From NCBI GenBank assembly GCA_021787985.1, contig JAJYLG010000007.1:30883-76211 (forward strand): a DNA stretch of 45,329 nucleotides, written 5' to 3'. The stretch is from Chloroflexota bacterium (GTDB lineage Bacteria > Chloroflexota > Dehalococcoidia > DSGV01). The notes under the pieces were generated by a model that saw only the letters and a list, made by a program, of their open reading frames with translations, did no database searches and was not told the origin of the DNA. A program made the translations under genes and the position numbers. Positions 1-45,329 of this stretch are shown in pieces. Within the stretch, counting starts at the first letter, position 1; each line of letters begins with the position of its first letter.

Positions 1-42
1 CACACGAGTCACCGGGCCGCGCGTGGTCTCCACCATCTGCAT
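1..42 (-). CDS. Start of an unidentified gene, cut by the window edge
   Basis: Fourteen codons (MQMVETTRGPVTRV) run off the left edge. The ATG overlaps the TGA of the upstream hydratase-like gene in a TGATG arrangement, so the two are probably translationally coupled. In split MaoC/HadA-HadB-type hydratases the next gene is often the catalytic hot-dog half, which would fit here, but 14 residues are too few to identify it. Confidence 0.45.
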   Translation of the reverse strand, partial: MQMVETTRGPVTRV

Positions 43-431
43 CACTCGCCTCCCCGCTCGATGAACGTGGTGCGCTGTCGTTGCACGACCGCGCCCGCAC
101 CGTCTTGGAACTCCGCCGCCACGATCGCGAAGCTGTTCGGCCCTCGCTGGTAGACGTCATCCACGTAGACGCGGACCCGCAAGCGCTCTCCGGGTACGAA
201 CGGCCGACTCCACTCGTACGCGTGGCCGGCGAGCAGCGCCTTGGCGAAGTCCAGGTCGAGCACCTCGACGAGGCGTCCCTCACCGGCGATCGTCGGGCCG
301 AAGTAGGGCACCAGCGCGGCGGTCTGGCCCGCCGAATCGGTACCGATCGCCCGCTCGAGCTCGGCCAGCTTGACCGGCTCGACGCGCAGCTCTGTCTCGA
401 GGATGGTTTGTCCTTTGGCACGGTCGTTCAT
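42..431 (-). CDS. FAS1-like / MaoC N-terminal type dehydratase subunit
   Basis: A protein of 129 residues resembling the N-terminal hot-dog half of MaoC-type enoyl-CoA hydratases (FAS1-like dehydratase family). Visible hallmarks are the LDLDFAKALLAGHAYEWSRP stretch followed by FVPGERLRVRVYVDDVYQ and a C-terminal strand with RQRTTFIERG. This half normally lacks the catalytic Asp/His pair and works as a dimer with a second hot-dog protein, perhaps the gene starting at 42. The start at 431 is chosen because GGAGGGG lies just upstream; the frame stays open much further upstream without family similarity. It is transcribed divergently from the diiron gene at 754. Likely role: hydration of an unsaturated acyl-CoA intermediate. 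Confidence 0.7.
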   Translation of the reverse strand: MNDRAKGQTILETELRVEPVKLAELERAIGTDSAGQTAALVPYFGPTIAGEGRLVEVLDLDFAKALLAGHAYEWSRPFVPGERLRVRVYVDDVYQRGPNSFAIVAAEFQDGAGAVVQRQRTTFIERGGE

Positions 432-686
432 CGAGCTGTCCCCTCCATCGCGAATGCGCCCTGCCGTCGGCGGCTCGGCGGTGCCCGAGGCCCGTGCGAA
501 CCTCGCGGAGCCTGTCCCGACGCCGAGGTTTATTCGACCTTCCACAAGGTAGAAAGCCGCCCTGTGCCGTGTCAACGGGGTGTGCTGGGCCATTGCCTTC
601 CGCGGAACGGCGCCGCTGGCGTCCGGTACGCCTCCAATCTCAGAGCTCAGATCCGTCCGCCCCCGCCGGCCCCGGTCGCCGAAAGC

Positions 687-715
687 TTGACCCCGCTGGC
701 GGGGCTGCATATATT
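687..715 (+). promoter_or_regulatory. Sigma-70-like promoter for the diiron gene at 754
   Basis: TTGACC (687-692) and TATATT (710-715) are separated by exactly 17 nt, in an AT-poor region where such a match is unlikely by chance. The expected transcription start is near 722, directly on the inverted repeat at 721-742. The rest of the 432-753 intergenic stretch shows only a small palindrome, ACCTT-CCAC-AAGGT at 537-550, on the side of the divergent hydratase gene. Confidence 0.6.
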
Positions 716-720
716 TCTAG

Positions 721-742
721 CGACCAGTCGGGAGACTGATCG
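721..742. promoter_or_regulatory. Inverted-repeat operator candidate at +1 of the 754 promoter
   Basis: Nine-base arms CGACCAGTC (721-729) and GACTGATCG (734-742) are reverse complements with one mismatch and a 4-nt spacer. The element lies between the predicted -10 box and the Shine-Dalgarno region of the gene at 754, a place where a bound repressor would block initiation. The binding protein is unknown; the IclR regulator at 5849 is one candidate. Confidence 0.45.
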
Positions 743-753
743 GGGGGAGGGCG

Positions 754-1485
754 ATGGCGATGATCGCTGACACCGCCAGCCAGCGGCGTGTGTACGCCGA
801 GGGCGATCCCGAGATGCCAGGCGAGTTCCGCCAGCTCCTGATCCGCATGCTGGTCCACCACATCGAGAACTCCCGCAGTCCCTGGTACATCAACCTCCTC
901 AACCGGCTCTGGGAGCGCTGCATGACGCTCGCGCCGGACGACAGGACCAGGACGGCGTTCGCCCGCCTCATGCAGCAAGAGGTGGAGCACGGCGCGATCA
1001 CGGCGCGCGTGCTCGAAGGGCTCGGCGTCGACTACGTGGAGCAGCCGCGCGGCCAGTACCTCTTCGACCTGCCGATCGAGACCTTCTGCGACCTCGCCTA
1101 CTTCCATGCGCTGGGCGACCGCGTCGGCATGTACATCGGAGAGGAGTGGGAGGGGATCCCATACGAGCCGTTGCTCCGCTACGCCGACCGCCTTCACAAG
1201 GATGAGGTCTTCCACTGCACCCTGGGGATGCGGAACCTGCGCCGCGTGTGCTCCACCCCCGAGGGGCGCGAGGAGGCGAGCAAGCTGATCAACAAGTGGT
1301 GGCCGGCGGTGCTGGACATGTTCGGCCGGTCGGATTCCAGGGCCTCAGAGGCGTACGTCCGCTTGGGATTGCGCAAGCGCGACAACGAAGGACTCCGGCA
1401 GCAGTACATCGCGGACACGCGGCCGCTGCTCGAGGCGATCGGCGTCCATGCGCCCCACGACCACGCCAACCGCCGCTACCTGTGA
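754..1485 (+). CDS. Diiron Paa-like protein (phenylacetic acid catabolic PaaA/PaaC superfamily)
   Basis: 243 residues, all-helical, resembling the ferritin-like Paa_catabolic family of ring-1,2-phenylacetyl-CoA epoxidase subunits. Two carboxylate-His motifs typical of a diiron site are visible: QQEVEHGAITARVLEGLG near residue 72 and HKDEVFHCTLGMRNLRR near residue 150. GGGGGGAGGG precedes the ATG. It has its own promoter and operator and stands apart from the PaaABCD-like operon 14 kb downstream. It may be an additional monooxygenase component, or a standalone diiron oxygenase acting on the CoA thioesters made by the adjacent ligases. The family call is firm; substrate and activity are not known. 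Confidence 0.75.
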   Translation: MAMIADTASQRRVYAEGDPEMPGEFRQLLIRMLVHHIENSRSPWYINLLNRLWERCMTLAPDDRTRTAFARLMQQEVEHGAITARVLEGLGVDYVEQPRGQYLFDLPIETFCDLAYFHALGDRVGMYIGEEWEGIPYEPLLRYADRLHKDEVFHCTLGMRNLRRVCSTPEGREEASKLINKWWPAVLDMFGRSDSRASEAYVRLGLRKRDNEGLRQQYIADTRPLLEAIGVHAPHDHANRRYL

Positions 1486-1805
1486 GCCAGGCGAGCGCGT
1501 CCTCGCCCGCGTGCCGGACTCCGCGGCGAGCGACGGGCCTCCCGACCGGGCGGTAATGATGCAGACTCATCATGCCCATCCGTTCGCCGTGCGGTTCACT
1601 CGGACCGTCGTGTGCCCATCCGCAGGGCACTCGGCCGGGCCCCATCCCGCGCAAGGGTCGCGAGCGGGGCTGGCCGCGAACGCCTCACGACGTTCGCATC
1701 GCATCGGATGCGCCACGCTGGGGCGTCTCTGTGGGAGTGGGTGAGCAGCCAGAGCGACGCGCGCGGCGCGTACGCGCGGGAAGCGGACGAGCGGGGAGGA
1801 GCGCC
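1486..1805. other. Intergenic region upstream of the first ligase
   Basis: 320 nt with no convincing gene. Its only distinct element is the ATGATG-N6-CATCAT palindrome at 1556-1573. Open frames extend through it from the ligase but lack family similarity, and the ligase start at 1806 has the only good ribosome binding site. Confidence 0.5.
1556..1573. promoter_or_regulatory. 18-bp palindromic operator candidate, copy 1
   Basis: ATGATG-CAGACT-CATCAT. Its reverse complement matches 17 of 18 positions of a second copy at 20079-20096, in front of the LLM oxidoreductase gene. Both copies are intergenic. This suggests a shared regulator for the ligase operon and the minus-strand operon; the regulator is not identified. 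Confidence 0.5.
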
Positions 1806-3176
1806 GTGGTGAAGGCACGGGCAGGCGATGACGGCACCTACTGGGATGCCTACTGGCAGCAGATGCCGCGCGAAGAGCTGGACGCCTTCCACCTTCGCAA
1901 GGTGCGCGCGCTCATCAAGTTCGCCTACGAGCGGGTGCCGTATTACCGCAAGCTGTACGACGAGGCGGGCGTCCGGCCCGAGCACATCAAGAGCTGGAAT
2001 GACTTCTATCGCCTGGTCCCGTTGACGGACAAGCCGATGATCACCGCCGACCAGTATGAGCGGGAGCAGGTGGCGGGGTTTGCGGCCCTGCCGCCGGATC
2101 TCCACCGCTGGTTCCATCGCACCTCGGGCACCACGGGCAGGCCCCTGAACGAGGTGTTCAGCGGCTACGACCGCATCACCGCGGCCCATGACTGCTGGCC
2201 GTGGGGATGGTGGGATGTCGGCCTGCGGCCGGGCGACTCGATCTACTTCGCCTTCGGCTTTGGGACCTTCGTGGGCTTCTGGAGCGCGGTGTTCGCCGCC
2301 GAGCGGATGGGACTGACCGTGATCCCGGGCGGAGGCATGAGCACCGAGGAGCGCATCCAGCAGATCCTCGAGCTCAAGCCGGCATGCGTGTGTGCCACGC
2401 CGACCTACCTGGTGCACCTGGGCCGGGTGGCGCGCGCGAAGGGCTGGCGACTGCCGGACGCCGGTGTCCGCGTGCTGACCATGGCCGGCGAGAGCGGCGG
2501 AAACGTGCCGGCGATGCGGCAGGAGATGCAGGACGCGTGGGGCCCCGCCAAGATCTGCGACATCTACGGTGTCAGCGAGCTGAGCTTCGGCTCGACGGAG
2601 TGCCGCGGGACCAGCGCGGGGCGGGCGCTCGGCGTCCACGTGGTAGAGCGCTATTACCACACGTTCATCGTCGACCCGAAGACATTCGAGCCCATCTTCG
2701 AAGAGGGCGCCGTCGGCGAGCATGTGGTGACGAGCTTCCGGCCGACGCAGCCGCTCATCAAGTACCGGACGCACGACCTGGTCCGGCTCCGGCGCAACCA
2801 CGACCACGGATGCGGCTGGAAATGGACCTTCCTCGAGGGCGGCGTCCTGGGCCGGACGGACTCCATGGTGACCATCCGGGGCGTGAACGTCTACCCGACC
2901 GCGGTGGAGCAGCTCCTGGGGCAGGCCGACGGGCTGGCGCCGTACTACGAGCTCCACATCGACCGCGTGCAGGGGGAGGACCAGATGACCGTCCGCATCG
3001 AGGCCGAGCCTCCCCAGCCCGCGGCGCAGTACCCGGAGCTCGCGGGCCGGACCGCCGCCATGCTCCGCCGCAGCATCGGCGTTCGGATCGACGTCGAGGT
3101 GCTGCAGCCGGAGGCGCTGCTGCGATACGAGCTGAAGTCGCGCAAAGTGATCGACCATCGGAGGGAAGGACGATGA
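1806..3176 (+). CDS. Phenylacetate-CoA ligase-like AMP-forming acyl-CoA synthetase 1
   Basis: 456 residues, the usual PaaK length. It should activate a carboxylic acid to its CoA thioester through an acyl-adenylate. Visible motifs: FHLRKVRALIKFAYERVPYY near the N-terminus (typical of PaaK), the phosphate-binding loop TSGTTGRP at 106-113, the acyl-AMP motif YGVSELSFGSTEC near 254, YRTHDLV near 320, and RGVNVYPTAVEQLL at 358-371, which leads into the C-terminal AMP-binding lid. A GTG start at 1806 is chosen because GGGGAGGA lies 6 nt upstream; an ATG 234 nt further upstream has no family support. Its stop overlaps the next start (ATGA). The acid substrate is unknown, and PaaK relatives also accept substrates other than phenylacetate. 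Confidence 0.85.
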   Translation: MVKARAGDDGTYWDAYWQQMPREELDAFHLRKVRALIKFAYERVPYYRKLYDEAGVRPEHIKSWNDFYRLVPLTDKPMITADQYEREQVAGFAALPPDLHRWFHRTSGTTGRPLNEVFSGYDRITAAHDCWPWGWWDVGLRPGDSIYFAFGFGTFVGFWSAVFAAERMGLTVIPGGGMSTEERIQQILELKPACVCATPTYLVHLGRVARAKGWRLPDAGVRVLTMAGESGGNVPAMRQEMQDAWGPAKICDIYGVSELSFGSTECRGTSAGRALGVHVVERYYHTFIVDPKTFEPIFEEGAVGEHVVTSFRPTQPLIKYRTHDLVRLRRNHDHGCGWKWTFLEGGVLGRTDSMVTIRGVNVYPTAVEQLLGQADGLAPYYELHIDRVQGEDQMTVRIEAEPPQPAAQYPELAGRTAAMLRRSIGVRIDVEVLQPEALLRYELKSRKVIDHRREGR

Positions 3177-3439
3177 CACGACGGGAGTTCGCTGATCGGT
3201 TGCAGGCAGTCCGCGACGAGCTGACCGCCCTTCATCGAGCGGCGCCGAGTCCGGCCTTGCGCGCGATGCTGCTGGGCGTGCTCGAGCAACTCTTCGTCGC
3301 TCACGAGTGCGCCGCTCCGGAAGCGGTTACTGAGTTCAGTCCGTACGACGAGCAGCTCGGCTTTGAAGCGGAGACGCTTCCCGTCCGCGCGGGCCAGCCC
3401 CCCGCCTCCGCGGGGGCAGGCTCGGCGGCCACCCCCTGA
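3173..3439 (+). CDS. Small helical protein translationally coupled to ligase 1
   Basis: 88 residues of no family I recognise. It starts within the ligase stop codon (ATGA overlap), so it is almost certainly co-translated. The first 50 residues (MTRREFADRLQAVRDELTAL and onward) look like two or three amphipathic helices; the tail is Pro/Ala/Gly-rich and probably disordered. The second ligase is followed by another small helical protein at 5289, so each ligase seems to have a small companion. Function unknown. Confidence 0.6.
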   Translation: MTRREFADRLQAVRDELTALHRAAPSPALRAMLLGVLEQLFVAHECAAPEAVTEFSPYDEQLGFEAETLPVRAGQPPASAGAGSAATP

Positions 3440-3459
3440 CGGCGGCCGGAGGCACGAGC

Positions 3460-3780
3460 ATGGACTCGAGGCGACCGCCGACGGCAACCGCATCCCGCGC
3501 CGGCCCACGCCCGGGCGCAGCGCTTGCCCCCGACTTCGAGATTCGGGTGGAGCGGCCGGACGCTCGGCTTGCGCTCATCGAGCTTCGTTCGCCCGGATAC
3601 CGGGAGTTCTTCTTCGTCGTGACCGGCAAGGCATCCGTGTCCATCACGGCCTTCCACGCGTCAGACGAGATGCACGAGGAGGCGAGAGTGTACGTCTTCC
3701 CGCCTCCGTACGGCTGGAGCATGGACCTGCCGGACGAGGATCTGGTCCTGCAGGTTTGGGAGGCGCTCGCACAAAGGTGA
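3460..3780 (+). CDS. Hypothetical small alpha/beta protein
   Basis: 106 residues. GGAGGCACGAGC precedes the ATG. After a 25-residue Arg/Pro-rich start, the rest alternates strands and helices (FEIRVERPDARLALIELRSP, then YREFFFVVTGKASVSITAFH). There is no signal peptide, membrane segment or motif I can name. It sits between the two ligase genes in the same direction with gaps of 20 and 81 nt, so it is probably part of the operon. Function unknown. Confidence 0.5.
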   Translation: MDSRRPPTATASRAGPRPGAALAPDFEIRVERPDARLALIELRSPGYREFFFVVTGKASVSITAFHASDEMHEEARVYVFPPPYGWSMDLPDEDLVLQVWEALAQR

Positions 3781-3861
3781 GGACACGGCCCGGTTCGTGC
3801 GGTCGAGCGGCTGCGCCGCGGACCGCGCGAGCAGCGGGGCGCGACACAGCGGAGAGAGGGC

Positions 3862-5262
3862 ATGGAAACACGTCTGACGCTTTGGCCAACCCACTTGATC
3901 GAGAAGCCGTTTTGGAACGAGTACGTCGAGACGCTGCCGAGGGAAGCGCTCGATCGGCTGCACCTGAAGCGACTGCGTTCCTTGTTGCGCTACGTCTACG
4001 ACAACAGCCGGTTCTACCGGGTGACCTGGGAGAAGATCGGCTTTCACCCCGATGACGTGAAGACCCTCGAGGACTTCCGCACGAAGGTCCCGATCACCGA
4101 CAAGAAAGACTTCCTTCATTTCCAGGAGGAGTACCCACCCTACGGGCTCACCGGAGCGCTGGGCGAAGACTTCGTGGCCCACCACGCGCAGACATCCGGG
4201 ACCACCGGCGTGCCTTTCCGCATCCCCTTCACGCTGTACGACACGGAGCGCTACGGCGAGTCGTGGATTTACGGATGGTGGGCGTTGGGCATTCGGCCCA
4301 CCGACACGTTCTACTTCGCGTTCAATTGGGGCCCCTACGCGGGCTTCTGGAGCGCGTACTGGGGCGCGCGCCGCCTGGGCGTGAAGGTGATGTCGGGCGG
4401 GGGCTCCGACACGGAAGGACACGTCAAGGCCATCGTGCGTGACCGGCCGACGGTGCTGATCGCCACGCCGAGCTATGCCCTGCGCATCGCCGAGCAAGCC
4501 CGCGAGATGGGGATCGACCTGAGCGAATCGTCCATCCGCTTCACCTACCATGCCGGCGAGCCCGGGCCGTGCGCCCTGCAAGCGCTGCGCGAGCGGCTGG
4601 ACCGCGAGTACGGCGCCATTTCGGGCGACTTGCTCGGCGTGGCCGAGCTCGACGCCATGGCTCCCGGCTGCCCGCACCGCCACGGTGTCCACATGAACGA
4701 GATGAACACCTACTCGTGGACGCGCGACCCGGCGAGCGGGAACGCCGCCGCCGAGGGCGAGATCGGGGAGAACGTCGTCACCACTTTCGTCAACAGCGCC
4801 CAGCCGCTGGTGAACTACGACACCCATGACCTGGTGCAGGCGTATCAGCAGCAGATCCCTTGCGGCTGCGGCCGCACCTGGCGCTACCTGGACGGCGCGG
4901 TCCTCGGTCGCAGCGACCACATGATCACGGTGCGCGGCACCAACGTGTACCCTTCGGCGGTCGAGAATCTGCTCATGAAAGTCCCCGGAGTCAGCAGCTA
5001 CTTCCAGCTCGTCCTCTCGTGGGATGCCGGGAGCGGCATGGACCAGATGGCCGTGCGTCTGGAGCCGACGAGCGACGCGCGCCACGACGAGTGGGACAGC
5101 ATCGCACGGCGCGTCCAGACCATGATCAAGGACAACGTCGGCGTGCGGATGGAGGCCGAGGTCGTCGAACCGGGGACGCTTCCGCGGACGGACCTGAAGA
5201 TGAAGCGCATCGTCGATCTGCGGCCGGCCGAGGTGCGGCGGGCGCTGGACCGGCAAGCGTGA
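3862..5262 (+). CDS. Phenylacetate-CoA ligase-like AMP-forming acyl-CoA synthetase 2
   Basis: 466 residues, clearly a paralogue of the ligase at 1806. Motifs: LHLKRLRSLLRYVYDNSRFY near the N-terminus, the phosphate-binding loop TSGTTGVP at 111-118, GVAELDAMAPGC as the acyl-AMP region, YDTHDLV, and RGTNVYPSAVENLL before the C-terminal lid. A Cys pair (CGCG) precedes the lid, as CGW does in ligase 1. GAGAGAGGGC precedes the ATG. Two ligases in one operon suggest two different acids, or a parent acid and a breakdown product. It may act upstream of the Paa-like oxygenase genes. Confidence 0.85.
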   Translation: METRLTLWPTHLIEKPFWNEYVETLPREALDRLHLKRLRSLLRYVYDNSRFYRVTWEKIGFHPDDVKTLEDFRTKVPITDKKDFLHFQEEYPPYGLTGALGEDFVAHHAQTSGTTGVPFRIPFTLYDTERYGESWIYGWWALGIRPTDTFYFAFNWGPYAGFWSAYWGARRLGVKVMSGGGSDTEGHVKAIVRDRPTVLIATPSYALRIAEQAREMGIDLSESSIRFTYHAGEPGPCALQALRERLDREYGAISGDLLGVAELDAMAPGCPHRHGVHMNEMNTYSWTRDPASGNAAAEGEIGENVVTTFVNSAQPLVNYDTHDLVQAYQQQIPCGCGRTWRYLDGAVLGRSDHMITVRGTNVYPSAVENLLMKVPGVSSYFQLVLSWDAGSGMDQMAVRLEPTSDARHDEWDSIARRVQTMIKDNVGVRMEAEVVEPGTLPRTDLKMKRIVDLRPAEVRRALDRQA

Positions 5263-5288
5263 GCGCGGCACCGAAAGGGGGGACCACG

Positions 5289-5540
5289 ATGGCCATGGGG
5301 CGAGAGGAGCAGCTCGCGGCCGTCGCCGAGCTACGGGAACGGCTCGCGCGGCTGCTCGGGCAGACCGACATCCCCGCGCTGTACGAGTGCTACAAGCTGG
5401 CCGACATGAACCTGCACTGGGCGCGCTGGCTGCTCGGAGAGGTCGGAGAGGTGCTCCCCGAGCTCGAGCTCGCCGCGCGCGGCCAGGCCGGCAGCCCGGC
5501 AAGTGCGGAACCGGTCGGCTTGGACTCGCGGCAGTCCTGA
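5289..5540 (+). CDS. Small helical protein following ligase 2
   Basis: 83 residues of no recognised family. GGGGGGACCACG precedes the ATG, 26 nt after the ligase stop. The first 60 residues form helices with repeated Leu/Ala/Glu spacing (REEQLAAVAELRERLARLLG), then a Cys-Tyr-Lys-Leu and Trp-containing segment (YECYKLADMNLHWARWLLGE). Its position mirrors the small gene after ligase 1. It could be a ligase partner or regulator; nothing in the sequence proves this. Confidence 0.55.
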   Translation: MAMGREEQLAAVAELRERLARLLGQTDIPALYECYKLADMNLHWARWLLGEVGEVLPELELAARGQAGSPASAEPVGLDSRQS

Positions 5541-5542
5541 CG

Positions 5543-5591
5543 GCCGCGCACGGCTGCTGGCGGGTCTCGCAGCCGGCGCGCCGTGCGCGGC
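5543..5591 (+). terminator. Strong GC hairpin just after the ligase operon
   Basis: Perfect 12-bp arms GCCGCGCACGGC (5543-5554) and GCCGTGCGCGGC (5580-5591), with a smaller nested stem GGCTGC/GCAGCC (5552-5557 and 5569-5574). It begins 3 nt after the stop codon. There is no T-tract, so it may be a factor-assisted terminator or an mRNA 3' end stabiliser. Confidence 0.5.
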
Positions 5592-5658
5592 GCGCTGATG
5601 ACCACTCGGCGCACCGGTCGTCGGGGCCGCTGGGCGCGTGCTGCGCCGCCCGAGAAAC

Positions 5659-5841
5659 GTTCTATTAGGAGAACCGATATCCATTGCCGCGCCGACGCGG
5701 TCAGCGTGCCTCTCCGGAGAACGACGCCGGCGGCAAGGAAACGAGGCGCACAGATTCAGCGAGTCGGGCACTTGACGCATAGGCCGCCCGTTGCTAGCCT
5801 GCCTGCAAGCTGGCGAGCGAACGACATGTATTCTCCGGAGA
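5659..5841. promoter_or_regulatory. Three palindromes upstream of the IclR gene
   Basis: GTTCT-ATTAGG-AGAAC at 5659-5674, TCTCCGGAGA at 5711-5720, and TCTCCGGAGA again at 5832-5841. The last overlaps the ribosome binding site of the IclR gene. Two identical 10-bp palindromes 121 bp apart in one 308-nt gap suggest autoregulation. The gap (5541-5848) otherwise holds only the terminator-like hairpin. Confidence 0.45.
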
Positions 5842-5848
5842 GAACCCA

Positions 5849-6634
5849 ATGTCCGGACCCGTTCCCTCGGTGCGGTCGGCCATTCGCCTCATCCAGTACG
5901 TCGCGGAGCACCCGGACACCCGCGGGCGCGACGCGGCGCGCGCCCTCGAGCTCAACCCCAGCACCTGTCACGACATCCTCAAGACGCTGGTGAACGGCGG
6001 AATGCTCGAGTTCGACGTGGCTACGAAACGATACCGGCTGGGGCCCACGCTCGTTGCCCTCGGCGGCAGGGCTTGGGAGGAGACGGACTACACACGAGTC
6101 ACCCGCCCGCTGCTCGAGCAGTGGGTGGCCGAAACCCGGTTCACCGTCTTCGTTGTGCGCCCGCTTCCCAACCACGAGTTCGTCGTGGTCGACAAGGTCG
6201 CGAGCCCCCACAACATCAAGGTCACCGTCGACCTGGCAGAGCGGTTTCCCCTGACCACGGCCGCGATCGGCAAGGCGTATCTTACGTGCTTGCCCAGAGA
6301 GCAAGCGGCGGCGCTCCTGGAGCAAGCGGGCCTGCCTGCCTTCACGCCCTGGTCGATCACCGATGTGGCGGACTTCCTGGCCGAGGTGGACCAGGCCCGG
6401 GTACGGGGATGGTCCGAGGCGCGACAGGAGTACTTCAGCTTCACCAACGCGGTCGCCGCGCCAATCCGCGGTCCGCATCAGCGGGCGGAGCTGATCGTAT
6501 GCAGCCTGGCCGCCACCACCGACATGTCGAGCGACCGGCTCGAGCACCACGGCCGCGCCATTCGGCAGCTCGCCAACCTGATCGGCGAAGCGGTGCGGAG
6601 CGGTGCGCCGCGCGCGCACACGGGGGGGCGATGA
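5849..6634 (+). CDS. IclR-family transcriptional regulator
   Basis: 261 residues, normal IclR length. The N-terminal winged helix-turn-helix spans about residues 8-65 (SVRSAIRLIQYVAEHPD, then GRDAARALELNPSTCHDILK and a wing ending YRLGP). The C-terminal effector domain follows, with the family signature region PLTTAAIGKAYLTCLPRE and the segment SFTNAVAAPIRG. IclR regulators often control aromatic acid catabolism and bind palindromes near their own genes, which fits the repeats at 5711 and 5832. It lies between the ligase operon and the cupin-AAA-transporter operon and could control either or both. The effector is unknown. Confidence 0.9.
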   Translation: MSGPVPSVRSAIRLIQYVAEHPDTRGRDAARALELNPSTCHDILKTLVNGGMLEFDVATKRYRLGPTLVALGGRAWEETDYTRVTRPLLEQWVAETRFTVFVVRPLPNHEFVVVDKVASPHNIKVTVDLAERFPLTTAAIGKAYLTCLPREQAAALLEQAGLPAFTPWSITDVADFLAEVDQARVRGWSEARQEYFSFTNAVAAPIRGPHQRAELIVCSLAATTDMSSDRLEHHGRAIRQLANLIGEAVRSGAPRAHTGGR

Positions 6635-6783
6635 GCGGGCTTGCAACGCCAGGGCCAACGGTCCGCTCTTGCCGTCCGGGAGGAGAGTCCATCACCACCA
6701 CGCGCGCAGCGCCGCCGGACCTCCGCCGGCCACCCGCGCGCGATTGCGAGCAGTCACAAGTCAGGAAAAGGAGCGATTGATCG

Positions 6784-7362
6784 ATGGCCGAGCAGGTCCG
6801 CACCCGGACGCGCGAGGGAGAGCCCAACCCCGGCGAGAAGTACATGGGGATCTACGGAGATCGGGAGAAGTTCGTCGAACGGCAGACGGCGCTACCGCTC
6901 GTTGTCAAGGCGGTCAAGCCGTCCGAGTACGAGCTCTGCCCGCAGGGTCTCATCGGATGGTACCTGCATCCGCAGATCTTCAATGACCGCTGTCTCGAGG
7001 AGTGGTGGGTGTTCATCCACGATATTCGCGGGGTCTCCGGCCGCCACCGCCACCAGGGTGGCCTAGTGCTGTTCATCATCGACGGTCACGGCTACACCAC
7101 GGTGAACGGCGTGCGCTACGACTGGAAGAAGGGCGACCTCGTGCTGCTGCCGCTTCTGCCCGAGGGCTGCGAGCACCAGCATTTCGCGCTATCACCCGGC
7201 GGCGCGAAGTGGTTGGCCTTCATCCACCGACCGACCTTCAACGAGGTCGGCAGCGAGCTGGTCCAGACGGCCATCGATCCCGAATGGGCGGCCGAGTACA
7301 ACGTGAGCACGTGGAAGGGCGCGACCGTGGCGTCTGAGGCCCTCACCCCATCGCGGCGCTGA
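6784..7362 (+). CDS. Cupin protein, gentisate-dioxygenase-like (metal site intact)
   Basis: 192 residues with one cupin barrel at about residues 70-150. The first cupin motif reads GRHRHQGGLVLFIIDGHG and the second GDLVLLPLLPEGCEHQHF. This offers a 2-His plus 1-His site like that of gentisate-type ring-cleavage dioxygenases, without the usual motif-1 Glu. AAGGAG precedes the ATG by 9 nt. It starts a tightly spaced set running to the LivF gene at 15127. Together with the next gene it resembles a bicupin dioxygenase split in two. Proposed role: cleavage of a hydroxylated ring or acyl-CoA derivative; substrate unknown. Confidence 0.75.
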   Translation: MAEQVRTRTREGEPNPGEKYMGIYGDREKFVERQTALPLVVKAVKPSEYELCPQGLIGWYLHPQIFNDRCLEEWWVFIHDIRGVSGRHRHQGGLVLFIIDGHGYTTVNGVRYDWKKGDLVLLPLLPEGCEHQHFALSPGGAKWLAFIHRPTFNEVGSELVQTAIDPEWAAEYNVSTWKGATVASEALTPSRR

Positions 7363-7400
7363 GCCCGACCACAACGCCAACTGGAGCAGGAGAAGGATCG

Positions 7401-7943
7401 ATGACAGCAACCAGCAGCCGGTACGAACGCCTCGCGCAGCGGAACTTCTTCGAAGAGATCCTCGCGCTGCGCGACCTGCAGCGTAAGCAGAAAGCGACCG
7501 CGGAGATCATGGTGCGCGGCGATGATCTCCCCTGGGAGCTGAACCGCCAGGGGTACACGCGCTGGTACATGGCGCCGACGATGGAGGACGTCGTCATGAA
7601 CACGTACGTCATGTACGTCCAGCGGATCCCGCCCCACAGCCGAAGCGGAAAGCAGCTCATGCAAGGCGGTCAGATCGGCTTCATCTGGGAGGGCGGCAAA
7701 GGCTACTCGATCATCGACGGGGAGCGGTACGACTGGGGCCACTGGGATCTCATCCAGGTCCCGCTGCGCGTTCGCGGGTGCGTGGTGCAGCACTTCAACG
7801 ATTCCGATGACGACGTGCAGATCATCTTCGCCTCGGTCAACAACGTGAACTCGGCCGGCGTTGACCGCGGCTGCGGCTTCGAGCAGCTCGAGGACTGCCC
7901 CGAGTATCGAGAGCAGAAGCGGCGAGAGGCCGCGCCCGCATGA
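7401..7943 (+). CDS. Cupin protein, partner with eroded metal site
   Basis: 180 residues. The cupin core at about 65-140 shows PPHSRSGKQLMQGGQIGFIW and then GHWDLIQVPLRVRGCVVQHF. The first motif has PHSR where an HxH pair is expected, so only one His of motif 1 and one of motif 2 remain. It may therefore be the structural half of a two-subunit bicupin whose active half is encoded at 6784. ATGACAGCAACC follows a GGAGAAGGA ribosome site. Its stop overlaps the AAA gene start (ATGA), indicating coupled translation. Confidence 0.7.
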   Translation: MTATSSRYERLAQRNFFEEILALRDLQRKQKATAEIMVRGDDLPWELNRQGYTRWYMAPTMEDVVMNTYVMYVQRIPPHSRSGKQLMQGGQIGFIWEGGKGYSIIDGERYDWGHWDLIQVPLRVRGCVVQHFNDSDDDVQIIFASVNNVNSAGVDRGCGFEQLEDCPEYREQKRREAAPA

Positions 7944-10168
7944 CTGCCGCGGACGCCGGCGCAGCGACTCGCGCTGGCCAGAGACCTACCGCCGCCACGG
8001 TGGACCGCTCCAAGGCCGAGTTCGCCGCCAGCGCGCGCTGCCTCGCTCACCTCGACCCCGAGCTGATGGGGGCGATCGGCGCCGCCGTCGGCGACGTCGT
8101 CGAGATCGCGACGGAGCTCGGTCGGCGGACGGTCGCCAGGCTGGGCGAGCCGCTCGAGACCGACCGCGGCTCGGGGGCCCTGCGGCTGGACCGATTCATC
8201 CGCCAGGCGCTCAAGGCGCGCATGAACGACCGGGTCGAAGTGCGGCCGGAACGCCTGCCCGCCGCTCGACGCGTCGTGGTGGCGGCGCCGGTGGATGTCT
8301 CCCGTGCCCACGGCATCGTGGACCACCTCAGGCAGCTCTTCGCCGATAGCCAGACCCCGTGCGCGGTGGGAGCCCGCCTGTACGCCGCCTTCCCCGGCTC
8401 GTCCGCCGGCGCCGTGTACGAAGTCGTCGAGGTGGACGAGGACCCGGCCGTCTTCGTCGCGGATACGGAGCTCGAGATCGAGGCGCCCGGCACGCGCCAC
8501 GACGAGGGCGCCTTCGATGTGAGCTTTGAAGACATCGGCGGGCTTCGGCGGCAGATCACCTTGCTGCGCGAGCTGGTGCAACTGCCGCTGCAAATGCCGT
8601 TCGTCTATCGTCAGCTCGGCATCAACGCGCCACGGGGCATCGTCCTCTACGGTCCCCCGGGTTGCGGGAAGACCCACCTCGCTCGCGCCGTGGCGAACGA
8701 GGTCAACGCCAAGTTCCAGTTCATCAACGGGCCGGCCGTCGTCGGCACGATGCAGGGAGAGACCGAGAGCAACCTGCGCCGCATCTTCAACGAGGCGGCC
8801 CACCACGCGCCCTCGATCATCTTCATCGACGAGCTGGACGCGATCGCGCCACACCGCGGCCAGTCCGGGTCGCAGAGCGACGTCCGCGCCGTCACCACCC
8901 TGCTGTCGCTCATGGACGGCCTGCAGAAGGTCGACGGCGTCGTCGTGATCGGCACGACCAACCGCATCGAAGCGGTGGACGTCGCGTTTCGCCGGCCGGG
9001 CCGCTTCGATCGCGAAGTCTACATCGGTCCCCCGGACGAGGCGGGCCGGCGAGAGATCCTGGAGATCCACGCGCGGGAGATGCCGCTGGCCGAAGCGGCC
9101 CACGAGCATCTGGCGCACGTCGCCAAGGTGAGCCACGGGTTCGTCGGCGCGGACCTCATGGAGCTGTGCCGCGAAGCCGGCCTCAACTCCCTCCGGCGCA
9201 GCGCCAGCGCCCTGCGCGACCACCTCGGCGCGTTCCGCATCACGGGCGACGTCGATCTGGAGGTCGACGCCGCCGATTTCGATGAGGCGCTCACCAAGAT
9301 CCGCCCGTCCGCGCTGCGAGAGAGCTGGGTAGCCGTGCCGCAGGTCGACTGGCCGGACGTGGGCGGCCTGGCCGAGGTCAAGCGCCAGCTCCGCGACCTC
9401 GTCGAGCAGCCGCTGCTCGAGGGCGAACGGCTCCGCGCGCTGGGTCTCGAGCCGCCCACGGGAGTCGTGCTCTACGGGCCGCCGGGAACCGGCAAGACGC
9501 TGCTCGTTCACGCGCTTGCACGCAGCGCCAAGGTCAACTTCTTGGCGGTCGACGGTCCGGAGATCTTCAGCAAATGGCTGGGGGAGTCGGAAGAGGCGGT
9601 GCGGCAGCTCTTCAAGGTCGCCCGACAGCTCGCGCCGGTAATCATCTTCTTCGATCAGCTCGACGCGATCGCGCCTCGCCGCGGTTCGGACGCGGGAACG
9701 AAGACGACCGAGCGAGTGGTCAACCAGCTCTTGGCCGAGCTCGACGGCGTCCGCGAGGTCCACGGCATCGTCGCCCTCGCCGCCACCGACCGGCTGGACC
9801 TGGTCGACCCGGCGGTTCTCCGGCCGGGCCGGCTCGGCGTGCGCATCGCGGTACCCCTGCCGGACTTCGAGGATCGAGTAGAAGTCCTGCGGATTCACCT
9901 GCGCGACGTCCCCCTGGACCGGGGTCTCGCGGTAGACGTGGTCGCCGAACGACTGGCGAGCCGTGCGGAAGGGCTATCCGGCGCGGACCTGAGGGCCATC
10001 GTCGAACGGTCGAAGCTCATCGCCCTCGGCGAGCAGCGCGCCGAGGATCGTGTCGTGATCACGCGCGAGCACCTGCTGCAAGCGCTCGCGCTGACAGGGA
10101 TGGACCATGAGCCGGCGTCCGACGGGCGTCGGACGCCAGAGAAGGGACGAGAGCTGGGCATCGTCTAG
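7940..10168 (+). CDS. CDC48/VAT-like double AAA+ ATPase
   Basis: 742 residues with an N-terminal domain (about 25-185, probable double-psi barrel type) and two AAA+ modules. D1 has Walker A GPPGCGKT at 238-245, Walker B IIFIDELD with Glu298, and the second region of homology ending RRPGRFDRE. D2 has Walker A GPPGTGKT at 513-520, but its Walker B reads IIFFDQLD, with Gln573 where the catalytic Glu belongs. D2 also has the pore-loop-like segment FSKWLGESE and ends LRPGRLG. CDC48-like proteins unfold or remodel protein complexes. Placed between cupins and an ABC importer, it may act as an assembly or metal-site chaperone for the oxygenases. That role is inference. Confidence 0.88.
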   Translation: MTAADAGAATRAGQRPTAATVDRSKAEFAASARCLAHLDPELMGAIGAAVGDVVEIATELGRRTVARLGEPLETDRGSGALRLDRFIRQALKARMNDRVEVRPERLPAARRVVVAAPVDVSRAHGIVDHLRQLFADSQTPCAVGARLYAAFPGSSAGAVYEVVEVDEDPAVFVADTELEIEAPGTRHDEGAFDVSFEDIGGLRRQITLLRELVQLPLQMPFVYRQLGINAPRGIVLYGPPGCGKTHLARAVANEVNAKFQFINGPAVVGTMQGETESNLRRIFNEAAHHAPSIIFIDELDAIAPHRGQSGSQSDVRAVTTLLSLMDGLQKVDGVVVIGTTNRIEAVDVAFRRPGRFDREVYIGPPDEAGRREILEIHAREMPLAEAAHEHLAHVAKVSHGFVGADLMELCREAGLNSLRRSASALRDHLGAFRITGDVDLEVDAADFDEALTKIRPSALRESWVAVPQVDWPDVGGLAEVKRQLRDLVEQPLLEGERLRALGLEPPTGVVLYGPPGTGKTLLVHALARSAKVNFLAVDGPEIFSKWLGESEEAVRQLFKVARQLAPVIIFFDQLDAIAPRRGSDAGTKTTERVVNQLLAELDGVREVHGIVALAATDRLDLVDPAVLRPGRLGVRIAVPLPDFEDRVEVLRIHLRDVPLDRGLAVDVVAERLASRAEGLSGADLRAIVERSKLIALGEQRAEDRVVITREHLLQALALTGMDHEPASDGRRTPEKGRELGIV

Positions 10169-10211
10169 AACCGGCCAGAACGCCGCACACACCAACTTCA
10201 AGGGGGGAACC

Positions 10212-11453
10212 ATGTGGCCACGTGGGGGGGAGACCTACCGGCATCCGAGCATCCGCGCACTGGGGTTGGGCTTGGCCCTGCTGGCCCTGCTGCTCGCGGC
10301 GTGCAGCAGCGGGTCGAGCAAGCCCTCGACAACGACTCCGCAGACCGGCAGCGGCAGCCCGACGGCGACCGCTTCCGCGACGGGTTCGCCGTACCTCATC
10401 GGCATCGACGATGCCAGCAGCGGCCCGGCGGGCTTCCTCGGACAGGACGAGGTGAAGACCGTCAAGCTGGTGGTGGATCAGGTGAACGCCGCCGGCGGGA
10501 TCAATGGCCATCCCATCAAGCTCGAGAGCCGCGACAACGGCGGTGACGCGAAACAGGCCGTCGTGATCGCCAAGGCGCTGCTGGAGCAGCACCCCGTGGC
10601 GCTCATGGGCGGTGCGGTGGTGGCCCAGATGAAGGCCATCGAGCCTTTGGTCACAAACGGGCCACTGGTGGTCGACTTCGGCAGCGGCTACACGCCGCCC
10701 ACCCCGTCCTATGTCTTCTCGATTTCGCCGTACGACTACTCGGCCATCGACGCCACCTTCAGGTGGTTCCGCGGCCACAACATCACGAAGTTCGGGCTGC
10801 TCGCCTCCACCGACAGCACCGGCCAGCTCGCCGTGGACGAGATCCAGCACGTGCTGAAGGAGCCGGCCAACCAGGGCCTGCAGCTCGTCGGAACAGAGCG
10901 TTTCGAGCCGTCCGCGCCCGACGTCACGCCTCAGCTCACACGGCTGAAGTCGGACAGTCCCCAGGCGATCATCGCCTGGCAAACCGGGGCCCCGGCAGCC
11001 GTGGTCGCCAAGGACTTCACCCAGCTCAACCTGGATATGCCGCTGGTCGTCTCCTGGGGCAACGGCTCGTTCTCCTTCGCGAAGGCGACGCAGTCGTTCG
11101 CACCGAAGAACCTCTACGTGCCGGTGTTCAAGGCGATGGTGTACGACCAGCTACCCGCGAATGACCCGTTCGCCGCTTCGGGCAAGTCGATCGCCGAGGA
11201 GTGGCAGAAGCTGTACGGCACCCGGCCGGACATCGGCTTGTTCCTCGCCTACGACCCGATCAAGATCCTGCTGCAGGCGCTCAAGGAGGCGGGTCCGGAT
11301 TCCAGCAAGATGGTCAAGTACATCGAAGGGATTCATAACTACCAGGGTGTCGCGGCCATCTACAGCTTCTCCACGACCGACCACAAGGGTGGCGGGAGCG
11401 AGGCGATCACCCTGGCGGCCGTGCAAGACGGCCAGTTCCACGCCGCCAAGTAG
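10212..11453 (+). CDS. Branched-chain amino acid/aromatic acid-type ABC substrate-binding lipoprotein
   Basis: 413 residues. After a charged start comes a hydrophobic stretch ending in the lipobox LLLAAC (Cys near residue 31), then a Ser/Thr/Pro linker, then a two-lobed type I periplasmic binding fold beginning YLIGIDDASSGPAGFLGQDE. LivK-like landmarks are VNAAGGINGHPIKLESRDNGGD and the lobe around FGLLASTDSTGQLAVDE. AGGGGGGAACC lies before the ATG; an upstream in-frame ATG is inside the AAA gene and unsupported. It is followed by permease and ATPase genes. HAAT-family importers take up amino acids but also aromatic acids, and the context favours the catabolic substrate. Confidence 0.88.
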   Translation: MWPRGGETYRHPSIRALGLGLALLALLLAACSSGSSKPSTTTPQTGSGSPTATASATGSPYLIGIDDASSGPAGFLGQDEVKTVKLVVDQVNAAGGINGHPIKLESRDNGGDAKQAVVIAKALLEQHPVALMGGAVVAQMKAIEPLVTNGPLVVDFGSGYTPPTPSYVFSISPYDYSAIDATFRWFRGHNITKFGLLASTDSTGQLAVDEIQHVLKEPANQGLQLVGTERFEPSAPDVTPQLTRLKSDSPQAIIAWQTGAPAAVVAKDFTQLNLDMPLVVSWGNGSFSFAKATQSFAPKNLYVPVFKAMVYDQLPANDPFAASGKSIAEEWQKLYGTRPDIGLFLAYDPIKILLQALKEAGPDSSKMVKYIEGIHNYQGVAAIYSFSTTDHKGGGSEAITLAAVQDGQFHAAK

Positions 11454-11471
11454 CGGGGCGGAGCGGGACTG

Positions 11472-12359
11472 ATGGAGCGTCTCCTGCAGACTCTTGTCGG
11501 CGGCGTGACCGCGGGCGCCGTCTACGCGATCGTGGCCGTGAGCCTGACCCTGGTGTTCAACGTGAGCGGCGTGCTGAACCTGAGCACGGCGGAGTTCGCG
11601 GTGCTCGCGGCGCTGGGCACCATCGCCCTCTACTCCGGCGCACACGTGAACCTGGTGCTCAGCGTGCTGATCGTGCTCGCACTCGCGTTCGTCGGCGGCG
11701 CCATCCTCCATGAGGTCGCCGCCGGGCGTGTGAGCCGCAAAGGACCGTCGCTCAGCGTGGTGATGATGATCACGCTGGGCATGTCCCTCCTGCTGCGCGG
11801 CGTCGCGCAGCTCGCCTGGGGCACGACCGTGTACAGCCTTCGCTCTTTCTCCGGCACCCGTCCGGTTGTCGTTGGCGGCGTGGCCATCCCGACGCAGACG
11901 TTCTGGGTGATCGGGATCGTCGGGTTGCTCTCCCTGGGGCTCTGGCTTTTCCTCACCCGTACGCTCATGGGCAAGGCCTTCATCAGTTGCACCGAGAATC
12001 CGGCCGCGGCCAGCCTGATGGGGGTGGACACCAAGCGAGTCACGCGGCTGACCTTCGCCATCGGGGGGCTGATCGCGGCGCTCGCGGGGGTCGTCATCGC
12101 TCCCATTACGTTTATGACGTATGACAGCGGCCTGAGCCTGCTGCTCAACGGGTTCGTCGCCGCCGCCATCGGAGGCTTGGGCAAGAGCACCGGCGCGCTC
12201 GTGGGAGGACTGTTCGTGGGCGTCGCCCAGGCCCTGGTGGCAGGCTACCTGTCCACCACCTACGAGCCGGCCATCGTCCTCGGGGCACTCCTGGCGGTCT
12301 TGATCGTGCGTCCAGGGGGGCTGCTCGGCAGCTCCGTCGACGTGGCGCTGCGAGCGTGA
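11472..12359 (+). CDS. livH: ABC transporter permease, LivH type
   Basis: 295 residues, polytopic membrane protein. It opens with the LivH hallmark LLQTLVGGVTAGAVYAIVAV, followed by VFNVSGVLNLSTAEFAVLAA. The cytoplasmic coupling loop is around ENPAAASLMGVDTKRVTRLTFAIGG (about 174-198). It starts 18 nt after the binding-protein gene and is normal length. It pairs with the LivM half of the next protein. Confidence 0.9.
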   Translation: MERLLQTLVGGVTAGAVYAIVAVSLTLVFNVSGVLNLSTAEFAVLAALGTIALYSGAHVNLVLSVLIVLALAFVGGAILHEVAAGRVSRKGPSLSVVMMITLGMSLLLRGVAQLAWGTTVYSLRSFSGTRPVVVGGVAIPTQTFWVIGIVGLLSLGLWLFLTRTLMGKAFISCTENPAAASLMGVDTKRVTRLTFAIGGLIAALAGVVIAPITFMTYDSGLSLLLNGFVAAAIGGLGKSTGALVGGLFVGVAQALVAGYLSTTYEPAIVLGALLAVLIVRPGGLLGSSVDVALRA

Positions 12360-12379
12360 AAGCGTAGCGGGAACCAGTC

Positions 12380-14296
12380 ATGGAGAACGCGGCGGTCACG
12401 ACGACACAAGCCACGACACGCCTTGCGAGCCGCCAGCGGCCGCTTGCGCTGGTGGCCGTCGGCGCGGCGGCGGCCGTCCTGCTGATGGCTCCCCACTGGC
12501 TAAGTCCGTCCGACACCACCGTGCTGGTGACCGTGGGCGAGTTCGGCCTCGCGGTGATCGGGCTCGTGCTGCTGCACGGTCAGGCCGGGCAGCTTTCCCT
12601 GGGCCAGTCCGGCTTCATGGCCCTGGGCGCGTACGCGTCGGCCGTGCTGACCGGCAAGGCCGGCTGGCCGCCGGTCGCTGCCCTGGCGGTCGGCGTGCTC
12701 GCCTCCATGGCCGTGGCGTTGATCATCGGGATCCCGATGTTGCGGCTGCGCGGTTTCTATCTCGTGCTCGCGACGCTCGGCTTCGTGCTCATCGTGACCA
12801 ACCTCGCGATCGGCCTGACGTCAGTCACCGACGGCCCGAGCGGAACCACGGTCGGGTACTTCAGCGTCGGTCCGCTGGCGTTCCGGACCCTGACGTCACA
12901 GTACTATCTCGTCCTGCTGCTGCTGATCGTCTCGGTGCTGGCCTGCGTCAGCTTCACCCGTTCCGCCAAGGGAAGAGCGCTGAAAGCGCTCAGCCGCGAC
13001 GAGCTGTCGGCGGCGACGATGGGCGTGCCGGTCGCGAGGTACAAGGTTGGCGTGTTCATCGCCAGTGCCGCCCTGGCCGCCCTGGCGGGGAGCCTGTACG
13101 CCCACACGCTGAACTTCATGTCACCCGACACCGTGGGACCGGAGCTCTCCATCCGGCTGGTCGTCATGAACTATCTCGGCGGAACGGCCAGCTTCATCGG
13201 CGCGATCGTGGGCACCTTGGTACTCGAATGGATACCGAACATCGCACCCTCTCTCGTGCAATACCGCCTGCTGCTCGAAGGAGGCGTCCTCGTCGCGATC
13301 CTCCTGTTCCTGCCCAACGGCCTCGTCCCCGAATGCCGGGCGCTCCTGCGGCGCGCGGGCCACTCCGGCGCACGGCGGCTGCGACCGCGCGGCGCCGAAC
13401 CGGCGATCGGGGGCGAGCAGGCCGCCTGGCCGTCCGCGCTCGACAACAGCCGGACGACGACGCCGGACGGCCAGCGACTGGCGGCATGGCACATGGGCGC
13501 GGCGGCGGCAGACCCACCACCGCCCGGGCCGCTGATCGTCGTGCGCGGCCTGACCAAGTCCTTCGGCGGGACGCGCGCACTGGCCGACGTCAGCTTCACG
13601 GTGGCCAAGGGACGGATCACGTCGATCGTCGGCCCGAACGGGGCCGGCAAGACGACGCTGCTCAACGTGCTGACCGGCGTGATCACCCCGGACGCCGGAG
13701 AGGTGGTCCTTGAGGGAAGGGCCATCACCGGCAAGCCTCCCCACGCCATCGCCGCGCTGGGCCTGTCGCGCAGCTTCCAGACACCCCGGCTCTACCTCTC
13801 CGGTTCAGCCTGCGAGAACGTCATGATGGGCGGGTTCCTCCTCGGCTCCAGCTCCTTGTGGTCCACCGTCACGCGCTCACCCTCCTTCCGCCGCGGCGAA
13901 GCGGCGCTCTGCCGCCGGGCCGCGGAGAGCCTCGACCTCGTCGGCATTGCCGACTGCGCCGAATGGCCCGCGCAGGCGCTCCCGCTCGGGTTGCAGCGGC
14001 GCCTCGAGCTCGCCCGTGCGCTGGCCGCCGCGCCAACGGTCCTGCTGCTGGACGAGCCCGCCGCCGGCTCAAACGACCGAGAGCGCCAGCATCTGGCGGA
14101 GCTCCTGGCCGACCTCCGGCTTGCGGGCGGGACGGTCTTGCTCGTGGAGCACAACATGGACCTCGTCATGTCGGTCTCCGACGAGATCGTGGTCCTCGAT
14201 CACGGGGTCGTCATCGCAATCGGCACACCGGACGAGATACAGCGGTCTCCCCGAGTCATCGAGGCCTATCTCGGGAAGGCCGGCTCGGTCACCTGA
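12380..14296 (+). CDS. livM/livG: Fused ABC permease (LivM) and ATPase (LivG)
   Basis: 638 residues made of two normally separate proteins. Residues about 25-320 are a LivM permease (GQAGQLSLGQSGFMALGAYA near 70, and the coupling loop KALSRDELSAATMGVPVARYK). After a low-complexity linker, residues about 385-638 are a LivG ATPase: Walker A GPNGAGKT, a degenerate signature LPLGLQRRLELARAL (LivG commonly has LPYGQQR), Walker B VLLLDEPAAGS and the switch His in VEHNMDLVM. There is no stop or frameshift between the parts. Such fusions are known in this importer family but less common than separate genes. It should form the complex with LivH and LivF. Confidence 0.9.
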   Translation: MENAAVTTTQATTRLASRQRPLALVAVGAAAAVLLMAPHWLSPSDTTVLVTVGEFGLAVIGLVLLHGQAGQLSLGQSGFMALGAYASAVLTGKAGWPPVAALAVGVLASMAVALIIGIPMLRLRGFYLVLATLGFVLIVTNLAIGLTSVTDGPSGTTVGYFSVGPLAFRTLTSQYYLVLLLLIVSVLACVSFTRSAKGRALKALSRDELSAATMGVPVARYKVGVFIASAALAALAGSLYAHTLNFMSPDTVGPELSIRLVVMNYLGGTASFIGAIVGTLVLEWIPNIAPSLVQYRLLLEGGVLVAILLFLPNGLVPECRALLRRAGHSGARRLRPRGAEPAIGGEQAAWPSALDNSRTTTPDGQRLAAWHMGAAAADPPPPGPLIVVRGLTKSFGGTRALADVSFTVAKGRITSIVGPNGAGKTTLLNVLTGVITPDAGEVVLEGRAITGKPPHAIAALGLSRSFQTPRLYLSGSACENVMMGGFLLGSSSLWSTVTRSPSFRRGEAALCRRAAESLDLVGIADCAEWPAQALPLGLQRRLELARALAAAPTVLLLDEPAAGSNDRERQHLAELLADLRLAGGTVLLVEHNMDLVMSVSDEIVVLDHGVVIAIGTPDEIQRSPRVIEAYLGKAGSVT

Positions 14297-14317
14297 CCTT
14301 CGCTGGAGGGAGCGATC

Positions 14318-15127
<810 letters not shown>

Positions 15128-15229
15128 GGCTGCGGCGACCCCGGCAGCATGTCGCGCTGTGCGCGCGGTGGGCTGTCTGCCGATACCCCGCAGCGGCTTG
15201 GCGGGAGCAAGAGCAGGCCGTTCCTCGGG

Positions 15230-15259
15230 TTGACTTCTGCCGACTGGCCGTTTTAAATA
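15230..15259 (+). promoter_or_regulatory. Promoter candidate for the PaaABCD-like operon
   Basis: TTGACT (15230-15235) and TAAATA (15254-15259) are spaced 18 nt. This is the only AT-rich block in the 343-nt gap 15128-15470. The transcript would have a leader of about 205 nt before the start at 15471; I see no recognised leader element in it. TTTAAA at 15252-15257 is itself a palindrome. Confidence 0.5.
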
Positions 15260-15470
15260 ACTCGCAGGGGAGGGCGTCTGGGAGCGCGCATCGTTCTCAC
15301 ATCCGCACGGCCGGCGGCAACGCGCGCTTCCGCTTCGCCCGGCGCCGGTCCGGGCTTCCGCGGGTACGCCTGACCCAGGGTCTTCCGGCGCCGTGCGCGC
15401 GCCACGCGCTGCCGAGCGACGGTGGCGGCCGCGTGCGGGCGAGTGGGCCGCTGGTCGGCAGGAGGTTGGG

Positions 15471-16391
15471 ATGGTTGAGACCAGAGACGAGCAGAGCTTC
15501 GCGGAGTGGCTCCAAGACGGCGGCAAGGTGGAAGCCGGCGACTGGATGCCCGACGCGTACCGCCGGGAGGCAGTCAAGATCGCCGGCTTCCAGGCGATCC
15601 TCGAGGTCGTGCCGATGCCGATGTTCTACAAGTTCATGTGCTACGCACCCAGCTTCCGACGCAAGCGGATCCTGCTGGCCAAGGTCCAGGACGAGATCGG
15701 CCACTGCCATATCACCTGCCGCGTGCTCGAGGACCTGGGCAAGCCTCGCGAGGCGCTCTTCCAGGAATACGCCGACGGCCGGGTCCACCTGAACTACCCG
15801 TTCCACTTCCCGGTGGACGACTGGTGCGAGCTACCGGGCATGCTGCTGGCCACCAACTCGGCCGCGCTCGTGCAGTTCCGGTCGCTGGCCCACGGCAGCT
15901 ATCTCCCCTACGTGCGCGCCCTGCGCAAGATCCTGCGTGAGGAGTCCTTCCACTTCTACAACGCCCTGGAGTGGGCCCACGAGCTGATCAAGGATGGGAC
16001 GCCGAGCCAGCGAACCAAGGCCGAAGCGGGTCTTCGCAAGTGGTGGCACATCGCCATTTACCAGTTCGGACCGCCCGAAGGCACCGTCAGCGGCGCCCGG
16101 GATTGGCGCAGATGGCAGATCAAGGTCGATGAGAACGAGAAGCTGCGGCAGGAATGGATCACCATGATGCTGCCCATCTTCCGCAGCCTGGGCGTCGACC
16201 CCGATCCCCGGCTGCAGCGCGCCCCAGAGTCGGACGGCTGGCGCTACTCGCCGCTCGACTGGCAGCACTTCACGCGGGTGATCCGCGAGGACGCGAGCCC
16301 CTACCACACCTGGCTCAACGATGAGTTCAAGCGCTTTCTCCGTGAGGACGCGTGGGTGCGGGAGGCGCTCGATCTTACAGCCGCCGCCTAG
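15471..16391 (+). CDS. paaA: PaaA-like diiron monooxygenase catalytic subunit
   Basis: 306 residues, the length of PaaA. It shows the family opening EWLQDGGKVEAGDWMPDAYR and two diiron motifs, KVQDEIGHCHITCRVLEDLG near residue 73 and REESFHFYNALEWAHE near 161. It ends with the PaaA-type stretch around RWQIKVDENEKLRQEW. In the known complex PaaA inserts an oxygen atom into the ring of phenylacetyl-CoA to give the 1,2-epoxide. GGCAGGAGGTTGGG precedes the ATG at 15471; open sequence upstream has no similarity. It heads a four-gene set with PaaB-, PaaC- and PaaD-like genes. The substrate here may not be phenylacetyl-CoA. Confidence 0.85.
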   Translation: MVETRDEQSFAEWLQDGGKVEAGDWMPDAYRREAVKIAGFQAILEVVPMPMFYKFMCYAPSFRRKRILLAKVQDEIGHCHITCRVLEDLGKPREALFQEYADGRVHLNYPFHFPVDDWCELPGMLLATNSAALVQFRSLAHGSYLPYVRALRKILREESFHFYNALEWAHELIKDGTPSQRTKAEAGLRKWWHIAIYQFGPPEGTVSGARDWRRWQIKVDENEKLRQEWITMMLPIFRSLGVDPDPRLQRAPESDGWRYSPLDWQHFTRVIREDASPYHTWLNDEFKRFLREDAWVREALDLTAAA

Positions 16392-16439
16392 CGACTGCGA
16401 ACCGTCGCCGCTGTCGGTGCTACCTGGAGGTGTTGGCCA

Positions 16440-16733
16440 GTGCGGGCCTACGAGGTATTCGCAAGATTCCATCGCGGTGAGCCATTGCGGCACCTGGGCA
16501 GCGTGCGCTCGGTTGACGGCGAGGCCGCGCTCGAGGCGGCGGTCAGCATCTACCTGAGGCGGGACGCGTTCGAACGTGTTTGGGTGGTGGAGCGCGGCGG
16601 CGTCTCCGAGATGGTGACCGACGAGGAGCGCGAGAAGCGGCGGATGGCGGAGACGGAATACCGGCGTCCCTCGTATTTCACTCGGCGTCTCGCGTCCAGC
16701 GGCTACCGAGCCGCCAAGCTGACGCTCGAGTGA
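16440..16733 (+). CDS. paaB: PaaB-like small subunit
   Basis: 97 residues. The PaaB signature is visible at the start (RAYEVFARFHRGEPLRHLGS) and around RDAFERVWVVERG and TEYRRPSYFTRR. PaaB bridges PaaA-PaaC dimers and is needed for epoxidase assembly. The GTG start follows CTGGAGGTGTTGGCCA. The stop overlaps the next gene by 4 nt (GTGA). Confidence 0.85.
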   Translation: MRAYEVFARFHRGEPLRHLGSVRSVDGEAALEAAVSIYLRRDAFERVWVVERGGVSEMVTDEEREKRRMAETEYRRPSYFTRRLASSGYRAAKLTLE

Positions 16734-17503
16734 GCCGCCGCCCCGTGGACGCCGTCACGCTCTTGGGACCGGCGTTCCTCTCCGCCTGGGCCGACGACGA
16801 GGGGCTGTTCGCCAACTTCCTGTTCGGACGCGCGACCCGGGTGGGGCCGGACCTGGAGCACACGCTCGCCATGGCCTCCATCGGGCAGGACGAGTTCGGC
16901 CACACTGACATGGTCCTCGACCTGCTCCTGCCCGACAGCGCCGAGAAGGAGCGCTACTGGTTCGAGCGCGATCCATCGCGGTTTCGGAGCTGCGCGCTGC
17001 TTCGTTCCGAGCTGGCCGACGATTGGGCGCTGTTCGCCGCCCGCGCGTTTCTCTACGAGGAGGCGGAGGCGGTCCGCCTGGAATGGCTCGCGGTGCTGCC
17101 AGACAAGGACTCCGCGCTGGAGCGCACCGTGCAGTCGCTGGCAAGGGAGGAGCGCGAGCACCTGCCGCACTGGCACCGTTGGATGAAGCTGCTCGCCGCC
17201 GCGGACGGCCAGCCTCGCCGGCGTCTCGATAGCGCCTTGCAGGCGCTCGGAGCGAACGTGTCCGACACGCTCTGGGCAGCGGCGGACTGCCCGTCCACAT
17301 GGGATGCGCGCGCACTGCGGGCCCAGTGGGCGTCCCGCGTGGCCGCCGTGCTGAGGCCGCTGCACCTGGACTCGACCGACAAGCTGCTCGCCGAGATGCG
17401 CGCCGATCCCCGGCCCGGTCCGGTGCCGGATACGTTCTCGCGCTTGATCGAGCGGATGCAGTCCGTCTGGCGCTCGGAGCCGGCGGCCAGGACCTGGGGC
17501 TAG
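16730..17503 (+). CDS. paaC: PaaC-like structural diiron-family subunit
   Basis: 257 residues, ferritin-like and similar to PaaC. Motifs GQDEFGHTDMVLDLLLP near residue 60 and SLAREEREHLPHWHRWMKLL near 143 keep carboxylate/His residues. In the E. coli complex PaaC is the non-catalytic partner of PaaA. The GTG start at 16730 overlaps the paaB stop; a second in-frame GTG at 16745 is possible. Spacing and overlap show it is co-translated with paaB. Confidence 0.82.
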   Translation: MSRRPVDAVTLLGPAFLSAWADDEGLFANFLFGRATRVGPDLEHTLAMASIGQDEFGHTDMVLDLLLPDSAEKERYWFERDPSRFRSCALLRSELADDWALFAARAFLYEEAEAVRLEWLAVLPDKDSALERTVQSLAREEREHLPHWHRWMKLLAAADGQPRRRLDSALQALGANVSDTLWAAADCPSTWDARALRAQWASRVAAVLRPLHLDSTDKLLAEMRADPRPGPVPDTFSRLIERMQSVWRSEPAARTWG

Positions 17504-17525
17504 TCCTGCGTGAGGGGGCGCGGTC

Positions 17526-18050
17526 ATGAGCTCGCCGGACCATGCTGAATCGTCGACGAACCTCGGCGCGGCCGATGTGCTGGACGCCCTGCGGACGGTG
17601 GAGGACCCGGAGGCGCCGATCAGCATCGTGGACCTCGGCCTGGTGGAAGCGTGCCGCGTTGGTCCAGATGGCTCGGTGGAAGTGGACTTGGTGCCCACCC
17701 GGTCAAGCTGTCCGGCCAAAGAGTTCATCGCCGCACGAGTCGTCGAGCGAATCACGGCGGCGTTCGCTGGGCGCCGGGTCCAGGTCCGTTGGCTGCCCGG
17801 CGCTGTCTGGTCCACCACGCGGATCCGCGAGACCGGCGGCAGGGCGCTCCGGGAGCTCGGCATCGCCGTGCCGGTGCGGGACGAGCATGGCCGGACGACG
17901 ACCTGCTGTCCCTACTGCGGATCCGACCGGGTCACACGGGACGCCCGTTTCGGGGCGAGCGTGTGTCGCGCCATCTGGTACTGCGCCGGCTGCCGGAATC
18001 CATTCGAGGAGATGCGCTGGACGGACGCCGGGCCGGAGGCCCACCCGTAG
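17526..18050 (+). CDS. paaD: PaaD-like iron-sulfur/metal assembly factor
   Basis: 174 residues. The N-terminal MIP18/DUF59 domain starts DALRTVEDPEAPISIVDLGL, and a Cys-containing loop RSSCPAKEF sits where family members keep a reactive Cys. The C-terminal zinc-ribbon-like part, with CCPYCGS and later YCAGCRNPFE, is typical of PaaD rather than other DUF59 proteins. PaaD is thought to help mature the oxygenase or its reductase. No PaaE-type reductase gene follows. Confidence 0.87.
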   Translation: MSSPDHAESSTNLGAADVLDALRTVEDPEAPISIVDLGLVEACRVGPDGSVEVDLVPTRSSCPAKEFIAARVVERITAAFAGRRVQVRWLPGAVWSTTRIRETGGRALRELGIAVPVRDEHGRTTTCCPYCGSDRVTRDARFGASVCRAIWYCAGCRNPFEEMRWTDAGPEAHP

Positions 18051-18064
18051 CAACGCGGGCGTTG
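18051..18064. terminator. Small hairpin between convergent genes
   Basis: CAACG-CGGG-CGTTG immediately follows the paaD stop codon, within the 28-nt gap to the convergent LuxR-type gene. It could serve both strands as a short terminator; there is no T-tract. Confidence 0.35.
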
Positions 18065-18078
18065 TACCAGGCCGCGGG

Positions 18079-18966
18079 CTATCTGCGCCGCTGCGCGGTC
18101 GCCCTCTCGCGACGGAGCCTGACGATGGGATGACGGGCCGGCAGCCGGCGTCTCCGCGGGGCCCCGTCGACGGGCGCGGAGCCGGCGCTCGCGACGCGGC
18201 CGGCGTCGAGCGAGAGCGTGGCCACCGTCCGGTTCCACCAGGCCGCCGCCTCCAGGCGACTATGCACCCCGAGCGCCTGCAGGATGTGCTGGATGTGGTT
18301 CCTCACCGTCGCGGGCGCCAGACACAGGGCGGCGCCGATCTGCGCTCCCGAGCAGCCGCGCGCCAACAGCTCGAGCAGCTCGACCTCACGTGGACTCAGC
18401 GGCAGGTCGGGGCCAACCCGCTCCCTCGAGCCGCCGGAGCCGCCATTCCGATGCGCCGGTAGCGGCACGCCGGTTTCCGCCTGCCGTGCGACGTGCAGCA
18501 GCACTGCCTGGCCGTCGATCTCGGCCGGTAGCGCCACAACCATGAGCCAGCAGCGACTGCCATCCCCGAGACGGACCGAGAGATTAGGATGGGGCGTGCC
18601 CCGCCCCGTCCTCCAATCGACGCCCTCGAGCGGCTGACAGTGGACGCCGCACACGCTCCGCCCGAACCGGTCGCAGCCAGTGAGGACACGCGCGCATGGG
18701 TTGCCGATGACCCACTGCGCCTGCTTCCCCAGCAAGTCCTCCGCGGCCCTGTTCCAGGCGACGATGACCCCTCTCGCGTCCGTCGCGAAGGCGGCTTCCG
18801 ACAGCGCGTCGAGCTCCTGTCGGTTCACCCGCAGCAGCGCCCCGCACGGTGTCGGGCGAACATAGCCTTCCAACGTCGGCCTCCCACGCTCCCGATCGTC
18901 GGGAGTATCCCGGGCTGGGATACCCGCACGACCCCTCTTGTGCTCCTTCTCTCCCTGCACCCGCAC
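18079..18966 (-). CDS. PAS-domain LuxR-type regulator
   Basis: Up to 295 residues. A PAS domain (about 48-165) starts NRQELDALSEAAFATDARGV and contains four cysteines in the stretch PCARVLTGCDRFGRSVCGVHC. A LuxR/FixJ helix-turn-helix follows at about 190-250 (LSPREVELLELLARGCSGAQIG, then TVRNHIQHILQALGV). There is no receiver domain. The basic C-terminal tail is long. The GTG start at 18966 is uncertain; a GTG at 18828 just before the PAS domain is an alternative. The Cys set is seen in other PAS proteins and may sense redox state or bind metal. It could regulate the convergent Paa-like operon or the genes upstream. Confidence 0.75.
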   Translation of the reverse strand: MRVQGEKEHKRGRAGIPARDTPDDRERGRPTLEGYVRPTPCGALLRVNRQELDALSEAAFATDARGVIVAWNRAAEDLLGKQAQWVIGNPCARVLTGCDRFGRSVCGVHCQPLEGVDWRTGRGTPHPNLSVRLGDGSRCWLMVVALPAEIDGQAVLLHVARQAETGVPLPAHRNGGSGGSRERVGPDLPLSPREVELLELLARGCSGAQIGAALCLAPATVRNHIQHILQALGVHSRLEAAAWWNRTVATLSLDAGRVASAGSAPVDGAPRRRRLPARHPIVRLRRERATAQRRR

Positions 18967-18981
18967 CGGCCTCGAAGGCCG

Positions 18982-19983
18982 CTACTTCATTATCGTACGC
19001 CCACCGGCAAGGCGAGGAAGGACCTCGCGACCGACGAGCTCGATCGCCTCCAGCGCAGCGGCCGGCTCCATCCCACGGTATTGCAGCCGGACGATCACAT
19101 CAGTGACGCCCAGCTCATGCTCGTAGCAGCTCAGCTCCCGCACCCAGTCGTCCGGGCTACCCCAGAGCAGCCGGTCTCGTGCCAGCTCCTCGAACGGCGC
19201 CTCGACGTCGAACGCCATCGCCCCCACGCGCGCCGCGTACTCCCGATACTTAGCGCGCAGCGGCTCTTCCCCGATCCTTCTCGCCGCCTTCGCCGACGCC
19301 GCCGCGAAGCCGTCCCGCAGGATCGGCAGCCGGTCGACGGGCAGCCCACGCGCGCGCCGTTCAGCTCGGTAGACCTCGATCTGCTTGGCGAGCCGGGCGC
19401 GGTCGGTGAACGGCCCACCGATCCAGGCGTCGCCCAGCCGCGCCGCGCGCGCGATCGCCGGCAGGCGGTGAGCGCCGAGCCAGATGGGGGGCCGCGGGGA
19501 CTGCACCGGGCGACACTCGACGGCGACGTGGTCGAGCTGGAAATGGCGACCGGGCGCGGTCACCTCCTCGCCCTCGAGAAGACGCTTCAGCAGCGGCACC
19601 ATCTCGCGGAAGCGGCCAACGCGGTCGCGCTCGGGCACGCCAGCGGCGGCGAACTCCTGCGCGCGCCAGCCCTGCCCGAGGCCCAGGATCAGCCGGCCAT
19701 TGGACAGCAGGTCCATGGTCGCCGCCGCCTCGGCCAGCTCGACGGGATGGTAGAGCGGCGCCAGCAGGACGGCGGTGCCGACCGTCACTCGGCTGGTGGC
19801 AGCGGCGATCGCCCCCAGCAAGGCGAGGGGTTGGAGTCGCGTCCAGCCGATGTCCGTGGGGGCCCAGACGCCGTCCCAGCCGCTCGCCTCGGCCGTCTCG
19901 GCCTGGGCAAGCACGGCCCGGCGGACCTGGGCGCGGGGGACCTCCGGCCCGAACTCAGGGAAAAGCAGTAACCCAAGCCGCAT
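18982..19983 (-). CDS. LLM-class (luciferase-like) flavin/F420 oxidoreductase
   Basis: 333 residues with the TIM-barrel luciferase-like fold. Landmarks: RLGLLLFPEFGPEVP at the start, GWDGVWAPTD, TSRVTVGTAVLLAPLYHPVE, MDLLSNGRLILGLGQGW and PRPPIWLGAH. Members use FMN or F420 for monooxygenation or dehydrogenation. The start at 19983 (MRLGLL) is chosen because the family begins there; a longer frame from 20055 would cross the palindrome at 20006-20026. It is the last gene of the minus-strand set and is set off by a 172-nt gap with its own operator candidates. Substrate unknown. Confidence 0.85.
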   Translation of the reverse strand: MRLGLLLFPEFGPEVPRAQVRRAVLAQAETAEASGWDGVWAPTDIGWTRLQPLALLGAIAAATSRVTVGTAVLLAPLYHPVELAEAAATMDLLSNGRLILGLGQGWRAQEFAAAGVPERDRVGRFREMVPLLKRLLEGEEVTAPGRHFQLDHVAVECRPVQSPRPPIWLGAHRLPAIARAARLGDAWIGGPFTDRARLAKQIEVYRAERRARGLPVDRLPILRDGFAAASAKAARRIGEEPLRAKYREYAARVGAMAFDVEAPFEELARDRLLWGSPDDWVRELSCYEHELGVTDVIVRLQYRGMEPAAALEAIELVGREVLPRLAGGRTIMK

Positions 19984-20005
19984 CGGCCCGAACGCCTTCC
20001 GGATG

Positions 20006-20026
20006 TACGATCGCGTTTCGATCGTA
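20006..20026. promoter_or_regulatory. Palindromic operator candidate before the LLM gene
   Basis: Perfect 8-bp arms TACGATCG (20006-20013) and CGATCGTA (20019-20026) with spacer CGTTT. It ends 23 nt upstream of the ATG, where a repressor would block transcription or translation. Confidence 0.5.
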
Positions 20027-20078
20027 TCGCATCCGTTCGTGATGCCCCTAGTCAATCACAGCGGCACGTTGCCCCCGC

Positions 20079-20096
20079 ATGATGCGTCTGCATCAT
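20079..20096. promoter_or_regulatory. 18-bp palindromic operator candidate, copy 2
   Basis: ATGATG-CGTCTG-CATCAT, 17 of 18 identical to the reverse complement of the copy at 1556-1573. It lies in the gap between the thioesterase and LLM genes, about 95 nt upstream of the LLM start. Confidence 0.5.
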
Positions 20097-20155
20097 TTCC
20101 GCCTTCCGCCGCGCCGCCAACCTCACCCGGCACCGCCGCCTTCAGCCCCCGCGCC

Positions 20156-20632
20156 TCAGCGTGCGGGAGACCCGGCGGCGTCCCCGCCCGCTTCTCTGGT
20201 CCTCCGCCCCAGCCGTTCGACAAAGGTTCGCCAGTCGACAAGCATTCGCCGGTGGACCACGTAGCCAACTCTGCCTACCTCGTCAGAGATCTCCACCCGG
20301 AACGTCAGCGTGCGCCCCTCCACCTCGGTCAGCTCGGCCCGGGCGGTGACCCGGAATCCAGCCGGAGAGGCTTCCAGGTGGTGCACCTCGAGCACCGTGC
20401 CGACGTGTTGCGTCCCGGCCGGCAGCCGTCCGGTCAGCGCCTCGCCACAGGCCAGTTCCGCCAGCAGTCCCATGTGCGGGGTGCTGAAGACGGCAACCTC
20501 CGCGTCGTGGCCCGCTCCCGCGGCCGTCCGGTCCGCTGTGACGAGCCATGACAGCTCCCCACGCAACCCCGGGCGGATGCCGCCGAAGCCCGCCCGCCCG
20601 CTCGTCTCAGGCCTGGGCGGCTCGTCGCTCAT
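20156..20632 (-). CDS. Hot-dog acyl-CoA thioesterase, fluoroacetyl-CoA thioesterase-like
   Basis: 158 residues. The FlK-type thioesterase pattern is visible: AEVAVFSTPHMGLLAELACG (helix with Thr/His and Glu), then VGTVLEVHHLEASPAGFRVT and a C-terminal strand with VVHRRMLVDWRTF. Family members hydrolyse short acyl-CoAs or bind them. It overlaps the end of the upstream amidohydrolase gene by 26 nt, so translation is probably coupled. It may release a product acid from CoA or protect CoA pools. Confidence 0.75.
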   Translation of the reverse strand: MSDEPPRPETSGRAGFGGIRPGLRGELSWLVTADRTAAGAGHDAEVAVFSTPHMGLLAELACGEALTGRLPAGTQHVGTVLEVHHLEASPAGFRVTARAELTEVEGRTLTFRVEISDEVGRVGYVVHRRMLVDWRTFVERLGRRTREAGGDAAGSPAR

Positions 20633-21542
20633 CGCTGCTCCGCCCTCCGAGCCCCGCCCATCCGAGCAGAGCGGCGGCGTTATCGCGGAAGACGCGCGCC
20701 AGTTGGCCGGGCGTCAGTCCGAGCTCCAGCAACCCGCCGACCGTCTCCGCGATGGAAGGAGTCGACGGCCAGTCGCTGCCGAAGACCACCTTGTCCGTGA
20801 TCCGCGGCAAGTCCGGGATGTGCCTCAGCACGGTCCGTGGCGGCAGTCCCGAGATCTCGAGGTACACGTTCGGGTGCACGCGGGCCAGTGCGACGGCCTC
20901 CGCCGCCCAGGCCACACGGCCTGCATGCGCCAGCACGATGCGCAGGTCAGGGAAGTCCACCGCGACGTCATCGAGGTGGATCGGGAGAGCGTACTTCAGC
21001 CGGCTGCCGCTGAAGATGGACGAGCCCGTGTGGAACATCACCGGCCAGGAAAGCGAGCGCGCGAATTCGTAGATCGGGTACAGGCGTGGATCGTTCGGAT
21101 AGAAGAACTGGTACGACGGATACAGCTTGAGCCCCTTCGCCCCCGCGTCGACCCAGCGTCGCAGCTCGTCGAGCGGATTGGCGTCGCCCAGCGGGTTGAC
21201 CGACGCGAACGGGATCAACCGGCTCGAGCCGGCGCGGTAGGCGAGCACGTAGTCGGTCGGCAGCTCGATCCCCACCCCCGGCGTGTGCTGGGGCAGGAGC
21301 ACCCCATACGCGATGCCGGCCGCGTCCAGCTCGGACTCGAGCCGCGCCCGCGGGATCACCTCGTCTTCCTCCGCCAGCGCGCCGACGTTCAGGCTCGGGT
21401 TCGCCCTCGCCACCAGGGCGCGCGCGTCCCGACTTTGAAAGTGGCCCAGACGAAACGGGTGGATATGGAAGTCGATCGCGCCTTGCGGCAGGCCATGCGG
21501 CGGGCTGCCTCCAAACCCGCCATCGTGGAGATCATCCGCCAA
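20607..21542 (-). CDS. Amidohydrolase-family (type 2) TIM-barrel metal hydrolase or decarboxylase
   Basis: 311 residues. Metal-site motifs appear in order: DFHIHP near residue 24, KLYPSYQFFYPND near 138, FHTGS near 170, VLAHAG near 202 and FGSDWPSTPS near 257. This matches the amidohydrolase_2 group, which includes ACMS decarboxylase-like, hydratase and hydrolase enzymes of aromatic breakdown. It overlaps the thioesterase gene downstream. The start with MADDLHDGG is the first ATG; the upstream 135-nt gap shows no clear operator. Whether it decarboxylates, hydrates or hydrolyses cannot be told from sequence. Confidence 0.85.
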   Translation of the reverse strand: MADDLHDGGFGGSPPHGLPQGAIDFHIHPFRLGHFQSRDARALVARANPSLNVGALAEEDEVIPRARLESELDAAGIAYGVLLPQHTPGVGIELPTDYVLAYRAGSSRLIPFASVNPLGDANPLDELRRWVDAGAKGLKLYPSYQFFYPNDPRLYPIYEFARSLSWPVMFHTGSSIFSGSRLKYALPIHLDDVAVDFPDLRIVLAHAGRVAWAAEAVALARVHPNVYLEISGLPPRTVLRHIPDLPRITDKVVFGSDWPSTPSIAETVGGLLELGLTPGQLARVFRDNAAALLGWAGLGGRSSDERRAAQA

Positions 21543-21677
21543 CGCTCATTCCCCCTCTTCCCACTCCCAGATTCGCGGGTCGGCTGCCCGAACCCTCGGT
21601 TCGCGGCCGCCCCACACACGGTCACCATTGTACGAACCACACTCGCGCCGCCGTCCGCGGCGCGCGCTCGCGACCGC

Positions 21678-22133
21678 CTACTCCACCGGAGCGCGCATCA
21701 TGTAGGCGACGCGGCGGCAGCGGCACACGAGCTCGTCGTTCTGGTTGCGGCCGCGGTGCTCGAACACCACGATGCCCGCCTCGGGCCGCGACTTCGACTC
21801 GCGCTTGCTGATGACCTCCGTCTCGGCGTAGATCGTGTCGCCGTGGCGGACGGGGGCGGGGAATCGGACCTCCTCGAACCCCAGGTTCCCCAGCGTCGTC
21901 CCCAGCGTCAGGTCGCTCACGCTGATGCCGACCACCAGCCCCAGCGTGAACAGGCTGTTGACGATGCGCGTGCCGTAGATCGACCGCTTGCCGAACTCCT
22001 CGTCCAGATGCAGCGGCTGCGGGTTGAGCGTCAGCGTGGTGAACAGCACGTTGTCCATCTCGCTCACGGTGCGCGAGATGGCGTGGCGGTACACCTCGCC
22101 AACCTGCAGCTCCTCGTAGTACTTCCCGGTCAT
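21678..22133 (-). CDS. MaoC-like acyl-CoA hydratase
   Basis: 151 residues with a single hot-dog domain. It opens KYYEELQVGEVYRHAISRTV and carries the hydratase motif region FTTLTLNPQPLHLDEEFGKR (catalytic Asp/His type pattern) and FPAPVRHGDTIYAETEV. The ATG at 22133 follows GCAGGAGGTGGTG; an upstream ATG at 22238 has no such site. It lies 49 nt downstream of the CitE-like gene. Mesaconyl-CoA or beta-methylmalyl-CoA hydratases paired with CitE-like lyases are the closest context match. Confidence 0.85.
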   Translation of the reverse strand: MTGKYYEELQVGEVYRHAISRTVSEMDNVLFTTLTLNPQPLHLDEEFGKRSIYGTRIVNSLFTLGLVVGISVSDLTLGTTLGNLGFEEVRFPAPVRHGDTIYAETEVISKRESKSRPEAGIVVFEHRGRNQNDELVCRCRRVAYMMRAPVE

Positions 22134-22182
22134 CACCACCTCCTGCTTCCTCGCTGCCGTGGCTCGCCACCGCGGTCCGCGC

Positions 22183-23070
22183 TCAGGCCAGTCCGAGCGC
22201 TCGCGCGAACTCCAGCATCTGACGGGCCGTCTTGACATGGGCGACGTCCACGTGGGAGCCGCCGTAGCTGACCGCGCCGCTGCCGGCCCGCTCCGCCGCG
22301 TCGTACGCCTCGATCAGCCCGCGGTAGTAGCGCAGCTCCTCGGCCGTGGGCGAATAGACCTCGTTGACCACCGGGACGTGCGCCGGGTGGATCACCACCT
22401 CGCCGGTGTACCCGAGCTGGCGGTTCCTCGTCGCCTCACGCCGCAGGCCGTCCAGGTCGTGCACCTCCTGCCACAGCCCCCCCAGGATGGAGGCGTGACC
22501 GGCGGCGCGGGCTGCCAGCACGGCGTGCGACCGGTAATACAGCGTCTCCAGCCCCTCCTCCGTCCACTGGTAGCCCAGCTCACGCTGCACATCGGCCCCC
22601 TTGCCCGGCGGCACCGCCAGGCAGGCCACCCGCGGGCAGGCGCGCGCCAGCTCGTAGGCGCGGAAGTACGACGCCGCCGTCTCGAGCGTGAGCACCAGCT
22701 CCACGCGCCCGGCCGGGATGCCCTCGCGCTGCTCGAAGTAGCTCAGCAGCGTGTCGAAGCGCAGGACGTCCTCGGGCCCGTACACCTTGGGCAGCAGCAG
22801 CCCGTCCAGCGCCGCGCACACGACCGCGTCCAGGTCCGCGCCCGCCATGCCCGTCTCCCACGCGTTCGGGCGCACCAGCAGCGCCGTCTCGCCCCGCTGG
22901 CGTGCGCGCTCCAAGGACGCGCGCACGGTGCGCCGGGCATCGGCCTTCTCGGCGGGTGGGACGGCATCCTCCAGGTCGAGGATCAGTGCGTCCGCGCCCG
23001 CGGCCAGCGCCTTGTCCACCCAGCTCGGCTTGTGGCCGGGCACGAACAGCAGGGAGCGTAGTGGTCTCAT
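22183..23070 (-). CDS. CitE/malyl-CoA lyase-like aldolase (HpcH/HpaI family)
   Basis: 295 residues. CitE-type hallmarks: RSLLFVPGHKPSWVDKALA at the start, ALILDLEDAVPPAEKADAR with Mg-binding acidic residues, LLVRPNAWETG, LLLPKVYGPEDV, ELVLTLETAASYFRA and the late segment GEVVIHPAHVPVVNEVYSP. It would cleave or form a malyl-CoA-like thioester. The start at 23070 is preceded by GAGGAAGGACATGGG; the upstream frame lacks similarity. It is the first gene of the minus-strand set and precedes the MaoC gene. In PROSITE/TIGR terms it fits the malyl-CoA, citramalyl-CoA or L-malyl-CoA lyase group; which one is open. Confidence 0.88.
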   Translation of the reverse strand: MRPLRSLLFVPGHKPSWVDKALAAGADALILDLEDAVPPAEKADARRTVRASLERARQRGETALLVRPNAWETGMAGADLDAVVCAALDGLLLPKVYGPEDVLRFDTLLSYFEQREGIPAGRVELVLTLETAASYFRAYELARACPRVACLAVPPGKGADVQRELGYQWTEEGLETLYYRSHAVLAARAAGHASILGGLWQEVHDLDGLRREATRNRQLGYTGEVVIHPAHVPVVNEVYSPTAEELRYYRGLIEAYDAAERAGSGAVSYGGSHVDVAHVKTARQMLEFARALGLA

Positions 23071-23221
23071 CCCATGTCCTTCCTCTCGGCTGGCGGGCCG
23101 GGACCGTGCGGCGGCCGGCACCTCGCCTGCCCCGACAGCGAGTGTAGGGCCCTGCCGGCGTCGCCGCCATGAAGGGGGTGCTGCAGGGCGTACGGTGCGA
23201 AGGCACGACGGACGAGGTCTC

Positions 23222-23338
23222 CGTCATTCCGGCCTGCCTGCAGCAGGCAGGCCAAGCGAGCGGATGCGAGCGCGAGCCGGAATCCAACGGTGGTGAAGGA
23301 CTGCCCGAGGCCGGATTCCCGCCTTCGCGGGAATGACG
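23222..23338. repeat. Inverted pair of REP-like palindromic repeats (BIME/MITE-like)
   Basis: The left unit starts CGTCATTCCGG (23222-23232), contains the 23-bp palindrome 23231-23253 with 11-base arms GGCCTGCCTGC/GCAGGCAGGCC, and ends CCGGAATCC (23277-23285). The right unit is in the opposite orientation: GGATTCCCGCCTTCGCGGG and on to AATGACG (23313-23338), with ATTCCCGC/GCGGGAAT arms at 23315-23334. The ends share CGTCATTCC as terminal inverted repeats. Such GTCATTCC...GGAATCC elements are common intergenic repeats moved by REP-associated transposases. The rest of the gap 23071-23498 shows nothing else I can name. Confidence 0.6.
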
Positions 23339-23498
23339 AAGGGCGGGCGCGAGCCAACGACGTCCATTCCGCCACAAGACAAATCGCGTTGCGCAACGTT
23401 GGTCATGACAGAGATGTGTCGGGTGTAATCGCCTGCCTTACCGCTGGCCTTGCCTTGAAGCTCAGTTCAAGAGACCGCGCTGCTGCGGGCCGCGCCGC

Positions 23499-24203
23499 TC
23501 ACTGCGCGTCCTCGCCGCCCTCGGACCACGCTCCGTGCAACCGCCTGCCCTTGGCGGACGGAGGGGCGACCAGGCCCTCGCGCACCGCGTAGCTGGCGGC
23601 CTGCACCCGGTTCTGCAAGTGCAGCTTCTCCAGGATGTTGTGCAGGTGGTTCTTGACCGTCCCTTCGACGATGCAGAGCCGGGCGCCGATCTGGGCGTTG
23701 CTCAGGCCGTCGGCCACCAACTGCAGGATCTCCAGCTCGCGCGCCGTCAGCTCCCAGCCCGGCGGCAGCGGAGCCTCGCGCGCGGGCTTGCGCCGGAACT
23801 CGCGCACGAGCTTGCTCGCGACTGCGGGCGAGACGGGCGTCTCGCCACGGAACACGCCATGCACGAGGTCGAACAGCTCGTCCGGTCGCAAGTTCTTGAG
23901 GAGATAGCCGTCCGCGCCGCTCTTGATGGCCTCGAACAGGTCCTCGTCCTCGTCGGAGACGGTCAGGACGACGACCTTGATGTCAGGCAACGCAGCCTTG
24001 ATCTTGCGGGTGGCCTCCACCCCATTGCAGATGGGCATCTCGATGTCCATGAGCACCAGGTCGGGCCGGGCCGCCCGCGCCAGCTCCAGTGCCTGCAGTC
24101 CGTCCCCCGCCTCCCCGACGACCTCGAATTCGTCCTCCTCGTCGAGCAGAGCGCGGATACCCTTGCGAAACAGGACCTGGTCATCCACGAGCAGGATCTT
24201 CAT
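23499..24203 (-). CDS. NarL/LuxR-family response regulator
   Basis: 234 residues. The receiver domain (1-120) has Asp7/Asp8, phospho-acceptor Asp53 in LVLMDIEMP, and Lys near 103 in GYLLKNL. The LuxR helix-turn-helix follows at about 150-212 (LTARELEILQLVADGLSNAQIG, then TVKNHLHNILEKL). It overlaps the 3' end of the kinase gene by 23 nt. The start at 24203 is preferred because AGGGAG sits 10 nt upstream; ATG at 24212 is too close to it. It probably controls genes in response to the redox-type signal of the adjacent kinase, perhaps the cytochrome block. Confidence 0.92.
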   Translation of the reverse strand: MKILLVDDQVLFRKGIRALLDEEDEFEVVGEAGDGLQALELARAARPDLVLMDIEMPICNGVEATRKIKAALPDIKVVVLTVSDEDEDLFEAIKSGADGYLLKNLRPDELFDLVHGVFRGETPVSPAVASKLVREFRRKPAREAPLPPGWELTARELEILQLVADGLSNAQIGARLCIVEGTVKNHLHNILEKLHLQNRVQAASYAVREGLVAPPSAKGRRLHGAWSEGGEDAQ

Positions 24204-26154
24204 CGCTGTCATGCTCCCTGTGTCGCCCCTCGGGGACGCGGACAGACACGACCGTGCCGCGCCCGCGCGCCGACTCGACGGCGAGCTGGCCACCAACCTG
24301 CTGGACCCGCTCGCGCATCGTCTGGAGCCCGAAGTGCCCGCGCATCCGCCCGAGCAGCTCCGGGTAGAAACCCCGTCCGTCATCCACGACCTCAATGACG
24401 ACCGCTCCGGTGTCGCGACGCACCCGCACCGTCACCGTGGTGGCGCCGGCGTGCTTCCACACGTTCGTGAGCGCTTCGTGGACGACCCGCAGGACCTGAA
24501 CCTCCGCCTCCAGGGCCAGCAGCACGGGTGTGGTAAGCGCCGAATCCAGCCGCACCGGGATGCCGGACCGGCGACTGAAACTCTGCGTGCAGTCGCACAG
24601 GGGGGCGAGGAAATCCTGCGACGACGGCGCAGCTTCTCGCAAACCCTCCAGGTCCAGCCGCACGGTGGCGTATGCCTGCTCGGCCACCGAGGCCAGGTCG
24701 TCGAGCTCCTTCGCCGCCCGCTCGAGGTCCGCGCGGGCCAGCGTGCGCTGGATAGCACGCGCCCGCAGGTGGACGTAGCCGAGCGCCTGGGCTGGGCCGT
24801 CGTGCAGCTCGCGCGCGAGGCGATTCCGCTCCTGCATCGTCGCCTGGCAGCGCTCGCGCTCGCCTGCCCGGGCGGCGACCAGCGTCACCGCGGCGGTGTC
24901 CGCCACCGCCCGGAGCCACGACCGTTGCTGCTCGTCCGCCGGCCGCGGCTGTCGCCAGGCCACGCACAACCCGCCGAGCACCGAGCCTCCCGCGACCACC
25001 GGGGCCGAGAGGCAGCAGTCGCAGTACGGCTTCACCAATCCTGGACACTCGTCAGGCTTGCAGATGCAGACCGCCGTCCCGCCTTTCGGACGGAGGAGTT
25101 GGACCGTGACCGACCCGCCGCTGCGCCGGCGTCGCAGGACCACCGCCGTCCCGGTCGTCATGACGGGAGCCAGCTTCCCTTCAGGGCCCGTGGCCACGCA
25201 CAGGACCGCGGCGTCACCGTCCAGCGTCTGGCGCGCCCGCTCCAGCGTCGAGCGCAAGACATCGTCCATGTCCCACGTGGAGTCGAGCTCCGGACCGATG
25301 ACCAGTGATGGCGACGCCTGCTGCGGCCAGCCCCGGACGCCGGCAGCGACGCGGCGCCCCACCGTCTCGAGCAGCTCCTCGGCGCCCCGCAGATGAATGA
25401 GGCTGTGCGACCCACCGAGAAGCGAGACCGCGCCGATCCGCGTGCCCTCCCAAGAGAGCGGCATCTGGGCCCACACGCGGTGCCCGCGAACGCACGCTTC
25501 CACCGCCCCCGGCTCGCGCTCGGCTGCCAGGTCGGTGACCCGGACGGAGCCGGCGGCGGTCGCGTCCGCTTGGGCCCCGGCGAGCTGGTCGTCGAGCTGG
25601 CGAAGCAGCGCCAGGTCGCTGGCGGCTCCCACGCCGACCCGACGCGCCTCCTCGGCCGTCCCCACTGGCCGGACCACCACCTCGGCGGCGGCCGCGTCAA
25701 GAGCTTCGACGATCACGTCCAGCATCAGCCTGGCCGCGTGGTCGGGGTTCGACGAGCTGCCGCTCTCCTGAGTCACCAGGTCGAGGGACGACAGCAGCCG
25801 GCTCCAGTGCGCGGCGCGCTGCCGGTCGCTGTCCAGGAGCTTGAAAGCCGCGCCGAACACGAGGATGACCACCAGCGCCATGAGCCCGGTCGCCAGCCGG
25901 TGCGCGTTCAAAGCCCCCAGGTGGGACTCGAAGAACTCCTCTGCCACGAGATGGGTGGTGGCGATGGTCGCCACGGCGAGCGCAATCGTCAGCAGCGCGA
26001 ATCGCCGGGCACTGCTGCGGGCGCAGCGTACTGCGCTCTGTGCCCCTGCCAACGCGGGCTGTTCGTGGTCCACGGCGCGCGAACGGCGGTCGGCCTCCCG
26101 CTCGCGGGCTTCAGCCTCGCGTCGCTGGACCCTCCAGCCGGTTCTCATGTGCAC
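24181..26154 (-). CDS. NarX-type histidine kinase with two membrane segments and Cys-rich GAF region
   Basis: 657 residues. Two transmembrane helices lie at about 50-73 and 86-106, followed by two GAF-like regions (about 125-280 and 285-430). The second GAF region holds six cysteines at 363, 365, 370, 378, 380 and 381 in the pattern CxC-x4-C-x7-CxCC. The HisKA_3 phospho-acceptor is His451 in ARELHDGPAQALG, and the ATPase domain shows HEALTNVWKHA and VVDDGRGFYPE near the C-terminus. Kinases of this class signal to NarL-type regulators such as the downstream gene. Cysteine clusters in related sensors bind Fe-S or act as thiol switches, so oxygen, NO or quinone redox sensing is plausible. Confidence 0.88.
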   Translation of the reverse strand: MHMRTGWRVQRREAEAREREADRRSRAVDHEQPALAGAQSAVRCARSSARRFALLTIALAVATIATTHLVAEEFFESHLGALNAHRLATGLMALVVILVFGAAFKLLDSDRQRAAHWSRLLSSLDLVTQESGSSSNPDHAARLMLDVIVEALDAAAAEVVVRPVGTAEEARRVGVGAASDLALLRQLDDQLAGAQADATAAGSVRVTDLAAEREPGAVEACVRGHRVWAQMPLSWEGTRIGAVSLLGGSHSLIHLRGAEELLETVGRRVAAGVRGWPQQASPSLVIGPELDSTWDMDDVLRSTLERARQTLDGDAAVLCVATGPEGKLAPVMTTGTAVVLRRRRSGGSVTVQLLRPKGGTAVCICKPDECPGLVKPYCDCCLSAPVVAGGSVLGGLCVAWRQPRPADEQQRSWLRAVADTAAVTLVAARAGERERCQATMQERNRLARELHDGPAQALGYVHLRARAIQRTLARADLERAAKELDDLASVAEQAYATVRLDLEGLREAAPSSQDFLAPLCDCTQSFSRRSGIPVRLDSALTTPVLLALEAEVQVLRVVHEALTNVWKHAGATTVTVRVRRDTGAVVIEVVDDGRGFYPELLGRMRGHFGLQTMRERVQQVGGQLAVESARGRGTVVSVRVPEGRHREHDSDEDPARG

Positions 26155-26306
26155 CCCGCTCGTCGGTCAACCCCGTGTGTCCCGATACACCTAGCTGTCC
26201 GCGGGGCACGTAGCCCCTGGGGTCACGCTCACGCTAGCATCCCTTGATATGTGACGAAGTCAGGCAATAACCGCTACTCCCGTCGGTGTTCGCCCGACAG
26301 GAGTCC

Positions 26307-26466
26307 GTGGGGCAAACCCCGTACGTGGATATGACGCCTGCTTCGGCCTGAGCAACAGCCCAGACTTCACAGTGCACGTGGGGCATTACCCCACGTACGC
26401 GTCGCGGCTGCTTCAGCGTGAGGAACATCCCAGGCTTCGTGAGCGCGAAGTGGGGCAATGCCCCAC
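26307..26466. repeat. Tandem 71-72-bp units with GTGGGGCA hairpins
   Basis: Three units begin with GTGGGGCA at 26307, 26378 and 26450 (periods 71 and 72). Each start is a small hairpin (e.g. GTGGGGCATTACCCCAC at 26378-26394 and GTGGGGCAATGCCCCAC at 26450-26466). Between hairpins the units share phrases such as a CTGCTTC-rich block and a CCCAG/CCCAGG-CTTC block. They fill most of the 366-nt gap 26155-26520 between the kinase and ahbC genes. A related string, GTGGGGCAAGCCCC, occurs at 42685 in the hemA 3' end. Confidence 0.6.
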
Positions 26467-26520
26467 GGGGACCTCCCGCATGTTTCGGCGGGGTCATGGT
26501 CTGCCGGCGCGTGGTCGCCA

Positions 26521-27702
26521 TCACGGGCCGGCGGCGATCTCCGCATCGCTGAGGTAGCAGGCCGGGTCGGGGCCGTCCAGCTCACCGCTGGCCCGCTCGG
26601 CACGCACCCGCAGGTTCCCGTTGCACCAGGAGAAGAACCTGCACTCCCGGCAGCGCCCGCCGATCCGCCCCTGCCGGTAGCGGTAGAACGCCATCAGCGC
26701 CGGCGACTCATCGCTCCAGATCGCCGAAAACGGCCGCTCGCGCACGTTTCCCAGCGTCTGGTGCCACGAGAACTGGTCCGGATGAACGTTCCCCCGCGGG
26801 TCCACACAGGCGATCCGCACCCCGCTCTGGTTCCCTCCGTTCCAGCTCAGCAGCCGCTCCACCTCGGCCGCGCGGTCCGGCGCCCGCCTGCGCAGCCAGA
26901 GGTAGAGGAACGGTCCGTCCGCGTGATTGTCCACGGTCAACACCTCGCGTCCGTCGCCCTCCGGCCAGCCCGCCACCCACGCGAACAGGTCCTCCACCAT
27001 CGCCCGGGTCTCTTCCGGCGCCAGGTCGTACCCGGCAATCCGTGCCCCGCGTCCGGCGTATGCCAGGTGGTACAGGCACAGCCGGTCGATGCGCTCCTCC
27101 TCCATCAGCCGCAGCAGATCCGGCAGCTCGAGCGCGTTCTTGCGATGCACCGTCACCCGCAGCCCGACGCGCAGCCCGGCACGTCGACACGCGCGGATGC
27201 CCTCCAGCGCGGACTTGAACGCCCCCTTCGACCCGCGAACCCGGTCGTGGGTCTTCTCGAGCCCGTCGAGGCTCACCCCGACGTAGGAGACTCCCTGCGC
27301 GCGCAGCCGCTCCGCCTCGTCCGGCCCGAGGCGCGTCCCGTTGGTCGACAGCACCGCGCGCATCCCCAGCGCTCGCGCCCGGCCCAGCAGCGCGAACAGG
27401 TCGGGCCGCAGCAGCGGCTCCCCACCCGAGAACAGCACCACCGGCGCTCCGAACCCCGCCAGGTCCTCGAGCAGTGCCAGCCCCTCCTCGGTCGACAGCT
27501 CGCCCTCATACTCCCGGTCCTGCGACGACGCATAGCAATGCATGCAGTGCAGGTTGCACCGCTGCGTCACGTTCCACACCACGACCGGCCGCCGCTCCGC
27601 CGCGTAGTGCAGCAGGGCCGCCGGTGCGCGACTGCTCCGCCCGTAGCGCAGCACGTCCCCCGTTGTGACCGTCCCGCGGATCAACGCCGACACGCTCAGC
27701 AT
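26521..27702 (-). CDS. ahbC: Radical SAM protein AhbC/NirJ (12,18-didecarboxysiroheme deacetylase type)
   Basis: 393 residues. The N-terminus shows the AhbC/NirJ phrase DVLRYGR followed by PVVVWNVTQRCNLHCMHCYA, whose CxxxCxxC binds the radical SAM 4Fe-4S cluster. SGGEPLLRPDL is the SAM-binding GGE motif. The C-terminal SPASM-type region, with CVDPRGNVHPDQFSWHQTLG and CRECRFFSWC, binds a second cluster. In the siroheme-dependent pathway AhbC removes two acetate side chains to give Fe-coproporphyrin III. GGAAGGAA precedes the ATG. It overlaps the upstream AhbD-like gene by 7 nt. A NirJ role in heme d1 synthesis is possible, but no nir genes are visible. Confidence 0.85.
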   Translation of the reverse strand: MLSVSALIRGTVTTGDVLRYGRSSRAPAALLHYAAERRPVVVWNVTQRCNLHCMHCYASSQDREYEGELSTEEGLALLEDLAGFGAPVVLFSGGEPLLRPDLFALLGRARALGMRAVLSTNGTRLGPDEAERLRAQGVSYVGVSLDGLEKTHDRVRGSKGAFKSALEGIRACRRAGLRVGLRVTVHRKNALELPDLLRLMEEERIDRLCLYHLAYAGRGARIAGYDLAPEETRAMVEDLFAWVAGWPEGDGREVLTVDNHADGPFLYLWLRRRAPDRAAEVERLLSWNGGNQSGVRIACVDPRGNVHPDQFSWHQTLGNVRERPFSAIWSDESPALMAFYRYRQGRIGGRCRECRFFSWCNGNLRVRAERASGELDGPDPACYLSDAEIAAGP

Positions 27703-28814
27703 CGTGTGCCTTCCTTCCACGCTGCCGGCACGTACGCGCACGAGGGGTCCTCCGCCAGGTAGTCCCCTGTCACCGCCCAGGCGCGCGCTCGCGACCCGCC
27801 GCATACGGCGCGGTATTCGCAGACTCCGCAGCGTCCTTGCAGCAGCGTCCGGTCCCGCAGCGCCAGGAAGAGCGGCGCCTCGCGGTAGATCTGCGCCAGC
27901 GGCCGCTCCCGCACGTTGCCGGCCGCGACCTGCAAGAACCCCGATGGGTACACGTCGCCCACGTGCGAGACGAAGCAGAACCCATCCCCGTCGTTCACCG
28001 CCCGCGTTGGCCGGCTCCCGCTGCCGAACGAGAACCCCGCGCCGGCGATGTGCACCGGTCCCGGACGACCTGCCGCGCGCTGCGCCAGGATGCGCCGGAA
28101 CTGCATCCCCGCCGTCGTCCGCACATCGTAGGTGGCGGTCTCCGCCAGCTCTGCCAACCACCCCATCACGCGCTCGTGCTCGTGCGCGTTCAGCATCTGC
28201 TCGACCTGTGCCCGGCCGGTCGGCACGAGGAAGAACACGCTCCACATCACCGCCCCGGCCGTGCGCACCAGCTCCGCCAGCATCGGCAGCTCGTGCACGT
28301 TGACGCGGCTGACGGTCGTGCCGACCTGCAGCGGGAGCCCGAGCTCCCGCGCCTGCGCCATCGCAGCGAGGGTCCGCGCGAACGATCCGCGTACTCCGCG
28401 GAAGCGGTCGTGCGTGTCTGCTGTCGCCCCATCCAGCGACAGGTGCAGCCGGTGGACCCCCGCCTCCTTCGCCCACTCGAGCGCGGCCCGCGTGAGCCGC
28501 CCCGTCGCGCTGGGCGAGAACCCAACCTGCAACCCACGCTCCCGCGCGTGGGCGATGAGCTCGAAGCAGTCGGGCCGCATCAGCGGGTCCCCGCCGGTCA
28601 CGACCAGAACCGGGGTCCCCATGGCGGCCACCGCGTCGATCAGTCCCGACCCTTCCGCGCTCGTCAGCTCGCGCGGGTCCCGCCGCGGCTGCGCCTCCGC
28701 CCGGCAGTGCACGCACGCAAGCGCGCACGCCCGCGTAATCTCCCAGGCCAGCGTGAAGGGCGCTCGCCCGAAATCGAGGTCCATCAGTGAGGGACGCGGT
28801 GCGTTCGCTTCCAC
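27696..28814 (-). CDS. Radical SAM/SPASM protein, AhbD-like (heme synthase type)
   Basis: 372 residues. Motifs: FTLAWEITRACALACVHCRA (CxxxCxxC cluster near 35), TGGDPLMRPDCFEL, SLDGATADTHDRFRGVRGSF, SRVNVHELP, and a C-terminal CGVCEYRAVCGG SPASM cluster. Pairing with ahbC suggests AhbD, which converts Fe-coproporphyrin III to heme. Related SPASM subfamilies with the same opening also occur near heme genes, so exact function is uncertain. The start is not clear: GTG at 28814 has a weak site, ATG at 28784 has none. The stop overlaps the ahbC start. Confidence 0.75.
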   Translation of the reverse strand: MEANAPRPSLMDLDFGRAPFTLAWEITRACALACVHCRAEAQPRRDPRELTSAEGSGLIDAVAAMGTPVLVVTGGDPLMRPDCFELIAHARERGLQVGFSPSATGRLTRAALEWAKEAGVHRLHLSLDGATADTHDRFRGVRGSFARTLAAMAQARELGLPLQVGTTVSRVNVHELPMLAELVRTAGAVMWSVFFLVPTGRAQVEQMLNAHEHERVMGWLAELAETATYDVRTTAGMQFRRILAQRAAGRPGPVHIAGAGFSFGSGSRPTRAVNDGDGFCFVSHVGDVYPSGFLQVAAGNVRERPLAQIYREAPLFLALRDRTLLQGRCGVCEYRAVCGGSRARAWAVTGDYLAEDPSCAYVPAAWKEGTRC

Positions 28815-28830
28815 GTCTTCAGTATTCGTC

Positions 28831-28849
28831 GGCCCCGTGCCGGGGGGCC
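28831..28849 (-). promoter_or_regulatory. GC hairpin in the leader of the radical SAM genes
   Basis: GGCCCC (28831-28836) and GGGGCC (28844-28849) form a 6-bp stem with a 7-nt loop, 17 nt upstream of the GTG start at 28814. It could affect translation of the AhbD-like gene. Confidence 0.3.
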
Positions 28850-28998
28850 AGTATCTTTCGTCATGAGGTGTCGGGGGCCGGCTCGGCCGCGCTGGGCGGC
28901 GGCGGGAATCCAGCGCGTGTCTGTTTCGGTCCTGAAACCGCTGCCTGGGTCCGAGAGGCATGGGCCAACCGATACAGTGTGCGACGCCAGGAAATTGT

Positions 28999-29012
28999 AT
29001 CTGCCGGCAGAT
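28999..29012. promoter_or_regulatory. 14-bp perfect palindrome upstream of the respiratory operon
   Basis: ATCTGCCGGCAGAT lies 76 nt upstream of the Rieske gene in the divergent gap 28815-29088. An uninterrupted 14-bp palindrome is a good operator candidate for control of the bc-type complex. The binding protein is unknown; the adjacent NarL-type regulator is a candidate by position only. Confidence 0.4.
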
Positions 29013-29088
29013 GGCCCCAGTGTCCGAATGATTCCTACGCTTGGTCTGAGAGACAACTGAGCACTCGCTCGGCGGAGGAGCTGGGGTC

Positions 29089-30027
29089 ATGAGGCGTCGC
29101 CGCACTTCGGTGCTGGTACTGTACACGCATCCACTGTTCGGCCAGGTGATCAAGCAACTCCTGGCCGGCGAGGCCTGGCTGCGAGTCGCGGCCGTCGCCG
29201 CCGTGGACGCCGACGCCGTCGAGCAGGCGCTCGCCTCCGCTCCCGACATGGTGATCGTCGAGGAGGGTGTGCGACTCGATCTCCAGCTCCTGCGCGACCT
29301 CGCTCCCCGCACCCTGGTGATCGACCTCAGCGTCGACGCCAGCGGAGCGCGCCGGCCTCGGCCGGGGGCAGTCGCGGCCAATCCCGAGACGCTGGTCGAC
29401 GTCATCCGCGCGCACGGACCGCGCCGGGGCTCCTCCGCCAGACGGCCGCGGTCGTGGCCTCCTCCCGTCGTGGCCGCGGAAGCGCGATACGAGCCCCAGG
29501 TCATCGAGCGGGCGTTGGGCGACGGCCACGCGGCGGCGCACCGGCCCGGTGTCGCGCCCGAGGTCCGGCGCCGGCGTTTCCTGACCACCGGCATCGTGGC
29601 GATCGCCGGCTACATCGCGACGCTGGTGGGCGCCCCGGCCCTGGTGTACGTCCTCTCGCCGGCGCTCCGCCGCAGCGGCGAGAAGAAGTGGATCGCCGTG
29701 GGCTCCGCCTCGGACCTCAAGGTCGACTCCCCCAAGAAGGCGGAGTTCACCGTCTCGCGCCGCGACGGCTGGATCGAGCGAACCGACCGCCAGTCGGCCT
29801 GGCTGGTGCGGCGAGACGACGGCTCGCTGCTGGCGTTCAGCCCTCGCTGCACCCACCTGGGCTGCGCCTATGACTGGAAGCCCGACGAGAAGCGATTCGT
29901 CTGTCCCTGCCACACGGGCGTCTTCGCCATCGACGGCGCAGTCCAGGGCGGGCCACCCCCTCGGCCGCTTGACCGCTACCCGGTGCGGAAACGAGCGGAC
30001 GGCGTGGTGGAGGTGCAACTGCTGTAA
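29089..30027 (+). CDS. Rieske iron-sulfur protein with an N-terminal receiver-like domain
   Basis: 312 residues. Residues about 155-312 are a normal Rieske subunit: an Arg run plus FLTT (160-167, Tat-like), one membrane helix (about 167-190), then cluster motifs CTHLGC (254-259) and CPCH (272-275). Cys254, His256, Cys272 and His275 are the expected ligands and Cys259/Cys274 the disulfide. Residues about 5-100 are unexpected: strand-helix alternation (VLVLYTHPLFGQVIKQLLAG and on, APDMVIVEEG) resembling a response-regulator receiver but with Tyr-Thr-His for the acid pair and Glu for the phospho-Asp. GGAGGAG before the ATG supports this long form. It heads the quinol oxidase-type complex with QcrB and QcrC. 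Confidence 0.82.
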   Translation: MRRRRTSVLVLYTHPLFGQVIKQLLAGEAWLRVAAVAAVDADAVEQALASAPDMVIVEEGVRLDLQLLRDLAPRTLVIDLSVDASGARRPRPGAVAANPETLVDVIRAHGPRRGSSARRPRSWPPPVVAAEARYEPQVIERALGDGHAAAHRPGVAPEVRRRRFLTTGIVAIAGYIATLVGAPALVYVLSPALRRSGEKKWIAVGSASDLKVDSPKKAEFTVSRRDGWIERTDRQSAWLVRRDDGSLLAFSPRCTHLGCAYDWKPDEKRFVCPCHTGVFAIDGAVQGGPPPRPLDRYPVRKRADGVVEVQLL

Positions 30028-30107
30028 CGCCGTGCGGCCGCCTGCCTGGCCGCAAGACGGGCGGCCAGCGTCGCGAGCCACACATCAACATCGAGCGGAG
30101 AGACGAG

Positions 30108-30779
30108 ATGGCAGTACGCCCATTCGAATGGATCGATAGCCGGCTCCGCTTGCGGCCGGCGCTGAAGGACATCGTGGAACACCCGGTCCCGGAGCACGTG
30201 GACCCGGTCCGGCATCCCTCCGCCTTCGTCTATTGCTTCGGCGGGCTCACGTTCCTGTTCTTCATGCTGCTCGTCGTGTCCGGTGTCTTCCTCGCCTTCT
30301 ACTACGTGCCGAGCCCGGACCACGCGCACGACAGCGTGCAGTACATCACCAAAGAGGTCACGTTCGGCGCGGTGGTGCGCGGCATCCACCACTGGTCGGC
30401 CAGCGCGTTCGTCGTCATGCTCGTCCTCCATATGCTGCGTGTCTTCCTGCAGGGCGCCTACAAGCATCCGCGAGAGATGAACTGGGTCGCCGGCGTCCTG
30501 CTGTTCGCCCTTGGCCTCACCATGAGCTTCACCGGCTACCTGCTGCCGTGGGATCAGAAAGCCTACTGGGCCACGATGGTCGGCACGACCATGATCGGCA
30601 GCACCCCGATCGTCGGCGACTTCCTGCTCCACGCCGCCCGCGGGGGCAGCGACCTCGGCGCCGTCACCCTGGCGCGGTTCTACGCGCTGCACGTGCTGAT
30701 CGTGCCCGGTCTGATGTTCGCCCTCCTGGGGCTGCACTTCATGATGGTGCGCCGCCAGGGAATCTCGCGGCCACTGTAG
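30108..30779 (+). CDS. qcrB: Cytochrome b6-type subunit of menaquinol:cytochrome c reductase
   Basis: 223 residues, four transmembrane helices, the length of b6/Bacillus QcrB. Heme b ligands are His94 and His108 in helix B (GIHHWSASAFVVMLVLHML) and His195 and His210 in helix D. Cys43 in SAFVYCFGGLTF matches the residue that binds the extra heme ci covalently in b6 and Bacillus QcrB. GYLLPWDQ precedes the quinol site. It oxidises menaquinol with the Rieske protein and QcrC. Confidence 0.93.
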   Translation: MAVRPFEWIDSRLRLRPALKDIVEHPVPEHVDPVRHPSAFVYCFGGLTFLFFMLLVVSGVFLAFYYVPSPDHAHDSVQYITKEVTFGAVVRGIHHWSASAFVVMLVLHMLRVFLQGAYKHPREMNWVAGVLLFALGLTMSFTGYLLPWDQKAYWATMVGTTMIGSTPIVGDFLLHAARGGSDLGAVTLARFYALHVLIVPGLMFALLGLHFMMVRRQGISRPL

Positions 30780-30793
30780 GGAGGAGAACGCCA

Positions 30794-31609
30794 ATGGCGA
30801 TCGAGGAGAGGGAGCCCGGGAGAGACCCGAACACGGCGATCCGCGCCGCGGCCCGGCCGCGAGTCGACGACGGCCACGGCCGCCCGCCCGCCGACGCCTC
30901 CGCGGGGCTGCAGGCCACCAGGCACCGGCGCGAGAGCCCCGAGCCGTTCTTCCCCGACTTCCTCTTCAAAGAGGCGATCGTGGCGCTGGCCGCGTTCATC
31001 ATCCTGGTGCTGGTGGTCATCTACTTCAGAGTGCCCCTGGAGCCCGTGGCCGACCCCACCAGCTCGACCTACGTGCCACGGCCCGAGTGGTATTTCCTCT
31101 TCGTCTTCGAGCTGTTGAAGCACGTCCCGGGTTCCCAGGAGCCGATCGCAACCACGGTCCTGCCGGTCGGGTTCGGCGCCCTCCTCATCCTGCTGCCGTT
31201 CATCGACCGCGGCCCGGCCCGCGGCGCGCGACGCCGGCCGCTGGCCACGACGGCCGCGGTGGTGCTTCTGTCCGGCGCCGCCCTGCTGACCGTGCAGGCG
31301 ATCCGGACAACGCCTCACACCGGCGGCGAGCAGGCCGCCGTGGGGCCCAAGCTCGACCCAACCCAGGAGGCCGGACGCCTCCTCTATCAGCAGATGAAGT
31401 GCGATGCCTGCCACAAGATCGGCGCCGAGGGAGGCGCGACCGGGCCCGAGCTCACCCACGTCGGGACCCGCCGCGATGCCAAATGGATCCACACCTTCCT
31501 GGAGAACCCAAGCGCCATCGTTCCCAAGTCCCCGATGCCGGGCTACCTCGACAAGCTCTCCCACAACGAGATCGAGCAGATGGCCCAGTACCTGGCGGCG
31601 CTGAAATGA
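30794..31609 (+). CDS. qcrC: Subunit IV-cytochrome c fusion of the bc complex
   Basis: 271 residues. A charged, Pro-rich start of about 65 residues is followed by the subunit IV helices with the quinol-site segment YVPRPEWYFLFVFELLKHVP near 97-116, then a cytochrome c domain with heme motif CDACH (203-207) and the distal Met in SPMPGYLDKLSHNEIEQM. This is the architecture of Bacillus QcrC. AGGGAGGAGAACGCCA precedes the ATG, 14 nt after qcrB. An open frame far upstream in the same phase is out of frame with qcrB and spurious. Confidence 0.92.
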   Translation: MAIEEREPGRDPNTAIRAAARPRVDDGHGRPPADASAGLQATRHRRESPEPFFPDFLFKEAIVALAAFIILVLVVIYFRVPLEPVADPTSSTYVPRPEWYFLFVFELLKHVPGSQEPIATTVLPVGFGALLILLPFIDRGPARGARRRPLATTAAVVLLSGAALLTVQAIRTTPHTGGEQAAVGPKLDPTQEAGRLLYQQMKCDACHKIGAEGGATGPELTHVGTRRDAKWIHTFLENPSAIVPKSPMPGYLDKLSHNEIEQMAQYLAALK

Positions 31610-31691
31610 GCACGCGCTTTCCAACCCGTCGTGCCTGCAACAGGCGGGCCCCGGAGTCGCGCCGGCAGACCCCGCAGCGAGGCGAAACCCA

Positions 31692-32555
31692 ATGAGCGAG
31701 CTCGAGGCCCTGCTCTTCACGCAGCGAATGCTGGTCCTGGTCGTCGCGGCCGGCCTAACCGTGCTGCTGGCCGGCGCGATCCTGCGCATCCTCTACGGCG
31801 AACCGGCGCTGTCCTCTCAGGCGAGAGTCTGGGCGGCGGCGGGGCTGGTCCTCATCATGGCGCTGCCGGTGCCCCTGATGCTGCTGCTGCGACCCGGAGA
31901 ATCAGCGACCATCACGCTGGGACGCGTGCTGTACCAGCAGAACTGTCAGCAGTGCCACGGCCCGCTCGGCAACCGTATGCCGGGCGTCTACCTGGGCTCG
32001 CGGGGCTACCTGCAACAGCAGGGCGACGCGACGCTGGCGCAGGTGATCCGTGAGGGCAAAGGCGTGATGCCGGCCTGGGGACGAACGCGCGAGGGCCCGC
32101 TGAGCGACGAGCAGGTCGACATGGTCCTGCGGTATCTCCAATCCGCCGCGCGGCCCGGCCCCACGGTGACGCCGTCGCCCACTCCCAGCGCGACGCCTGC
32201 CTCGGCGCCGGCGGGGTCTGCCCCCGAGCAGGCGGGGAGCCCGCCCGCCGCCACCCCCACGGCGGAGCAGAGCGGCACCCCAGCGAAGCCCGCCCCCGCG
32301 CAGGCGGAGGGAGACCCGGCCACCGGGCAGAAGCTCTACGAGGTCTCCTGCAATGCCTGTCACCCGGGCGGCGGCAAGGGCGTGGGTCCGGCGCTCTCCG
32401 GCAAGGACTTCCTCGCCAAGTTCGGCCAGGACGCGGCGCTGACCAAGGTGGTGCGCGCCGGTACCGACAAGGGCATGCCGGGGTTCGCCGCGGACCGGCT
32501 CACCGACCGTCAGCTCACCGACATCATCGCCTACATCCGCTCGCTGACCCGGTGA
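31692..32555 (+). CDS. Membrane-anchored diheme cytochrome c
   Basis: 287 residues. Two N-terminal membrane helices (about 11-34 and 46-66) precede a cytochrome c domain with CQQCH and GVMPAWG as distal Met region. A Pro/Ala/Thr linker of about 50 residues follows, then a second domain with CNACH and KGMPGF. The first domain closely resembles the repeated modules of the next gene. It likely takes electrons from QcrC to soluble or surface carriers. Confidence 0.88.
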   Translation: MSELEALLFTQRMLVLVVAAGLTVLLAGAILRILYGEPALSSQARVWAAAGLVLIMALPVPLMLLLRPGESATITLGRVLYQQNCQQCHGPLGNRMPGVYLGSRGYLQQQGDATLAQVIREGKGVMPAWGRTREGPLSDEQVDMVLRYLQSAARPGPTVTPSPTPSATPASAPAGSAPEQAGSPPAATPTAEQSGTPAKPAPAQAEGDPATGQKLYEVSCNACHPGGGKGVGPALSGKDFLAKFGQDAALTKVVRAGTDKGMPGFAADRLTDRQLTDIIAYIRSLTR

Positions 32556-32565
32556 AGGACGCACG

Positions 32566-33939
32566 ATGAAGGTGGCGATACCCTCCACGAGCGAAGACCG
32601 CGGGGGCGCGCTCGGCCCGCCGGGGGACCGCCGACCGCGGCGGGCGCTGCTGGCGGCCGTGTCGCTGCTGTCGCTGGCGTTCGTCGCCTGGCTCGCGGCC
32701 TCGACGGTGACACGAATCGGTCGCCGGACCGACCTCCTCGCCGCGGGAAGAAGCCTCTACCAGAGCAATTGCACCGAGTGTCACGGCGACCGCGGCTCGC
32801 GCATCCCCAGCATCCCGCTCGACTCGCCGCAGTTCCTGGCCGGGCTGGGGGGCGACGCAGCCGTGCGTCAGGTCGTCGCCGAGGGCAAAGGCATCATGCC
32901 CGCCTGGGGAAAGGAGCGGGGCGGGCCGCTATCGGACGAGCAGATCCGCCGCGTCGTGGAGTACGTGCTGTCGCCGGACGGCCTGATGGCGCCGCGCATC
33001 GGGAACGGACGCACGCTCTTCCTGCGCTATTGCCAGACGTGCCACGGCCCCAAGGGCAACCGCATCCCCGCCGCGCCGCTGAGCTCCGCGAGCTTCCTGC
33101 AGCAGCAGGGCGAGGCGGCGCTCGAGACGACCATCCGTGACGGACGTCGGTCGATGCTGGCGTTCGGCAAGGCCACAGGCGGGCCGTTCAGCGACACGGA
33201 CATCAAGCAGGTCGTCCTCTACCTCCAGGTGATGGCCGGCGCGATGTCGGGGGCTGCCCCCTCAACGCAGGCCGGCCCCGGACAGGAGCTCTTCGCGAAG
33301 AGCTGCGCGGCCTGCCACGGGGCGAAGGGCGACCAGATGAGCAACGCCAACCTGGCCTCCAAGGACTTCCTCAGCCGTTTGGGCAAGGAGGGGCTGGTCA
33401 AGACGATCATCCAGGGGAAGGGCGGCATGCCCGCGCTCGGCCAGGCCGCGGGCGGGTCGCTCAGCGACAGCGACATTCAGTCAGTGGCGGACTACCTCTT
33501 GCAGACCGCGGGCGCAGCCGCGAGTGGCGGGCCCAGTCCGGCTCCCACCGCTCCGCCCGGCGCGCTCAAGCCTGAGGCCGCCGGCGCCGCTCAACTCTTC
33601 CAGAAGACGTGCGCCGGCTGCCACAGCAAGCTCACGCTCCCCAAGATCGACCCCACGCTGGTGCGCAAGACGATCGAGAAGGGGATCGCGGACAAGGGGA
33701 TGCCCGCCTTCGCCGGGCGCCTCTCGGACGCCGACCTTGAGGCGCTGGTCAGTTATGTCGCGTCAGGCCAGGCCGCCGGCGCCCAGAACAACGGCAACCC
33801 CTTCTCCGGCGTCGTGCAGCACGTCAGCGGCTGGATCACGCGCCATCCCACGTTCGTGAAACAGAGCGGCTCGCAGCTCTGCCTCCAGTGCCACCAGCTC
33901 ACGTTTTGCTCGGGCTGCCACACCGCGACCAGCCGGTGA
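32566..33939 (+). CDS. Hexaheme cytochrome built from repeated cytochrome c modules
   Basis: 457 residues. One N-terminal membrane helix (about 25-45), then three near-identical modules of about 75-90 residues (CTECH, CQTCH and CAACH, each followed by a conserved Asp-Arg/Lys-Gly and MPAWG/MLAFG/MPALG), a fourth domain with CAGCH and GMPAF, and a C-terminal tail with closely spaced CLQCH and CSGCH. Starts 10 nt after the diheme gene. Hexaheme count is by motif. It was probably formed by tandem duplication of the module also seen in the previous gene. Likely an electron shuttle at the outer side of the membrane. Confidence 0.9.
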   Translation: MKVAIPSTSEDRGGALGPPGDRRPRRALLAAVSLLSLAFVAWLAASTVTRIGRRTDLLAAGRSLYQSNCTECHGDRGSRIPSIPLDSPQFLAGLGGDAAVRQVVAEGKGIMPAWGKERGGPLSDEQIRRVVEYVLSPDGLMAPRIGNGRTLFLRYCQTCHGPKGNRIPAAPLSSASFLQQQGEAALETTIRDGRRSMLAFGKATGGPFSDTDIKQVVLYLQVMAGAMSGAAPSTQAGPGQELFAKSCAACHGAKGDQMSNANLASKDFLSRLGKEGLVKTIIQGKGGMPALGQAAGGSLSDSDIQSVADYLLQTAGAAASGGPSPAPTAPPGALKPEAAGAAQLFQKTCAGCHSKLTLPKIDPTLVRKTIEKGIADKGMPAFAGRLSDADLEALVSYVASGQAAGAQNNGNPFSGVVQHVSGWITRHPTFVKQSGSQLCLQCHQLTFCSGCHTATSR

Positions 33940-34055
33940 CGGTGAGGAGCCCTCGATGGCGGCAGCTCAGGCACGGCAGGCACGGCAGGCACCGCGGCGA
34001 CCTCCACTCCAGCTCGCCGCCCGCCGGCTGACACCCGCGGCAGGGAGACACTCCC

Positions 34056-34922
34056 GTGATGAAGCTCCGCCTGCCGCGTAGGCGGCCGCCGGCGTCGCTG
34101 CTGACGCTCGGCCTGCTCGCCATGGTCCTGACGGCCGGGTTCCTCGTGGCGCGCTCCCACGGCGCCGGCCCGGTCCGCGGTGTCTCGGCCTCCACCCCGA
34201 CGATCCACGTCGCCGACCCGACGTTGATCGCGAGCGTGCGCTGCGAGCGCTGCCATGTCCTCAGTCGGCCGACCGCCGCCAACGCCGGCCTGCTGCCCTC
34301 CACCAAGGAGGGCTGCCTCGCCTGCCATCCGACCCAGCGCAAGCTGCTGACCGTGGCGGGCGTGCATCCGCCCTTCGCCCGCGGCGAGTGCACCGCGTGC
34401 CACGCCGCCCACCAGGCCGACCAGCCCAAGCTGCTCAAGGTGCCGGCCGGCGACCTCTGCACCACCTGTCACGCCGACAAGCGCAAGGACCAGGCGTCTC
34501 CCGGGGCTCATCCGCCCTTCGCCCAGGGGAGCTGCCTCGCCTGCCACGACCCACACGGCAGCGCCATCCGGCCCACCCTGCGGGCGGACGTCAAGACCCT
34601 CTGCTTCTCCTGCCACCAGCGCGTCGCGTCTCGCGACCTCGGCCTGGCGGTGCAGCACCCGCCGTTCGCCCAGGGGAGCTGCACCGCCTGCCACACGCCG
34701 CATGCCTCGACCGACCGGCCCCTGCTCCGGGCGCCGCTGCGTGACGTCTGCATGAGCTGCCACCAGGGCCGCCTGTTCCGCATGGACATCACCCACTGGC
34801 CGGTGGCCCAGGGACTTTGTCTGAGCTGCCACCTGCCGCACGCGTCGAAGTATGAGTCGCTGCTGCGCACGAATCAGTCCGAGCTATGCATGTCTTGCCA
34901 CCCAATGTGGGCGAAGCGGTAG
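34056..34922 (+). CDS. Decaheme cytochrome with paired CXXCH repeats
   Basis: 288 residues with ten CXXCH motifs, arranged as five doublets typical of the doubled-CXXCH family. Two or three copies share HPPFAxGxCxACHxxHxS. The N-terminus has an Arg-rich start and one hydrophobic helix (about 13-32), so it is a membrane-anchored, externally facing protein. AGGGAGACACTCCCGTG precedes the ATG. Of the 94-nt run before it, 33970-34000 holds a GGCACGGCA 10-bp tandem repeat. Ten hemes in about 240 residues give a dense, wire-like chain; the acceptor is unknown. Confidence 0.9.
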   Translation: MMKLRLPRRRPPASLLTLGLLAMVLTAGFLVARSHGAGPVRGVSASTPTIHVADPTLIASVRCERCHVLSRPTAANAGLLPSTKEGCLACHPTQRKLLTVAGVHPPFARGECTACHAAHQADQPKLLKVPAGDLCTTCHADKRKDQASPGAHPPFAQGSCLACHDPHGSAIRPTLRADVKTLCFSCHQRVASRDLGLAVQHPPFAQGSCTACHTPHASTDRPLLRAPLRDVCMSCHQGRLFRMDITHWPVAQGLCLSCHLPHASKYESLLRTNQSELCMSCHPMWAKR

Positions 34923-35046
34923 CGCAGGCGGGCAGCGCGACAGGGGCCAGCCGGATTCGGGGGATCTGGCTCCCCTATACCCGAAACATGACCTTCGATT
35001 CATGCGAGGACTTGTGAGCCATTTCACGATGAGAGAGGGAAAGGGG

Positions 35047-35067
35047 CGCCCGAGTCCACTTCGGGCG
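35047..35067 (+). promoter_or_regulatory. Hairpin before the TPR gene
   Basis: CGCCCGA (35047-35053) and TCGGGCG (35061-35067) form a 7-bp stem with a 7-nt loop, about 20 nt before the TPR start. A weaker stem GGGGA/TCCCC is at 34960-34975. Together they could end the decaheme transcript or set the level of downstream expression. Confidence 0.35.
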
Positions 35068-35077
35068 AACGGCGAGG

Positions 35078-36058
35078 TTGGACAACGTGGTCACGCGACA
35101 CCGAGGAAAGCTGACGGCAGATCGTCGGTCGATCCTTGACCGGCTGGTCCTCTGGACGGCGCTGGCGCTCATCCTCGCCATCGTCGGCTTCGTGAGCTTC
35201 TACTTAGCTGACCGGCCGCGCGCCGGCAACCCGAGCACCCTCGGCCAGGACACCGCCCGTGTCGAGGAGGCGGTCCGCGCCGACCCGAACGATTTCGGCG
35301 CTCGTGTGGCCCTCGCCGGGCTGTACTACGCCGACCGCCGCTATCGCGAGTCGGTCGAGCAGTACCGCGCGGCCCTGACCCTCAAGAAAGACAACGTGCC
35401 GGCGCTGGTGTCCCTCGGACGCGCGCTGGTCGCCGCCCATGACCCGGATGGGGCGATCGAGTCCCTCCAGAAGGTGATCGACGCCGCCAAGGGCGCCGAC
35501 GTCGCCGGAGACCTGGTCGAGGCCGCTTACTACTACCTCGGCCGCGCCTACATGGACAAGGGGCAGGCTGACCAGGCCATCTCGCAGCTCGAGCACGCCG
35601 TGTCCATCAGCCGCTCCGATTCGGACGCCTGGTACCTGCTCGGCGACGCCTACCTGCAGCAGGGCGACCTCGACCAGGCGATCAGGTCGCTGACGCAGGC
35701 CGTCCTCTTCGTGCCGGACTACGCCGAGGCGTACGACAAGCTGGTGGTCGCCTACGACCGCAAAGGCGCGGCGGCCGAGGGCCACTATGCGCGCGGCATG
35801 GCGGCCTTCGCGCGCAAGCGCTACTCCGACGCCGCGAAAGAGCTGCAGGCGACGCTCCAGGCGTCGCCTGACCTGGTGGTCGCGCAGGTCGGCCTCGGGC
35901 TGGTCTACGAGAGCCAGGGAGCGCACGCGCAGGCGGCGGCCGCCTACCAGCAGGCCCTGCGGCTCGAACCGAGCAACTTCAACGCGCGGGCGGGGCTGGC
36001 CCGCCTGGGCAGGCCGCTCCCCGCTGAGCCCACGACCGCCCCGACGGTGACACCATGA
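35078..36058 (+). CDS. Membrane-anchored TPR protein
   Basis: 326 residues. One transmembrane helix (about 23-43) is followed by at least six tetratricopeptide repeats (e.g. FGARVALAGLYYADRRYRES, ALVSLGRALVAAHDPDGAIE, AAYYYLGRAYMDKGQADQAI, AWYLLGDAYLQQGDLDQAI), ending in a Pro/Thr tail. TPRs bind partner proteins. The start is uncertain: TTG at 35078 abuts the only SD-like AGG, so GTG at 35087 may be the true start. It overlaps the next gene by ATGA. Between cytochrome genes it may help assemble or place cytochromes. Confidence 0.82.
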   Translation: MDNVVTRHRGKLTADRRSILDRLVLWTALALILAIVGFVSFYLADRPRAGNPSTLGQDTARVEEAVRADPNDFGARVALAGLYYADRRYRESVEQYRAALTLKKDNVPALVSLGRALVAAHDPDGAIESLQKVIDAAKGADVAGDLVEAAYYYLGRAYMDKGQADQAISQLEHAVSISRSDSDAWYLLGDAYLQQGDLDQAIRSLTQAVLFVPDYAEAYDKLVVAYDRKGAAAEGHYARGMAAFARKRYSDAAKELQATLQASPDLVVAQVGLGLVYESQGAHAQAAAAYQQALRLEPSNFNARAGLARLGRPLPAEPTTAPTVTP

Positions 36059-37152
36059 CTACCAACGAGCTTCCCAACCTCGGTGGCGGAGCGGCAGGAG
36101 CCAGGCCGCCCGCCGAGTCCAAGCGCCGGCGGACCTGGCTCGGCTGGGCGCGAGCGTGGCTGGCGGACCGGCCGACCTGGCTGAAGCTCGCCGTCCTGCT
36201 GGTGCTGCTCGCCCTGCTGGCCTACGTGGTGCTGCTCATCGCCCAGTACTGTCGCACTGGCAAGCCCGTCTCCGAGCTTCCCATCGTGCCGGCCCCCGTC
36301 CAGCAGCTTCTGGTGAAGCCGCCCCTCTACGCCAGCTCGTTGGCCGGCGTGCAGCGCCCGCTGGGCGTCGCCGTCGCGCCGGACGGCAAGGTCTTCGTCA
36401 CGGAGACCGGCGGCGAGCGCAAGGTCCACGTCTTCGACAGCAGCGGCCAGGAGATCGGCGCCTTCGCCCCGCCGGACACGACGCCCGGCTCGCGCACGCC
36501 CGTCTACGTGGCCGTGAGCCCCCAGGGCAAGGTCTACGTCAGCGACCGCAGCGCGAACGCGATCCAGATCTTCGGCGAGGACGGCTCGTACCTCGGCACC
36601 GTGCCCTCGCCGCTTGCCGGCGGGCACCCCTGGCAGCCGCTGGGGCTGACGTTCGACAAGGCCGGGAACCTGTACGTGACCGAGGTGACGGACGGGCAGC
36701 ACCGCGTGCTGGTGCTGGACCCGGAAGGCAAGCTCAAGCTCGAGTTCGGCAAGCAGGGCACCGCCGACGGCGAGTTCTGGTTCCCCAACGCCGTCACCGT
36801 CGACGGCGACGGCCGCATCTACGTCGCGGACAGCAACAACGGCCGTGTCCAGGTCTTCGACCCGGCGGGCAAGCTCCTGTACAAGATCGGCCGCGGCCTG
36901 GCGGCCGGGGACCTCTCCATGCCGCGCGGCATCGCCGTCGAGGGCAGCCGGCTGTTCGTGGTCGACGTCTCGCGGCAGGCGGTCCAGGTCTACCAGACCG
37001 GCGCCACACCGAAGTTCCTCTACGTCTTCGGCGAGGATGCGGCCGGGAACAGCACGTTCCAGTACCCAAACGGGCTCGCGATCGACAGCCGCGGCTGGGT
37101 TTACGTCACCGACCGCGAGAACAATCGCGTCCAGGTTTGGAGGCCGCAATGA
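36055..37152 (+). CDS. Membrane-anchored NHL-repeat beta-propeller protein
   Basis: 365 residues. One membrane helix (about 41-64), then about six NHL repeats forming a propeller; the repeat pattern PxGVAVAPDGKVFVTE, VYVAVSPQGKVYVSDR, LTFDKAGNLYVTE, VTVDGDGRIYVADSNN and IAVEGSRLFVVD is plain, ending GLAIDSRGWVYVTDRENNRV. Its start overlaps the TPR stop (ATGA), so the two are made together. Propellers of this type usually bind proteins or polymers. Position suggests a scaffold or chaperone for the flanking multiheme proteins; there is no catalytic motif to suggest an enzyme. Confidence 0.88.
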   Translation: MTTNELPNLGGGAAGARPPAESKRRRTWLGWARAWLADRPTWLKLAVLLVLLALLAYVVLLIAQYCRTGKPVSELPIVPAPVQQLLVKPPLYASSLAGVQRPLGVAVAPDGKVFVTETGGERKVHVFDSSGQEIGAFAPPDTTPGSRTPVYVAVSPQGKVYVSDRSANAIQIFGEDGSYLGTVPSPLAGGHPWQPLGLTFDKAGNLYVTEVTDGQHRVLVLDPEGKLKLEFGKQGTADGEFWFPNAVTVDGDGRIYVADSNNGRVQVFDPAGKLLYKIGRGLAAGDLSMPRGIAVEGSRLFVVDVSRQAVQVYQTGATPKFLYVFGEDAAGNSTFQYPNGLAIDSRGWVYVTDRENNRVQVWRPQ

Positions 37153-37285
37153 CGAACGAGGTCGCACGGGCCTGCGGCGAGCCGTTCCAGGAAGGCGTGG
37201 ACCGGCTCGCGCACAGCGCCTTACCGCGAACAAACCCGAAGGAGGTGCGGCAGATCGACTACCAACGAAAAGGAGGTGGTACGCC

Positions 37286-38233
37286 ATGAAGGCGTTAACC
37301 ATCGCCATCGCGGCCCTAGTCTGGGTCGCGGCGGTCGCGCTCGGCGTGGGAAAGGGGACGGTCTACGCGGACGCCGGCCCGCACCAGCACAACACGGGCG
37401 TGACGGCGGACAACTGCGCGGCCTGCCACCGGGCCCACACCGGCAACGCGCCGGAGCTGCTCGTCCAGGCGCAACCGGCCCTCTGCTACACGTGTCACGG
37501 CACGGGTGGGAGTGGCTCGTCGCTGGACGTGCAGGACGGCAAGTCCACTAGCCCGGCCGGTGCGCTGCGCGGCGGCGGGTTTGGCACTGCAATGATCGAC
37601 AGCGCGCACCCGACCGGACAACTGGCCGACCCGCCCAACACCGGCGGCACCATCCCGGTCCTTACCACCGCAGCGACGGTCAGCTCGTCCCATAGCGTGG
37701 ACAGCACCACCGTCACCGCCTGGGGCAACGGGGCGACCGGTGCGGGCGCGCCCATCCAGCTCCGCTGCGGCTCCTGCCACGACCCGCACGGCAACGGGAA
37801 CTATCGCATCTTGCGGCCGGACCCAAAGCAAAGCGGAGTGGCGCTGCCGGGCATCGCGATCGCGGATACTGGCACGCATACCTATGTGACGACCAACTAT
37901 TGGAACGTGAGCTACACGGAGAACGCCAACGTCGATCCGAACATCTCCGCGTGGTGCAGCACGTGCCACACCCGCTACCTGGCGGACAACGGCGGCCCCA
38001 CAACGCCTCTTAGCGGCGACACGATCTTCACCTATCGCCACGAGACGAACGACACGGCGGCTGGACTGCCGATCTGCATCCAGTGCCACGTGGCACACGG
38101 GTCGAACGCCAGCGTGGCTGGCACGACGTACTCGAGTAACGTGAACTGGCCCAACGGATCGCCGGGCGGCACGGACAGCAGGCTGTTGCGGATCGACAAC
38201 CGCGGCGTCTGCCAGATGTGCCACAACCGCTAA
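37286..38233 (+). CDS. Secreted hexaheme cytochrome
   Basis: 315 residues. A Sec signal peptide (MKALTIAIAALVWVAAVALG, cleavage near VYA-DAG at about 29-32) precedes six CXXCH motifs: CAACH, CYTCH, CGSCH, CSTCH, CIQCH and CQMCH. Ser/Thr/Asn-rich spacers separate the motifs widely, as in extracellular multiheme proteins. AAGGAGG lies 8 nt before the ATG. A second AAGGAGGTG 31 nt upstream fronts a 14-codon GTG frame ending in an ATGA overlap; I do not count it as a gene. CXXCH-followed-by-xxH segments (e.g. CHRAHTGN, CHDPHGNG) resemble those of the octaheme protein that follows. Confidence 0.88.
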   Translation: MKALTIAIAALVWVAAVALGVGKGTVYADAGPHQHNTGVTADNCAACHRAHTGNAPELLVQAQPALCYTCHGTGGSGSSLDVQDGKSTSPAGALRGGGFGTAMIDSAHPTGQLADPPNTGGTIPVLTTAATVSSSHSVDSTTVTAWGNGATGAGAPIQLRCGSCHDPHGNGNYRILRPDPKQSGVALPGIAIADTGTHTYVTTNYWNVSYTENANVDPNISAWCSTCHTRYLADNGGPTTPLSGDTIFTYRHETNDTAAGLPICIQCHVAHGSNASVAGTTYSSNVNWPNGSPGGTDSRLLRIDNRGVCQMCHNR

Positions 38234-38246
38234 CGATCGAGAGCGG

Positions 38247-38277
38247 CTGGGGGGAGGCCAGCCTTCCCTCCCCCCAG
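38247..38277 (+). terminator. Strong hairpin between the hexaheme and octaheme genes
   Basis: CTGGGGGGAGG (38247-38257) and CCTCCCCCCAG (38267-38277) form a perfect 11-bp stem with a 9-nt loop, 14 nt after the stop and 20 nt before the next start. There is no T-tract. It may attenuate read-through or protect the upstream mRNA, giving more hexaheme than octaheme protein. Confidence 0.5.
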
Positions 38278-38297
38278 GCCAGCACGGTGAGCAACGG

Positions 38298-41200
38298 ATG
38301 TCGAGGAAGGCGATGCGATCGGCGGACCGCCGGCCCTGGAGGACAAGGAACGTCGCGGCAGCCCTGACCGTGGCCCTGCTGCTGGCCTGGGCCGTGGCGG
38401 CGGGCGCGGCGGCGGCCCTGGGCGGTGACGCGGGACTGCGCGGTGCGTCCGTCCTGGCGGCCGTCACGAGCACCTCTACCGCGACTCCGACGCCTACCGC
38501 CGGACCGTCTTCGACCGCCACCGCGACGCCGAGCCCCTCGAACACACCCACACCGACCGCGACCGCCACCCCGGCAAGCGATCCAACCCCGGCGCCCGCG
38601 CCGACCGCGACCACCGGCCCTCCCCCGGGATGGACCCGCGTCGGTCCCGCCGGAGCCGAGGTGACCGCCGGCCCGGTCAGCGTCCGCTTCCCGCCCGGCG
38701 CGGTCGGCCAGCCGGTCGACGTCGCGATCGCGCCGCTCCTCGACCTCTCCGGCCCCGGCTCGGCGCGCGCGCTGATCGCGTTCCGCCTCGACGTCACCGA
38801 TGCGGCTGGCGGCTCCGCCGTCACCACCTTCAGCCGCCCGCTGGGCATCAGCGTCAAGCTGGCCGCTCCAGAGCTGGGCGGCGCGCGTCCCGAGAAGCTC
38901 GTCCTCGCCCGGCTGCGCCAGGACGCGCCGTGGAGCGCGCTGCCGTCGCGCGTCGACGCCGCGTCCCTTACCGCCGAGGCGGCGGAGAGCGGCACCTTCG
39001 CCGTCCTTTCGCACGCTCCAGCGCGGCCGGTCGATGTGACCTTCGACCGCGAGACGGACGCGCCGGCCGAAGGGCGACACCGCGTCGAGCCGGGCGGCCC
39101 GCTGCGCGTCACAGTCAGCATGAAACCCACGGGCGACATTTACGCCGCCGTGCTCTTTGAGTCCATCCCCCCCGGGTGGACCGTGCAGGACAGCGGCGGC
39201 GCCACCCGCTCGGCCGACAGCTCGCAGCTCATCTGGCAGCTCGGCGACGTCGACGCCGGCGCCGCCATCACGCGCGACTACACGGTCATCGCGCCGCCCT
39301 TCGCCGCCGTCGCCCGGACGGCCCGCTTCCAGACGCGCCTGGTGCACGAGGCGGGCGCGGTCGAGGGTCCGGCGTGGTCCGCCCTGGTCGCGCCGAAGGT
39401 GATCGTCGCCCATGTGACCATCGGCCGGATCGACCGCGAGACCGGCCGGGCGGACTACGGCTCGGAGGACTCGCCGCTATCGGGTGAGCCGCGCTTCGAG
39501 GTCTTCCGCCTCCGCTTCCAGGTGCGCAACGCGGACTCGACGGCGGCACAGTGGGCGCCACGGCTCGAGTACCGCCCAGCCGGGAGCGGCGCGTTCGAGC
39601 CGGTGCCCGACCGTGATCCGAAGCTCGGCGTGCCGTTCTACGCCGCGCGCGAACGCCGCGTCGACTCCGACGACGAGCTCATCGCCCCCGCCGACGTCCG
39701 CATGCACGAGCGGGACGATGCCGAGGAGCGGCCGGCAGACGGCCAGCGCTTCACCGGGCCGAACCCGGCCCCGAAGCTCGCGCTGCCGCCGCGCTCCTAC
39801 ACCGAGGTGGAGTTCAGCGTGCGCGCCACGGCCGATGCCGCCTGGCTCGCCTCGTACGAGTTCCTCCTCAGCGACAACGGGCGCCCGCTGCCCGGAGCAG
39901 CGACCGCCACCGTAGCGCTCGGGCCCGAGCCGCCCGTGACCCTCTCGCCGGGACAGCGCGAGGGCACCTGGGTCGCCCCGGGGCGCGGGACCGCCGCCGA
40001 TCCGGCCTCGGGCCGGCATCCGCTGCTGGCGGCGGCCGGTCCGCCGGCTCCGCCCGCGCCGCCGAGCCTGCTGGCCGCCGGGGCGTTTACCTCGCCGCAC
40101 GGCGGCTACGGCGCGGCGGCCGACACCTGCGCGCTCTGCCATCGCACGCACACCGGGGACAACAAGAACCTGCTGACGTACGGGGAGCCGCAGAGCAACC
40201 TCTGCCTGAGCTGCCACGACGGCACCGGCGCCAGCAGCAACGTCGCGGGTCAGTACAGCGACGCGAACGTGCCGGCGAACGACAGCGCGACGAGCTCCTT
40301 CTACTCGCACGCCGCGACGACCGCGACGAGCCACACCAGCGCGCTGGTGAACGAGTTCGGCGGGGTGCTCAACCGCCACAGCGAGTGCGGCGACTGCCAC
40401 AACCCGCACCGGGCCAGCGGCGCCGCGCCCGCGATGACGAGCAGCGGCTGGACCGCGTCCGGCCCGCTGACCGGGATCTCGGGTGTGACAGTGACCAACG
40501 GCGGCGCCGGCACCGCGCCCAGCTACACCTGGACGACGGGCATCAGCTACGAGTACCAGCTCTGCCTCAAGTGTCACTCGGGTTTCACGCAGCTCCTCAG
40601 CTACACCAAGCAGTCGTACATGAAGCTGGACAAGGGGACGGAGCTCAACCCCAGCAACGCCTCCTACCACCCCATCGAGGCGCCGGGAACGAACACGACC
40701 ACCCGCATGGCGAACAGCCTGGCCGGCACCTCCCCCTACAAGCTCTGGAACTTCACCACGGGCTCGACGGTCCGGTGCGTGAGCTGCCACGGCGACTACC
40801 GCCTGGCGGGTTCCGCTCCGGCCGCTGGGGCGCAGCTCGCGCCGCACACCAGCCAGTACCGGGGCCTGCTGATGAACAACTACCGCGGCCGCGACCTCAA
40901 GCCGGTGGCGGCGACCAACAGCTACACCGCCTCCGACTTCGCGCTCTGCTTCCAGTGCCACGCCGAGGCGCCGTTCGTGGACACGTCGGGCAACCAGCGA
41001 ACGGACACCAACTTCCGTTTCCACGGCTTCCACCTGAGCAAGATCTACGACAACCCCGGCGGCGGCGGCGCCAGCACGGACATCGACACCGCCGACGCCG
41101 GGCAGGGCAACGCCATCTGCGCGGAGTGCCACTACCGCATCCACTCGACGACCTACGGGGTGAGCGGGGTCGGCAACGCGCGCCTGGTGAACTTCGCCCC

Positions 41201-41321
41201 GAACGTGCAGCCCAACTCGATGGGGCAGGGCCCTACCTGGACCTACACGGCCGGCAATCCGGACACCGGGCGCTGCTCGCTACGGTGTCACGGGCAGAAC
41301 CACGGCAACTATGGCTATTGA
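38298..41321 (+). CDS. Large secreted octaheme cytochrome with beta-rich N-terminal region
   Basis: 1007 residues. A signal peptide or anchor (about 20-42) and a Thr/Pro/Ala linker (about 55-110) lead to a ZU5-like beta domain (VTAGPVSVRFPPGAVGQPVD), a DUF11-like beta domain (VEPGGPLRVTVSMKPTGD and ITRDYTV) and further beta segments to about residue 590. The last 400 residues hold seven CXXCH motifs (CALCH, CLSCH, CGDCH, CLKCH, CVSCH, CFQCH, CAECH) plus a final CSLRCH, a CX3CH-type variant. The beta part may display the heme part at the surface. ATG at 38298 has GGTGAG upstream; ATG at 38313, after GAGGAAGG, is equally possible. hemA follows 25 nt downstream. Confidence 0.85.
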   Translation: MSRKAMRSADRRPWRTRNVAAALTVALLLAWAVAAGAAAALGGDAGLRGASVLAAVTSTSTATPTPTAGPSSTATATPSPSNTPTPTATATPASDPTPAPAPTATTGPPPGWTRVGPAGAEVTAGPVSVRFPPGAVGQPVDVAIAPLLDLSGPGSARALIAFRLDVTDAAGGSAVTTFSRPLGISVKLAAPELGGARPEKLVLARLRQDAPWSALPSRVDAASLTAEAAESGTFAVLSHAPARPVDVTFDRETDAPAEGRHRVEPGGPLRVTVSMKPTGDIYAAVLFESIPPGWTVQDSGGATRSADSSQLIWQLGDVDAGAAITRDYTVIAPPFAAVARTARFQTRLVHEAGAVEGPAWSALVAPKVIVAHVTIGRIDRETGRADYGSEDSPLSGEPRFEVFRLRFQVRNADSTAAQWAPRLEYRPAGSGAFEPVPDRDPKLGVPFYAARERRVDSDDELIAPADVRMHERDDAEERPADGQRFTGPNPAPKLALPPRSYTEVEFSVRATADAAWLASYEFLLSDNGRPLPGAATATVALGPEPPVTLSPGQREGTWVAPGRGTAADPASGRHPLLAAAGPPAPPAPPSLLAAGAFTSPHGGYGAAADTCALCHRTHTGDNKNLLTYGEPQSNLCLSCHDGTGASSNVAGQYSDANVPANDSATSSFYSHAATTATSHTSALVNEFGGVLNRHSECGDCHNPHRASGAAPAMTSSGWTASGPLTGISGVTVTNGGAGTAPSYTWTTGISYEYQLCLKCHSGFTQLLSYTKQSYMKLDKGTELNPSNASYHPIEAPGTNTTTRMANSLAGTSPYKLWNFTTGSTVRCVSCHGDYRLAGSAPAAGAQLAPHTSQYRGLLMNNYRGRDLKPVAATNSYTASDFALCFQCHAEAPFVDTSGNQRTDTNFRFHGFHLSKIYDNPGGGGASTDIDTADAGQGNAICAECHYRIHSTTYGVSGVGNARLVNFAPNVQPNSMGQGPTWTYTAGNPDTGRCSLRCHGQNHGNYGY

Positions 41322-41346
41322 CATGGTGCACAGGGAGGAGCGCCCG

Positions 41347-42732
41347 ATGGAGATCCTGGTGGTCGGCACGAGCTACAAGACGGCGCCGCTGACCCTGCGC
41401 GAGCGCCTCGCCTTCCCCCCCTGGGCGCTCGGCCCCGCCCTCGACGAGCTCGCCGCCGTCGTGCCCGAGGGCGTCATCCTCTCCACCTGTCACCGCGTCG
41501 AGCTCTACGCCGCCGCGCCCGACCCCCAGCTCGCCATGGCCGCCCTCGAACGCTTCTGGTGCCAGCAGCGCGGCCTGCCGCTCAGCCTGCTCGAACCCCA
41601 CCTCTACCGCCTCACCGCCAGCGCCGCCGCCCAGCACCTCTTCTCCGTCGCCTGCGGCCTCGACTCGGCCGTCATCGGTGAGGCCCAGATCCTCGGTCAG
41701 GTCCGCGATGCCCTGCTCGCCGCCCTCCAACACCACGCCGCCGGCCTCACCCTCTCCGCCCTCTTCCGCCACGCCCAAGCCGCTGGCAAGCGCGCCCGCG
41801 CCCAGACCACCATCGGCCGCCGCGCCGCCTCCACCAGCTCCGCCGCCGTCGAGCTCGCCCTCCACCTCTTCGGCGACCTGCGCTCCTCCCGCGTCCTGCT
41901 CGTCGGCGCCGGCAAGATGGGCCACCTGGTGGCACGCAACCTCCTCCAGAAGAGCGTCGCCGGCATCGCCGTCGTCGGCCGTACCTCGGACCGCGCCCGC
42001 CAGCTCGCCCTCGACTGCGGCGGCGACGTCGCCCTCGCCCGCCTCGAGGAAGGGCTCCGCTCCTGCGACATCGTCATCACCTGCACCACCGCCCCCCACT
42101 ACGTCCTCCACACCCAGACCCTCGCCCGCGTCATGGCCGAACGCCCCGCCCGCCGCCTCCTCCTCATCGACCTGGCCGTCCCGCGCGACGTCGAGCCCGC
42201 CGCCGCCGACCTCCCCGGAGTCCGCCTCTTCAACATCGACGACCTCCAGCACATCGTCGACGCCAACCTCAGCAGCCGCCAGGCCGAGGCTGCCAAGCTC
42301 GCTCCCCTCCTCGCCCAGGAGCTCGCCCGCTTCCAGCGCTGGCTCGCCACCCAGTCCGTCGTCCCCACCATCGCCGCCCTCCGCCGTCACGCCGAGGACA
42401 TCCGCCGCCGCGAGCTGGCCCGCACCCAGGCCGTCCTCGCCCCTCTCTCCGACGACGACCGCCGCCGCATCGAGGCCCTCACCCTCGCCATCCAGAAGAA
42501 GCTCCTCCACGACCCCATCGCCCTGCTCCGCGCCGCCGCCCTCGGCGGTCAGGGCGACCTCACCGCCCGCTTCGTCCGCCGCCTCTTCGCCCTCGACGAC
42601 ACAGACCACGGCTACCGCGCAGGGCCGGCAGACGGCGAGATCGCCGGTCCTCGACTCCCCTCCGGCCACGGCCGAAGAGGCGCGGTGGGGCAAGCCCCCG
42701 CGCATGTGCCCATGGATACACATGTGCCGTGA
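41347..42732 (+). CDS. hemA: Glutamyl-tRNA reductase
   Basis: 461 residues. Makes glutamate-1-semialdehyde from glutamyl-tRNA, the first step of tetrapyrrole synthesis. Landmarks: VVGTSYKTAPLTLRERLAF, catalytic Cys48 in LSTCHRVELY (the family usually reads CNR), GEAQILGQVRDA, and the NADPH-binding VLLVGAGKMG. IDLAVPRDVEP and the C-terminal dimerisation helices are present. GGGAGGAG precedes ATG 41347; a frame starting at 41311 lacks such a site. The last about 45 residues run beyond the family end and include a GTGGGGCA repeat. Sharing the operon with cytochrome genes ties heme precursor supply to cytochrome production. Confidence 0.92.
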   Translation: MEILVVGTSYKTAPLTLRERLAFPPWALGPALDELAAVVPEGVILSTCHRVELYAAAPDPQLAMAALERFWCQQRGLPLSLLEPHLYRLTASAAAQHLFSVACGLDSAVIGEAQILGQVRDALLAALQHHAAGLTLSALFRHAQAAGKRARAQTTIGRRAASTSSAAVELALHLFGDLRSSRVLLVGAGKMGHLVARNLLQKSVAGIAVVGRTSDRARQLALDCGGDVALARLEEGLRSCDIVITCTTAPHYVLHTQTLARVMAERPARRLLLIDLAVPRDVEPAAADLPGVRLFNIDDLQHIVDANLSSRQAEAAKLAPLLAQELARFQRWLATQSVVPTIAALRRHAEDIRRRELARTQAVLAPLSDDDRRRIEALTLAIQKKLLHDPIALLRAAALGGQGDLTARFVRRLFALDDTDHGYRAGPADGEIAGPRLPSGHGRRGAVGQAPAHVPMDTHVP

Positions 42733-43243
42733 CCAACGGCCTCATCGCACCTGTAACCAAGATGTGAGTCGAGGCGGATGGACGGGTCGTTGCCCTGGGG
42801 TGACGCTGGATCTGGAGATACGAACAATTGTGCAAGGACGAGGCGCTGAACAGGTGCAGGAATCGAGACCGCCAGCCTCCCTTGCTGTCCCCCGTGTACG
42901 CGCCGGCCGCCGAGGGCCTCGCGTGGGACGGAAGCGAGGAGGTCTCGCGGAACGCAGCGGAAGTTCGTGGCGTCCGTCGCGGTGCAACTCCCCTCGGCTG
43001 GCACCGCCGCGCATGGAGCCGCTCCGTCAAAGACGGGCTCACTTCAACCAACGTGCAATCGACTCGCACGGCGCCGGTTGTGACATGCCCGTGAGCATTG
43101 CGTTGGACGCGGTAACGATGACCGGGCGGAGATCGTCCCTACGGGAGATCCGGGCCTTCATGGATGGAACGCAAGGCGGCCTCGGCCCCGGCACGCCGCG
43201 GCCGCCGCGGTAGGCCGTGGGCGAAACGAGGAAGCGTGGACCA
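42733..43243. other. 511-nt region without a recognised gene
   Basis: No frame here shows a family I know. A small stem GCCGT-GACCA-ACGGC (42726-42740) straddles the hemA stop. Further stems are GCGGTGC/GCACCGC (42979-42985 and 43001-43007) and GAGCC/GGCTC around 43015-43040. An 88-codon ATG frame (42828-43094) lacks a ribosome site and domain features. The region may hold a structured RNA, a remnant of a mobile element, or only spacer. Confidence 0.4.
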
Positions 43244-44203
43244 ATGGCGACGAACGACTACTTCGCGGTCCTGGGCGTGGGCAGGGACGTCAGCCAGGAC
43301 GACCTCGAGGCGCGGTACCGCGAGCTGTCGGACTACCTCGCATCGCCGGCCATCCCCACGCATCTGCGCCAGTGGGCCGCCGAGCAGGCCGCGCTGGTGG
43401 ACGAAGCGTACGCCGTGCTCTCCGACCCGGAGCAGCGGCTGGCGGTTCGCTCGCGCCCGATCGCGCCCGCCGGGGCCGCTCCTCAGCCCACCGCGGCCGA
43501 CGGCCAAGCGCGGGCAGGCGCGACGCGTGACTCGTCCTCGGCGGCGGAGCGCGCCCGGACCGGGCGGTCCACCGCGGAACCGGCGGTCCCTGAACGGCGT
43601 TCGGGGCCGCGGCCTGGCCCGTTGGTGCTGGGCGTCCTGATCGGGCTCGCGGCGCTGGGCGGCGCGGTCCTGGCGCGGTACGGCGTCCCGGGTCTCGGGC
43701 AGGCGAAGGCCCGGCCCACCCCGACAGCGACCGGCGCCGCTGCCGCCTTCGACACCAAACGGGTGGCCGACCTGATGGCCGTCGTGCAGCGTGACCCCTC
43801 CAACAAGGACGCCCTCTTCGAGCTGGGAGAGACGTTCTTCACCGCGAACCAGTGGGAGCCCGCCATCACCTGGTTCTCCAAGCTGGTGGCCATCGACCCC
43901 AACAACGCCCACGCGCGCACCGACATCGGCACCGCCAACTTCAACCTCGGCCGTTTCGATGAGGCGAAGCAGTCCTGGCTGGCCGTGCTCCAGATCGACC
44001 CCAACGACGTGCAGGCGCACTACAACCTCGGGTTCCTCTACGCCAACGTGGAGCCCCAGGACCTGCCCGCCGCTCGCAACGAGTGGCAGAAGGTCATCGA
44101 GCTCGCGCCGGGCTCGAGCCTGGCGAAGACCGCGCAGGTGCACATGGACGCCTTGGCGAAGGGTACGGCGACACCGACGCCCACGGCGACGCCGGGGCGT
44201 TAG
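43244..44203 (+). CDS. J-like domain and TPR membrane protein
   Basis: 319 residues. An N-terminal J-like segment (about 1-65: MATNDYFAVLGVGRDVSQDD to VLSDPEQRLA) is followed by an Arg/Ser/Ala-rich linker, a membrane helix (about 135-155), and three tetratricopeptide repeats (about 180-295: ALFELGETFFTANQWEPAIT, HARTDIGTANFNLGRFDEAK, VQAHYNLGFLYANVEPQD), then a Thr/Pro tail. The HPD tripeptide of active J-domains is missing, so DnaK stimulation is unlikely. ATG at 43244 follows GAGGAAGC; GTG at 43217 is possible. It precedes ccdA and resB, and CcmH/NrfG-like TPR parts often help cytochrome c maturation, which fits. Confidence 0.78.
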   Translation: MATNDYFAVLGVGRDVSQDDLEARYRELSDYLASPAIPTHLRQWAAEQAALVDEAYAVLSDPEQRLAVRSRPIAPAGAAPQPTAADGQARAGATRDSSSAAERARTGRSTAEPAVPERRSGPRPGPLVLGVLIGLAALGGAVLARYGVPGLGQAKARPTPTATGAAAAFDTKRVADLMAVVQRDPSNKDALFELGETFFTANQWEPAITWFSKLVAIDPNNAHARTDIGTANFNLGRFDEAKQSWLAVLQIDPNDVQAHYNLGFLYANVEPQDLPAARNEWQKVIELAPGSSLAKTAQVHMDALAKGTATPTPTATPGR

Positions 44204-44239
44204 GCGCGCGAGACGTGAGAGGGTAGGAGGCGCTGCGGC

Positions 44240-44950
44240 ATGGACGGTGGCAACGTAACACTCCTGGTCGCCTTCACGGCCGGCGTGCTCTCGTTCGTCT
44301 CGCCGTGCGTGCTGCCGCTGGTGCCGGTGTACATCGGCCACATGGTCACCATCTCGGCGCGGGAGCGCGGACCCTCGGTCCGGCTGGTGAGCTTCCTGCA
44401 TGGCGTGGCGTTCGTCGCCGGCTTCTCCCTCGTCTTCGTGGCCTTCTGGACGGCGGTCGGGCTCGTCAGCTTCGTCGTCCTGGACAACGCCCGCTACCTG
44501 CGCTACGCCGCCGGCGCCGTGCTCGTCTTCATGGGCTTACACCTGCTGGGCATCATCAACGTCGGCATCCTCAACCGACCGCACGGCTTCCGCGCGGGCG
44601 CCGGCAGCAAAGAGAGCTACGCTCGCTCGCTGGTCATGGGGATGTGCTTCGCCGCCGGCTGGACGCCCTGCATCGGACCGGTTCTCGGCGGCGTCATCGG
44701 GCTCGCGCTCACGGGAGAGAGCATGACGAAGGGCACGGCGCTGCTCATCAGCTACTCGGCCGGACTGGGGCTGCCGTTCCTGGCCATGAGCTTGGCGCTC
44801 GAGCGCATCTCCGGCGGCCTGAAGCGGCTGCGGCCCGTGCTGTGGGCTGTGCCGCTGCTGAGCGGACTGCTGGTGATCGCCATCGGGATCCTGATGCTGA
44901 CCAACGGCCTGGTGCGGATCACTCGCTTCTTCGACTGGGGCTACGTGTAG
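44240..44950 (+). CDS. ccdA: Cytochrome c biogenesis thiol:disulfide transporter CcdA
   Basis: 236 residues, six transmembrane helices. The two redox cysteines lie in the standard CcdA contexts SPCVLPLVPVYIGH (near residue 23) and GWTPCIGPVLGG (near 142). CcdA passes electrons across the membrane to keep apocytochrome CXXCH thiols reduced in System II maturation. GTAGGAGGCGCTGCGGC precedes the ATG. It is followed at once by resB. Confidence 0.94.
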   Translation: MDGGNVTLLVAFTAGVLSFVSPCVLPLVPVYIGHMVTISARERGPSVRLVSFLHGVAFVAGFSLVFVAFWTAVGLVSFVVLDNARYLRYAAGAVLVFMGLHLLGIINVGILNRPHGFRAGAGSKESYARSLVMGMCFAAGWTPCIGPVLGGVIGLALTGESMTKGTALLISYSAGLGLPFLAMSLALERISGGLKRLRPVLWAVPLLSGLLVIAIGILMLTNGLVRITRFFDWGYV

Positions 44951-44963
44951 CGGAGGGATGACG

Positions 44964-45329
44964 ATGCGACGTGACAGCGCGGCAGGACGGGGGAGCCGGG
45001 AGGGACAGAGCACGGCGCAGCCGGCGCGCGCGCTCCGGTGGTCGCGACTCGGCGGCGACGTGGAGATCAGCGGGCGCGTGTGGCACTTCTTCACCTCGGT
45101 TCGCCTGGCGCTGATCCTGATCCTCCTGCTTGCGATCGCGTTCATGGCCGCCATCCTGCTCGAACAGGTCCCACCCTCCGTCCTGGCCGACCACGCCGCC
45201 TACGCCCAGTGGCTGGATCGAGCCCGCACCAAGTACGGCGTGTGGACCGGGCTGTTCGACGCGCTCCGGCTCTTCGACGTCGTTCACTCCCTCTGGTTCC
45301 GGCTGCTGGTCGGCCTGCTGACGATGAAC
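44964..45329 (+). CDS. resB: ResB/Ccs1 cytochrome c synthase component, 5' part only
   Basis: 122 codons to the right window edge. An N-terminal Arg/Ser/Ala-rich stretch leads to RVWHFFTSVRLALILILLLA, the ResB first-helix signature, and EQVPPSVLADHAAY. ResB with ResC/CcsA exports heme and attaches it to CXXCH. The ATG at 44964 is preferred because GGAGGG abuts the ATG at 44958, giving a good distance only to 44964. resC/ccsA is expected beyond the edge. Confidence 0.9.
   Translation, partial: MRRDSAAGRGSREGQSTAQPARALRWSRLGGDVEISGRVWHFFTSVRLALILILLLAIAFMAAILLEQVPPSVLADHAAYAQWLDRARTKYGVWTGLFDALRLFDVVHSLWFRLLVGLLTMN

Follow-up and report, generated by a model that had tools for sequence, protein, structure and literature searches.

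The closest described system is the extracellular electron pathway of Thermincola ferriacetica and Thermincola potens, which is built from ImdcA, PdcA, CwcA and OcwA (PMC7911101) and in which a polymer of CwcA, an OmcS-like hexaheme cytochrome, has been proposed to span the cell wall (PMC7911101). OmcS, the nanowire cytochrome of Geobacter sulfurreducens, has 12 axial histidines, one of them donated by a neighbouring subunit (PMC6584659); its own role is under dispute (PMC11077965), and among its Geobacter relatives the wire-formers are hard to separate by sequence from possible non-formers (PMC12977616). For the OmcS companion (Osc) proteins, roles in folding, secretion and morphology have been proposed, with OscH cited for folding (PMC13194489). 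Dethiobacter alkaliphilus carries extracellular electron transfer clusters in which multiheme cytochromes accompany NHL- and TPR-repeat proteins suggested to act in secretion or complex assembly; the available portion of their description gives CymA-like proteins as the putative quinol oxidases and defines no TPR–NHL–hexaheme module (PMC10376724).

The locus analysed here lies in a window of 45,329 nucleotides, by which we mean the whole stretch of DNA under study, and its source is an uncultured Chloroflexota bacterium, as the earlier note on this sequence had guessed for the phylum. The series of heme genes opens with a bc complex, closes with an octaheme protein and has the TPR and NHL genes midway; all features described below are on the plus strand and most intergenic gaps are shorter than 160 bases. 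A six-frame scan found 33 CXXCH motifs over the full window, 32 of which are in frame within six plus-strand genes of the block (1, 2, 6, 10, 6 and 7 in gene order), and with one additional CX3CH these give 33 c-heme motifs, all on the plus strand and in these six genes. Pfam searches recognised Rieske, cytochrome b6, subunit IV–cytochrome c fusion, tandem class-I cytochrome, paired-CXXCH cytochrome, TPR and NHL domains, and no soluble-acceptor reductase was recognised in the Pfam scan of the block proteins. The heme count, the bc genes, the central TPR and NHL genes and the linkage of the bc complex with secreted multihemes, all claimed in the earlier note, are thereby confirmed; corrections were made to the Rieske reading frame and to the starts of the subunit IV gene and the second hexaheme gene. 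Past position 41321 the block goes on with hemA, DnaJ-TPR, ccdA and ccsB genes, the last of them interrupted where the contig ends.

The components of a menaquinol bc complex are all present by Pfam. The Rieske iron-sulfur protein (29089–30027; PF00355, E 2.9e-12 over residues 201–298) has one transmembrane segment at residues 164–182, and in the reading frame from 29089 this anchor and the Rieske domain are preceded by some 160 additional residues that match no Pfam family. It is followed by a QcrB-like cytochrome b6 (30108–30779; PF00033, E 1.2e-50) and by a QcrC-like fusion of subunit IV with a monoheme cytochrome c (30794–31609, the corrected start being at about 30794; PF00032 and PF00034, one CXXCH). 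The genome holds three cytochrome b genes, so the bc complex of the block can be a dedicated one. Next come two anchored cytochromes: c2 (31692–32555), a di-heme class-I (His/Met) membrane protein with two PF13442 domains, the Met ligands lying in GVMPAW and KGMPGF, and two hydrophobic segments; and c6a (32566–33939), which has four PF13442 class-I domains of His/Met type and a C-terminal CXXCH-x4-CXXCH di-heme motif (33880–33921). The earlier note had listed two six-heme proteins without distinction, and each does have six motifs, but they are of different kinds, c6a being based on class-I domains and the second hexaheme, c6b, not. The di-heme motif of c6a recurs in NapC-type decahemes and in 12- and 20-heme proteins whose genes, in other loci, immediately precede the TPR gene. 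Homologs of c6a lie immediately upstream of the TPR gene in one related locus (L175) and, with one small gene intervening, in another (L021), while in a third (L019) the same locus as the module encodes a 13-heme homolog with four class-I domains and nine further hemes. We propose that c6a is the relay between the bc complex and the multihemes.

The centre of the block is a conserved module, where a TPR protein (35078–36058), the first gene of the module, overlaps by 4 bases with an NHL β-propeller (36055–37152), both with N-terminal membrane anchors, and precedes c6b. This TPR–NHL–hexaheme order is conserved in Chloroflexota, Bacillota and Actinomycetota, mostly in single-membrane bacteria. 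In these phyla the hexaheme gene is preceded by TPR and NHL genes at 22 of 29, 10 of 12 and 6 of 11 loci, respectively, several of the exceptions being loci cut by contig ends. Across 400 genomes, the NHL subfamily and the hexaheme each occur in 16, with 15 in common. The search of other genomes that the earlier note had suggested thus recovered the same core in three phyla, and its view of TPR and NHL proteins as partners is supported by gene order and, for NHL, by co-occurrence. The Thermincola order of 10-, 12- and 17-heme proteins, TPR, NHL and hexaheme equals the spacing from Tfer_0070 (ImdcA) to Tfer_0075 (CwcA), so that by gene spacing cwcA is directly after the TPR and NHL genes. NHL genes also precede several OmcS homologs (L112, L126), and the block shares with the osc cluster a propeller gene next to an OmcS-type hexaheme. 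The osc cluster reportedly includes a prolyl isomerase chaperone, whereas no PPIase domain was found by Pfam in the ten block proteins scanned. Unlike the OmcS/osc system, the block has a constant TPR partner, its host has no Omp85 outer membrane, and its hexaheme group forms a deep clade separate from OmcS.

The hexaheme c6b (37286–38233, the corrected start being 37286) is secreted, with six CXXCH motifs and no further transmembrane segment, and is of CwcA/OmcS type and a candidate filament subunit. A PDB search with the single sequence did not reach OmcS, but the family profile has OmcS as its best PDB match (E 5.6e-9; E 6.6e-13 in a second search); the OmcS sequence used was residues 8–376, as aligned in the first of these searches. 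In a profile–profile comparison the c6b family aligned with the OmcS clade over 245 columns (P 2.7e-34), all six heme motifs being in register, whereas control multihemes gave only local matches of 50 and 76 columns. All 44 c6b homologs have exactly six proximal and six distal histidines, arranged as three repeats of distal-[CXXCHxxH]-[CXXCH], and the OmcS clade has these 12 axial-type histidines in the same order. The N-terminal distal histidine, His33 (GPH; codon 37382–37384), is invariant in the 44 sequences and lies a few residues past the likely signal peptidase site. An AlphaFold model of c6b (pLDDT 69) gave no OmcS match with Foldseek; a control OmcS homolog was modelled worse (pLDDT 44). 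At the level of sequence, the profile match and histidine order support the earlier suggestion of a nanowire-like hexaheme.

On either side of the module lie two further multihemes. The decaheme c10 (34056–34922; ten CXXCH) is MtrA/DmsE-like, with a chain of the Mtr complex as its best PDB match (6r2q_A, E 1.1e-19). Its TIGR03508 score of 115 bits is below the cut-off of 192.2, on which ground we rejected it as a true MtrA/DmsE, and the bacterium lacks the outer membrane that would house a porin complex. It is a possible counterpart of the periplasmic PdcA, having the ten hemes expected of the decaheme carrier in the Thermincola pathway. The large secreted octaheme c8 (38298–41321; seven CXXCH and one CX3CH) begins with about 590 residues without a heme motif, and its CX3CH (CSLRCH) at the gene end is kept as the eighth motif in 10 of the 11 orthologs looked at. 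We regard c8 as a candidate terminal or surface cytochrome. Profile searches of the PDB matched c8 to no filament cytochrome; identification with OmcZ was rejected, as no OmcZ chain was among the matches, and there was no PDB match to OcwA, which is a nonaheme. A single-sequence PDB search with the heme part gave nothing useful. Downstream follow hemA, for glutamyl-tRNA reductase and heme supply (41347–42732; TIGR01035, 391 bits against a cut-off of 210), a DnaJ-TPR membrane protein (43217–44203) that is a conserved neighbour in related loci, a ccdA-like thiol-disulfide protein of cytochrome c maturation system II (44240–44950; named by sequence, gene order and homologs) and a ccsB/ResB-like maturation gene cut by the contig end (44958–45329; named by sequence and gene order).

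The block thus shares with Thermincola a Gram-positive-type envelope, a decaheme carrier and an OmcS-like hexaheme after TPR and NHL genes. No Omp85 was found in the source genome, and the bacterium is probably single-membraned. The block differs in having all its genes together, an octaheme in the place of nonaheme OcwA, and no NapC/NirT-type inner-membrane decaheme such as ImdcA. NapC/NirT-type decahemes lie just upstream of the module in Anaerolineae and nearby in Neobacillus; here, the bc complex and the class-I cytochromes c2 and c6a occupy the place of this quinol-oxidising protein, and Dethiobacter differs likewise in its putative CymA-like quinol oxidases (PMC10376724).

Taken together, we favour as probable a reading of the block as a bc-fed variant of a CwcA/OmcS-type extracellular electron route in a bacterium lacking an Omp85 outer membrane. 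We do so because of the resemblance to OmcS in PDB match, six-heme profile and 12-histidine order, the conserved module and NHL–hexaheme co-occurrence, the NapC/NirT-type decahemes upstream in relatives, the matching Thermincola gene spacing, the di-heme motif common to genes upstream of TPR, the joining of class-I domains to nine further hemes in the 13-heme homolog, and the absence of Omp85. Polymerisation of c6b, the carrier order, the direction of electrons, the role of the TPR and NHL proteins and the acceptor are inferred, and the route would be this. Menaquinol electrons would enter through the Rieske, b6 and subunit IV–c proteins and pass to c2 and c6a, then by the C-terminal di-heme motif of c6a to c10 and on to c6b, which, stacked head to tail, would form a heme chain across the cell wall with c8 as its outer or terminal partner. 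The anchored TPR and NHL proteins may hold, fold or secrete the hexaheme, while HemA would supply heme and CcdA/CcsB attach it.

The potentials of class-I His/Met cytochromes usually lie above those of bis-His multihemes, so that outward flow from c2 and c6a is not obviously downhill. The position of these two between the bc complex and the multihemes would favour flow from the bis-His hemes towards them, and the chain could run inward, from Fe(II), minerals or partner cells through c8 and c6b to c10, c6a and c2 and then to an aa3- or cbb3-type oxidase, with the bc complex optionally reversed to reduce quinone. Oxidases of both types are present in the genome, on other contigs; however, none was linked in any locus when the genome's own CcoN and CtaD were used as queries, a linkage that the earlier note had named as counting against its proposal. 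Many relatives, moreover, hold upstream of TPR a NapC/NirT-type cytochrome, of a family that normally oxidises quinol, and the nearest characterised pathway, that of Thermincola, has been proposed to run outward; we therefore consider inward flow unlikely. Still less probable is that c6b and c8 are monomeric wall-associated or periplasm-like carriers to an ordinary soluble acceptor, with TPR and NHL proteins as general maturation or scaffold factors, for while the c6b model lacked a structural match, Geobacter has OmcS-like paralogs without known wires (PMC12977616) and the adjoining ccdA/ccsB and hemA genes fit plain maturation, the histidine pattern and profile match to OmcS, the tracking of the c6b-type hexaheme by the NHL subfamily and the lack of a recognised soluble-acceptor reductase in the block speak against it.

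Returning to the bc-fed outward route, its description in the earlier note as uncharacterised was too strong, since the hexaheme groups with Thermincola CwcA (PMC7911101) and OmcS, and NHL/TPR clusters are known in Dethiobacter (PMC10376724). We tentatively extend it: among mostly single-membrane bacteria (in Chloroflexota, in Bacillota such as Neobacillus, and in Actinomycetota), the TPR–NHL–hexaheme module might serve generally as a cassette for both assembly and wire, building filaments of OmcS-family hemes that pass through the cell wall. At the inner end of the cassette would be a docking di-heme motif, which evolution could graft onto electron sources of various kinds, in this block a bc complex with class-I cytochromes. 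What is understood of electron passage through a thick wall where there is no outer membrane comes mainly from Thermincola, whose CwcA resisted purification in soluble form. This locus and its relatives offer recurrent, defined partners, namely TPR and NHL proteins, the di-heme docking motif and the octaheme, with which wall crossing can be tested, including in cultivable Neobacillus strains, and suggest bc-driven extracellular electron transfer in uncultured Chloroflexota.

By its sequence, the hexaheme cytochrome c6b (37286..38233, + strand) is a protein of the CwcA/OmcS type, that is, of the kind of the Geobacter nanowire hexaheme OmcS and the proposed cell-wall nanowire CwcA of Thermincola. 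OmcS (6ef8) was the best Protein Data Bank match of a profile built from eight c6b homologs (E 5.6e-9), and with 44 homologs it reached E 6.6e-13, the runner-up standing at 5e-8. Comparison of the c6b family with the OmcS clade (OmcS and relatives at 27-53% identity) placed all six hemes of each in register over 245 columns (P 2.7e-34); control multihemes matched the c6b profile over no more than 50 columns, spanning the first heme pair, or 76 columns. Twelve histidines, six inside CXXCH and six outside, are kept in 44/44 homologs as three repeats of distal, CXXCHxxH, CXXCH, an order that is identical in the OmcS clade. In OmcS itself, all twelve axial ligands are histidines, one donated by the neighbouring subunit (PMC6584659). 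The OmcS clade lies apart from the c6b family clade in a tree, and the window's protein groups with those of related loci L050, L051, L062 and L080.

The TPR (35078..36058) and NHL (36055..37152) genes that precede c6b recur upstream of the hexaheme in 22/29 Chloroflexota, 10/12 Bacillota and 6/11 Actinomycetota loci, several of the remainder being contig ends or larger gaps. Among 400 Chloroflexota genomes, 16 carry the hexaheme, 16 the NHL subfamily and 15 both (hypergeometric 4e-25, a value that ignores relatedness and uses an NHL profile trained on such neighbours); G219, a seeming exception, has an NHL gene after all. The order in Thermincola ferriacetica is 10-heme, 12-heme, 17-heme (read in two pieces, split at the border of adjoining stretches), TPR, NHL, hexaheme. 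This agrees with the distance in locus tags between Tfer_0070 (ImdcA) and Tfer_0075 (CwcA), and the hexaheme is identified by position as CwcA. Next to the module in Chloroflexi FW602_bin.16 lies the gene for a 19-heme protein of 1485 residues (L016:9380-13837 = L058:6814-11271, the same gene), which includes a Laminin_G_3 domain and a part resembling the hexaheme.

A six-frame scan found 33 CXXCH in the whole window, 32 within six + strand genes from 30794 to 41321, and the octaheme gene c8 (38298..41321) terminates with an additional CX3CH. Pfam matches in the block comprise Rieske (29089..30027), b6 (30108..30779), subunit IV-c (30794..31609), class-I cytochromes, paired-CXXCH cytochromes, TPR and NHL. 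The only paired-CXXCH domains in the genome are those of the decaheme c10 (34056..34922), c6b, c8 and a fragment of 68 residues lying at the edge of a contig. On its N-terminal side, the Rieske anchor is preceded by about 160 residues (29089-29570) without a Pfam match; in relatives they are matched by an ORF of its own, located ahead of the Rieske gene. Downstream of c8 follow hemA, DnaJ-TPR, ccdA and an incomplete ccsB, cut where window and contig end. Two radical SAM/SPASM-like proteins (26521-28847, - strand) adjoin the block, of which that at 27696-28847 passes the TIGR04053 cut-off and matches the heme b synthase AhbD below cut-off. Divergent from the block is a two-component pair (23499-26154, - strand), made up of a LuxR-type regulator and a GAF histidine kinase in which the stretch CICKPDECPGLVKPYCDCC is rich in Cys; judged by sequence, L068, a related locus, also seems to have such a pair beside it.

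Upstream of TPR, the window differs from Anaerolineae, with a NapC/NirT-type decaheme directly upstream of the module, and from Neobacillus, with 10-heme and 12-heme proteins of that kind: in their place stand the bc complex, the di-heme class-I cytochrome c2 (31692..32555), c6a (32566..33939) and c10. CXXCH-x3/4-CXXCH tends to end, or occur in, the protein upstream of TPR (NapC-type decaheme, 12-heme, 20-heme), and c6a ends C-terminally in this same di-heme motif. The c6a homologs upstream of TPR in genomes G219 and G007 are without it; at another G007 locus, a 13-heme homolog combines four class-I domains with nine more hemes. Related Chloroflexota have a Rieske gene before TPR, and DnaJ-TPR, ccdA, ccsB, a NapC decaheme and hemA after c8. 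L068 and L080 have a bc-type set together with a multiheme cytochrome. At seven related Chloroflexota loci (L062, L094, L174, L178, L179, L181, L186) a Rieske gene is directly upstream of TPR and no cytochrome b gene was recognised.

At the other end, the octaheme cassette of c8 with its final CX3CH is kept in 10/11 orthologs, and neither OmcZ nor OcwA was among its PDB matches. Extra domains vary, with PKD in L068 and subtilase in three Chloroflexota loci, where the cassette and a subtilisin-like protease (Peptidase_S8 and its prodomain; L055:13321-17829, L067:13245-18260, L072:11228-14686) form a single fusion protein. In Geobacter, the nanowire octaheme OmcZ is processed by OzpA, itself a subtilisin-like protease (PMC9473688).

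A search for Omp85 that was positive in half of the controls found none in this genome, as would suit a cell with a single membrane. Two cytochrome oxidases, of aa3 and cbb3 type, and two more cytochrome b genes lie on contigs other than the block's. Our best reading is an outward chain, in which menaquinol would deliver electrons through the bc complex to c2/c6a and thence via c10 to c6b, a polymer of which would carry them through the cell wall to c8 and on to an external acceptor; TPR and NHL may take part in assembly. Inward flow along the same chain is the main rival, because the redox potentials of class-I His/Met cytochromes usually exceed those of bis-His multihemes.

NHL/TPR genes are already noted in clusters for extracellular electron transfer in Dethiobacter (PMC10376724). 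As far as the open-access literature shows, the sharply delimited cross-phylum TPR-NHL-hexaheme module, the di-heme motif common to the upstream cytochromes and, on the outward reading, the supply of electrons to the module by a bc complex and class-I cytochromes all seem to be new. The module is also found in Neobacillus/Bacillus isolates (L093, L095, L096, L098, L100, L102, L103, L106), where the cytochromes lying upstream have 12 hemes and the di-heme motif at their end, and these isolates provide cultivable hosts.
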